Source of the DNA: Candidatus Bipolaricaulota bacterium
Lineage (GTDB): Bacteria > Bipolaricaulota > Bipolaricaulia > UBA7950 > UBA9294
DNA length: 47,164 nucleotides
Direction of reading: 5' to 3'
NCBI GenBank assembly: GCA_023132915.1
Contig: JAGLXM010000283.1
Location: 1-47,164, forward strand
This document shows positions 1 to 47,164 of this stretch, one piece after another (the first letter of the stretch is position 1; each line of letters starts with the position of its first letter). A program made the position numbers and the translations under genes. The notes beneath the pieces were generated by a model, which had not been told where the DNA came from, did no database searches, and worked only from the letters and a program-made list of their open reading frames with translations.

Positions 1-539
1 GCCTCCTCGCGAGAGGCCCGATTGGAGCGAAAGATCCCACGGATCGCTGAGGTGACCATCTTTGCCCCCGGCTTCTTCACCCCACGGAGGGTCATACACA
101 GGTGGGTTGCCTGGAGCCTGACCAGCGCACCGTAGGGATCGAGGCGCTCCATCAGCGCATCAGCAAGCTCGGAGGTTAAACGTTCCTGCAATTGTGGGCG
201 AGCGGCAGCGATGTCAAGAGCGCGGGCGAGCTTGCTCACCCCAACAATCCTGTTTCCCTTAGGGATATATACGATATCCGCTTCGCCGATAAACGGGAGG
301 AAGTGGTGCTCGCAGATCGAGAAGAAAGGGATGTCCTTCACCACTACCATCTCGTTATAGTCCTCCTGAAATAAGACCTCGAGAACCTCCGCGGGATCGC
401 GGTCGATTTTTGAAAAAAACTCGGCGAACATCTTTGCCACCCGCCGTGGAGTATTCTTGATCACCTCCGCGCTCAGATAGCCCGGCCCGATTCCTTGAAG
501 GATCTGACGCATTCCTTCCTCGACTTGCTTATGGTCCAT
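1..539 (-). CDS. folE: GTP cyclohydrolase I (3' end beyond window edge)
   Basis: Manual reverse-strand translation MDHKQVEEGMRQILQGIGPGYLSAEVIKNTPRRVAKMFAEFF...FFSICEHHFLPFIGEADIVYIPKGNRIVGVSKLARALDIAAARPQLQERLTSELADAL...VKKPGAKMVTSAIRGIFRSN. Has the CEHHxxPF zinc motif. Missing from the ORF track because it has no stop inside the window. Confidence 0.93.
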   Translation of the reverse strand, partial: MDHKQVEEGMRQILQGIGPGYLSAEVIKNTPRRVAKMFAEFFSKIDRDPAEVLEVLFQEDYNEMVVVKDIPFFSICEHHFLPFIGEADIVYIPKGNRIVGVSKLARALDIAAARPQLQERLTSELADALMERLDPYGALVRLQATHLCMTLRGVKKPGAKMVTSAIRGIFRSNRASREE

Positions 540-711
540 CTTCCCTCCTCCTACAGATGGTAGGAGGCCGCCTTGCCAGGGTCAACCGGCGTTAGGTGTG
601 CTGGCGCACTTGTTGCCAACCTCTTATTATTGTTCCTCGCCATTTGGTGGGGATAATCAGCCACTCTCGCGCCGGAACTGGCCTGCTCTTGTGAATCAAG
701 CCCTTCTCCCC

Positions 712-1060
712 TTAAGGAAACCAGGAAAGCAACAAAAAGTCCGGCCTCTTGTGCGATAAATTTCCAAAGCCCGTTCTCATAAAAAGTCCCTTTTCTCTTG
801 CAAAGACGCCAGGGAGCAGAGGATCCTTAGTCTTTGTCCCTCTTGTTCGTAGTTCTTCCTGCATTCCTGGTCTCCTCAGCGTTAGGCAGTTGCTGGTGGT
901 CGTAGGCACATCTAAGCCAAGCCCCTTAGGAAACCAGGAGGCCAGGAAAAGCGCTGATTTGTGCATCCTTGTTTTCTCATGGCTCCCTGGATTCCTCATA
1001 ATTATTAGATTCCTGTCTATCCTGTTTTTTCTCCGTCCTTCGCATTCTTAGCGCCTTGGC
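712..1060. repeat. Degenerate intergenic repeat region of the 'cgcaaagacgccaagg' type, copies in both orientations
   Basis: 'ttgcaaagacgccagggagcagaggatcc' near 800 and the opposite-strand 'caagactctcgccaaggcgctaagaatgcgaaggacggag' (rc of about 1028-1068). 'cttaaggaaaccaggaaag' (about 712) is repeated as 'ccttaggaaaccaggaggccaggaaaag' (about 926). The overlapping ORFs look spurious. Confidence 0.5.
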
Positions 1061-1100
1061 GAGAGTCTTGTCGTTTCATCCTTTCTCTTAAGTTACCCAC

Positions 1101-2720
1101 TTAAAAACAGCGAGGAACTCTTTTCATAAGGAATGCGATGAGGTAGATGCCCATTCCGAAGACGAACCCAAGGAGGAGTCCGTTTCCCGTGCGCAAGAGG
1201 GATAAGAGAAGCGGGGTGTGTGCGTGCGCGAACGTATTTAGGATCGAGACTTGGCCGATCAGGCCGAAGAAGATAAGAAAGGGACGCCAACGCTCAGACC
1301 TTTGGCCATGACATACACCTGCTCCAAACAGGAAAAGGAGGGGGTGGCCAAGGAGGAACTCCTTGAACCGCGGTCGGGCGATTAACAGGCTCTCTAACAG
1401 GCCTCGTACTCGTTCCTCTACACCGGACACTAGACCATCGGTGTTCCCGCTTCTAAGGAGGATGAACGTTACAGTAGCGATACTCGCCAGGAGCAGTAAA
1501 GCTCCAAGGAGATCGCGTGAGGAACGAAGGAGCCCTTTTAGCCATCCCCAGCTAGCGGAGCGGGAGTAGATGATCACCCCGATAAACGGCGGGAGGAGCA
1601 GGGCCGTTTTTACTCCCCGGAACTGCGCAACCTTCACCAGGAAGGCAGGGTGGGCGAGGATAGCCCCAAGGAGAGCTCCAGCGGAAAGTGAGATAGCGGA
1701 GAAAAGAAGCAAAAATCGGGCTCCGGAGCGCCATCCGGACCGAACATGCGGTAGCAGAACAAGCCCCCCGTAGGTTGGCGCAAGCAGGGCAAGAAGGAGA
1801 GCATCGATCTGGCGCAGTAATATTCCTCTTACCCCAAGAGCCAAGGCACCCACGTTTAAGGAAAGGAGGAGGCAGGCCAGTGGGAGGTGCCCGAAAAGGT
1901 TAAGTGAAACCAGGAGCACAAGGGCGCTTATCCCCAGGTGAAATACAATTGCAACAGGCCAATCCGGCTCGGGTGGTGGTAGGGAGAGGTTCCCCAGGTG
2001 ATGGCCTCCATCTGCAATCCGCGCGGTCACCTCGTGGTAATACTTTAAGATCTCTTTTGGATCGTCTCCAGGAATGGGGGAGAGGATGAGGGCGCGGATT
2101 CCGCGCTCGCGCACCGCTCGCTCCCACCGCGCGAGGATCGCGGTGCGTGATGTCTTCAAGAGTTCCTCTCGGGGGATCTCATGGCCGCGCACGACCCGAT
2201 GAAAACCGGCGTTCCACAGGTTGCGTGCCAAAGAGGTTTCGGTGAACTCCCGCTGTATAAGAATGCTTCCCTGGTTAAGGAGTTCGATGAGGAGAGGGTC
2301 ATCAGGTGCTAGGTTTCCCTCTTCCCACACGAACGTGAATTGGTCCTTGATCTTCACTCCCTGTGGAAAAGGGCGATCGAGGATAAGCGCGGCCTTAAGA
2401 CCTTGGCGATGGATTGTGGTCGGGGATAGGCCATTTTCTTCACGCAGGGACGAGGCCCGGATGGCGACCGCTCCGATTCCGGCCTCGGCAAGTTTTAAAA
2501 GAGGGATTCCCTTTGTTTCATCGGCCCGCACCAACACGACGAACCCCTTGTTTTTCGCTTCCCAGCGGACGCGGACGAGATCGACCCCCAGTGAAACAGC
2601 AAGTGAGACAGCTAGCATTGCTATGGCGACAATCCACAGGACCCGTTTCATCATCGTTCTATACGGTAGCGGCCAATGGCCTCTCAGGCAACGGATGCTT
2701 ACTTGCTTCTCTTTTGCCAA
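1101..2720 (-). CDS. DUF5693-like polytopic membrane protein (start may be the internal Met at 2654)
   Basis: 539 aa; N-terminal TM anchor (MMKRVLWIVAIAMLAVSLAVSLGVDL), soluble domain, several C-terminal TM segments. Confidence 0.6.
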   Translation of the reverse strand: MAKEKQVSIRCLRGHWPLPYRTMMKRVLWIVAIAMLAVSLAVSLGVDLVRVRWEAKNKGFVVLVRADETKGIPLLKLAEAGIGAVAIRASSLREENGLSPTTIHRQGLKAALILDRPFPQGVKIKDQFTFVWEEGNLAPDDPLLIELLNQGSILIQREFTETSLARNLWNAGFHRVVRGHEIPREELLKTSRTAILARWERAVRERGIRALILSPIPGDDPKEILKYYHEVTARIADGGHHLGNLSLPPPEPDWPVAIVFHLGISALVLLVSLNLFGHLPLACLLLSLNVGALALGVRGILLRQIDALLLALLAPTYGGLVLLPHVRSGWRSGARFLLLFSAISLSAGALLGAILAHPAFLVKVAQFRGVKTALLLPPFIGVIIYSRSASWGWLKGLLRSSRDLLGALLLLASIATVTFILLRSGNTDGLVSGVEERVRGLLESLLIARPRFKEFLLGHPLLFLFGAGVCHGQRSERWRPFLIFFGLIGQVSILNTFAHAHTPLLLSLLRTGNGLLLGFVFGMGIYLIAFLMKRVPRCF

Positions 2721-2823
2721 TTGCGTCTCACTCGACTAAGCTTAGAGAGTCAGTCGAATTGGTCATTTCCGGATAAGGGAAGGTTCTAGGGAGAAAGGGT
2801 AGAAGCGTAACTAAGGAGGAAAC

Positions 2824-4620
2824 GTGAGCAGAGCGAGTGTGATCTTGTGTGGAGTCCTTTTGATCTTTAGTTTCATTGTTGGATTTGCCTATGACCGAGA
2901 GGCATTCCTCTTTCTGGACGAGATCGAAATCGGGATGAGGGGGATCGGGAAGACGATCGTCTCTTCTAATACGATCAGTGAATTTGCGGTAGAGATCCTC
3001 GGAGTGATCGATGAACCCAAAACCCACTCCGACTTCATCGTCGTTCGGGTGAGCGGAGAGGCGATCGGCCGCTCAGGTGGGATTTCCCAAGGGATGAGCG
3101 GAAGCCCTGTCTATATCGATGGAAAGCTGATCGGTGCCTTGAGTCGCGCCGCCACCTGGTCAAAGGAGATCACTCCGATCGGCTTGGTCACCCCTATTGA
3201 AGAGATGCTCGGCATCATTGAGTCCATAAAGGGTGATACCTTCTCCTTGGGTCCGCGGGAAGAGGCACTCCTGTCGGAGGTGCAACTGGTCGAGCTCGAT
3301 CGACCACCCCACACCGATCTCTTAAAAGGTTCTCCTGACACTATCTTCACCTACCCGGTCTCTTCGCCCCTTTTGGTCACCGGTCTCTCCGGACGGGCCC
3401 TCAAGATCCTGATGGAGGGTGCTGACTCCATGGCAGCCCCCGAGGGTCTCTTAGCGGAGTTCCTCCCGTTGGGGATTCACCCTGTCGTATGCGGGCTCTC
3501 CTCATTTGGTCTGACCCTCAATCCTGTTTCAGGGGGGAAGAGTGGCAGCTTTATCGATGGGGATGCGCTAGAACCCGGCAGTGCGATCGGGGTTGCCCTG
3601 GCGAGCGGCGATGTCACAATCGGCGCGTTAGGAACGCTCACCTACCGAGAGGAGGATGCGATCATCGGCTTCGGCCATCCCTTTCTCTTAAACGGTGAAG
3701 CCGCCTTCCCCCTGACCAGCGCGTATATCTATGACACCATGAAGGCCTACGATGCCTCGTTCAAACTGGGAACCCTCGGTGAGTCACTGGGAGCCATCCT
3801 CGAGGATCGTATCTCAGGGATCGGCGGGTTGATCGACCGGTCGGTGGACTTGATTACCCTGTCGCTCGACGTCTTCGAGCGTGATGCTGGACGTAGTGAA
3901 GACTTTCAGATCGAACTTGTTGATGAACCGCGCATAATGCCTGTACTCCTTCTGGCAAGCGGGTTTGAAGCGATCGATGCGGCTCTCGATCGGATCGGTC
4001 AGGGGACGGTAGAGGTCACCTATCAGATCTTTGGGGATGGGATGCCAACTCCGCTTGAGCGGCGCGACGTCTTCTTGAGTACGAGAGATATCGCCATCTA
4101 CCCGCCCTGGCAGTTGGCGAGTATCGTCTCCCTCCTTCAGTACAACGACTTTCAGGATCCTAAGATAAGTAACATCACCGCTTCGATGCAATTCACACAA
4201 AAGCTAAGCGCGATGCACATCAATCACCTGGAACTTGACCAAATTATCTATGAACCTGGAGACACCATTCACTACCAGGTTGAACTACAAATCTACCACG
4301 GGGAGAAGCGGATTGAAGAGGGTGAAATCCAGATCCCCATTGATCTTATAGCTGATTACATCGTTGTGCGTGCCTACGGGGGACCACGTTACTTGGAGGC
4401 AGGTGAGACGCCTATTGAGTTCGAGGATCTGAGCGAACTGATCGAGGCAGTCGAGGATTTGCCAAGCTACGATACTCTCACTGTCGAACTGTTCGCTCCT
4501 GATCCCTTCTCGCCCTACATCGAGGCGCTGCAAGGGGTGGAGGAAGTGGAGACCGAGCTCACCGGCTATTTCCTCTATGATGAACGAGAAGTAAACGCCC
4601 TTCTCTTACTGCCAGAATAG
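2824..4620 (+). CDS. SpoIVB-type serine peptidase (S55 domain) protein
   Basis: GTG start after 'aaggagg'; motif GGISQGMSGSPVYIDGKLIGALS and later GFGHPF, typical of S55. Confidence 0.8.
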   Translation: MSRASVILCGVLLIFSFIVGFAYDREAFLFLDEIEIGMRGIGKTIVSSNTISEFAVEILGVIDEPKTHSDFIVVRVSGEAIGRSGGISQGMSGSPVYIDGKLIGALSRAATWSKEITPIGLVTPIEEMLGIIESIKGDTFSLGPREEALLSEVQLVELDRPPHTDLLKGSPDTIFTYPVSSPLLVTGLSGRALKILMEGADSMAAPEGLLAEFLPLGIHPVVCGLSSFGLTLNPVSGGKSGSFIDGDALEPGSAIGVALASGDVTIGALGTLTYREEDAIIGFGHPFLLNGEAAFPLTSAYIYDTMKAYDASFKLGTLGESLGAILEDRISGIGGLIDRSVDLITLSLDVFERDAGRSEDFQIELVDEPRIMPVLLLASGFEAIDAALDRIGQGTVEVTYQIFGDGMPTPLERRDVFLSTRDIAIYPPWQLASIVSLLQYNDFQDPKISNITASMQFTQKLSAMHINHLELDQIIYEPGDTIHYQVELQIYHGEKRIEEGEIQIPIDLIADYIVVRAYGGPRYLEAGETPIEFEDLSELIEAVEDLPSYDTLTVELFAPDPFSPYIEALQGVEEVETELTGYFLYDEREVNALLLLPE

Positions 4621-4621
4621 G

Positions 4622-5974
4622 ATGTTCTCCACTGCAAAGATCGCGAAGCTCGTTGATGGGAAACTCCTGCGGGGGACAGGGGAGACGCCGCGCCGGGTGA
4701 TCCATGACTCGCGGCTGGTTCAGGAAGGAGACCTGTTCATTGCCTTTAAAGGCGAGCGGACGGATGGCCATGCGTTTCTAGAAGAAGCGTTTGCCCGGGG
4801 AGCGTGTGGGGCGATCGTTTCAGCTCCCACGGCGATTCCAAAGAGCGGGCGTAACGTGATTTGGGTCGAGGAGTCTCTCCGGGCACTGTGGACCCTCGCC
4901 GCTGCGTGGCGCAAACACCTCCAAGCAACCTTCATTGGGGTCACTGGAACGTGCGGAAAGACGACTACCAAGGCGCTTATAGGCCACCTTCTTGCTGAAA
5001 ATAGAAAGGTTTACACCGCTCCGCACAACTACAACACTGAGATCGGTCTTCCCCTTGCGCTTTTGGCGATGTCCCACGCGGCGCAGGTTGGTATCTTTGA
5101 ACTCGGGGCAAGTGCGCCCGAGGAGATCGCACCGCTCGCTGCCCTCCTTGTCCCACAAGTGGCCATCCTTACCATGGTTGGGCGAGGACACCTGGCTGGG
5201 TTTGGCAGTGTGGAGGAGGTGGCAAGGGAAAAGTGGGCCCTCATTAGCTTGCTTCCTCCCGATGGTACGGCGATCGTCAATGCCGATTCCCCCGAGCTTG
5301 CCCCACTTGTTCACGCGTGGGAGGGGAATCTCATTCCCTTTGGCCTTGAGAGGGGGAAATTACGCGGAAAAATCATCGGAACATTTCCAGGCCTTCGCAT
5401 GGAGATTAAGGAGCCCACACTTCATTTTTCCTCATCGCTTGTTGGAAGGCATAATGCAACTAATCTGCTGGCCGCGGTTGCCTGCGCGCTTCACCTCGAT
5501 ATTTCTCCAAGAGCGATCGAGCGGCGGGTAGCAACGTTTAAGCCCATTCCTCACAGGTTAACCCTTCTTTCCGCTTCGTTCGGCCATCTCATTGATGACA
5601 CCTACAACGCCAACCCCGATTCCACGGCGGCGGCTCTGCGAACCCTGGCTGAGCTTGAATTGCCGGTGAATCGACGATCGTTCGTCTTTGGCGATATGCT
5701 CGAATTGGGCGAAGCAGCGGCGCGCTTCCACCGTGAGATCCTCAGGCTCGCGCTTGGCCTTGGAATCTCCCCGATCTTCCCAGTGGGAGAGCTTGCAAAC
5801 CAGGCAGCGCAGGATGTGTTGGAGGAGGTTCCGCGCAGTACGATTATCTACTCTGACCGCCAGGAATTGGCGGGTTGTATCAGGTGCAGTCTAAAAGGGG
5901 ACAGGAATCTGCTCCTTGTGAAGGGATCGCGGCGACTCGGCCTCGAGGGGTTGGTGGAGAAGCTGACTTCTTAA
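4622..5974 (+). CDS. murF: UDP-N-acetylmuramoyl-tripeptide--D-alanyl-D-alanine ligase
   Basis: ATP site GVTGTCGKTTTKALIGHLL, YNTEIGLPLALL, DDTYNANPDSTAAALRTLAEL. Confidence 0.93.
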   Translation: MFSTAKIAKLVDGKLLRGTGETPRRVIHDSRLVQEGDLFIAFKGERTDGHAFLEEAFARGACGAIVSAPTAIPKSGRNVIWVEESLRALWTLAAAWRKHLQATFIGVTGTCGKTTTKALIGHLLAENRKVYTAPHNYNTEIGLPLALLAMSHAAQVGIFELGASAPEEIAPLAALLVPQVAILTMVGRGHLAGFGSVEEVAREKWALISLLPPDGTAIVNADSPELAPLVHAWEGNLIPFGLERGKLRGKIIGTFPGLRMEIKEPTLHFSSSLVGRHNATNLLAAVACALHLDISPRAIERRVATFKPIPHRLTLLSASFGHLIDDTYNANPDSTAAALRTLAELELPVNRRSFVFGDMLELGEAAARFHREILRLALGLGISPIFPVGELANQAAQDVLEEVPRSTIIYSDRQELAGCIRCSLKGDRNLLLVKGSRRLGLEGLVEKLTS

Positions 5975-5997
5975 GGCCATCGTGCTTTCGGTTCTAC

Positions 5998-6022
5998 ATC
6001 AGCGCACGATGCGCAGGCCACC
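5998..6022. repeat. Direct repeat (left copy), 25 bp identical to 6888-6912
   Basis: atcagcgcacgatgcgcaggccacc; reproduces the last 7 codons and stop of kdgK (GGLRIVR*). Confidence 0.95.
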
Positions 6023-6104
6023 GGCAACACCGCACGGCTGACTTGCGGTGTCGAGACAAAAAGGCATGGACTAGTGCGGCACGTTCCTGTAGAGTTTAAG
6101 TGAA

Positions 6105-6203
6105 ATGCATCGAGACTGCGTGCAGGGGAAGATCAAAGATGATGCAACAGAGGGATTGGCTGAGGCCATAGCGCTCATCCTTGAGGACAGGCGAGAGGAT
6201 GTT
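6105..6203 (+). pseudogene. HicB-like antitoxin fragment
   Basis: MHRDCVQGKIKDDATEGLAEAIALILEDRREDV resembles the HicB core (CVSQGxTxEEAxxNxxEAIxLxLEDxRED); different frame from the intact hicB downstream. Confidence 0.5.
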
Positions 6204-6255
6204 TGCGCAGTGTGCCAGCGGATGCAATACGCGAAACGGTTACGGAGGAGAGATC

Positions 6256-6540
6256 ATGTTGACCTACAAGGCGATGTACAAGTATCTCGACAAAGGCATA
6301 CATGGCGAAGTGCTGGATTTTCCAGGAGTTATCACGTGGGGCGCAGATTTGGAAGAGACACGCCGGCTGCTGGCAAGTGCCTTGGTGGACATGGCGGAGA
6401 CCAACTTACTACACGGCGAACCACTGCCCAAACCTGATCCAAACAACACAGACCCTGATGCCGATTTGGAAGAACCGATTCACCTGCTACTGACAGCAGC
6501 GACGCGTGTTGCCCTGGTCCCCCAGGGTACAGCACAGTGA
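6256..6540 (+). CDS. hicB: HicB-family antitoxin
   Basis: MLTYKAMYKYLDKGIHGEVLDFPGVITWGADLEETRRLLASALVDMAETNLLHGEPLPKP; RBS ggaggag; overlaps hicA start. Confidence 0.82.
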   Translation: MLTYKAMYKYLDKGIHGEVLDFPGVITWGADLEETRRLLASALVDMAETNLLHGEPLPKPDPNNTDPDADLEEPIHLLLTAATRVALVPQGTAQ

Positions 6541-6725
6541 AAAGGCGTGATCTGCTGCGACACCTGCGTCAGTATGGCTGCCGATTCGTGCGTGAAGGTA
6601 GCGAACATTCGATTTGGGAAAACCCGGCTACGAACCGCCGTACCTCGGTGCCGCGCCATCGGGAAATTCCAGATTACACTGCAAGGCGCATCTGCAACCA
6701 GCTTGTCATTCCCTTGCCGTCTTGA
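6537..6725 (+). CDS. hicA: HicA-family mRNA interferase toxin
   Basis: MKRRDLLRHLRQYGCRFVREGSEHSIWENPATNRRTSVPRHREIPDYTARRICNQLVIP; GxxxxREGSxHxIW and VPRHxEI motifs. Confidence 0.88.
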   Translation: MKRRDLLRHLRQYGCRFVREGSEHSIWENPATNRRTSVPRHREIPDYTARRICNQLVIPLPS

Positions 6726-6780
6726 GCGGCAAGATGTGGTCTGCACTCGACACTTTTGTGTGATCATGCTCCATGATCAG

Positions 6781-6867
6781 GCGGTTCCACGGCATTCTGA
6801 GATCTCAGACAAGCTCGCCCGCAAGATTTGCCGCAACCTTTTAGCGCCAAATAGACCAAGTCCATAG
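6781..6867 (+). pseudogene. HicA C-terminal fragment (second copy)
   Basis: AVPRHSEISDKLARKICRNLLAPNRPSP* aligns with the HicA C-terminus SVPRHREIPDYTARRICNQLVIPLPS; shifted frame, N-terminus absent. Confidence 0.7.
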
Positions 6868-6887
6868 ATTCTACTGGCCGTCCTATA

Positions 6888-6912
6888 ATCAGCGCACGAT
6901 GCGCAGGCCACC
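6888..6912. repeat. Direct repeat (right copy) inside the kdgK 3' end
   Basis: Exact 25-bp match to 5998-6022; contains GCGCA-CGA-TGCGC inverted repeat. Confidence 0.95.
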
Positions 6913-7878
6913 ACCCTCAAGGAGCCGTTCGGTCTCCTCGCAGGTCGCCCAACAAAGGTCGCCGGGGTTGGTCTGCTTGAGGGCGGAGATGGCAACGCCA
7001 TAGCGCACCGCAGCAGCAGGGCCGTCGTGCAGGTAACCGAAAAGAAACCCACCGGTGAAGGAATCACCGGAGCCAACTCGGTCCACGACCTCGATGTCGA
7101 ACTTCGGCCCGCGGTGGATCTTCCCATTGGCGTATGCGATGGCGGTCCAGGTGTTTCGCCACACCGATGGTGTCTCGCGCAAGGTGATTGCTACCGCTCC
7201 GAGGTGGAATTGCTCAGCCAGAGCCTTGGCAACCTCTTCGTAGTTATCCTTCTTGATCCCGAACACCCGCTCTGTGTCCTCCTCAGTGGTGATGAGGATG
7301 TCGGCTGCATCCACCAACTCTGACATGACCTCACGCGCTTTTTCTTGTGACCATAGCAATGCTCGGTAGTTGAGATCGATCGATACCTTGATGCCTGCCT
7401 TCCTCGCTACACGAACCGCCTCTTTTGTCGCCTCGGCCGCTGTGGAAGAGAGGGCTGGGGTGATCCCGGATGTGTGGAACATCTTTACCCCTTTAAAGAT
7501 CGCATCCCAATCGACTTCTCCAGGACGAATGCGTGCGATCGCTGAATCACGGCGGTCATATACCACGGAGTTGGGACGGGGGCTTGCCCCGAACTCCACA
7601 AAGTAGGTTCCCACCCGATCATCATCGGTCCAGACAATGTAGGAGGTATCCACTCCGTGCTCGCGGGCCTTGTTCGCGATCATCCGGCCCAGAGGATTGT
7701 TGGTGAGGCGAGTGACGTAGGCCACTCCAAGCCCTAGTCGTTGCGCAGCGACGGCCACGTTTAACTCCGAGCCTCCGACGTTTATATCGAGCAGGTTTGT
7801 CTGCTCCAGCCGCCGGAAATTCGGTGGTGAGAGGCGAATCATTGCCTCTCCAAACATCACAAGGTCATGGTGGCGCAT
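6889..7878 (-). CDS. kdgK: 2-keto-3-deoxygluconate kinase-like PfkB-family sugar kinase
   Basis: FGEAMIRLSP, NVGGSELNVAVAAQRLG, DRVGSGDSFTGGFLFGYL; adjacent to eda. Confidence 0.88.
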   Translation of the reverse strand: MRHHDLVMFGEAMIRLSPPNFRRLEQTNLLDINVGGSELNVAVAAQRLGLGVAYVTRLTNNPLGRMIANKAREHGVDTSYIVWTDDDRVGTYFVEFGASPRPNSVVYDRRDSAIARIRPGEVDWDAIFKGVKMFHTSGITPALSSTAAEATKEAVRVARKAGIKVSIDLNYRALLWSQEKAREVMSELVDAADILITTEEDTERVFGIKKDNYEEVAKALAEQFHLGAVAITLRETPSVWRNTWTAIAYANGKIHRGPKFDIEVVDRVGSGDSFTGGFLFGYLHDGPAAAVRYGVAISALKQTNPGDLCWATCEETERLLEGGGLRIVR

Positions 7879-8549
7879 CAGGAATCCTCCCCTCTTGCCT
7901 TCCGAACAGCTTCTACGAGCAGGCAGGCGCGCTCAGTAAGGACTTCATAGCGACTCTCGGCCACCGCCTTCTCGTCCACCAGCCAGCCGCCAGTACACAC
8001 CATTGCGGCTCCGGCGCGGATGAACTCACCGGCGTTGTCGGCGGTGACGCCACCAGTGGGTACAAGTGGAATCTGGGGGAGCGGCCCTCGTATTGCCTTG
8101 AGATAACTCGGGCCCAGAACGCTTGCCGGAAACACCTTCACCATGTCCGCTCCAGCTTCCCAGGCGGTGAGTATCTCGGTCGGGGTCATCGCGCCAGGGA
8201 TGACAACCACCCCATAGCGATGGGCCATCTCGATCACATCGGGCTCCACCGTTGGGGTGACGAGGAACTCTGCCCCGGCGAGGATTGCTTGCCTGGCTGT
8301 AGTTCCATCCAATACCGTGCCCGCCCCCATGGTTACCCCTTCGAGCTTTCCGCCTGCCTCCTCGATTGCCCGCAGTGCCCCGGGCGTAGTCATCGTGATC
8401 TCGACACATTCGAGGCCACCATTGCGTAGAGCTCGGGCGATTCCGACGAGATCCTCGGCTGCCTGCACCCGGATGACCCCCAACACTCCAGCTTCTCGCA
8501 TTTGTACAAGAATTTTCACTTTGTTCATGGTTCGCTCCTTATTGTTCAT
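7878..8549 (-). CDS. eda: KDPG/KHG aldolase
   Basis: GVLGVIRVQ, VEITMTTPGALRAIEE, GAGTVLDGTTARQAILAGAEFLVTPT, VKVFPASVLGPSYLKAIRGPLPQIPLVPTGGV. Confidence 0.92.
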   Translation of the reverse strand: MNNKERTMNKVKILVQMREAGVLGVIRVQAAEDLVGIARALRNGGLECVEITMTTPGALRAIEEAGGKLEGVTMGAGTVLDGTTARQAILAGAEFLVTPTVEPDVIEMAHRYGVVVIPGAMTPTEILTAWEAGADMVKVFPASVLGPSYLKAIRGPLPQIPLVPTGGVTADNAGEFIRAGAAMVCTGGWLVDEKAVAESRYEVLTERACLLVEAVRKARGEDS

Positions 8550-8591
8550 TCCTCAGTTCTTTATTGAATGTACTTTAGAACTAGCATAATC

Positions 8592-9143
8592 TTACCGCCA
8601 TTTATCGTACGTTACTATCTCATTTAACTTCTTACGCTTCTTAGGGAGGCTCGGACTGACAGCCTGAACTGGATATCCAAGTGGAAGCAAAATCACCACT
8701 CTGATCTGATCGGGGATATCAAGAATTTTCTTGACTTCATCCTCTTCAAAATCACCTATCCAGCAACTGCCTAGGCCTTCCTCTACTGCCTTAAGTGTCA
8801 TGTGATCTATAGCTATAGCTAGTTCTATAGGATACGCCACTTGGCCACAGGGCATGATACGACTGGTGTCAGTAGCACAAGCAGCTATGACGACTGGTGC
8901 CTGTCCTACGAATTCTTGGCCATGTGCGGTTTTGGTCAGTTTCTGTCGAGTAGAAGAGTCTCTTACTATCACAAACCGCCACTCCTGACGATTGTACGCT
9001 GAGGGAGCCCACCGAGCCGCCCCTAATACTCGCTTGAGTTTATCCTCTTCAACATCTTTGGTCTGATAATTGCGCACAGCATAGCGCTCTTTGATAGCAT
9101 CTATTACATTCATCGCGTTTAGCTCCTTAAAGTTGCTCTTCAT
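8592..9143 (-). CDS. Nitroreductase family protein
   Basis: IKERYAVRNYQTKDVEEDKLKRVLGAARWAPSAYNRQEWRFVIV; EGLGSCWIGDFEEDEVKKIL. Confidence 0.9.
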   Translation of the reverse strand: MKSNFKELNAMNVIDAIKERYAVRNYQTKDVEEDKLKRVLGAARWAPSAYNRQEWRFVIVRDSSTRQKLTKTAHGQEFVGQAPVVIAACATDTSRIMPCGQVAYPIELAIAIDHMTLKAVEEGLGSCWIGDFEEDEVKKILDIPDQIRVVILLPLGYPVQAVSPSLPKKRKKLNEIVTYDKWR

Positions 9144-9219
9144 GCTTCCGTATCTTATGGAACCTTTCCACCCTCAAATTGCTCCGGTGTGTCCTTTCCC
9201 GTTCTCTATATTCCTTCGG

Positions 9220-9339
9220 CTAAATGGCCTCCGCTACCTGAAGAAGATTATCGGAAGTCGTGGCCCTTATCACCGCTACAACTCCGGTGTCTAACATCAG
9301 TTGAAGATTCTCTTCGGCTGGGTTCATAAATGCGATCAT
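9220..9339 (-). pseudogene. Truncated KDPG aldolase (eda) N-terminal fragment
   Basis: Manual translation MIAFMNPAEENLQLMLDTGVVAVIRATTSDNLLQVAEAI*; GVVAVIR is typical of the Eda N-terminus. RBS gaaggag; stop after 39 aa. Below the ORF-track size cutoff. Confidence 0.7.
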
Positions 9340-9407
9340 CTATATCTACTCCTTCTCGTGTTTATAGACCAAAATTCCATTTCTCACGTGGATCGTTTAA
9401 ATACCCG

Positions 9408-10316
9408 CTAAACTACCAGTTCGGTTCCCACTTTATGTGATATCAGCAAATCTCGAACGCGATTCAGATGCTCTCTGGTGGGTGGTTCAAGACCCTGTAG
9501 CCCGTATTCTCTCCCTAACATCTTGTACTTTGAGACTCCTAGTCGATGATACGGTAAAAGATCCACTCTCAAAGCCAAGACCTCTTTAGTTAGTTCAATT
9601 AACTCATTGATATTCTCCTTCGAGTCATTTATTTTTGGTATTATAGCAAGCCGTATTATTATTGGCATCTTTTTCTGCCCCATTCGTCTAACATTCTCCA
9701 ATATCAGCTCGTTACTTGCCCCAGTATACGCTTTGTGCTTGAGTGGGTTCATGTGTTTAATATCATAGAGTGTTATATCAACATACTTTATAATCTTTTC
9801 TAAATCGCTCCACTGCCCATAACCGCTTGTATCCAATACCGTGTGAATCCCTCTCTCCTTGCATGCTTTAAGAATCTCTCTAGTGAACTCTGGTTGAGCG
9901 AGCGGCTCACCCCCTGATATTGTGACGCCGCCATCAGATGATCGATAGAACGGTATGTCCTTCTCGACCGCTTTTAGAACTTCTTCGACTGAGACCCTTT
10001 GTCCGATAACTGTTAGGGCGTTAGAGTAGCATACCTTTGCACACTCGTTGCATTTCACCTTACACAAATCTCTGCTGATCTTAATTCCTTGCCTTTCATC
10101 TTTTTCCATGGCATTTGCTGGGCATGTCTTTATACATTCCTCGCACCCATCGATATGAAGATTCGCATTGTACATTATCTCAGGCGATGAGCGCTGAGAT
10201 TCGGGATTACTGCACCATACACACCTAAGGGGACACCCTTTTAGAAACACGGTAGTCCTTATTCCCGGCCCATCATCTAGCCGAGACCTTTGTATGTCGA
10301 ATATCAATCCTTCCAT
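9408..10316 (-). CDS. Glycyl radical enzyme activating protein (radical SAM, with ferredoxin-type insert)
   Basis: DGPGIRTTVFLKGCPLRCVWCSNPES (CxxxCxxC); CEECIKTCPANAM and CNECAKVCYSNAL cluster motifs. Confidence 0.93.
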   Translation of the reverse strand: MEGLIFDIQRSRLDDGPGIRTTVFLKGCPLRCVWCSNPESQRSSPEIMYNANLHIDGCEECIKTCPANAMEKDERQGIKISRDLCKVKCNECAKVCYSNALTVIGQRVSVEEVLKAVEKDIPFYRSSDGGVTISGGEPLAQPEFTREILKACKERGIHTVLDTSGYGQWSDLEKIIKYVDITLYDIKHMNPLKHKAYTGASNELILENVRRMGQKKMPIIIRLAIIPKINDSKENINELIELTKEVLALRVDLLPYHRLGVSKYKMLGREYGLQGLEPPTREHLNRVRDLLISHKVGTELVV

Positions 10317-10343
10317 TCTCCTCCTTCGGATGTATATCGAAGC

Positions 10344-12719
10344 TCAAGATGCTTCAAATTCAGTTCTGCTTAAAATTTCATCCTGAAGTTCTTTGCTGAG
10401 TTGGTTCCATGGAGCAACGTAAGCTGCAACTCTCACCATAAGCTCGGGGTACCTCTCCGGATGTTTTTGGGCTTCCTTTAACACTCTAATATCAACAATA
10501 TTAAATTGTATATGGAATCCGCCAAGGCTCAGATATGTCTTGATCAGCTTCGCGAAGTTTCGAAGCCGTTCTTTACCCGTCAGGGTGTGCACATTAAACC
10601 TCATGTTTAACAAAGTTCCATTCGCTACTAGCGCATGATCCTGTTTTACCATCGATTTCAAGACAGCGGTGGGGCCACTCTTCGCTTGCCCTTGTACTGG
10701 CGAATGCGCATCCGATAAGGGTGCCTTCGCCTTACGGCCGTCGGGGGTCGCACCAACGTATTCTCCAAGGGCATCATGAGATGACACAGAAAAGGTTCCC
10801 GGTAGAAATGGCCCCCCTCTCAGGTTCCTATACCAGTGTACCTCATTGCAGTAATGTCCAACGATCTCGCAGGCCAGATGATCCACTTCGTCTATATCAT
10901 TTCCGAACTTTGGTGGCTCGTTCAATAGCCTTTGCCTTAGCATCTCCCGCTCCTTAAAATCGCTGTTCAGAGATTCGAGCAAAGTTTCCATGCTGATAGC
11001 TCTCTCATCGAATATGAGTCTCTTTACGGCTATTAGAGAATCTGCGGCTGTCGCCATCCCTACTCCCTGGATACCTGTGAAGTTATAGAGGGCACCGCCG
11101 TGATTTACCTCCCGTCCGCTCTCTAAGCATCCGTCCACTAAGATGGATTCCAATGGTTCCGGCCACCGCTCTTTATGAGATAGCTCAACAGCATGTAAGG
11201 CTTGTACCAGCAAGCGAACTCCATTTGCAATTTGTTTCTCAAATGCATCCTTCAATTCACTAAACGACCTGAACTCCGTGGCTTTCCCTGTAGCTGGGCC
11301 TATTTTGTTATTAGTCTCCGGATCAATTCCGTTGTTTAGCGCTAATTCGAGACATTTAGCGAGATTTAGCGAGCCAGCGTTGCTCCATCCCCATGTTTTC
11401 CCAGGGATGGAGTTCTCAACGCAGCCTACGAATGCATAATTTCCCTCCGCCTCTTTTGGGGGTATACCCGCATTGATTAATGATTGGATACCGACATGCA
11501 CATTAAAGAATTTTGGCTTGTTAGTCTTTGGCACGAGCTTAGCTGCCTTGAGCAGAAACTCATCGCTCATCTTGTTCGTCCAGAGCACCGCAACGTCTGG
11601 TTGAGGGAGTCTAACCTCCTCCTCTACTTCGAGCATTAACTCCGAAAGCTCATTTGTGGCGTCCTCTCCCTCAGGAGTTAATCCCCCTAACTCGGGGGGA
11701 TCAGTTACAGGGAAACCAGCATACAATCTTGCGCCTTTATTGCTATACAATTTAAGAATTTCACTACACTTTAACCAAAAGCTGACTAATAAATCTTTAG
11801 CTTCATCTTTCGTTAAGTCGTGTTCTTTAACGCCACTTCTGAAATACGGATATAGATATTGATCCATCCTCCCAAGTGTCACACCGTAACCATTTGAATC
11901 TATATGAAGGATAACATGAATGAGCCACAATCCTTGCAGAGCTTCGTAAAAGGTTCGTGCTGGTTTAGCTGGTACCTGATCAAGCACTTCTACTATCTGC
12001 AGTAACTCTTTCCTCCTTTGCAAATCTCTTTCATCCTCGGCTAGACCTTTTGCAAGTTCCCTATACCGTTTAGCATAAGCCTTGACCGCCTCACAGCAAA
12101 TTAAACACGCTTTGTAAAATATGTTTTTGGAAAATTCCTCTGGGTTCTCTAAGCGCAAGGCGCTCATTCTATCTTTTATCGATTGTTCCATTCCGTTAAG
12201 ACCCTGCCTCAATACTCTTTCATAATTTGGTATGAAGTGACCAACTCCACTAATTAACATGTTTTCAAAACAAATTAACCCCGAATCATTAGCTTTTTTA
12301 GAATCCGCGGGCATTATTGAAAGGGCAAGATCTTTCAGCGTTTTCCCCAACCACCATGGAAGTGTCTCCCGCAACTTTCCTTTGACTTCTGCCGGCACTA
12401 TAAACTTATCTCCAGGCCTTGTTTCATATGTGTCCATTTCATTTAAAATATGATCTACGGCACCTTCCGGGTAAACTGGGGCAGATATAGGTTCAGGCCC
12501 TAAATTCCCTACAATAAGCTCATGAGGTTGAATATATATGGTCATCTCACTTAATATCTTCTTTAATGCCTTAGCTCGTCTTAGTATTTGGGGCTCCCCC
12601 TCAGTAGTCTTATAGATTTCCGTAATAAGTTTCGCTCTCTCTGAAGTAAGCTTGGGCTTTATCAGTCTTGCTAAGATCTTCTCTCTTACTTGTTTAATTT
12701 CTTCTTTTCTTAACATCAT
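10344..12719 (-). CDS. Glycyl radical enzyme (PFL-like) with Ala at the radical Gly position
   Basis: 791 aa; GCVE active-site motif (AFVGCVENSIPG), GATPDGRKAKAPLSDAHSPVQGQAKSGPTAVLKS, GGFHIQFNIVD; C-terminal loop reads VRVAAYVAPWNQLSKELQDEILSRTE. Confidence 0.9.
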   Translation of the reverse strand: MMLRKEEIKQVREKILARLIKPKLTSERAKLITEIYKTTEGEPQILRRAKALKKILSEMTIYIQPHELIVGNLGPEPISAPVYPEGAVDHILNEMDTYETRPGDKFIVPAEVKGKLRETLPWWLGKTLKDLALSIMPADSKKANDSGLICFENMLISGVGHFIPNYERVLRQGLNGMEQSIKDRMSALRLENPEEFSKNIFYKACLICCEAVKAYAKRYRELAKGLAEDERDLQRRKELLQIVEVLDQVPAKPARTFYEALQGLWLIHVILHIDSNGYGVTLGRMDQYLYPYFRSGVKEHDLTKDEAKDLLVSFWLKCSEILKLYSNKGARLYAGFPVTDPPELGGLTPEGEDATNELSELMLEVEEEVRLPQPDVAVLWTNKMSDEFLLKAAKLVPKTNKPKFFNVHVGIQSLINAGIPPKEAEGNYAFVGCVENSIPGKTWGWSNAGSLNLAKCLELALNNGIDPETNNKIGPATGKATEFRSFSELKDAFEKQIANGVRLLVQALHAVELSHKERWPEPLESILVDGCLESGREVNHGGALYNFTGIQGVGMATAADSLIAVKRLIFDERAISMETLLESLNSDFKEREMLRQRLLNEPPKFGNDIDEVDHLACEIVGHYCNEVHWYRNLRGGPFLPGTFSVSSHDALGEYVGATPDGRKAKAPLSDAHSPVQGQAKSGPTAVLKSMVKQDHALVANGTLLNMRFNVHTLTGKERLRNFAKLIKTYLSLGGFHIQFNIVDIRVLKEAQKHPERYPELMVRVAAYVAPWNQLSKELQDEILSRTEFEAS

Positions 12720-13896
12720 TTCTTTGTCTCCCCGCAGCTAATTCCTGAAAGACTTCTCCCATCCTTTTTACGCCTTTCCGGATGTTCTCAGTTGAGTTGG
12801 CAAAACAAACCCGGATATAGCCCTCGCCTTCCGCGCCAAAAGCGCTGCCTGGAGCTACTGCTACTCGAGCCTTTTCGAGAAGCAACCTTGAAAGATCAAA
12901 CGAAGGAATCCCAAACTGACGAATGTCCACGAAAGCATAGAAAGTCCCCCTGGGTTTGAAGACCTTCAATCCAGGGATCTGAGCGAGTTCTGCGATAAGA
13001 ATGTCTCGTCTACGTTCATACTCCTTGACCATCTTCAGCGGAATTTCCACCGGCAACTCCAGGGCAGCCAAGGCGGCCATCTGGGAAACAGAGCTTGTAC
13101 AAGCAGAGGTATGCTCATGGAGTTTGGCAGTCTTATCTGCAAGTTGTTTTGGTGCTGCCAGATAACCCACGCGCCACCCGGTCATCGCATAGGATTTGGA
13201 GAAGGTTCGTAAGATAACGGTCCTTTCTTTCATTCTTTCTAGGGAAGCGATGCTCAGGAACTTCTTCCCATCGAACACAAGGCTCTCATAGGCCTCATCG
13301 GAGAAAACCAGGAGATCATTCGCCCTCGCTACATCCGCGATTACTTCTAAGTCCTCCCGATCCAGAACCGCTCCAGTAGGATTGTGCGGATAGTTAATGA
13401 GAAGCACTTTTGTATTCTCTGTGATCGAGTTTTTTAAGGTCTCTGTCACAAGTTTGAATTCATGCTTCTGCTCAAGCACAAGCTTTTTATATTTTCCGCC
13501 CGCTAAAAGGACGTGGGCCGGGTAGTTCGGCCAGTGTGGCGAGGGTAGCAGAACCTCGTCTCCTTTATTAAGAGTTACTAACATTATGAGGAGAAGAGCT
13601 TCCATTCCTCCGGCTGTAATGACGATTTCGTCCGGATCGAATTGCACTTCAAGCTCTTCGGTAAGTTTAGCCGCGAGCTTTTCCCGAAGACTTTTGATTC
13701 CCGCGCTTGGCGTATAGTGGGTCATCCCTTTCTTCGCCGCCTCAAATGCAGCTTCTACAATGGGTAAAGGAGTATCAAAGTCAGGTTCACCGATCTCAAA
13801 GTGGATTACGTCTTCCATCTTCCCTGCTAAATCAAATATCTCACGAATCCCTGAATAAGGCAGGTTCTTTGCACGCTGAGATATAAAGCTACTCAT
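12694..13896 (-). CDS. PLP-dependent aminotransferase, class I/II
   Basis: HFEIGEPDFDTP, NYPHNPTGAVLDREDLE, FSKSYAMTGWRVGYLAAP. Confidence 0.93.
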   Translation of the reverse strand: MSSFISQRAKNLPYSGIREIFDLAGKMEDVIHFEIGEPDFDTPLPIVEAAFEAAKKGMTHYTPSAGIKSLREKLAAKLTEELEVQFDPDEIVITAGGMEALLLIMLVTLNKGDEVLLPSPHWPNYPAHVLLAGGKYKKLVLEQKHEFKLVTETLKNSITENTKVLLINYPHNPTGAVLDREDLEVIADVARANDLLVFSDEAYESLVFDGKKFLSIASLERMKERTVILRTFSKSYAMTGWRVGYLAAPKQLADKTAKLHEHTSACTSSVSQMAALAALELPVEIPLKMVKEYERRRDILIAELAQIPGLKVFKPRGTFYAFVDIRQFGIPSFDLSRLLLEKARVAVAPGSAFGAEGEGYIRVCFANSTENIRKGVKRMGEVFQELAAGRQRNDVKKRRN

Positions 13897-15146
13897 AGTG
13901 CCTCTTCCTCCTTATAAATACACTGGGCTGCCGACATAGCTCGTTCCACGTCTACATCAGCTCCAAGGTCACGCAGAGCCATGCCAAAAGCGAAAATCGC
14001 GTAAAGTACTTTGTGATATCTCGCAGCTTCTCCCATTGTTCCAAATCGGACGTAGTTCCTACCTATCTGGGATTTGTAGACATCCCACGACATCATGTTG
14101 GCATCGCCTAGGATCACCCTATACTGTTCGAATAGTTGCTTACGGATCTGGTAATCCTCGATACCGTTAGACAAAAAAATCGCGGACACCGCGTTGTCGG
14201 CATACCGATCATCCTGACAGATGTAGCCCAACCCCATCGCCTTTACCGCCGATCGCACTGCCTTTCCCGCGATCTCGTGTCGCGCGATGCTCCTTTCCAG
14301 CCCTTCCTCCTTGAGCTGCTTCAGAGAAGCCCACACCCCTTGGATAATCACAAATGACGGGGATGCCGGATGAGGCGCTTCTTCTAGATGAAACTCAAAC
14401 TTGTTACCACCGGCCGCCCAGTTCTTCTGCTCGGTCCGCGCCATGTTTAGATAATCCTTGCAGGCCAGCAGATTCATGTAGAACCCACGAATCCGCTCCC
14501 TTCGCCCTCGGATCCGTTCCCACGCTCGCGGACTGACCGAGACAAACGTGTTCCCTTGCGGTGCCCCGAGACACTTCTGGCCATTTACCACACACAAATC
14601 AATGTTCCAGTCATCCACACGCAGTTCCTCACTGGCAAAAGAGGAAATAGCATCCACCACGTAAAGAAGGTTTCGCTCCCGAGCTAGCTGCCCAATTTCC
14701 TCCAGTGGATTCGCCACGCCAACGCTGGTTTCCCCGTGAACGACACCGATCCCTTTGAGGTTTCTCTCTTTATCGAGGGCCACTGCAATGACTCCAGGAT
14801 CAACAGGCGTTCCTAACTCGAAGGGGACCTTAACTGGGACCGCACCGGCAGCTTGCGTCATCAAACTCATGATTTCACCAAACATGCCATTGTGTGCAAT
14901 GAGAAAGCGGTCGCCTGGCTCGAGAATCGAGTTCAAGGAAGCTTCTATCCCCGAGGTTCCAGTCCCAAAGACAATTATAATTTCATTCTTCGTACCTAAG
15001 AATTCCTGTAGCAAAGCGAGTGCTTCCTCCTCCATTTGCCAGAATGGCGGAGAATAGATAGTAATAACGTCTTTTCCCAAGGTCCTCTTGCACTTTTCTG
15101 TCAACTCTGTCTGACCGCAGCTCATATTGAACGCTTCCTGATTCAT
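13893..15146 (-). CDS. PLP-dependent aminotransferase, class V (serine-pyruvate/alanine-glyoxylate type)
   Basis: GTGTSGIEASLNSILEPGDRFLIAHNGMFG, HGETSVGVANPLEEIG, VDAISSFASEELRVDDWNIDLCVVNGQKCLGAPQG. Confidence 0.88.
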   Translation of the reverse strand: MNQEAFNMSCGQTELTEKCKRTLGKDVITIYSPPFWQMEEEALALLQEFLGTKNEIIIVFGTGTSGIEASLNSILEPGDRFLIAHNGMFGEIMSLMTQAAGAVPVKVPFELGTPVDPGVIAVALDKERNLKGIGVVHGETSVGVANPLEEIGQLARERNLLYVVDAISSFASEELRVDDWNIDLCVVNGQKCLGAPQGNTFVSVSPRAWERIRGRRERIRGFYMNLLACKDYLNMARTEQKNWAAGGNKFEFHLEEAPHPASPSFVIIQGVWASLKQLKEEGLERSIARHEIAGKAVRSAVKAMGLGYICQDDRYADNAVSAIFLSNGIEDYQIRKQLFEQYRVILGDANMMSWDVYKSQIGRNYVRFGTMGEAARYHKVLYAIFAFGMALRDLGADVDVERAMSAAQCIYKEEEAL

Positions 15147-15165
15147 AAAAGACCTCCCTTGGATA

Positions 15166-15512
15166 CCCCCCAGCTTACTGGGGGAAGGAAAGCGGAGATT
15201 CGCCGTAGGCGAATCTGCTTGTTAGTAGGGGCTACATGAGTTCTATCAGAAATGTCCGGTTGCAAGGTTGGGCGGAGACAATCGCTGCCGAGAATCTCGC
15301 GGGGAGAAGTCCCTTTAACGTCGAGGATAACCCCCTCAACGTCGGAGGTAAGCTCCGACGCTACGAAGAGATGGCCGTAGCGGCGCACCTTGTGTGCGAC
15401 GTTACCTTGGGTGTGATAAAGCAGTACATCAAATTGCACCATGAGGACCAACTCCGCTTAGATCTTTAGGTCTTGCTTTTCAATGCCCCGCAGCTTGCTG
15501 CGGGGTTCTTTA
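15166..15512. mobile_element. Putative non-autonomous IS200/IS605 (Y1)-type palindromic element (PATE/MITE-like)
   Basis: Similar same-orientation hairpins at both ends: CCCCCAG-CTTA-CTGGGGG (15167-15184) and CCCCGCAG-CTTG-CTGCGGGG (15486-15505); extra hairpin AGATTCGCC-GTA-GGCGAATCT (15196-15216). No transposase ORF. Confidence 0.5.
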
Positions 15513-17411
15513 CTCCCTGACGAACTTCTCCTTTAGGAAGTTGAGTCCCAAGTCCTGCAGCTTCTTAGCCGTTGGCACACCAGTTTTCGTATTCCAACCT
15601 CGAAGTTTGTAGTACTCCTCAAGCATTTGGCCTAATTTCTCTTGCGTCAGGGTAGCCTCCCCTCTCTTTAAGCTCGGAGACGGCTCGAACATACGTGGGG
15701 GCAACACATCCAGATCGCGACAAGTTCGACCTTCTCGAAGGTTAAAAGCTCGCTCTAAGGTAACGATCTTTTCTCCTCTGTTTCTGATCTCATCAACTGA
15801 CATGGGAATCCCTGTCGCTGTTCCAAACATTGTCGCTAAGTTCTCAAAATTAATCCTGGTATACGACCAGGTGTCCGTAAACACGCAAATACCTAAGCAA
15901 TCAGACACGGAGTAGATATCTTCATGCCACGCCACCAGTTTAGGTTTTCCTTCCGGGGAAAGGGAGTCCACACCTTTCTCACTTCCACTCACTTCGATCG
16001 CAAGTTGACGGACTTCCGGGGTATACGCGAACTCCGCTAAACATTCCGTTGTTAGATGGTCAGGTCCTCTGGGATTCAGCGCAAAAGCCAACGCATAGCT
16101 CATTGATCCTCGAACATCAATCCCGGTCTGCTCCAGGCCATTCGCTTGTACGGCGAAGCTTTCTGCACCATGCCCGATCTTGCCAGCAGCGATGCGGCTA
16201 CCATCGGCCAACAGATCTCCAATGCCTTTTCGGCACGACATCATTTCTAACAGGGAAAGCATAGCGTCGGCATTCCCCCACGATAAATCTAATCCTCCCA
16301 AATCTTGCCCCTTCAGCAATCCCCGCTCATTACATTCCATCGCAAAAGAGACCATACTCCCAGCGGATACGATGTCCATTCCCATCAAATTACAGATCTC
16401 GTTTCCTTTAATGATCGCTGCGGCATCGGTAATATCACATTTGGAACCTAGCGAAACCAAGGTCTCATACTCTGGTCCAGCAGTATAGGCTCCTTTGTAA
16501 GGCCCGGATCGCACACGGGCGAAGCGGCCACAATGAAAGACACAAGAGGAGCAGGCCTCGGGATGTGCAAATTTTTCAGAGACATATTCTCCACTGATTT
16601 TATACACATCGGGAATAAACCCGTCTTGAAAATTCTTATGCGGGAGGGTTCCCCCTTCATTCGATCCTATAACCCCCTGTGCTGTACCAAACTTAAAGGA
16701 GCGGGTCCAGCAGTATTCGTCTTCGCGAAGAGCTCTGCGAGCAGCTAGTGCTGCCTCCATGAACTGATCGGGATCTGCAACGCTTATATCACCCGTACCG
16801 CGCACCGCGATGGCTTTCAGATTCTTCGAACCCATCACAGCTCCGACGCCACCTCGGGCAGCCGTACGGTAGATGGAGGCCATTATACTGGCGAAATTGA
16901 CCAAATTTTCTCCAGCTGGACCAATCATCGCGACTTTGATCTGATCATCCGCTAGCTCTTCCTTGATCAGTTGATCAGTCATCCGCGTATCCATCCCCCA
17001 GAGATGCTGAGCATCGCGAATCTCTACCTTCTCATCGTCGATCCACAGGTATACAGGATGATCTGCTCGCCCCAATACCACAATAAAATCGTACCCTGCA
17101 AACTTCAGTTCAGGAGCAAAATGAGAACCTACGTTGGCCTTCAAATACAGGTGTGTAGCCGGGGACTTACAGGTAATTGTCATTCGCCCTGAACATGGTG
17201 CAAACGTGCCTCCAAGGGTACCGGTCCCGAAAATCAAGGGATTTTCAGGGCTAAGTGGATCCAGCCCTTTATTCGTCAATTCCCAAAGCAACTTCGCGTT
17301 AACACCACGTCCTCCTAGGTATTCATAGAGGAGTGCCTCTTCCACAGGACGCTTTTCCACTTCTTCATGGGTAAGATCGACCCAAAGCATCTGGCCTGCT
17401 ATGCCGAACAT
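15510..17411 (-). CDS. Aldehyde ferredoxin oxidoreductase (tungsten AOR family)
   Basis: YLGGRGVNAKLLWELT, GTGTLGGTFAPCSGRMTITCKSP, ACSSCVFHCGRF, AARGGVGAVMGSKNLKAIAVRG. Start taken at the internal Met after an RBS. Confidence 0.93.
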   Translation of the reverse strand: MFGIAGQMLWVDLTHEEVEKRPVEEALLYEYLGGRGVNAKLLWELTNKGLDPLSPENPLIFGTGTLGGTFAPCSGRMTITCKSPATHLYLKANVGSHFAPELKFAGYDFIVVLGRADHPVYLWIDDEKVEIRDAQHLWGMDTRMTDQLIKEELADDQIKVAMIGPAGENLVNFASIMASIYRTAARGGVGAVMGSKNLKAIAVRGTGDISVADPDQFMEAALAARRALREDEYCWTRSFKFGTAQGVIGSNEGGTLPHKNFQDGFIPDVYKISGEYVSEKFAHPEACSSCVFHCGRFARVRSGPYKGAYTAGPEYETLVSLGSKCDITDAAAIIKGNEICNLMGMDIVSAGSMVSFAMECNERGLLKGQDLGGLDLSWGNADAMLSLLEMMSCRKGIGDLLADGSRIAAGKIGHGAESFAVQANGLEQTGIDVRGSMSYALAFALNPRGPDHLTTECLAEFAYTPEVRQLAIEVSGSEKGVDSLSPEGKPKLVAWHEDIYSVSDCLGICVFTDTWSYTRINFENLATMFGTATGIPMSVDEIRNRGEKIVTLERAFNLREGRTCRDLDVLPPRMFEPSPSLKRGEATLTQEKLGQMLEEYYKLRGWNTKTGVPTAKKLQDLGLNFLKEKFVRE

Positions 17412-17415
17412 GTTG

Positions 17416-17928
17416 TCATTCACCTCTTTCTGATTCCATGGACTGCAGCCGACGCTGAGCAACCTTTCTCACTCTTAGCCGAGCTGCCAATTTCTCCGGG
17501 ATCCACTGCAATGCTCCGGCTGTACAGTATTGGGCACAATAAGGCGTCGTTCCTAGGCTGGAACATAGGTCGCACTTCACCAATTTCCCATGAGCATCAA
17601 GGGAGATAGCTCCTATTGGACAGGCATTCACGCACTCACTGCACCCAACGCACTGCGTGGCATCATACTGGACTACTCCCCCCTCATCTTGAGAAAGAGC
17701 GTCGGTAGGGCAAACCGAAACGCAGGGAGCATCTGCGCACTGCTCGCACAGAATTGGAACGAAGTTCCCGCGGTTATCGTCTCTCCAAACCCGTATTCGT
17801 GAGCGCTCGTAGCTGAAGGCCTTCTCATGGACAAAAGAGCATATGAGCATACAGGTGTTGCAGCCTGTGCACTTCTCTGTATCGATGAATAACATCATGC
17901 GCTCGGCATTATCGGTCGAGATCGCCAT
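17416..17928 (-). CDS. 4Fe-4S ferredoxin/electron transfer subunit (AOR-associated)
   Basis: CTGCNTCMLICSF, CEQCADAPCVSVCPTDAL, CVGCSECVNACPIGAI, CDLCSSLGTTPYCAQYC. Confidence 0.9.
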   Translation of the reverse strand: MAISTDNAERMMLFIDTEKCTGCNTCMLICSFVHEKAFSYERSRIRVWRDDNRGNFVPILCEQCADAPCVSVCPTDALSQDEGGVVQYDATQCVGCSECVNACPIGAISLDAHGKLVKCDLCSSLGTTPYCAQYCTAGALQWIPEKLAARLRVRKVAQRRLQSMESERGE

Positions 17929-18127
17929 ATTCCAGACCTCCTTTCCCTGCAAATACAGCTTCTCCTCTTCTTGCTTTCAAGTAACTCCAACACCCGCGGC
18001 AGAAGTAGACCCCTTCCTCACCTGTTGGTGAGGAGACGGCGTGCTCCTTGCACAGTGCCAGGCCGCACAAGTGGCACTGAAAGATCGCAGGGTTTGGACA
18101 CCCGGTTACACCACATTTCCCTTTCAT
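17909..18127 (-). CDS. Small B-box-like zinc-binding protein
   Basis: 72 aa: CGVTGCPNPAIFQCHLCGLALCKEHAV...YFCRGCW. Confidence 0.6.
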   Translation of the reverse strand: MKGKCGVTGCPNPAIFQCHLCGLALCKEHAVSSPTGEEGVYFCRGCWSYLKARRGEAVFAGKGGLEYGDLDR

Positions 18128-19251
18128 GAGGTACCTCCTATAAGCTTCTCTACTGGCCGGTAGTCAATCCGTTCACCATATCGGTCTGAAGCGAACGCTC
18201 GGGCACCAGCCTCTGTTTCCAGCGCCTCCCGAAGTCGAGGATGGCACGGAACAGCCACTAAGAGAAGTTCGCGTCCCTCTTTGATGTCGGGGGTCATCAC
18301 ACCTTTGTTCGTGTCAGGGTCAAGGAGCAGTATAAGATCGGGGAAGATTACGATGGGACGTCCGTCAAGGCGAGCACACATCACCTCATTTTTGATCGTG
18401 AGATCTACAGTACGCCCTTTAAAACCGCCCGATCCCTTGACACGCACGTGGGCAAAATAGAAACCACCTCGGTTTTCTCCATTAATAACAGTTACCTTTC
18501 CCCATAACAACGGGAATCCTTCAAGGTGTTCGCTGAGACTTGCCAACTTATCTCCAGGTTGCCCAGTCAACGAAGTAACAAAGCCTCCAAGATCAATTGC
18601 TTTCGTGATCGTATTTGGGATCACAGATCGCTTAAGTTCTGCACCACTCATAGGGTAGTGCGAATTGGCCATCAATCCTCGCTTTGTTGATACCACAAAC
18701 CGGCCAACCTCGTCTGGGAAAAAGATGTCGTTACTCTCCTTTACAATTACAACGGTGCCCTTGGAGTCGACAAGTGGCATGGGCGTGAGTTTAACTCCGT
18801 GCCCAATAAAGCTAGTCATCTGTGTCTCCGGTGCGGCACGTCCCAGGGCATCCCCATCAACCACGGGGATTCCCAGCCGAGCTCCAGCAGAGAGGATTAC
18901 CGGTGTGTTTCCACCGCCCATTTCAAAAGGCACAAGATAATCGATGCGTCGGCCAATAAGTGTTTCCATCTCGCGTAAAGCGCATTCTAATTCAAAGCTG
19001 TGTTCCCACTCATCGACGACCCGATCAAGTGCTCTGTCCTCTGCGACCGATCCCAGGTACCCTCCACTCACCACCAAAGCATCCTCTCCCACCTCTTCAG
19101 GATTCACAAGCTGGTACACTCGACCTTTCGCCAAATCCGCATCGATGATGCTTGCCCCCCATGTATCAGGATCACCTCCTCCTCCTGTGCCCAGAATGCC
19201 CAACCCTCTTAGCATCCATTCGAGTTCTTTGCGTTCGCTGAATTTCCGCAT
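18124..19251 (-). CDS. DUF917 (S-methyl thiohydantoin desulfurase-like) domain protein
   Basis: LGILGTGGGGDPDTWG, ALVVSGGYLGSVAEDRA, PFEMGGGNTPVILSAGARLGIPVVDGDALGRAAPETQM. Confidence 0.85.
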   Translation of the reverse strand: MRKFSERKELEWMLRGLGILGTGGGGDPDTWGASIIDADLAKGRVYQLVNPEEVGEDALVVSGGYLGSVAEDRALDRVVDEWEHSFELECALREMETLIGRRIDYLVPFEMGGGNTPVILSAGARLGIPVVDGDALGRAAPETQMTSFIGHGVKLTPMPLVDSKGTVVIVKESNDIFFPDEVGRFVVSTKRGLMANSHYPMSGAELKRSVIPNTITKAIDLGGFVTSLTGQPGDKLASLSEHLEGFPLLWGKVTVINGENRGGFYFAHVRVKGSGGFKGRTVDLTIKNEVMCARLDGRPIVIFPDLILLLDPDTNKGVMTPDIKEGRELLLVAVPCHPRLREALETEAGARAFASDRYGERIDYRPVEKLIGGTS

Positions 19252-19261
19252 CCAAACCTCC

Positions 19262-19927
19262 TTATCCGATCTTTACCAAATTCAGATCCTCCACACTTTG
19301 CTTGCCCTCATGAAGGAGCTTTGCTGTATATGCCACCCTTTGCCCAACCCTCCTTGCTGCTTCTAGACCTATGGAATCTTTATACACGGCTTCCCGGGTA
19401 TCTTCCTCCATCTGCCATGCTGCCCCACCAATATAGTCCCCTCCAACGCAGACAAACCCACTACTGAGAAACCAATGCAATATATTTGAGAGGGCGTGTT
19501 CCACGCCTCCGTGGCGATGAAAGCCAATTGCCACTGCTCCCGCTGCTGTCTTTGTCCAATCCGGGGGAGGAAAAGGGAACTCCTTGTCCCATAGCTGTGT
19601 GAACAAGCAGGTGCACCGCTCGAAAAACGCTCGTAGAATAGACGGCACATTAAAAAAATAGACGGGCGATCCGATGATTACTCCATCGGGAGGAGGATCG
19701 ATAAGGGCGTTGGTCAATTCCCTCCAGTCGTCCTTTTTCCAACAGTAGCTCTTTTGTTGTACACAGTAGTCACAGTCAATGCAAGGCTCAATCCGCTTTC
19801 CTGCAAAAGAGAGAAACTCGACCTCAACTTCAAACGGAAATTCCTGAGCTGCCTGGAGTGCCTCTTTAACAAGGATCTCTGTGTTCCCGTGCCGAGGACT
19901 TGCCGCAATACCTAATACTCTAACCAC
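19262..19927 (-). CDS. Flavodoxin/NADPH-dependent FMN reductase family protein
   Basis: VLGIAASPRHGNTEILVKEALQAA, IEPCIDCDYCVQQKSYCWKKDDW, DGVIIGSPVYFFNVPSILRAFFERC. Confidence 0.9.
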   Translation of the reverse strand: MVRVLGIAASPRHGNTEILVKEALQAAQEFPFEVEVEFLSFAGKRIEPCIDCDYCVQQKSYCWKKDDWRELTNALIDPPPDGVIIGSPVYFFNVPSILRAFFERCTCLFTQLWDKEFPFPPPDWTKTAAGAVAIGFHRHGGVEHALSNILHWFLSSGFVCVGGDYIGGAAWQMEEDTREAVYKDSIGLEAARRVGQRVAYTAKLLHEGKQSVEDLNLVKIG

Positions 19928-19962
19928 AAGCGTCTCCTTTATTCCTCAAATTTCTTATGATC

Positions 19963-20178
19963 TTACGGACAGGATGATACACAAATCCTACATCTTATAC
20001 GCTTCTTCTCATCTAGTGCTATTGTATACGTAGCCCTATCTCTTGATAATGTGTGCATCAGGCAGCTATCAATGCAGCAGGGAGCTTCTGCATGCCGTAT
20101 ACATATCATTTCGTTCTTTTCATCCATTTTTATTCTCGAACTTTTTCGCTTAATACACCTATATAAACACTTCATCAT
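19963..20178 (-). pseudogene. Truncated 4Fe-4S ferredoxin fragment
   Basis: MICIRHAEAPCCIDSCLMHTLSRDRATYTIALDEKKRIRCRICVSSCP* resembles CxxCEEAPCVxxCPTGALxRDxxT...RCIGCxxCVxxCP, then ends at a stop. Confidence 0.6.
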
Positions 20179-20279
20179 CTAATTTAGACAACTAGCACAT
20201 CTGTTGCTGTCTGCGGCTAAACACTTGGATATTTCTCTCCCTTATTCTGGAACAAACATGCGGTACATCCTACTTCTCG

Positions 20280-21056
20280 CTACCAAAGGCCATCTACTCC
20301 ATATTGCTCCTGCAGCTTCCAACTAAGAATCTGATTATTTGGGGGTCGCTCGTAATCGCCTCTTTTACTATGTCCCCAACCAAAGCGCTTCTTCAATTCA
20401 CATAAAAACTCGGCATACTTGAAAGCTGCTATTATTGGATCGATGACGGGTACCTTTAAGCTTGACTGGAGATCTTGGAAAAAGCCGTATTCCATTGTGC
20501 AACCAGGAATAATCACTTCTGCTAAATCTTCTTCCACAGCTTCCCGAGCAGCCTGGTGCATTCTTCCCATAGTGCGGGCCTTATCCGCCTGCATTTCACT
20601 GACTCTTAAATTAATAGATTTGAAAGAACTTAACCTCAGCTCCATGCCATAATTTCTCACGTTCTCCGCCATTTGAAGAATCCATTTCTCTCGCCCAATA
20701 ATGATAGAGAACTTACTTCCCAAGGTGGCTGCAAGATGCATGGAGGCTTCTGCGGGCGCTACAATTACTATGTCAGCTATTTCTCTTGCCGCTTGTAGCC
20801 CTGGATCATAAAAGCACCCAATAATGGCTGCATCGTACCCCTCTTTTTCCGCCTCTTTGATTTTATGCAAGATATCTGGAATCACCAAGGCTTCATAATA
20901 ACGGTATTCCAAATCGCGGGGCCCTCTACCCGTGGAGACGATCTTAACTTCTGTCCCTTTGCGCTTTCCTTTCTCAAGCAATGCTTCAAACTGCCGATTA
21001 AGGCCATCCAGAGGCAAGCCAGGGTTAATCCATAGAATTCGGTCCTGTACAGTCAT
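20280..21056 (-). CDS. Aspartate/glutamate/hydantoin racemase family protein
   Basis: Two catalytic Cys contexts: AAIIGCFYDPGLQAAREIADI and VIIPGCTMEYGFFQDL. Confidence 0.85.
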   Translation of the reverse strand: MTVQDRILWINPGLPLDGLNRQFEALLEKGKRKGTEVKIVSTGRGPRDLEYRYYEALVIPDILHKIKEAEKEGYDAAIIGCFYDPGLQAAREIADIVIVAPAEASMHLAATLGSKFSIIIGREKWILQMAENVRNYGMELRLSSFKSINLRVSEMQADKARTMGRMHQAAREAVEEDLAEVIIPGCTMEYGFFQDLQSSLKVPVIDPIIAAFKYAEFLCELKKRFGWGHSKRGDYERPPNNQILSWKLQEQYGVDGLW

Positions 21057-21082
21057 TCTTGCTCCTTAACACTATAGATACG

Positions 21083-22117
21083 TTAGAAACTTTCTATTAT
21101 CTTCGTTAGCTTCGGGTGAACGAACACGCCCTCCTTCTCAATCAATTCTCCATCGAGCTTCACTGTGCCATTGAGCATTACTCCATCAGTATGTCCGGTC
21201 ACTGCCTCACAGGGGTTGACCTCAAATATTCCCAGATGAGGGGGCTGAGCTCCTATACCAACTTCTAGACAGCCGAACACTCTTTCATCTTCCAGAATGT
21301 TTCCGGTGAGTAGTGCCTCTGGGTTCAGGCCATAAGAAAGGTGCGCTAGTTTGTAGATACTCGGATTCTTCCAGCTTTCGAACCAGCGTTGTAATGCCGT
21401 GGCTTCGCTACCTCCGTTAATTGCAGTAACTACTCCTTGCTTGACACTCAGCTTGATCGGCGTGTTGATTAGGCCAATCTTCTCTGGAGGCCAGACGGAT
21501 CCATCGAAGACTAGCGTCCCATCAATCGTCTGGGGGTCTGGATACCAGGAAACCTGACCTCCCGGATACGTCTGTTCCCCCGCCCCAAAGATCCTCTTCG
21601 ATGCGTGGTCAATCCGCTTCCCTTCGATATTGCATGTCAACTTTGTGCCAGCCGGGGTTGTCATCTCCATCTGACTAGCGGCTTCGAGTATTTCGGTCAT
21701 CGCGTTGCCTAACTCTAGGACCTTCGCATAGTGGTCGATGTTCCCGATAATGCGCTTTAGGATCGGGGAAGTAATCATGGTAAGGCAGGCAAAACGTGCT
21801 CCCGCATTGAGCGCGGACAGGAGAGCACGGGTATGGATCAAGTACATCCACGATAGCTCGATTAGGACATCCACCGTCTTCATCGCCTCTGCTAAAGGGG
21901 CAGGAGGTTCGGTGTCCGGCCGCAGGCTGGTCTCATATCTGAACAACGATACTATCCCGCCTGCCACGTGAGCTGCTTCCGCAATCGAGTCGGAAACTGC
22001 ATCCTCCACAAGTGTGTCCGCATAGATCAATACGTTTTCACCCTTTTTGATGTTGCACATGTACTCGGCCACTGTCTTTGCTGCTGATTTCAATTCCCAG
22101 TCAGACATCCAATTCAA
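21083..22117 (-). CDS. Aminopeptidase T (M29)-like protein
   Basis: KGENVLIYADTLVEDAVSDSIAEAA, GTKLTCNIEGKRI, GFLEVGIGAQPPHLGIFEVNP-type C-terminal region, GHTDGVMLNGTVKLDG. Confidence 0.65.
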   Translation of the reverse strand: MNWMSDWELKSAAKTVAEYMCNIKKGENVLIYADTLVEDAVSDSIAEAAHVAGGIVSLFRYETSLRPDTEPPAPLAEAMKTVDVLIELSWMYLIHTRALLSALNAGARFACLTMITSPILKRIIGNIDHYAKVLELGNAMTEILEAASQMEMTTPAGTKLTCNIEGKRIDHASKRIFGAGEQTYPGGQVSWYPDPQTIDGTLVFDGSVWPPEKIGLINTPIKLSVKQGVVTAINGGSEATALQRWFESWKNPSIYKLAHLSYGLNPEALLTGNILEDERVFGCLEVGIGAQPPHLGIFEVNPCEAVTGHTDGVMLNGTVKLDGELIEKEGVFVHPKLTKIIESF

Positions 22118-22165
22118 CCTCCTCGTTCAATAATAAAGTCAAAATCCTCTCCAGATCATGCTCAC

Positions 22166-23005
22166 CTACTGCCTTTGGCCACTAGTGTTCTTCAACTTGC
22201 GGGGAACACCTGGTTTCTTGGTGAAAGCTGCTTCCCCTGACGCAGCGAGCAAGTCTGCCGTCGTTACGTTACTCTTACCAGCTGCCTTGTTGCGAAGAAT
22301 TGTAATGGAACCTGTAATATGATTTGAATCATCAGATAATAAAAAAATAGCAAATTCAGCAACATCAGAAGTCTTTAAGCAACATTTCGGATCAGAATTA
22401 GGGAAGAACTTACAGTAATTTTCACTTAAAGTGTCAGCAGGTGCAATACAATTAACCTGGATTTCGTAATCCCGAACCTCTTCCGCTAATCCAACTGTGA
22501 AGTCTTCGAGTGCCTTCTTGGAAACATAGTAGTGGATCCAGCCTGATGGATCTCTAATCTCTCCAGAAATATTAAGTATCTTCCCGCTCTTCTGTTGAAT
22601 CATTCCAGGAAGAACCAGCCGACTGAGGAGTATAGGGGCGCGCAACTGAACGTCGAGAACAAGATTGATCTCTTCAGGCGGAGTGTCTTGCAACGCAGAA
22701 CCAAGATAAAGGCTGTCCTTACCATGCCATACGCCTGCTACGTTTACTAGTATATCAACGCTTCCCCAGGTTTCCGCAACGTCCGCCCATAGCGCGTTGA
22801 TGGCGTCCTCGCTAGTAAGATCAGTAGGGAAGATCCTGGCTTCCCCACCTAATCCGCGGATTGATTCGCGCGTCTCCTTTAAACCCTTGATTGACCGCGC
22901 AACTAGGCCAACTCGTCCACCGTGAGCAGCGATCGCTACTGCAATAGCCCGGCCAATCCCGGTACTTGCTCCCGTAACTAGTGCGGCCTTACCCTTCAAC
23001 TTCAT
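22166..23005 (-). CDS. Short-chain dehydrogenase/reductase (SDR)
   Basis: AALVTGASTGIGRAIAVAIAAHG, ILVNVAGVW, YYVSKKALEDFTVGLAEEV. Confidence 0.92.
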   Translation of the reverse strand: MKLKGKAALVTGASTGIGRAIAVAIAAHGGRVGLVARSIKGLKETRESIRGLGGEARIFPTDLTSEDAINALWADVAETWGSVDILVNVAGVWHGKDSLYLGSALQDTPPEEINLVLDVQLRAPILLSRLVLPGMIQQKSGKILNISGEIRDPSGWIHYYVSKKALEDFTVGLAEEVRDYEIQVNCIAPADTLSENYCKFFPNSDPKCCLKTSDVAEFAIFLLSDDSNHITGSITILRNKAAGKSNVTTADLLAASGEAAFTKKPGVPRKLKNTSGQRQ

Positions 23006-23247
23006 GTCCCCTCCTCATTATTGTACGCCAGACCCCAAGGCAAATCCTTTGAGCCATACTACTTCTTTAACCAAGGCAACAATTTCTATCCCTTTGCTTT
23101 GCAAGACCCATCACATCCCTTCCACTTCAGAGAGGCCTCAACGCAACTTTAGAGGATGACCTGCACATTTAGGCATCCTTATCTGTGGTGTCGTACTGAC
23201 TGTAGCAGCACGGCCTTCTACATCTCTCTTCCAACAACTACCTTTGC

Positions 23248-24729
23248 TCATGCTTCGATGTGCGGTCCCAAAGCGTCGCCCATCGCCTTATCTAGGCCAA
23301 CCCTTTGCCAAACGGTTTTCATCTCTTTTACTTGATCCGCACTGAGTGGAAGAGGCGAATGACTTGCCAGAATCTCCTTCACCCGTGTTGCGGCCTGCTT
23401 AAACAAGATCTCTTCACCAGTTGTCGATGGTTGTTCCCTTTGCCAAAGCTTTGAGAGATACAGTTCCTTTCTGAAATTATCAGTGGTATGCCGTGAGGTA
23501 AGATAGTTTCCTGCTGGTCCGATCTGTTCGATTACATCCAAGGCCAGACTATTATCGTTTACAGCGATCCCCTTCAGAAAGTGCCGGAGCATGGTGCAGA
23601 GCTCATTGTCGAGAATCATCTGTTCGTAGCTGACAACCCTTCCCGAAGCTAAGATTCCCGACACCGCGTCATGAATCACCTCTACTCCTCCTAAAGCCCC
23701 CAAAAGGGCTGTGAAACTTTTTTCAAAACCAGCTTGAACCCCCGGCAAGAAGGAGTCCGTAACCCCTCCAGTCCCATAACCAAAAGGGATGTGGTAGTGT
23801 TTACATACTTGTGCAGTAGCCATATTTATCAAAGGAAGTTCTGGTATGCCCAAAAGTTGTTTTCCCGTTCTCGCATCCATGGGACTTGTAAATGAGCCGT
23901 AGACTATAGGGGCACCTGGGGATATACTTTGTGCTAGCGTGATTCCCGCCAAAATTTCAGCATTTTGTACGACTAGAGCACCAGCAAGTGTTATAGGGGC
24001 AGAAACCCCTCCTACTATCCCGCTCACAATTAGAAAGGGTATATTCCGTTTCACGGCTCTCCTCATCGTAACGGTTGAGTATAAAGCGTATCTCAAAGGA
24101 GATATGGGGGTGCAACCGAGTGAGTATGCGGGCACACCGTGGGAACCGTCTCGATCGGAGACAATTTCTCCTAATGTGATTACTTCATCGAGATATTCTG
24201 CGTTATATGTGCTTAAATGCCCATGTTTTCCCGTATTGCTGAGGAGGATGAAAGCCTGGGCGACATCCGATAACTCAGGTGGAACGTCTTGAGCGGTCAC
24301 TTGGTGCTGACAATAGTCCACATTGTCAAGATAGTCAGCTAAAACAGTGAGGTCCTTCATGTCCTTTGCTGTCGCGTTTCGATATGTCTTTGTTTCGTAG
24401 TCCAGTACTTGCGACGCTCCAAAGCCATTCGTGGTTAGCATGCGGCCGTGCCCCAACGTGATACTCTTTTCTGGATCTCGGGCACCAAGAACAACATGTA
24501 GGGGAGCTTTCTCTATCGACTCATTGATGAGCTCGGCCGGAAATTTGACGAGTTCTCCCTGCACGCTGGCTCCTGCTTTCCGCAAGATGTCCCGAGCGGA
24601 TCGATCCTCAAACACGACTCCAACCTGACCGAGCACATACAATGTCGCTTCATGGATTCGCTCTAACTCTTCTTCCGATAGAACGTTGGCCCTACCAAAC
24701 AGTCTTTCCTTATTTTCGTTCATCCGCAC
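23248..24729 (-). CDS. MttB-family (non-pyrrolysine) trimethylamine-like methyltransferase
   Basis: LSEEELERIHEATLYVLGQVGVVFEDRSARDILRKAGASV; GRMLTTNGFGASQVLDYETKTYRNATAKDMKDL; FGYGTGGVTDSFLPGVQAGFEKSFTALLGALGG. No in-frame TAG. Confidence 0.88.
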   Translation of the reverse strand: MRMNENKERLFGRANVLSEEELERIHEATLYVLGQVGVVFEDRSARDILRKAGASVQGELVKFPAELINESIEKAPLHVVLGARDPEKSITLGHGRMLTTNGFGASQVLDYETKTYRNATAKDMKDLTVLADYLDNVDYCQHQVTAQDVPPELSDVAQAFILLSNTGKHGHLSTYNAEYLDEVITLGEIVSDRDGSHGVPAYSLGCTPISPLRYALYSTVTMRRAVKRNIPFLIVSGIVGGVSAPITLAGALVVQNAEILAGITLAQSISPGAPIVYGSFTSPMDARTGKQLLGIPELPLINMATAQVCKHYHIPFGYGTGGVTDSFLPGVQAGFEKSFTALLGALGGVEVIHDAVSGILASGRVVSYEQMILDNELCTMLRHFLKGIAVNDNSLALDVIEQIGPAGNYLTSRHTTDNFRKELYLSKLWQREQPSTTGEEILFKQAATRVKEILASHSPLPLSADQVKEMKTVWQRVGLDKAMGDALGPHIEA

Positions 24730-24780
24730 TCCCTCCTTATGTGCAATTGCTGGTTACCCTTCGCCTGGCAACATTCAATG

Positions 24781-25776
24781 TCATGCCCTTGTCAGACTAC
24801 GTGGGTCGAGGATGTCCCGGATCCCATCGCCCAAGAGATTGAACCCCAACCCCAACAGGAAGATGGCTGCTCCAGGGAAGGAGGCCATCCACCACCAGGA
24901 TGGCATGTACGTTCTGCCGATGCTGACCATCATGCCCCACTCCACCTGGGGTGGTTGAACTCCCAAACCAAGGAATCCCATTGCAGCGACGGCCAATATC
25001 GCCCTTCCAATCTGTAAGGATACCTGAACGATAATGATGTTCAGCGTGTTTGGAAGCACGTGAGCAAAAAGTATCCGTCGATTGGAAGCGCCTAATGCCC
25101 TCGCAGCTTCGACGAAGAATTTCTCTCTTATTTGGATCACCTCTCCCCTAACGACCCGTGCATACCAAGGCCACCAAGGGAGGGAGATCGCCAGTATGAG
25201 CTTAATTGGGCCTCGGCCTGTTGCCACGACGATTGCGATGACAAGAAGCATGTATGGAATCGCCATCATGATATCACCGACCCGCATAATGATTTCGTCC
25301 ACCTTGCCCCCAAAGTACCCGGCCAAGCAGCCTAGGATGATCCCTACCATTCCGGTGAAGAGAGTGACGGCAAGACCCAGTCCCAAAGAAAGCCGCGTTC
25401 CATAGATGATTCGGCTTAGTATGTCCCTACCCAGATCGTCCGTTCCCAGAAGATGGCTTGAGCTTGGCGGTTGGAGCTTGTCGTTGAGGTTCATCGCCTG
25501 GCCGGTGGCATCGGCAGGATACGGAGCAAGAAAGGGAGCGCACAGTGCCATGATTACGAAGACTGACACAATGGTAATACCGATCATGGTCAGAGGAGAC
25601 CGGCGAGCTATGCGCCAGACCTGTTGTCGTCTTGATAGCGACCGCAGGGCCTGATTGCCCCATTTCCGTTTATCGTCGTCGATCTGACTCTGAATCTTTC
25701 TGCAGAACTTCTCTTCATTTTGTTGCACAGATACCCTCCTTAGTTGTATCGCACCGTTGGGTTGACGACGGCGCAA
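24781..25776 (-). CDS. ABC transporter permease (DppC/OppC type)
   Basis: LGTDDLGRDILSRIIYGTRLSLGLGLAV; EAARALGASNRRILFAHVLPNTLNIIIV. Confidence 0.92.
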   Translation of the reverse strand: MRRRQPNGAIQLRRVSVQQNEEKFCRKIQSQIDDDKRKWGNQALRSLSRRQQVWRIARRSPLTMIGITIVSVFVIMALCAPFLAPYPADATGQAMNLNDKLQPPSSSHLLGTDDLGRDILSRIIYGTRLSLGLGLAVTLFTGMVGIILGCLAGYFGGKVDEIIMRVGDIMMAIPYMLLVIAIVVATGRGPIKLILAISLPWWPWYARVVRGEVIQIREKFFVEAARALGASNRRILFAHVLPNTLNIIIVQVSLQIGRAILAVAAMGFLGLGVQPPQVEWGMMVSIGRTYMPSWWWMASFPGAAIFLLGLGFNLLGDGIRDILDPRSLTRA

Positions 25777-26762
25777 AGCATGTCGGCCAACAGGTTGAGA
25801 AAGATGACGATCGTGGCACCGAGGATCGTCACTCCCATAATGGCGGGGAAATCCAGCCGAAAGATGGCTTGGACGACATACCGGCCTAACCCAGGCCAGG
25901 AGAAGATAAGCTCCACCAACACGGTCCCACCAAGTAGGAACCCATAGACCATGCCAATTATCATCAAAACCGGGATGAGGGTGTTTCTCAACGCGTGTTT
26001 GACGATTAGCTTAAATGTGCTGACGCCGGTGGCTCTCGCTGTCCTGATGTAATCCTGATACAGGACGTTAATCATTGCAGCACGGGAGATCCGCGTGACT
26101 TGAGCGACGTAGCAGAACGTCAGAGTAACCACCGGTAGTACAAGATGAAGCAGTGCGGATCCGAAGACAGCCCAATTTCGCTGTAGGGCGCTGTCTAACA
26201 GGTACAACCCCGTGATGGGCTTCAACGGATGATTGATTAGTGCGCCGATCGATGCACGACCATCGATCGGGAAACCAATGAAGATGGAAGCGAAAAGGAG
26301 TTGCAGAATTATGGCAAACCAGAACTCAGGCATGGAAATACCGGAGAGAGTGATCACTCGAATCGCATGGTCGAGTAACGTGTCTCTCTTAACCGCAGAC
26401 AAGACGCCGGTTAATATGCCAAATAAAATAATGAGAACTAACGAGATGGTAACCAGTTCCAACGTTGCAGGAAAGTACGCCTTGAGATCCTCGATCACCG
26501 GACGCTTCGAGATGATCGATCTTCCCATGTCTAGTTTCAGGAATAGCCGCTCTACGTATATAGCAAATTGTTCATACAGTGGTTTATCGAGTCCCATTTC
26601 TTCGCGGATGTGTTCTACAACCTTTGGATCCGCAATTCTGCCAGCGGCGATGACTGCTGGGTCACCAGGAACGATATGGGACAGTGTGAACGTGATCACC
26701 ACCACCCCGAATAGTGAGAAAATGGCGAGGCTCAGGCGTCTCAGCAAGTAATGTCCGCTCAT
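25740..26762 (-). CDS. ABC transporter permease (DppB/OppB type)
   Basis: YLLRRLSLAIFSLFGVVVITFTLSHIVPGDPA; YIRTARATGVSTFKLIVKHALRNTLIPVLMIIG. Confidence 0.92.
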   Translation of the reverse strand: MSGHYLLRRLSLAIFSLFGVVVITFTLSHIVPGDPAVIAAGRIADPKVVEHIREEMGLDKPLYEQFAIYVERLFLKLDMGRSIISKRPVIEDLKAYFPATLELVTISLVLIILFGILTGVLSAVKRDTLLDHAIRVITLSGISMPEFWFAIILQLLFASIFIGFPIDGRASIGALINHPLKPITGLYLLDSALQRNWAVFGSALLHLVLPVVTLTFCYVAQVTRISRAAMINVLYQDYIRTARATGVSTFKLIVKHALRNTLIPVLMIIGMVYGFLLGGTVLVELIFSWPGLGRYVVQAIFRLDFPAIMGVTILGATIVIFLNLLADMLCAVVNPTVRYN

Positions 26763-26792
26763 CAGTACATCCTCATAGTCGATTCACACTCC

Positions 26793-27482
26793 TCATTGCT
26801 CGGCATCCGTTTCCGAGAGAGCCCTCCTCGCGGGCCCAAACGGCGCGGTGGAGTCCGTCAACAGCGCCTTGGTTACCCTCACTGCCGCCCCTGCGTCTCG
26901 TGCATACCCATCGGCCCCGATTTCACGGGCGTACTCTTCCGATACAGGTGCCCCCCCGATCAGCACCTTGACCCGCTCTCTGAGGTCGGCTTTCTTGAGA
27001 GCATCGATGACCTTAGACATCGCGGGCATAGTTGATGTTAGCAATGCCGACATACCGAGAATATCTGGCTGCTTTTCTCTCACCGCTGTCACGAACCCGT
27101 CCGCTGGAACATCGACTCCTAGGCGATGAACTTCGAATCCAGTCCCTTCGAGCATCATGGCTACCAGGTTAATACCGATATCATGTAGATCGCCCTCGAC
27201 AGTGCCGATCACTATCACCCCCTTCGAGACGACTTTGGTTATAGTTAACCTAGGCCGCAACCTGTCCACCGCGCTTTTCATAGCATCGGCGGACAGAAGC
27301 ATCTCCGGAATATAGCGGACTCCTCGCTCGTATTCCTCACCTACCATATCCATGGCTGGGCGGAGCGCTCGGTCGAGAATCGCCTCGGGCTCGTGCATCT
27401 TGAGCGCTTCCTCTGTCAGCTCGGCAGCCAGCTGTTCATCGGCATCGATCACGCTCTGATAAAGCTGTTCTAGTAGTCCCAT
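26793..27482 (-). CDS. Corrinoid (B12-binding) protein of a methyltransferase system
   Basis: GTVEGDLHDIGINLVAMMLEGTGFEVHRLGVDVPADGFV (DxHxxG), GMSALLTSTM, VLIGGAPVSEEYAREIGADGYARDAG. Confidence 0.93.
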   Translation of the reverse strand: MGLLEQLYQSVIDADEQLAAELTEEALKMHEPEAILDRALRPAMDMVGEEYERGVRYIPEMLLSADAMKSAVDRLRPRLTITKVVSKGVIVIGTVEGDLHDIGINLVAMMLEGTGFEVHRLGVDVPADGFVTAVREKQPDILGMSALLTSTMPAMSKVIDALKKADLRERVKVLIGGAPVSEEYAREIGADGYARDAGAAVRVTKALLTDSTAPFGPARRALSETDAEQ

Positions 27483-27503
27483 TAACCTCTCACTCCTCCT
27501 CAG

Positions 27504-28664
27504 TCAGCATCCCGCTGCGATTTCCCTTAGGATCTTGAGATAGCACGTGTAGTTCTTGAACGAAACCTCCGGTGGAACAAAGTGGTCCAGGGCGGGGAAA
27601 TACCCACCCTGAGAAAGCAGAAACGGTATCTTCTTTTCCAGTTCCTCCCGGATGGCCTTCTCCCCCTCGACCAGCGCACGTTTGTCGATGTTGCCGATAA
27701 GGACAAGGTCGGTCCCGTATTCCTTGCGCAGTTCCACGGCGTCCATGCCGGCGGTGACCTCCAGCGGATAGTGTCCGTTGATACCGCTTTCCAACCAAAG
27801 CGGAATTAGCTCTCGCGTGTCCCCGTCGGAGTCGACCAGTATCGTGTTTACCCCCTTCTCCCGCAGCACCCTGTTAATGCGCTTGTAATGAGGCATCATG
27901 AACTCGCGAAATGTCTTCGGCGCGATCATCGAACCTGCCTTGTAGGCCATGTCCTCCCAGTATGTCGCATAGTCTGGCTGCACGTTAGGGAGGATCTTGT
28001 TGAGAATCTCGATAGCGAAGTATTCCAGCCACTCACATATCTCGTGGATGAAGTCGGCGTCTCGATAGTACATTCGGCTCAGCGTCTCCAAACCGAGGAA
28101 CTCCCTCAGGAATCCGAAGAAACTACCCACTGATAATCCCAGTATGTGGTCACGGTTCTTCCACTCCTTGACCCGATCATCCCACCAGGCAGGAAAACGC
28201 GCCGGATCATGCGGATCCAGCCGTTCCTCCTTAAGGCGCTCCCAATCCTCACGGTTTTCAACGGGAAACCTGAGCCATTGCGGCATTCGCTCAGGATGGT
28301 CCTTTAGAATCTTGCATTCCTTCCCCGCCTCGTCGACGACAATCTCCCACCTCTCCCCTGATTGAAGGACCTTCCGCTCGAACGGAGGACTGTAGGGTGG
28401 AGTATAGGGCGGATCGATCCCCCAGCCCAACCCTTGTATTGAAAGGATAACCGGAACGACCTCGACCCGATCAAATCCGAAAAACTCGTGACAGCGTTCA
28501 TAGTCCAGGATTTCCCTGGGAGCGCCCTCTTCGCGAACCCAACGGTGAACCGTCTCCCCCCAGAACCATTGAAAGAAAGAGGGAATTAGCAGGGAGTGTC
28601 TTAGTTCAAAACGCGCCACCTTCTGGAACGTCTCGCGTATGTTCATGTCAGCGTCCTCTTCCAC
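27504..28664 (-). CDS. Uroporphyrinogen decarboxylase (URO-D) family methyltransferase-like protein
   Basis: YATYWEDMAYKAGSMIAPKTFREFMMPHYKRI, VNTILVDSDGDTRELIPLWLESGINGHYPLEVTAGMD, LIGNIDKRALVEG. Confidence 0.85.
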   Translation of the reverse strand: MEEDADMNIRETFQKVARFELRHSLLIPSFFQWFWGETVHRWVREEGAPREILDYERCHEFFGFDRVEVVPVILSIQGLGWGIDPPYTPPYSPPFERKVLQSGERWEIVVDEAGKECKILKDHPERMPQWLRFPVENREDWERLKEERLDPHDPARFPAWWDDRVKEWKNRDHILGLSVGSFFGFLREFLGLETLSRMYYRDADFIHEICEWLEYFAIEILNKILPNVQPDYATYWEDMAYKAGSMIAPKTFREFMMPHYKRINRVLREKGVNTILVDSDGDTRELIPLWLESGINGHYPLEVTAGMDAVELRKEYGTDLVLIGNIDKRALVEGEKAIREELEKKIPFLLSQGGYFPALDHFVPPEVSFKNYTCYLKILREIAAGC

Positions 28665-28718
28665 ACAGCGAGGTCATGGGGTGTTCACCACCGGAATTGT
28701 TACATTTGTCGTTTTTAT

Positions 28719-28768
28719 GGGACCGTACATTGCCGCGGCACGGTTAAACCCCGACAATGTACAGTCCC
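28719..28768. promoter_or_regulatory. Long intergenic stem-loop between SBP and URO-D genes
   Basis: GGGAC(c)GTACATTG ... CAATGTAC(a)GTCCC; 13 paired positions with one mismatch. Confidence 0.75.
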
Positions 28769-28809
28769 GCCATGCAGGATTCAAAGACTTATTCGATCCG
28801 TCTTTGCTC

Positions 28810-30387
28810 CTACCTATCCAGGTACATAAGATAGAAGTCGTAGATCCCAAAGTTTGCTGGGGTGAATACGAATCCCTTCACATAGTCCCTCATCGCGATT
28901 GCATCACCGATCTGGAATGCCCAGATTCCAAGTGCATCGTTGACGATAATCTCTTGAGCTTGTGCGTAGAGGGCGTGTCTTTGCTCGATGTTCGCGGTGA
29001 GTGCGGCTTTTGTCAGCAGCTCGTTTATTTCGGCATTGGAGTACCCGCGCGGGTAGCACGGGGTGTAGTCGTCCGTGCATTTGAAGTACAAGGTGATGAA
29101 GTTTGTTGCTTCTGGATAGTCTGGCCAATGCTCCACGATGAAGATGTCGACACCCTCTTTTTCGGGCGAAGTGGCCCAAGGACTGAACTGTCCCCAGACC
29201 ATCTCCTCCAGTTTCAATCCGACGCCGATCTCCCGCAGGTTGCGCTGGAATAACTCGAAGATCTGCCGATTCCGGGTCATCGTGTAGTGGACGAGCGTCA
29301 GTGTCAGTTCTCCCGGCGCGTAGCCAGCGGCCGCCAGATCCTCCTTAGCCTTGTCGAGGTCGGTATGGTAGACAAACAGCTGATCGCTGTGCCCGGCGAC
29401 GACGCTCGGCATGGGGCCTTGCAGCTGAACGCTCCCCATCCCAGCAACCTCCACCGCCTCCTCGTACGGGAACGCCCATGAGAGGGCCTTTCGCAGGTGC
29501 AGGTTGTCCATGACGGGGCTAGAGAAGATTGGCAGGTACCACACGACGTTCAGTGTAGCGAGTTCGGCGATCTCAACGCCGGGGGTCGCTCTTAGATTGT
29601 CCAAGTCCTCCGGCTGAGGGAAATCGATCATATCGACCTGCCCTTGCTCCAATAGTAGTTTTCTGGTGGTGTATTCAGGGACGAGTCTCCGGACGATGAT
29701 CTCGATGTGTTTCCCTTCCCAACCACCCCAGTAGTCGTCATTCTTGCTCAGGACCACCCGGTCGCCAGGGATCCATTCGATCAGCTTGTAGGGGCCCGTA
29801 CCAACGAGGTTATTGCTCAACCAGTTTTCTGCCCATGGGTCGTCGCCGGTCGCATGCTCGGCGAGCGCCTTGGGGCTCAGGATGTGCAAGCCGGCCTTTG
29901 CGGTCAGGTTGTAAAGGAACGAGACAGATGGTTGCACGAGGTGCAGCTTGATAGTGTAGTCATCGACAACCTCGACGGCGCTGATCTCAGCTAGCCTAGA
30001 AGAAGGCCCTTTCCCCAGAGCAAGCACCCGCTCTATGTTAACCTTAACGGCCTCAGCGTTGAAAGGTGCCCCATCCGTAAACCCGATTCCGTGCCGCAGG
30101 TGAAAGGTGTACGTCCTCAGATCGTCGGAGACGTCATAGCTTTCCGCAAGCTGTGGAATAATCTCGCTCGTTCCGGGCTTGAAACGCGTTAGATTCTCGC
30201 ACACCTGCATGATGATGTTATTCGCCGTTCCGGAGTCGGTGCCGTGTGCATCGAGGGTGGGAATGTCATAGAACCCTGCACAGGTGAGCATACCACCGTC
30301 TGCCACGGCTACCACCGATATAATCAACCATGAACCAACTAGAATCACTGCCGCTAAACCACTAAACTTAAAGATCCTTCCTCGCAT
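28810..30387 (-). CDS. ABC transporter substrate-binding protein (family 5, oligopeptide type)
   Basis: Signal peptide; YTFHLRHGIGFTDGAPFNAEAVKVNIERVL; LSNNLVGTGPYKLIEWIPGDRVVLSKNDDYWGG. Confidence 0.93.
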   Translation of the reverse strand: MRGRIFKFSGLAAVILVGSWLIISVVAVADGGMLTCAGFYDIPTLDAHGTDSGTANNIIMQVCENLTRFKPGTSEIIPQLAESYDVSDDLRTYTFHLRHGIGFTDGAPFNAEAVKVNIERVLALGKGPSSRLAEISAVEVVDDYTIKLHLVQPSVSFLYNLTAKAGLHILSPKALAEHATGDDPWAENWLSNNLVGTGPYKLIEWIPGDRVVLSKNDDYWGGWEGKHIEIIVRRLVPEYTTRKLLLEQGQVDMIDFPQPEDLDNLRATPGVEIAELATLNVVWYLPIFSSPVMDNLHLRKALSWAFPYEEAVEVAGMGSVQLQGPMPSVVAGHSDQLFVYHTDLDKAKEDLAAAGYAPGELTLTLVHYTMTRNRQIFELFQRNLREIGVGLKLEEMVWGQFSPWATSPEKEGVDIFIVEHWPDYPEATNFITLYFKCTDDYTPCYPRGYSNAEINELLTKAALTANIEQRHALYAQAQEIIVNDALGIWAFQIGDAIAMRDYVKGFVFTPANFGIYDFYLMYLDR

Positions 30388-30751
30388 TTCCTGTACCTCC
30401 TTGTTGTCTAGATCTGATTTTCGGTTCCAGTACCCGCCTTCGCCTTTTGTGAATCACCTCCTTAACTTGTTGTTGGTCTCTCGTTGCTCTGCAACGGAGC
30501 ATTTCCTATGAATTAACTTTTTCAGTTGTGGTAGTTTCACAACACCAGCAATGTGCGCATTCTTGTTCCTCCGGATCAAGCAGATCTGCCCCTGATTATC
30601 ATCTCAACCTTCACAGGAATACTCTCTGAAGGGTTCAAGAGAAGCGCGGGCATGACTGCTGCGGGTAGCAAATGACTTAAACCTCGCTGTAATGCTCTTA
30701 CTACCCATCTCTAAAACTCCTTGTTACTATCAACCCACGTGTTGTAGGAAT

Positions 30752-31513
30752 TTAGTTCTTCACATAGCCTAATGCCCGCGATATTTCCGTTGCAGTTTTC
30801 GTAACCGTAGCGATCATCTTCTCGGACTCTTCTGAACTATCGAACTCGCGTTTCAGCCCTGTTAGACTGACCGCCCCCACTACATCTCCGCCGTATTCTT
30901 TGATTGGAGCAGCGAAACACTTTATGCCCTCTTCATGTTCTCCATTGTCGATCGCATAGCCGCGTTCCGCGGTCGTCTTGATCTCCTCTAATAATTGAAG
31001 CGGATCGGTGATCGTGTTTGGTGTACGCCTTTCTAGGGTGGCTTCTCGTAGCAGGGACACCACCTGATCCGTGGGTAGTCCACTCAAGAGTGCCTTTCCC
31101 ACCCCTGTACAGTAGGCTGGGGCGCGGCTGCCAATCCTGGACATTATGGGAAGGGTCCTGTGGCTTTCGATCTTGTCGATGTAGACGACGTCTTGACGAT
31201 CCAACACGCACAGGTGAACGGTCATCCGCGTGTCGTCGTTCAGCTCGACGAGGAAAGGATGAGCGGTTTCACGCAGAGGCATCCGACGCAGCAACTGACT
31301 GCCCAACTCCAGGATCTTGTTGCCAAGATGGTAGTGACCATCGCCATCGCTTTGGATATAGCCCATGTCAAGGAGGGAATTGATGTATCTGTAGACACTC
31401 GTCTTGTGGACCCCGATGCGATCCGCCAGCTCGACCACGGTCAGCCCTTCCGCACTCTGAGCCAGCTCTTCGAGAAGTTTGAGCCCTTTTTCCAGGATTT
31501 TCGCATTTGCCAT
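30752..31513 (-). CDS. IclR family transcriptional regulator
   Basis: LEKGLKLLEELAQSAEGLTVVELADRIGVHKTSVYRYINSLLDMGYI; effector domain GVGKALLSGLPTDQV, GAVSLTGL. Confidence 0.93.
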   Translation of the reverse strand: MANAKILEKGLKLLEELAQSAEGLTVVELADRIGVHKTSVYRYINSLLDMGYIQSDGDGHYHLGNKILELGSQLLRRMPLRETAHPFLVELNDDTRMTVHLCVLDRQDVVYIDKIESHRTLPIMSRIGSRAPAYCTGVGKALLSGLPTDQVVSLLREATLERRTPNTITDPLQLLEEIKTTAERGYAIDNGEHEEGIKCFAAPIKEYGGDVVGAVSLTGLKREFDSSEESEKMIATVTKTATEISRALGYVKN

Positions 31514-31533
31514 AGCGAAAAACGCATCCTTTG

Positions 31534-31547
31534 TTAGCGTTTACTAA
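31534..31547. promoter_or_regulatory. Candidate operator palindrome upstream of iclR-type gene
   Basis: TTAGCGTTTACTAA, about 20 bp upstream of the IclR start codon. Confidence 0.35.
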
Positions 31548-31802
31548 AACCACCATAGCATAAAAAGCAACTCCTGTCAAGGGCAATGTGCCCGTGAGCC
31601 AAGACATCGTTACCAGGTAGAGGAGTTGGTGAGGAGGTGGCTGAAAAAGGCGAAAGATAAAGAAGAAGACAGAGCGCGAGTCGCCTCACGGGAGAGCCCT
31701 TTATGAATCACTACAAAGCGGACCACGACAGAGCGGCTTGTGAATCAGCTTAAAGAAAGGGACATCCCTTCTTAAAATAGGCGCGCGTTGAGTGGAAAGG
31801 CG

Positions 31803-34229
31803 TTAGGCGGATTTTTCCTTTTCTTCTTCCTTTTCCGCCTCTTCCTTCAGCACCTTGCGGATCTGCTCCAGGCGCGTAGCGATGCGGGCAAAGACCGTCC
31901 CTTCCGGGAAGGTGCCGTCTGCTTTCAGAGTTCCGGCAGGGACGCCGGCCAGGATCTCGATCCCCTCTTCCACGGTGGAGACGGGATAGATGTGAAACTC
32001 CCCCTTGTCAACGGCCTCAACAACCTCCTCGGAGAGCATCAGGTTATCGACGTTCTGCACAGGGATCAACACCCCTTGTTCCCCCGTTGATCCTTTTGCC
32101 TGGCAGACCTTGAAGAACCCCTCAATCTTCTCGTTCACCCCGCCGATCGGTTGAATCTCTCCCTTCTGGTTGACCGAGCCGGTGACTGCAATCCCCTGTT
32201 TGATCGGAAGATCGGCCAGGCTGGAGAGGAGAGCGTACAGCTCAGTACTAGATGCACTGTCTCCATCGATCATCGAGTAGCTTTGTTCGAAGGCGAGGCT
32301 GGCTGAGAGGCTCAAGGGTTTCTCCCTGGCGAACCGCTCGCCGAGGAACCCTTTTAGGATCATGATTCCTTTGGTGTGAGTATGCCCGCCGAGCTCGGCC
32401 TCGCGCTCAATGTCGACGATCCCACCTTTGCCGGTATGGACTGTCGCCGTGATCCGCGATGGCTTTCCGAAGGCGTAGTTTCCAAACTGCAGGATAGCCA
32501 GTCCGTTTACCTGTCCGGTCTTCGCCCCTTCGGTGTCGACCAGGATCTGGTCGCGGGCGATCATCTCGCGTATCTTTTCCTCGATCCGGTTGCGTCGATC
32601 GTCACGCTCCTTGAGCGCACGGCGGACGTGTTCGCCGGTGACGTATGGCGATTCCTCGATGCGTGCCCAATAGGAGGCCTCCTTGACGATCGAGGTTAGA
32701 TTCCCGAATTGGCAGGAGAGCTTCTTCTGATCACAAGCGAGCTCTGAGGAGTACTCGACGATCTTTGCCACACCGTTAGCGTCGAACGGGAGCAGGCTTT
32801 CATCCTCCTGACAACGGGCACGTAAGAAGCGCGCGATCTCCTGCTCATGCTCAGGGGTACGCTCCATCTCCGTTCCGAAGTCACTCTTGACGGAAAACAA
32901 CTTGGGGAAGTCCTCATCGTAGTAGTGTAAGAGCTCATAGATCTGGGGACTACCGATTATGATCACCTTCATCCGGAACGGGATTGGCTCCGGCTTCAAC
33001 CCCTCGGTCGTAGAATAGCCAAGCATCTGCAACGGGTCCTCAATTCGGATCTCCCGTCGCTTGATCGCAATCTTCAGCGCCTCCCAACTGAGGCCGACGC
33101 GAAAGAGGTTGTTCGCGTTTAGGACCAGGTAGCCTCCGTTGGCCCGGTGGAGTGAGCCTGGCTTGATCATGGAGAAGTCGGTGACGGCGACCCCCATCTG
33201 CACACGCCGTTCGATCGAGCCGAACAGATTGGTGTAGGTTGCATTCTGCTCAACGATCACTGGAGCGCCCTCAGTCGGCGAGTTGTCAACCAGGACGTTA
33301 ACATAGTAGCGCTTGAATGGATCGGCCTGGGGAATAGGAAACGGGAAAGGCACCTTCTTGGTCCCTTGGTTCCCTCCCCCTTTGAACCCCTCCAGGTGCT
33401 CGACGATGTCGGCCTTGACGTTCTCGAGGAAGGTGGCCACTTTGTCGAGCTCGCCGTAGCGGCCCTTCAGTTGGTTAAAGTGCGGCTCGATCATGAACAG
33501 AACAGCTTCCTTGGCCAGTTTTTTGATCTCTTCTTCTCGCTCCTCTTCCACACGCGTGATCTCCTGCAGGCTCTCCTGAATTAGGGTCTGTACCTCGCCT
33601 TGTCTCTCAAGGATCTTCGCGCGCTCCTCCTCGGAGAGGGCCTCGTACTCTTCCTGGCTGAGCGGTTCGCCCTTCTTGTGCAGCGGGAGGGTATTGATCC
33701 CGATCGGGGTGCGCTGGATTGCGAAGCCATGCTCGCGCGACTTTGACTCCATCTCCTCTAAAAGCTTTGCTCGCTTCTCGCTGTGTCGCTCGTTGATCTT
33801 CTTGCTTCGTGCCTTGAACTCGTCCGACTCGAAGACCTTGGGGATGTCGCGCTTGAGCCGCACGATCAGGTGTTCCATGTCTGTACGCAACTGGCATCCC
33901 ATGCCGGCGGGGAGCTCCAGGTAGCGAGGGCTGTAGGGATTGTCGAAGTTGTGTACGTAGCAGAGGTCTGGAGGCCTGGGCTCATCTTTGCTCACATGGC
34001 TTAAAAAGTACTCTACCGCGGACATCTTCCCAGTTCCTGGTCCGCCGGCCACGTAGATGTTGTAGCGATTCTTGGCGTCCTTGATTCCCAAACCGAGTTT
34101 GAGTGCCGCGATCGCCCGCTTTTGACCGATGATGTGGTCGAGGGGCTCCAGTTCAGCGCTCGTCTCAAAGTCAAATATCGCGGGATCACATGTGTAGCGA
34201 AGCTTTGTTGCATCGAGTTCTTTGACCAT
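31803..34229 (-). CDS. Lon-like AAA+ protease (S16)
   Basis: YVAGGPGTGKMSAVEYFL; HTHTKGIMILKGFL; SLAFEQSYSMIDGDSASSTELYALLSSLADLPIKQGIAVTGSVNQKGEIQPIGGVNEKIEGFF (Ser/Lys dyad context). Confidence 0.92.
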   Translation of the reverse strand: MVKELDATKLRYTCDPAIFDFETSAELEPLDHIIGQKRAIAALKLGLGIKDAKNRYNIYVAGGPGTGKMSAVEYFLSHVSKDEPRPPDLCYVHNFDNPYSPRYLELPAGMGCQLRTDMEHLIVRLKRDIPKVFESDEFKARSKKINERHSEKRAKLLEEMESKSREHGFAIQRTPIGINTLPLHKKGEPLSQEEYEALSEEERAKILERQGEVQTLIQESLQEITRVEEEREEEIKKLAKEAVLFMIEPHFNQLKGRYGELDKVATFLENVKADIVEHLEGFKGGGNQGTKKVPFPFPIPQADPFKRYYVNVLVDNSPTEGAPVIVEQNATYTNLFGSIERRVQMGVAVTDFSMIKPGSLHRANGGYLVLNANNLFRVGLSWEALKIAIKRREIRIEDPLQMLGYSTTEGLKPEPIPFRMKVIIIGSPQIYELLHYYDEDFPKLFSVKSDFGTEMERTPEHEQEIARFLRARCQEDESLLPFDANGVAKIVEYSSELACDQKKLSCQFGNLTSIVKEASYWARIEESPYVTGEHVRRALKERDDRRNRIEEKIREMIARDQILVDTEGAKTGQVNGLAILQFGNYAFGKPSRITATVHTGKGGIVDIEREAELGGHTHTKGIMILKGFLGERFAREKPLSLSASLAFEQSYSMIDGDSASSTELYALLSSLADLPIKQGIAVTGSVNQKGEIQPIGGVNEKIEGFFKVCQAKGSTGEQGVLIPVQNVDNLMLSEEVVEAVDKGEFHIYPVSTVEEGIEILAGVPAGTLKADGTFPEGTVFARIATRLEQIRKVLKEEAEKEEEKEKSA

Positions 34230-34261
34230 CTCTTCCTCCTGACATTAGAATTGTAGCACAG

Positions 34262-35356
34262 ATGAATCGATGGCTGCAATGGCGGATTACGGGAGAGACG
34301 GCTCTCTTTTTCCTCGTTCTATTCGCGGTTGGGGCGGGCCTTATCGCCCAGACACTCGTTTGTCCGGTGATCGATCGACCGGGGGAAAACCGCTATTGCT
34401 GTTGCGTCAAAGAGGCGTTCGCCGCGGCAGAGGAGTCGATCGACCTTTTGCTCTCAAACGCCCAGCTTGATGAAGTACCCCTGTGGGATGAGCTGCTCGC
34501 GGCGGCCTCCCGCGGAGTACGGGTACGCGTCCTTCTTGATGAGAGCGAATGGTCCACCTCGATCACTGAAAAGAACCGGCCGACAATTGAATTTCTTAAG
34601 GTACATGGGATCGAGGCTCGCTTCGATGATCCTGCAGTTACCACCCACGCCAAGCTGGTGATCGTCGATCGGCGGGTGGTAATCCTTGGTTCTTCAAACT
34701 GGAACCACTACGCTTTCACCGATCAGGAACAGGCAAACGTGAAGGTGCAAGACGCGCAGGTGGGGGAAGTGTTTGCGACATACTTTGATAGGTTGTGGAG
34801 GGGGGACCTGCCAGCTGGCGGGGTCAGGCTTGATCTGGGTCTCCTAACCGGAGAGGGTCCGCTCCTTATTCCAATACCGGAGACTGTGGGCACCGCAAAC
34901 TACGCCTCCCTGCTCCTCGAACTCCTCCACCGGGTCAAGCGATCGATCCATGTCGTGATGTACCGGATTTCCTACTATCCGCAGTACGAAGGAAGCCTTT
35001 CAAACGAAATCCTGCACGCTTTGGTCGATGCGGCCGCTCGCGGGCTAGATGTTAAGGTCTTAATCGATGACTGTGCCTTCTATCCTGGCTCGGCCGAGGA
35101 GAATCTGGAAGCAGCGCTTTACCTGCACTTACATGGGGTAGGGATCCACCTTGACGATCCCTCAGAGACCACCCACTGCAAGCTGGTAATTATAGATGAA
35201 GAGACGGTTCTTCTGGGCTCGACGAATTGGAATTACTACGCCTTGGAGAAGAACAACGAGGTCGACCTTGCCCTCATCGGTCTTCCACTCGTTGCTGCTC
35301 CTTATGAGCAGTTCTTCCACGTTTTGTGGAAAGAAGGAAGACGCCTCGACGAGTAG
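34262..35356 (+). CDS. Phospholipase D-like (two HKD motifs) secreted or membrane-anchored protein
   Basis: THAKLVIVDRRVVILGSSNWN and THCKLVIIDEETVLLGSTNWN. Confidence 0.9.
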   Translation: MNRWLQWRITGETALFFLVLFAVGAGLIAQTLVCPVIDRPGENRYCCCVKEAFAAAEESIDLLLSNAQLDEVPLWDELLAAASRGVRVRVLLDESEWSTSITEKNRPTIEFLKVHGIEARFDDPAVTTHAKLVIVDRRVVILGSSNWNHYAFTDQEQANVKVQDAQVGEVFATYFDRLWRGDLPAGGVRLDLGLLTGEGPLLIPIPETVGTANYASLLLELLHRVKRSIHVVMYRISYYPQYEGSLSNEILHALVDAAARGLDVKVLIDDCAFYPGSAEENLEAALYLHLHGVGIHLDDPSETTHCKLVIIDEETVLLGSTNWNYYALEKNNEVDLALIGLPLVAAPYEQFFHVLWKEGRRLDE

Positions 35357-35469
35357 AGGGACTCTCCTCTGGCCGGAAATCACTTGAGTTTTCACTCTTT
35401 GAGATCGCTTGGCTCTTCCTAAGGACGATCAGGAGGAACCGAAGGCTTGCCCTTGATTTATCAAGGCGT

Positions 35470-35817
35470 TTACGGTGTTTTACTTGTGTAGCCACACTCA
35501 AGGCAACGCCACTCGATCTCCCCGCTCAGTGGGTACCAACGAACCGGGACCATGCTTCCCCCGCACTCAGGGCAGGGCGCAACCGAAAGGTTTGCTGGTA
35601 TTGCCTCCTTGTCCGGGCCTGTGGCAATCAGGTTCACTGGTTCTTCCATGACCAGGCTGACCTTGCCCATTACGCCTGTAGTGGCATCTGCCAGCTCAAC
35701 CTGCCCTTTAATGTTTATGGTGAGGCCTTGACGGTTGATTTGCACCAAGATAAACAACATCCCAGCCAACAGGCAGATCAGCGTGATAAAGGCGACCGAA
35801 AGTGCGATCTGTCGCAT
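35470..35817 (-). CDS. Small membrane-anchored zinc-ribbon protein
   Basis: N-terminal TM helix; APCPECGGSMVPVRWYPLSGEIEWRCLECGYTSKTP. Confidence 0.6.
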   Translation of the reverse strand: MRQIALSVAFITLICLLAGMLFILVQINRQGLTINIKGQVELADATTGVMGKVSLVMEEPVNLIATGPDKEAIPANLSVAPCPECGGSMVPVRWYPLSGEIEWRCLECGYTSKTP

Positions 35818-36064
35818 TTTCTCCTCCTTTCCCGAGCGACAGGGAAGGAAAATTTAACTTTCCTTGATAAGAATTGTACCCCACTCAAGACGCTCTGCCT
35901 TTAACGTTAGCGTCTCCCGCGCCTAAGCCACGGGGATCATCCCCATTCTTGAGGTGGAGGACGACGATCCTGGGGGCACTCATCCTTAAGGGCATCGTGA
36001 CGATGATCGGTTCACGTGTCCTCACGAGCTTGTAAGCACCAACGGTACCGCACTACCCGGATGA

Positions 36065-37345
36065 TCATCGTTTCCGGTGGACAAGGAGTGTGCGCCCTTC
36101 GAGGCGTTCAACGATAACTGGGTCACCGGCGTGGATTCGCCCTTCAAGGGAGCGAGCCTCCCAGTACTCACCCTTGATGAACACCTTTCCATCGGGATCG
36201 AGGTCGCTGCGGGCGTTCCCGATTGCCCCTATCATTCCACTCTTTCCGGTGACCGGTTGCCTGCGCTGGATTAGGAGTCCCTTGGAGATGATGAACACGA
36301 ACAGAGCGGTCATTGTCCCCACAGTGAGGAGGATCGTCGACCAGGAAAGGCCGATCGCGCGGTTGTGGATGTTGAACAAGGTGAACGAACCGACGAGGAG
36401 TGAAACCACCCCCCCAGTAGTCAGGATCCCGTTTGTCGGTGTGAACGCGTCTAGGACCATCAGCACGACTCCAAACAGGACAAGCACGACCCCAACAACG
36501 TTTACTGGGAGAATCTGCAACCCGAGGAAAGCGAGGACAAGACAGATCCCGCCGGCGGCGAGGCCAAAGCCGATCCCCGGGTGGAAGAACTCGTAGATCA
36601 ATCCGTAGAGGCCGAGAATGAACAGGATGTAGACGATGTTGGGATCGGCGAGATAACCCAGAAGCCGCTCGCGCAAGCTCGGTTTGACCTCTTTTACGGG
36701 CAACCCAGCTGTCTGCAGCACACGGCCGTCGGGGAGGGTGTAGCCATCGAGGCGCTCCAGCAGTTCATCGAAGTCGGCGACAACCAGATCGATTACCCCC
36801 TCGGCAAGGGCCTCCGAGGCGGTGAGCGAGCTCGACTCACGCACCGCAGCTTCTGCCCACTCTACGTTGCGGCCGCGCTCCTCGGCGATCGACTTGGCGA
36901 AGGCGACAGCGTCATTGGTCATCTTCTCGGCCATCGTTTCGTCCTGATCCTGCCCGCCTCCCATCAGGTCGACCGGGTGGGCAGCCCCGATGTTCGTCCC
37001 TGGGGCCATTATCGCCACATCGGCGGCCAGGGTGATAAGAACCCCTGCCGAGGCGGCGCGTGCACCGGCCGGCCCTACGAAGACGACAATCGGGACCGCG
37101 GAGGCGAGTTCGGCCATGACGATGTCACGCATTGACTCACCCAGCCCGCCGGGGGTGTTGAGCTCGATTACCAAAAGCGACGCCTGTGACTCTTCAGCCT
37201 GGGCGATCACGCGCAGGACTAGGTCCTTGCTCACCGGGTTGATCGAACCGGTCAGCGGAAGGTGGACAATCCCGCCGTTTCCCCAAACGGCGAGGGAGCT
37301 AGTGAGAGTGACTGCGATCAATAGAGTGACTATTCGCCGTTTCAT
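36065..37345 (-). CDS. NfeD family protein with N-terminal ClpP-like serine protease domain
   Basis: SLLVIELNTPGGLGESMRDIV, VFVGPAGARAASAGVLITLAADVAIMAPGTNIGAAHPV; C-terminal TM bundle and OB-fold. Confidence 0.9.
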   Translation of the reverse strand: MKRRIVTLLIAVTLTSSLAVWGNGGIVHLPLTGSINPVSKDLVLRVIAQAEESQASLLVIELNTPGGLGESMRDIVMAELASAVPIVVFVGPAGARAASAGVLITLAADVAIMAPGTNIGAAHPVDLMGGGQDQDETMAEKMTNDAVAFAKSIAEERGRNVEWAEAAVRESSSLTASEALAEGVIDLVVADFDELLERLDGYTLPDGRVLQTAGLPVKEVKPSLRERLLGYLADPNIVYILFILGLYGLIYEFFHPGIGFGLAAGGICLVLAFLGLQILPVNVVGVVLVLFGVVLMVLDAFTPTNGILTTGGVVSLLVGSFTLFNIHNRAIGLSWSTILLTVGTMTALFVFIISKGLLIQRRQPVTGKSGMIGAIGNARSDLDPDGKVFIKGEYWEARSLEGRIHAGDPVIVERLEGRTLLVHRKR

Positions 37346-37418
37346 GACGATCTGACATTACCCATTCGTGGCCCTCGGCGCAACTGCTTTTTGCATATTT
37401 CTTCCATATAAATTTCTT

Positions 37419-37446
37419 GTAACTGTTCAGCTAGCTGGACAGTTAC
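37419..37446. promoter_or_regulatory. 28-bp near-perfect palindrome (candidate operator)
   Basis: GTAACTGTTCAGCTAGCTGGACAGTTAC; one mismatched position pair, no spacer. Confidence 0.55.
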
Positions 37447-37601
37447 CGACGATCTACTACAGTGAGGAAGACGCACGAGCAATTGATCGGTACACCCCTT
37501 CGCCTTTCACAAAGGCGAGCGGGCATTTATAGCAATACTAAGGCAAAGGAGGTGGTAGAAGAAGAGCAGTCCTTTCGACCCCGAAAGGGTCACTTGCTTG
37601 C

Positions 37602-37694
37602 GGGAGACAACGAAATGGTAACCCCGGAGCGATCCAGGCGCGCAAAGCCACGGGTCTCAAAATAAAGAGATAGCCGAGCTACCGAAAGCCTCCC
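37602..37694 (+). ncRNA. Probable cyclic di-GMP-I (GEMM) riboswitch aptamer
   Basis: P1 GGGAG(37602-37606)/CTCCC(37690-37694); GGTAACC(37617-37623) paired through GGTA/TACC(37680-37683); GNRA hairpin CCcGGA-GCGA-TCCaGG (37623-37638); GCGCAAAGCCACGGGTCTC; GAGATAGCCGAGCTACCGAA. Confidence 0.72.
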
Positions 37695-37731
37695 TGGATG
37701 CGCAAAAAACACATTCAGGAGGTAAATGGAA

Positions 37732-37845
37732 ATGAGCAAAGTGCGTCTTGCCATCGCTTATGAGTCCCAGCCTCTTGAAACAGCTTTCTCCCTTTTTCAA
37801 AAAAGCAAAGGCGTGAATACATCCCCCTCACTTAACATGGTTTAG
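37732..37845 (+). CDS. Short or truncated ORF (37 aa) downstream of the riboswitch
   Basis: MSKVRLAIAYESQPLETAFSLFQKSKGVNTSPSLNMV*; strong SD 'caggaggtaaatggaaATG'; last 18 bp overlap the 3' end of wecB on the opposite strand. Confidence 0.45.
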   Translation: MSKVRLAIAYESQPLETAFSLFQKSKGVNTSPSLNMV

Positions 37846-38946
37846 CAGTATTTCAACGATCCGCTCAGCTGCCCGGCCATCGCCAAACGTGCTTATTGCT
37901 TTCCCCATCTTCTCATAGATGGCAGAATTGTCTAACAGCCGCTGCGTTTCTGTGAATATCTTGTCGCAATCTGTTCCGACTAGCCTAGCAATACCTGCTT
38001 CGACCGCCTCCGGACGCTCGGTCTTTTCCCGCATCACAAGGATCGGTTTCCCCAATGAGGAGGCCTCCTCTTGAATTCCTCCGGAGTCGGTCAATACCAG
38101 GTAGCACTGATTCATCAACCATACAAACCGTTCATAGTCTAACGGTTCAATCAGGCTGATGTTCTCTATTCCTCCTAAGATACGATGTACCGGTTCTTGA
38201 ACACGGGGATTTAAGTGTACGGGGTAGACGATCTGAAGATCCTTGTTGTGCTCTGCGATCTTCTGCAACCCGTAGCAGATCTGCTTAAAGCCCTCACCGA
38301 AGCTCTCTCTTCGATGGCCGGTGACCAAGATCAGTCGCGAATCTCCCCTCGATAGCCCCAGATCGCTGAGCCACTGCTGGCGCGCGATCGGGACTTCTCG
38401 ATTCAAGGTGAAAAATAGGGCATCGATCACCGTGTTTCCCGTGACAAAGATGTTTCCGGAAGGGAATCCTTCCCGGAGCAGGTTTGCTTTAGCTTTTTGT
38501 GTGGGGGCAAACCAGAGATCGGACAGAACATCCACAAGCCTCCGATTGATCTCCTCAGGGAAGGGGTTGAACTTATCAGCTGTACGCAGACCAGCCTCCA
38601 CATGGCCGATCTTGATCTTTAAGTAGTAGGCAGCAAGGCTGGCGACAAATGCCGTCGTGGTGTCCCCCTGGATCAATACGATGTCAGGCCCTTCTTCCTT
38701 TAGCACATCCTCGAGCAATCTGAGGGCACAAGATGTGATGTCAAACAGGCTCTGATCTTCGTGCATAATGTCCAGATCACAGTCGGGTACAATGTGGAAC
38801 ACCTCCAACACCTGGTCGAGCATCTCACGGTGCTGTGCCGTGACGCACACCCGCGATTCGATCAGCGCGGACTTTTGCAATTCCTTGATAACCGGAGCAA
38901 GTTTGATCGCCTCAGGCCTTGTGCCGAAAATCGTTAGAATCTTCAC
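37828..38946 (-). CDS. wecB: UDP-N-acetylglucosamine 2-epimerase (non-hydrolysing)
   Basis: MKILTIFGTRPEAIKLAPVI, VQGDTTTAFVASLAAYYLKIKIGHVEAGLRT, FPEEINRRLVDVLSDLWFAPT, TDSGGIQEEASSLGKPILVMREKTERPEAVEAG. Confidence 0.95.
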   Translation of the reverse strand: MKILTIFGTRPEAIKLAPVIKELQKSALIESRVCVTAQHREMLDQVLEVFHIVPDCDLDIMHEDQSLFDITSCALRLLEDVLKEEGPDIVLIQGDTTTAFVASLAAYYLKIKIGHVEAGLRTADKFNPFPEEINRRLVDVLSDLWFAPTQKAKANLLREGFPSGNIFVTGNTVIDALFFTLNREVPIARQQWLSDLGLSRGDSRLILVTGHRRESFGEGFKQICYGLQKIAEHNKDLQIVYPVHLNPRVQEPVHRILGGIENISLIEPLDYERFVWLMNQCYLVLTDSGGIQEEASSLGKPILVMREKTERPEAVEAGIARLVGTDCDKIFTETQRLLDNSAIYEKMGKAISTFGDGRAAERIVEILLNHVK

Positions 38947-39004
38947 AAAATGCCTCCGCTATATGCTACAGCTTGGCTTGAGGAAAGAGAAGAGAATCTT
39001 CATT

Positions 39005-39505
39005 TTATTTCTCATATGGGAGGAAGAGAGTCTGAACGCTGTAGGATTCGGGCAGCGAAACAACGACAGTGGTGGTCCTTGGCAGGAAGGCATCACTCCA
39101 ACCGGTAAATTCATAACCTGGCGCTGGTTCAGCCTGTAACTTCACCGGGATGCCTTGAAAGTACGAGCCATGCCAAGGGTAGGTCGTTGGTAAGATCGTG
39201 TTTACCCTAATGGAGCCTTCACCTGATGGCGGTTCGATGGTCAGAAGCGCTGTGCCCATAAGCCCGAACTCCTCGATGATGTGTTCTCGTACAAAGCCCG
39301 GGCGCTGTTTTGCAAAGTCTCTAAGCCCTTGAACATTCGCTAACCATTCTTCAAGAGTTCCTCCCCACTCGCTGCTCCAACGAGCCATCTCCAGAGGGAT
39401 ATCAGGCTCGATGATCGACGCAAGCGCATCGATCTTGGCGATGACATTCGCTTGGTGCAGCGTGGTATTCAGCAAGTCCGCAAACCGAGCTTTTCGTGAA
39501 AACAT
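39005..39505 (-). pseudogene. CotH-like kinase C-terminal fragment
   Basis: RFADLLNTTLHQANVIAKIDALASIIEPDIPLEMARW...LEEWLANVQGLRDFAKQRPGFVREHIIEEFGL resembles the CotH C-terminus; kinase core absent. Confidence 0.65.
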
Positions 39506-39687
39506 TCAAAATCAGGGCTATCGAAATATATACTTCTGACGGTATAGGAATTGCTATCCCTTCCGCGACAATGCTCATCCATCTCAAGATGGGGTGCTAG
39601 GAAATCGACCACTCTTTCAGCAACCTCCGGCCGCAGCACGTGTTTCAGTTCGTATCGATGCACCGAGGAATATCGTCCGAGTGTCAC
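39469..39687 (-). pseudogene. VTC (polyphosphate polymerase-like) domain N-terminal fragment
   Basis: SSVHRYELKHVLRPEVAERVVDFLAPHLEMDEHC...SNSYTVRSIYFDSPDFECFHEKL then frame loss at the junction with CotH sequence. Confidence 0.72.
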
Positions 39688-41507
39688 GATGAATCACCTA
39701 GCCAAGAGGGCAAAGGATCGAGGAGGGAAAAGAGGGCGGAAAGGTCCGCTTCCCCTTCCCGAAACATCTCCAGACTTGTCACCCCGAGCATCTCAATCAG
39801 GGCGTTGAAGAAGTTCTCGATCCCTGCAGGGGATGCCGTCATAAGCAGGGGAGGCAGCCACTCCTGAAGGGACACGCCAAGCGAGGCGTTGAGCGCGGCC
39901 AAGAACTCCGTGTTGTCTCCGAAAAACCGCACGAGCGCCGCTGTTACAAGCCCTGGATTCTCCTTGCGGACCTCTGCAATTCCCTCACTGAGCATCCTTC
40001 CCAACTCCTGCGGCAGAGCAAGGTACGGATCCCCGACCGGCTCGCTTCCGGATAGCCACTGGATGAGAAGCGGTCTTGCCTCGGCAGGGGTCCAGTTGAG
40101 CTCCACTGTTCCCCCAGCCACCAGCGTTCCTTCCGCAAAGTCAAAGGCCCAGGCTGTCTTCTCGCTTCGCGCGGGGAGGTAGCCGCCAAACTCGATCTTA
40201 TGCGTAATCGTGACCTCGCGATCGAACTCGACGTGCAGCCCGGTCACCACCGCCCCAACCGTATTTGAGAACATCCCAATGCCCGTTCCGTCGCCCTTGT
40301 AGAAGGTCAGTCCCGCTTCCTCCCTTGTGACCGGATGTCCTTCCCTTAGCGCAGTCCGGTGGGCTCTGATGCGGCTTTCCGTGGCTTTCCCGAGCAGGCT
40401 GTAGGAGTAAGGGTCCTGTGGCAGTCCCACCTCTTCCCCCCAGATCAGATAGCCGGCAAACCAGGGCTTGTTGCTCAGCACGGAGAAAGCCGCTGAAAAC
40501 GCGTCTGCTTGCTCGGCCGCATCGGGTGAACCGGGCCACACATAATTCCACGGGGCTTGATTGGCCCCGTCCTTACTCTGGTAGCCCAGCTCCCAAAAGA
40601 CGATCCGTCTGTCATACTGCGCAGAGAGCCGTTCCAAGTCTTTCACGATGTCCTGGCCATTTGCGTCCTCATACCATGCGGATTCAAGTTCTTCAACGGT
40701 GGGATCGTTCTTCCGCGTTAGGTCGAAGTAGGCGCTGATCCCAATGAAATCAAGTGATTGCCAAGGAGACCAGCGAAGAACCCTCTCGTACTCATCACGG
40801 CTGGCCCACCAGTTGGTGAGATAGGAGAGCTTTCCGCTGTAGATCTCCCTCAGTTCGACGATCGCTTGTTGCCATTCATCTTGATAGGAAAGCATGCTTT
40901 CAAACTCCCAACCCAAAAGCATGGCCTCCACGCCCTCTTCCTCGGCGAGGGCCGCGTAGTCTCGGAGAATCTCGCGCCAGTTCTCAAACCATATCCCGAC
41001 GTCTGTGGGCGCCAGATCCCCTACCCAATCCTCGATGACCTTCCCCTCAAATCTCCGTTCAGACTCGACCAATAGATAGGGCAGAAGGACAACACCAAGG
41101 CCGAGTCTATGGGCTTCCTCAATGGCGTGTCCCAAAGTCTGTCGGGAAGGGGTATGACTTGGGTCGGGATGAGGGTTCAATGCGGTCAAAGAGTCTTGAA
41201 CAAGCGGGACGATGAGGCCTACGTGCTGGACCCCTAGGGCGGTCTTAAGCCGTACGAGCTCTTCGGATAGCTTGTCGGAGGCGTAAGCGCTCTGCGTCCA
41301 CCCAAGGTACCAGACGCCCTTAATATCACCCAAGGACAGCAGTGCTTCGAGAGAATGACGGTCAAACGCGGCCGGCTGAGACGACAGTCCGAGTTGACTG
41401 AAAAAGGCGGAAAACATCACCAGCCAGAATGCTGTGCCGACCAAGATCATCCTTATCAACGAACCCACAACGTATCCCCCCTTACTAATCTCCACAGATA
41501 TTCCCAA
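39684..41507 (-). CDS. GH113-like glycoside hydrolase (secreted; start possibly 41450)
   Basis: IKGVWYLGWTQSAYASDKLSEELVRLKTALGVQHVGLIVPL; LLGWEFESML; IVFWELGYQSKDGANQAPWNY. Confidence 0.72.
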   Translation of the reverse strand: MGISVEISKGGYVVGSLIRMILVGTAFWLVMFSAFFSQLGLSSQPAAFDRHSLEALLSLGDIKGVWYLGWTQSAYASDKLSEELVRLKTALGVQHVGLIVPLVQDSLTALNPHPDPSHTPSRQTLGHAIEEAHRLGLGVVLLPYLLVESERRFEGKVIEDWVGDLAPTDVGIWFENWREILRDYAALAEEEGVEAMLLGWEFESMLSYQDEWQQAIVELREIYSGKLSYLTNWWASRDEYERVLRWSPWQSLDFIGISAYFDLTRKNDPTVEELESAWYEDANGQDIVKDLERLSAQYDRRIVFWELGYQSKDGANQAPWNYVWPGSPDAAEQADAFSAAFSVLSNKPWFAGYLIWGEEVGLPQDPYSYSLLGKATESRIRAHRTALREGHPVTREEAGLTFYKGDGTGIGMFSNTVGAVVTGLHVEFDREVTITHKIEFGGYLPARSEKTAWAFDFAEGTLVAGGTVELNWTPAEARPLLIQWLSGSEPVGDPYLALPQELGRMLSEGIAEVRKENPGLVTAALVRFFGDNTEFLAALNASLGVSLQEWLPPLLMTASPAGIENFFNALIEMLGVTSLEMFREGEADLSALFSLLDPLPSWLGDSS

Positions 41508-43602
41508 ACACGTCTTCTGCCGGTTTTCCTAGTACACCATACATTTTGTGTATTTTGGGCAGGCCAATCCGCTCCGCGTAGATGCCGTATCCTTGGAACC
41601 ACTCGATGCCTGAAAACACACTCAGAAAGGCTTCCCAGCAATCCGCCTGCTCGCCCAGATCCTCCTTCCCAGAGCGGGGAAAATCCCAAGGATAGATATT
41701 GGTCCCGTCTTTGCTCGTATAGCCAATCTCCCAGAACACGATGGGTTTTCCATACTCATGGTGCAGTGCTTCCAGATCTGCTAGGACGTCCTGGCCTTTG
41801 CGGTCACTGTTCCAAGCAGCCTTGAGGTCCTCTATGGACGGGTCGGCTTCGTTCGTGAGTTCAAAGTAGCCGGTTACCCCAATGTAGTCGAGGTGCCGCC
41901 ATTGTGTCATCTCCTTAACCTGTTGGTACTCAACTCGGTCGGCCCAGAAGTTCACCGAATAGCCAAGCTTGCCGTGATAGATGCTCTTCACTGCGACGAT
42001 TAGCCTGTTCCAGTCATCCGTTCGGTTGCGCAGTGTCGCAAGCTCGGAGCCTAGGAGCAGAACCTCAACATGGGTCTCCTCGGCAAGCGTCGCATAATGG
42101 AGGAGGATCTCACGCCAGTGGTCGAACCACAGTTCGACATTGTTGGGCCTGATTGCTCCTTCCCAACTCCCATCATCGGGGAATAGCGGGGTAAGGAGGA
42201 TCACCCCCATCCCCATGCGATGGATCTGGCGGATCACGTTTCGAAGCGCCTCATCGGACGCGGTCCTCTCGAGATCGCGATGGGGATTCGAGGAGGTGAT
42301 ATCGTCTTGGTACGTGATGGCAAAAAGGCCTATGTAGTTAGAACAAAGCCGCGATTGGATCTGCCATAAATCATTGATCACACTGGATTGCTGATAGCTT
42401 TCCTTGTCCCAACCAAGATACCATACGGCGCGGATGGGAGAATGGTCCTCATCTTCCGAAGAAGCTCCGCTTTCTTGGAGCGCCAGTAACGCCTCCAAAG
42501 TGTCAAACGCGTAGGCATCGTGAGTTGTAGCTGAGAATGCGCCGTAGACAGGAGATTGCCGAGCCGCCTGTTGACTGGGGATAAGCTTCTCCGAAACGAT
42601 TGCACCGGCAAACGCGGCATCCCCCAGTCTGAGCGCCGTTTGCGCGGTCAGAGCGTACACAGCAATGTTCTCCCAAGCCACTAGCGGAGTCCCTGCTTCA
42701 GGATCATAACGGCCGAGTATCTTGCCATTTCTGGCATATTCTTCCTTCACGAAGCCGAGGAAGGCTCGCGCGGCGTCAAGAGCTGCCGAGTCCGGATCGC
42801 TGTGGCCGTAGACGGCGAGTTGATAGGCGATCTGGGCCATGTGAAGCATGCTGCCGTCGCCCTTTTCATACAGTTGCTCAGCCGGAAGATAGTTTTGATA
42901 GAACAGGCCTTGATCTGTTGTCCCCGCAAGGACGATCTCGAGGTTTGCAGCAAGCGGTGCTTCCCAAGATCGATCCCACCAGGCGAGCCCCCTCATCCCT
43001 GCAAAGTTCAGTTGAGCCAGGACCACCCTGTCGCCATATTCCACGAAACTGAAGTCAGGCTTCCAGGCGGCGTAGTAGCGTAGCGTCTTATCTGGGGCGA
43101 GATTATAGGTTTTGAGACCATCACCGATCCTGAAGGCAAGATCCCAGTAGAACTCCTCTCCCCAAAGATCATAGGCCGAGAGAAGCACGTCCACCAGCCT
43201 CAAGCTCTCCCCCGGGTCGTTGGAATAGGTACCCCAGGAGCTCTGCATTGGACGCATGTGGGTATTCAACTTCCAGTGCAAAAGCCCAACAGGTTCTGCC
43301 AAGAAGCAGTTCTTGATCAGCTTCACCTGTTGGTCGAAGAGCTGTTGATCCCCTGAGCCAGTCGCATAATGCATGAGCAGGCTGCTGTTCTGAAGCAGGA
43401 CGTCATGTCCAGCGGCCAGCTCCTCTTGAGGAGTAACAACGGCCCGATATTGAGTATGGATGCCCCCTTGTGCATTCATCATTTTGACCAAGATGAACGT
43501 GAGGGCCTGGTGAACAGGTGAGACCGAAGCCGCAGCGCCAAGGAGCATCGATCCCAAGGAAGACAGGAGGACCAGGATCACAAGCACTCTCTTGGCCGTC
43601 AT
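41485..43602 (-). CDS. Two-domain protein: alpha/alpha-toroid (GH8-like?) domain plus GH113-like domain
   Basis: N-terminal repeat-helical region (QSSWGTYSNDPGESLRLVDVLLSAYDLWGEEFYWDLAFRIGDGL...TTHDAYAFDTLEALLALQE); C-terminal IRAVWYLGWDKESYQ...LLLGSELATL...IVFWEIGYTSKDGTNIYPWDF paralogous to the neighbour. Start at 43602 overlaps the upstream GT stop. Confidence 0.68.
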   Translation of the reverse strand: MTAKRVLVILVLLSSLGSMLLGAAASVSPVHQALTFILVKMMNAQGGIHTQYRAVVTPQEELAAGHDVLLQNSSLLMHYATGSGDQQLFDQQVKLIKNCFLAEPVGLLHWKLNTHMRPMQSSWGTYSNDPGESLRLVDVLLSAYDLWGEEFYWDLAFRIGDGLKTYNLAPDKTLRYYAAWKPDFSFVEYGDRVVLAQLNFAGMRGLAWWDRSWEAPLAANLEIVLAGTTDQGLFYQNYLPAEQLYEKGDGSMLHMAQIAYQLAVYGHSDPDSAALDAARAFLGFVKEEYARNGKILGRYDPEAGTPLVAWENIAVYALTAQTALRLGDAAFAGAIVSEKLIPSQQAARQSPVYGAFSATTHDAYAFDTLEALLALQESGASSEDEDHSPIRAVWYLGWDKESYQQSSVINDLWQIQSRLCSNYIGLFAITYQDDITSSNPHRDLERTASDEALRNVIRQIHRMGMGVILLTPLFPDDGSWEGAIRPNNVELWFDHWREILLHYATLAEETHVEVLLLGSELATLRNRTDDWNRLIVAVKSIYHGKLGYSVNFWADRVEYQQVKEMTQWRHLDYIGVTGYFELTNEADPSIEDLKAAWNSDRKGQDVLADLEALHHEYGKPIVFWEIGYTSKDGTNIYPWDFPRSGKEDLGEQADCWEAFLSVFSGIEWFQGYGIYAERIGLPKIHKMYGVLGKPAEDVFGNICGD

Positions 43603-44894
43603 TTTACCATCTCCCCAACTGCATAGCGTTTGGTCTTGACCCAGTGAGGTTTTTTGTGAGCGAGGATGCTCCCCCACCCCCAAATGAGTACCGGAATCCA
43701 ATGATAGGCATAGATCACCGACAGCGGAACCAGCACCGCGATTTTTCTTGCGGGTATCTTTGCCCATAGCAATCCCAGGATCACCATCGGGATGAAGCTA
43801 AAGGAGTTGGCAAGTAGGAAGGCAAGGCCAAAACTGTTCGTGATGGTAACTACTGCGGCAAGGTGAAGAACGGAGAGGAGCAAGGAGGAGACAACGACGA
43901 ACGGGACGATCCAAAAACTGAGATAGTAGAGTAGATCTAGCTTCCTTGCCAAAGGAAGCTTGGCTTTGAGGACCCTTCCTCCCAACACATGTTTCAGGAA
44001 CACCTGCAACGCCCCCCATGCCCAGCGATGGCGCTGCTTAAACAACGCCTTATAGGACTCCACTCCTTCCTGCTCCACCCACCTGTTCAAGAATCGTATC
44101 CTTCCTCCCTGCAGGTGAACCCGGACCCCGATGTCCAAATCCTCGGTGAGAGCGCACTCATCCCAGCAGCCTTCCTCGTGGCGGAGACGGTCGAGGACGC
44201 TTGCGCGGATGAACTGACCGTTTCCCCCGAGAGCCACCGCCCCCGAGGTTCGGTCGCGGACGGTCTGGGTAATGAACGAGAACGTGGTGAATTCGACACC
44301 CTGGAGAGCTGCAAGCAGGTTATGGCCATTCCTGATTCTCACCCCGCACTGCGAAGCGGAAACCGAAGCGTCGCGGAATACCCTCGCAACCTCAGTGAAT
44401 AGGTCTTGCTCCATCGCTCTCCCATCGGCGTCGAAGACTCCAATCAGCCAGTCTTCCGGTTCTCTTTGAGGGAAACGTGCACACAGATGGGAAAAGCCAT
44501 GATTCAACGCGTCTCCCTTTCCTCGCCGCGAACGGGACGCTCCTCTTGACAATAGGAGGACGTTCTCATACACGGTGCCTAGCCTCTCAGCGATCTCCGC
44601 GGTACTGTCGTCGCTGTTATCATCGATGATCAGCACCTCTAATCGGCCGGAATAGGGGAGGGTCAACAGGTTGAGGATCGTCCTTTCAAGCACCCTCTCT
44701 TCATTGAGCGCGGGAATCATGACGGTAATGATTGGGGGATCTTCGACCGAATCGGGAGCGATTCCGTCCGTATTTACCCTGCTTTTCTTCCGATACGAAA
44801 TGTGACAGCCGAGGAAATATAGGCACAGAAAGAGATTGTAAAGGACACAGTAAAAGAGGAAAAAGAAGGTGAGAACGTTGGTTGAAAGTGTCAT
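43599..44894 (-). CDS. Processive family 2 glycosyltransferase (membrane polysaccharide synthase)
   Basis: VLIIDDNSDDSTAEIAERLG, GVFDADGRAMEQDLF, LTEDLDIGVRVHLQGGRIRF, KQRHRWAWGALQVFLKHVL; N- and C-terminal TM helices. Confidence 0.93.
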   Translation of the reverse strand: MTLSTNVLTFFFLFYCVLYNLFLCLYFLGCHISYRKKSRVNTDGIAPDSVEDPPIITVMIPALNEERVLERTILNLLTLPYSGRLEVLIIDDNSDDSTAEIAERLGTVYENVLLLSRGASRSRRGKGDALNHGFSHLCARFPQREPEDWLIGVFDADGRAMEQDLFTEVARVFRDASVSASQCGVRIRNGHNLLAALQGVEFTTFSFITQTVRDRTSGAVALGGNGQFIRASVLDRLRHEEGCWDECALTEDLDIGVRVHLQGGRIRFLNRWVEQEGVESYKALFKQRHRWAWGALQVFLKHVLGGRVLKAKLPLARKLDLLYYLSFWIVPFVVVSSLLLSVLHLAAVVTITNSFGLAFLLANSFSFIPMVILGLLWAKIPARKIAVLVPLSVIYAYHWIPVLIWGWGSILAHKKPHWVKTKRYAVGEMVK

Positions 44895-45157
44895 TGGCGC
44901 TTCTCTCCACTCGGAGACCGGGCAAGGTCAGCACCAGGGATTGCGATGGTCTCAGCGATCTCATCGTTTCTTACCGCTGCAATCTCCTCTCCCTTTTCCA
45001 TGCGGGCCACGGCCCAGTACAGAAGCTCAAGGGCCACCTTCAAAACCTCCGTACGCGAGGCGGCTCCCATCAGCCTCTTGAGGCGATCAAGTTTCTTGAT
45101 CGTCTGGTCCGGGAAGATGAACTGGACTCTTCTTTTGGCCATGCCATCCGTTTTCAT
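44891..45157 (-). CDS. Ribbon-helix-helix-like small DNA-binding protein
   Basis: MAKRRVQFIFPDQTIKKLDRLKRLMGAASRTEVLKVALELLYWAVARMEKGEEIAAV; 4-bp overlap with the GT2 start. Confidence 0.72.
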   Translation of the reverse strand: MKTDGMAKRRVQFIFPDQTIKKLDRLKRLMGAASRTEVLKVALELLYWAVARMEKGEEIAAVRNDEIAETIAIPGADLARSPSGEKRQ

Positions 45158-45179
45158 AATCGCCTCCTCCTTCCAAGCG

Positions 45180-47060
45180 TCATTCCGCGTCAAGTAGGAA
45201 GGAGACCGGGTTGAAGGTCCAGCCCTGTTCCTTTAATCCTCTAACGAGCCGCTCTAACCTCTCGAGCCCCTCGCCCTGCCGCACGTGGTAGAAGAACGAG
45301 GCAAGTGCGCCATGGGGTAAACCAGAGAGCAGCCGCGCTTCGTTCAGAATCCTTTCCACGTCAGCATCGGGAGAGCTCCCTTTGACATAGTCCAGGTTTG
45401 TTGGTACGTACAGACTGTTTTTGACCTCCACCGGATAGGGGATTAGGTTCAGGTCAAACCCCCAGTGCGGGTTCTCATACAACAGATCGAAGTGCCGTTC
45501 AAAAACGGTGTAGGCCTCTTGTCCTGCGGCATAATGTGGCGTCTCCCAGCCGACAAGGTAGGGGCGCAGGCCAGAGAACTCGACCTCCATCAAGGCATCG
45601 GCTACCCGCTGCTCGGCGTAGTCCGCGCCATCTACGGGAGCACCGCTCTTCTCATCCCAGAACTCGTAGTCCGCTGCCGTCTCACCATCGTATTGGTGCG
45701 TCGCCCCATGGAGGACGAACTCTCCCCCGTCCAAAAGGGCGTTCTTGATCTTCACCCTACTATCGCTGTCCCAGCTCAGGCGGGCCTTTTCGCCACCCGC
45801 GCTCACATATATTGGGATCAAAGCCAACGTAAATGGGACGCCTTCGCTTCGCAGGAATCCGGTTATCGCGAGCAACTGCTCGGAGTCCGTGAAGGGACTG
45901 ATATCTTCAAGCCTCACGAGGGCCACCTTCCCCCGTTCAATCCCGTAGACTTCGTTCAGGATGTCGCAGAAGACAAGATGAGCGCTGAACGGGGCGTAGT
46001 ATGCTGTAGGATGGAACCCCACAAAATAGAAGCATTCTCCGTCCTCTAGATGGCCTTCCTGTTTTGCACTGACGATGATCGGAGCTCCATCGACGGCGGC
46101 ACGCACGCGAGCCAGCTCACTGTCGATTACGTCAACAAAGACGCGATCGGGAGAGAACAGCCCATAACCCACGCCGGAATCCAGATAGAGTAGCTCGCCT
46201 CGGGCATTTCCCGCGGAGAGCATCCCATAGCGCAGCCCACACTTAGGAAGGTACGCCTGGACCTTGTCCAGGTGGTAGCCCAGCCAAACGATCTTTTTCT
46301 TAGTTCTGCCCTCGCTTTCAAAGATATCCTCTATGAGCTCTGGGGGAGGGGGCTGGTCATAGTCCGTGGCATAATAGATGAGCACATCAAAATCCGTTAG
46401 GAGGCCCCGGTGATAGGCCTGATAGATGCCTTCTTGGTAGATGACCTGTACTCGAGTCCGATAGGCTGCCTCGAGCCAGACAGAGAGCCTAGAGACAAAC
46501 GGTTCGGTCAACTCTGTACGTCTTGAGGTAACGATAAGCGTCCGCGTCTCCACCTCTTGGCCAAAGATGCTCCTGATGACGAAGCTCGTGTAGGCCTCGC
46601 AGTAGGTCTCCCCGGACTGGGAAAGGAGCATCGCGTGGACCTGATACTCGCCCATATTCCGAAAAGGCTCTCCTGTTACGGGAAGCGTGAGCAAGGACTC
46701 ATCCCACTCGGCCCCCTTGCGCAGGGAAATGCCTCCTCGATGGGTTAGGGTTACAAAGGTTCCGAACGGCTGCCTCATTTCCACTTCCAGGCGCGCGTTC
46801 TCAATTCTGGGTACGGGTAGGTCGGTGTTTACCTTGAGCCACATGAATAGTTGAATAGACTCATCCGGATGATATTCATACTTGTTGGTCGATATCTCCA
46901 TGACGGCCAGAGGCGTTGCCGCATGCACACGATGGGCCGGTGCCTGTGAGAAGAGGAGAAGCAGCGCGATCCCAACTAGCAGAACCAACCGCCTTCTGTG
47001 TTGTCGCGTCCCCTTTCCAGACTCCGTTTCACTTGCGATTCTCCAGATCAATTTCTTCAT
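45180..47060 (-). CDS. DUF2334 (polysaccharide deacetylase-like) secreted protein
   Basis: Signal peptide; KVALVRLEDISPFTDSEQLLAITGFLRSEGVPFTLALIPIYV; FVLHGATHQYDGE; start after aaaaggaggt. Confidence 0.8.
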   Translation of the reverse strand: MKKLIWRIASETESGKGTRQHRRRLVLLVGIALLLLFSQAPAHRVHAATPLAVMEISTNKYEYHPDESIQLFMWLKVNTDLPVPRIENARLEVEMRQPFGTFVTLTHRGGISLRKGAEWDESLLTLPVTGEPFRNMGEYQVHAMLLSQSGETYCEAYTSFVIRSIFGQEVETRTLIVTSRRTELTEPFVSRLSVWLEAAYRTRVQVIYQEGIYQAYHRGLLTDFDVLIYYATDYDQPPPPELIEDIFESEGRTKKKIVWLGYHLDKVQAYLPKCGLRYGMLSAGNARGELLYLDSGVGYGLFSPDRVFVDVIDSELARVRAAVDGAPIIVSAKQEGHLEDGECFYFVGFHPTAYYAPFSAHLVFCDILNEVYGIERGKVALVRLEDISPFTDSEQLLAITGFLRSEGVPFTLALIPIYVSAGGEKARLSWDSDSRVKIKNALLDGGEFVLHGATHQYDGETAADYEFWDEKSGAPVDGADYAEQRVADALMEVEFSGLRPYLVGWETPHYAAGQEAYTVFERHFDLLYENPHWGFDLNLIPYPVEVKNSLYVPTNLDYVKGSSPDADVERILNEARLLSGLPHGALASFFYHVRQGEGLERLERLVRGLKEQGWTFNPVSFLLDAE

Positions 47061-47164
47061 TCTTGATACCTCCTTTTTTCTCTTTCTGCTGCTGTAACTA
47101 CCATTACGGTAAAACGATGGCTTTTGTGGTATAATGAAGAAGGCACACAGTGAATAACTCAATT

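Follow-up and report, generated by a model that had tools for sequence, protein, structure and literature searches.

The murF–kdgK interval

The window, that is, the whole 47,164-nucleotide stretch of Candidatus Bipolaricaulota DNA analysed here, corresponds to contig 205 in a draft genome. Its convergent murF and kdgK genes are separated by two direct repeats of 25 bp and the 865 bp enclosed between them (Table 1). Exact matching re-found this repeat pair (ATCAGCGCACGATGCGCAGGCCACC; 890 bp from start to start), which had been reported in the first-pass annotation and is unique genome-wide. The search for additional genomic copies proposed in that annotation yielded none beyond these two: at up to three mismatches, no third copy is present in the window (expectation from shuffled sequences, 0) or in the whole genome. 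The right copy is, as identified earlier, the 3′ end (seven codons plus stop) of the minus-strand sugar-kinase gene kdgK, and the left copy begins, as had been described, 23 bp past murF.

Table 1 Features of the murF–kdgK interval, with positions in the window.
Feature	Position	Strand	Evidence
murF, left neighbour	4622..5974	+	Mur_ligase_M 5.6e-37, Mur_ligase_C 4.7e-13
Left 25-bp repeat copy, duplicated kdgK 3′ terminus	5998..6022	+	Exact match to 6888-6912; single copy here in G001
865-bp insert, missing from congeneric empty site	6023..6887		Alignments to G001 break off and resume at the repeat
Remnant of another, different hicB (C-terminal part)	6105..6253	+	72% DNA identity to L035; 77% over 26 aa
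hicB antitoxin, intact	6256..6540	+	UPF0150 1.8e-6 (Pfam)
hicA toxin, intact	6537..6725	+	HicA_toxin 3.8e-14 (Pfam)
Remnant, C-terminal end of a second, different hicA	6779..6867	+	79-81% DNA identity to L035 and L036; 71-72% over 24-25 aa
Right 25-bp repeat copy, last 7 codons of kdgK plus stop (GGLRIVR-stop) and one downstream base	6888..6912	+	
kdgK, intact, right neighbour, convergent with murF	6889..7878	-	PfkB 2.2e-44; stop codon 6889-6891

The only content recognised in the insert is hicBA and remnants of hicBA. The intact hicB and hicA overlap by 4 bases in one operon and, with both Pfam domains present, are predicted to form a toxin–antitoxin pair; this hicBA is also found in G066, a genome of the same class, and in the Acetothermia bacterium 64_32 record LGFI01000015. 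The hicB and hicA remnants on either side fall below Pfam thresholds. Relatives of both are contiguous as one hicBA in G052 (locus L035) and on contig 21 of G016, which points to one toxin–antitoxin pair nested in the ruins of another. The earlier description of a hicBA cassette between the repeats therefore stands for the intact pair, but the cassette is not a clean one, the insert being a mosaic that includes remnants of a second hicBA.

No integrase or recombinase was identified by Pfam in the insert, and no recombinase or transposase among the main ORFs of the window that were scanned. Unlike a DDE transposon or insertion sequence, the insert lacks terminal inverted repeats, the longest inverted match between its 50-bp inner ends being 7 bp. 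Neither attC box (RYYYAAC or GTTRRRY) has a match on the + strand of 5975-6912, a search that covers both strands because the two boxes are reverse complements. A perfect 8-bp stem (ACACCGCA/TGCGGTGT; 9-nt loop) without a T run can be read near the inner left edge of the insert (6027-6051). Past kdgK and a KDPG-aldolase gene, the window (8592-23014) holds metabolic genes, among them those for a glycyl-radical enzyme together with a radical-SAM protein and for an aldehyde ferredoxin oxidoreductase.

Empty sites and relatives of the cassette

In the congener G001 the 3′ part of murF is joined to the 3′ part of kdgK through a single 25-mer with one mismatch. The G001 alignments to the window from the murF and kdgK sides overlap by exactly 25 bp, and the order at the junction is murF, GGCCATCGTGCTTTCGGTTCTAC, one repeat and kdgK, with 23 bp between murF and the repeat; window and G001 differ here by 865 bp plus one repeat. 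The first-pass annotation had predicted that removal of one repeat and the insert would leave a clean murF/kdgK junction, and G001 carries just such an empty site. With this empty site, the duplicated gene end and an intact kdgK, the simplest reading, also that of the earlier annotation, is a real insertion between murF and convergent kdgK, in which the 3′ terminus of kdgK became duplicated.

We infer a gain in the window genome rather than a loss in G001, a comparison based on one informative congener. The converse, in which the genus started out with the occupied arrangement and recombination between the repeats removed the cassette from G001, would yield precisely the G001 junction, and the single repeat mismatch leaves the event unpolarised, since relatives mostly share the codon of the window. 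Such a loss nevertheless seems improbable: an origin for the repeat would still be required, and its identical copies point to a young duplication. An assembly artefact, fusing unrelated sequences at a 25-bp word, might be suspected, as the draft genome (2.49 Mb) is split into 354 contigs and its contamination is estimated at 7%. However, one 47-kb contig contains both junctions, and other assemblies show the same anatomy with repeat copies that have diverged, something that an assembler would not produce; we consider an artefact highly implausible.

Two further features of the neighbouring genes were observed. Only the last ~186 codons of the G001 kdgK (L033, G001:C112) are recognisable, the N-terminal part being replaced by unrelated sequence, so that either the gene is truncated, as it appears, or the contig is rearranged there. 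Across window positions 5000-6022, murF identity is mosaic: close to the 3′ end it reaches 94-99% with G001 and G003, but upstream it is much lower, which suggests within-gene recombination.

The HicB subfamily of the window is present in 4 of the 100 phylum genomes searched, and in two of these it lies at the kdgK 3′ end, with differing genes on the other side. The second such case is in G016, from another genus, where hicB and hicA (83% DNA identity to those of the window) are found beside the 3′ end of kdgK. This hicB has an internal stop, a DUF2283-like gene follows hicA, and the other neighbour of the cassette encodes an M42-like peptidase. A relative of G016, G028, has 107 bp at the same place, compared with 934 in G016. 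No direct repeat was detectable at the G016 kdgK site. The start of contig G016:C113 (L034, 1-70) resembles untrimmed Illumina adapter. Searches of viral contigs and plasmids found no relatives of the window HicB. In other phyla, flanking repeats accompany an Anaerolineae relative of the window hicBA (47 bp, coinciding with the 3′ end of a phosphotransbutyrylase-like gene), a Dehalococcoidia relative (46 bp, near rRNA-like sequence) and a Chloroflexi relative (26 bp, weaker); most of the others examined have no flanking repeat.

Repeats and gene ends at other toxin–antitoxin loci

Among hicA loci with enough flank in the family to which the window genome belongs, a long direct repeat at cassette spacing (500-1100 bp) was found at 10 of 53, compared with 4 of 299 control placements (Fisher p = 1.7e-6; the four positives represent two distinct repeats, and overlapping placements are not fully independent). 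These control placements were unselected; in an earlier control (4/166) every positive came from a locus that had been retrieved by a leuD or PIN search, and the control was repeated for this reason. Repeats at the other hicA loci are 37-210 bp long, compared with 25 bp in the window, and the majority of hicA loci in the family have no flanking repeat. Of the ten repeats, five can be recognised as the 3′ ends of genes, namely kdgK, leuD, a glycosyltransferase, an acyl-CoA ligase and a DegT-like aminotransferase; apart from kdgK, these names come from reading the translations. The acyl-CoA ligase and glycosyltransferase end copies have kept their reading frame. In G032, three DegT-like end copies bracket nucleotidyltransferase, HEPN-like and PIN genes, followed by hicBA. 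PIN-toxin loci were considered as further cases and some have flanking repeats; these loci were left uncounted because several of the repeats lie within a recurring GGGGACGCA-like repeat and are not gene ends. At three of them (L204, L209 and L215) the flanking recurring repeat contains GGGGACGCA-like words and probably represents a separate, dispersed element.

Downstream of intact leuD, fragments of its 3′ end are found in genomes of several genera (G000, G002, G004, G009, G014, G016 and G022). In five of these genomes, cargo was identified between leuD and the first fragment: hicAB (G000), DUF4258 (G002), DUF4258-DUF2283 (G016), HEPN-nucleotidyltransferase (G022) and a DUF2283-like gene (G009). 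On the 5′ side the fragments break off sharply, close to codon 122 or codon 83; they differ from the leuD end of their own genome by 16-27%, mainly at synonymous positions. Omega between fragment and own leuD is 0.07-0.17 in four of the five computable cases and 0.34 in G014 (one comparison was saturated); the interspecies leuD median is 0.12. Most copies have thus probably diverged as working genes rather than as decaying detached duplicates, as expected if a cassette arrives with a donor gene end, and the leuD ends probably diverged in different organisms and were later brought together. Alternatively, the low omega may be due to exchange between copies. At 117-120 bp, the copies are too short for the foreign one to be picked by identity to other genera; in G000 the leuD tail resembles other genera slightly more, whereas the body is most similar to the congener G002, which is suggestive only.

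Mode of insertion

The first-pass annotation had proposed an att-like site at the kdgK terminus, likened the inverted repeat GCGCA-CGA-TGCGC to a recombinase core site and suggested mobilisation in trans; the enzyme would be a tyrosine recombinase or a similar one. The inverted repeat is indeed present in the 25-mer, but it encodes part of LRIVR, an ending that KdgK relatives throughout the class share, whether an insert is present or not; the palindrome is thus conserved coding sequence that also occurs at insert-free sites. Related cassettes are located at several sites (3′ ends of leuD, DegT, acyl-CoA ligase, glycosyltransferase and phosphotransbutyrylase-like genes), and no word common to the duplicated ends at nine loci exceeds shuffled expectation, which speaks against a single recombinase using a fixed core. 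Searches of related genomes with the outer flanks of the insert gave no match showing a shared element. Restoration of the gene 3′ end by duplication, the exact empty site and the short palindrome are all compatible with integration in trans, and integrative elements that target gene 3′ ends through a tyrosine recombinase similarly duplicate the gene end, keep the gene intact and have an exact empty site. The window insert differs from these in its size (<1 kb) and in the lack of an integrase, and its sites share no core. With the 25-mer having no other copy and repeat lengths ranging from 25 to about 210 bp, the att-like site is not upheld, and recombinase action in trans on the kdgK end appears quite unlikely.

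Our preferred reading, to which we assign a probability of about 0.5, is that integrase-less toxin–antitoxin cassettes are set at gene 3′ ends by host recombination, the mosaic hicBA of the window being one case. The cassette would carry a copy of the 3′ end of its target gene as a homology address. Recombination between the flanking direct repeats would excise it as a circle with one gene end and, in a cell with the same gene, a single crossover in the gene end would reinsert the circle, restoring both gene and flanking repeats and leaving the target gene undamaged; addiction would then favour persistence of the cassette. The circle or donor DNA, the action of host RecA and the direction of transfer are presumed in this scheme.

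Insertion by host recombination is suggested by direct observations of occupied and empty sites, of the duplication and its recurrence at other genes, and of synonymous-biased leuD divergence. Flanking repeats are enriched at hicA loci and several of them are gene 3′ ends; leuD 3′ ends bear different cassettes bounded by leuD end fragments, with an omega that fits a donor gene end coming with the cassette; and the empty site of G001 has a single repeat copy. Two of the four genomes with the HicB subfamily have the kdgK site, with a relative of the second lacking the cassette, and neither a common core motif nor an integrase nor terminal repeats were found. Against this reading count the window repeat, which is 25 bp long with identical copies and no sign of a donor end, and the lack of a repeat at the G016 kdgK site and at most hicA loci, as well as the leuD omega of 0.34 in one case, the saturation in another and the possibility that low values represent copy exchange. 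Further points on this side are the draft state of the neighbouring genomes and the leuD copies, which do not show which of them is foreign. A length of 25 bp is near the minimum usually quoted for RecA-type recombination.

Because its repeat is only 25 bp, the window cannot separate a homology address from plain long target duplication, in which a cassette that needs no homology to the target would be caught at a break whose nicks are widely staggered, and the target would be copied by fill-in; for the window alone the two explanations do equally well. Plain duplication would account for repeat copies that are identical and match the single G001 copy save for one base, and restriction-modification systems are reported with long, variable target duplications of ~100 bp (PMC3874152). 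Overall it seems less likely than a homology address: most differences between the leuD fragments and leuD of the same genome are synonymous, unlike those of a decaying detached duplicate, the acyl-CoA ligase and glycosyltransferase copies are still in frame, and two hicBA insertions at the kdgK end would be improbable with random targets.

Insertion with long target duplication, a mode associated with Kobayashi to which the present cassettes appear related, has been described for restriction-modification complexes (Nobusato 2000 and Furuta 2010, as presented in passages of PMC3874152, PMC3031569 and PMC1643837). Common to those complexes and the present loci are the insertion of an addictive gene pair without linked mobile-element genes, variable-length direct repeats of the target recognised by comparing related genomes, and a related genome, here G001, with an empty site and one target copy. 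The mode is alike but the cargo class is not, being hicBA here and restriction-modification there; repeats here are often gene 3′ ends, and the leuD copies have diverged like functional genes. The earlier duplications are of the order of 100 bp, compared with a short 25 bp in the window and 37-210 bp at other hicA loci. Gene-end duplications are not described in the passages searched of a type II survey (PMC2701414) or of a HicAB review (PMC11594946).

In Microcystis, a ParDE-like toxin–antitoxin pair directly downstream of MaOC1 is flanked by identical 152-bp direct repeats (PMC7935541). It resembles the window in placing a toxin–antitoxin pair beside a gene between direct repeats, but those repeats begin 14 bp past the gene, hold inverted repeats and are not described as a gene end (PMC7935541). 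Integron gene cassettes likewise include sub-kilobase toxin–antitoxin cassettes, sometimes arrayed; in contrast, the window insert has no attC boxes and is bounded by copies of a host gene end. An integron-like array with GCCTAAC...TGCAGCG...GTTAGGC motifs between small genes was seen in L035 (G052:C8:53000-60000, ~1200-4060), and its members include a PIN-like gene and the hicBA related to the window remnants.

These loci bear on an old question, the movement of chromosomal toxin–antitoxin modules without an obvious vehicle. The murF–kdgK locus offers a sharp occupied/empty pair, and in the survey flanking repeats were far commoner at hicA loci of the family than at controls and were often copied ends of neighbouring genes. 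Synonymous-biased divergence at leuD turns the mechanism into a testable choice between a donor-borne homology address and duplication on insertion. More tentatively, toxin–antitoxin modules may constitute a class of minimal recombinase-less mobile units, for which a host gene 3′ end, carried along as a copy, would serve as both homology address and spare part, host recombination would insert them harmlessly and could excise them, and stacked events would build arrays at preferred genes such as leuD. If so, leuD-type arrays would resemble an integron without integrase or attC.
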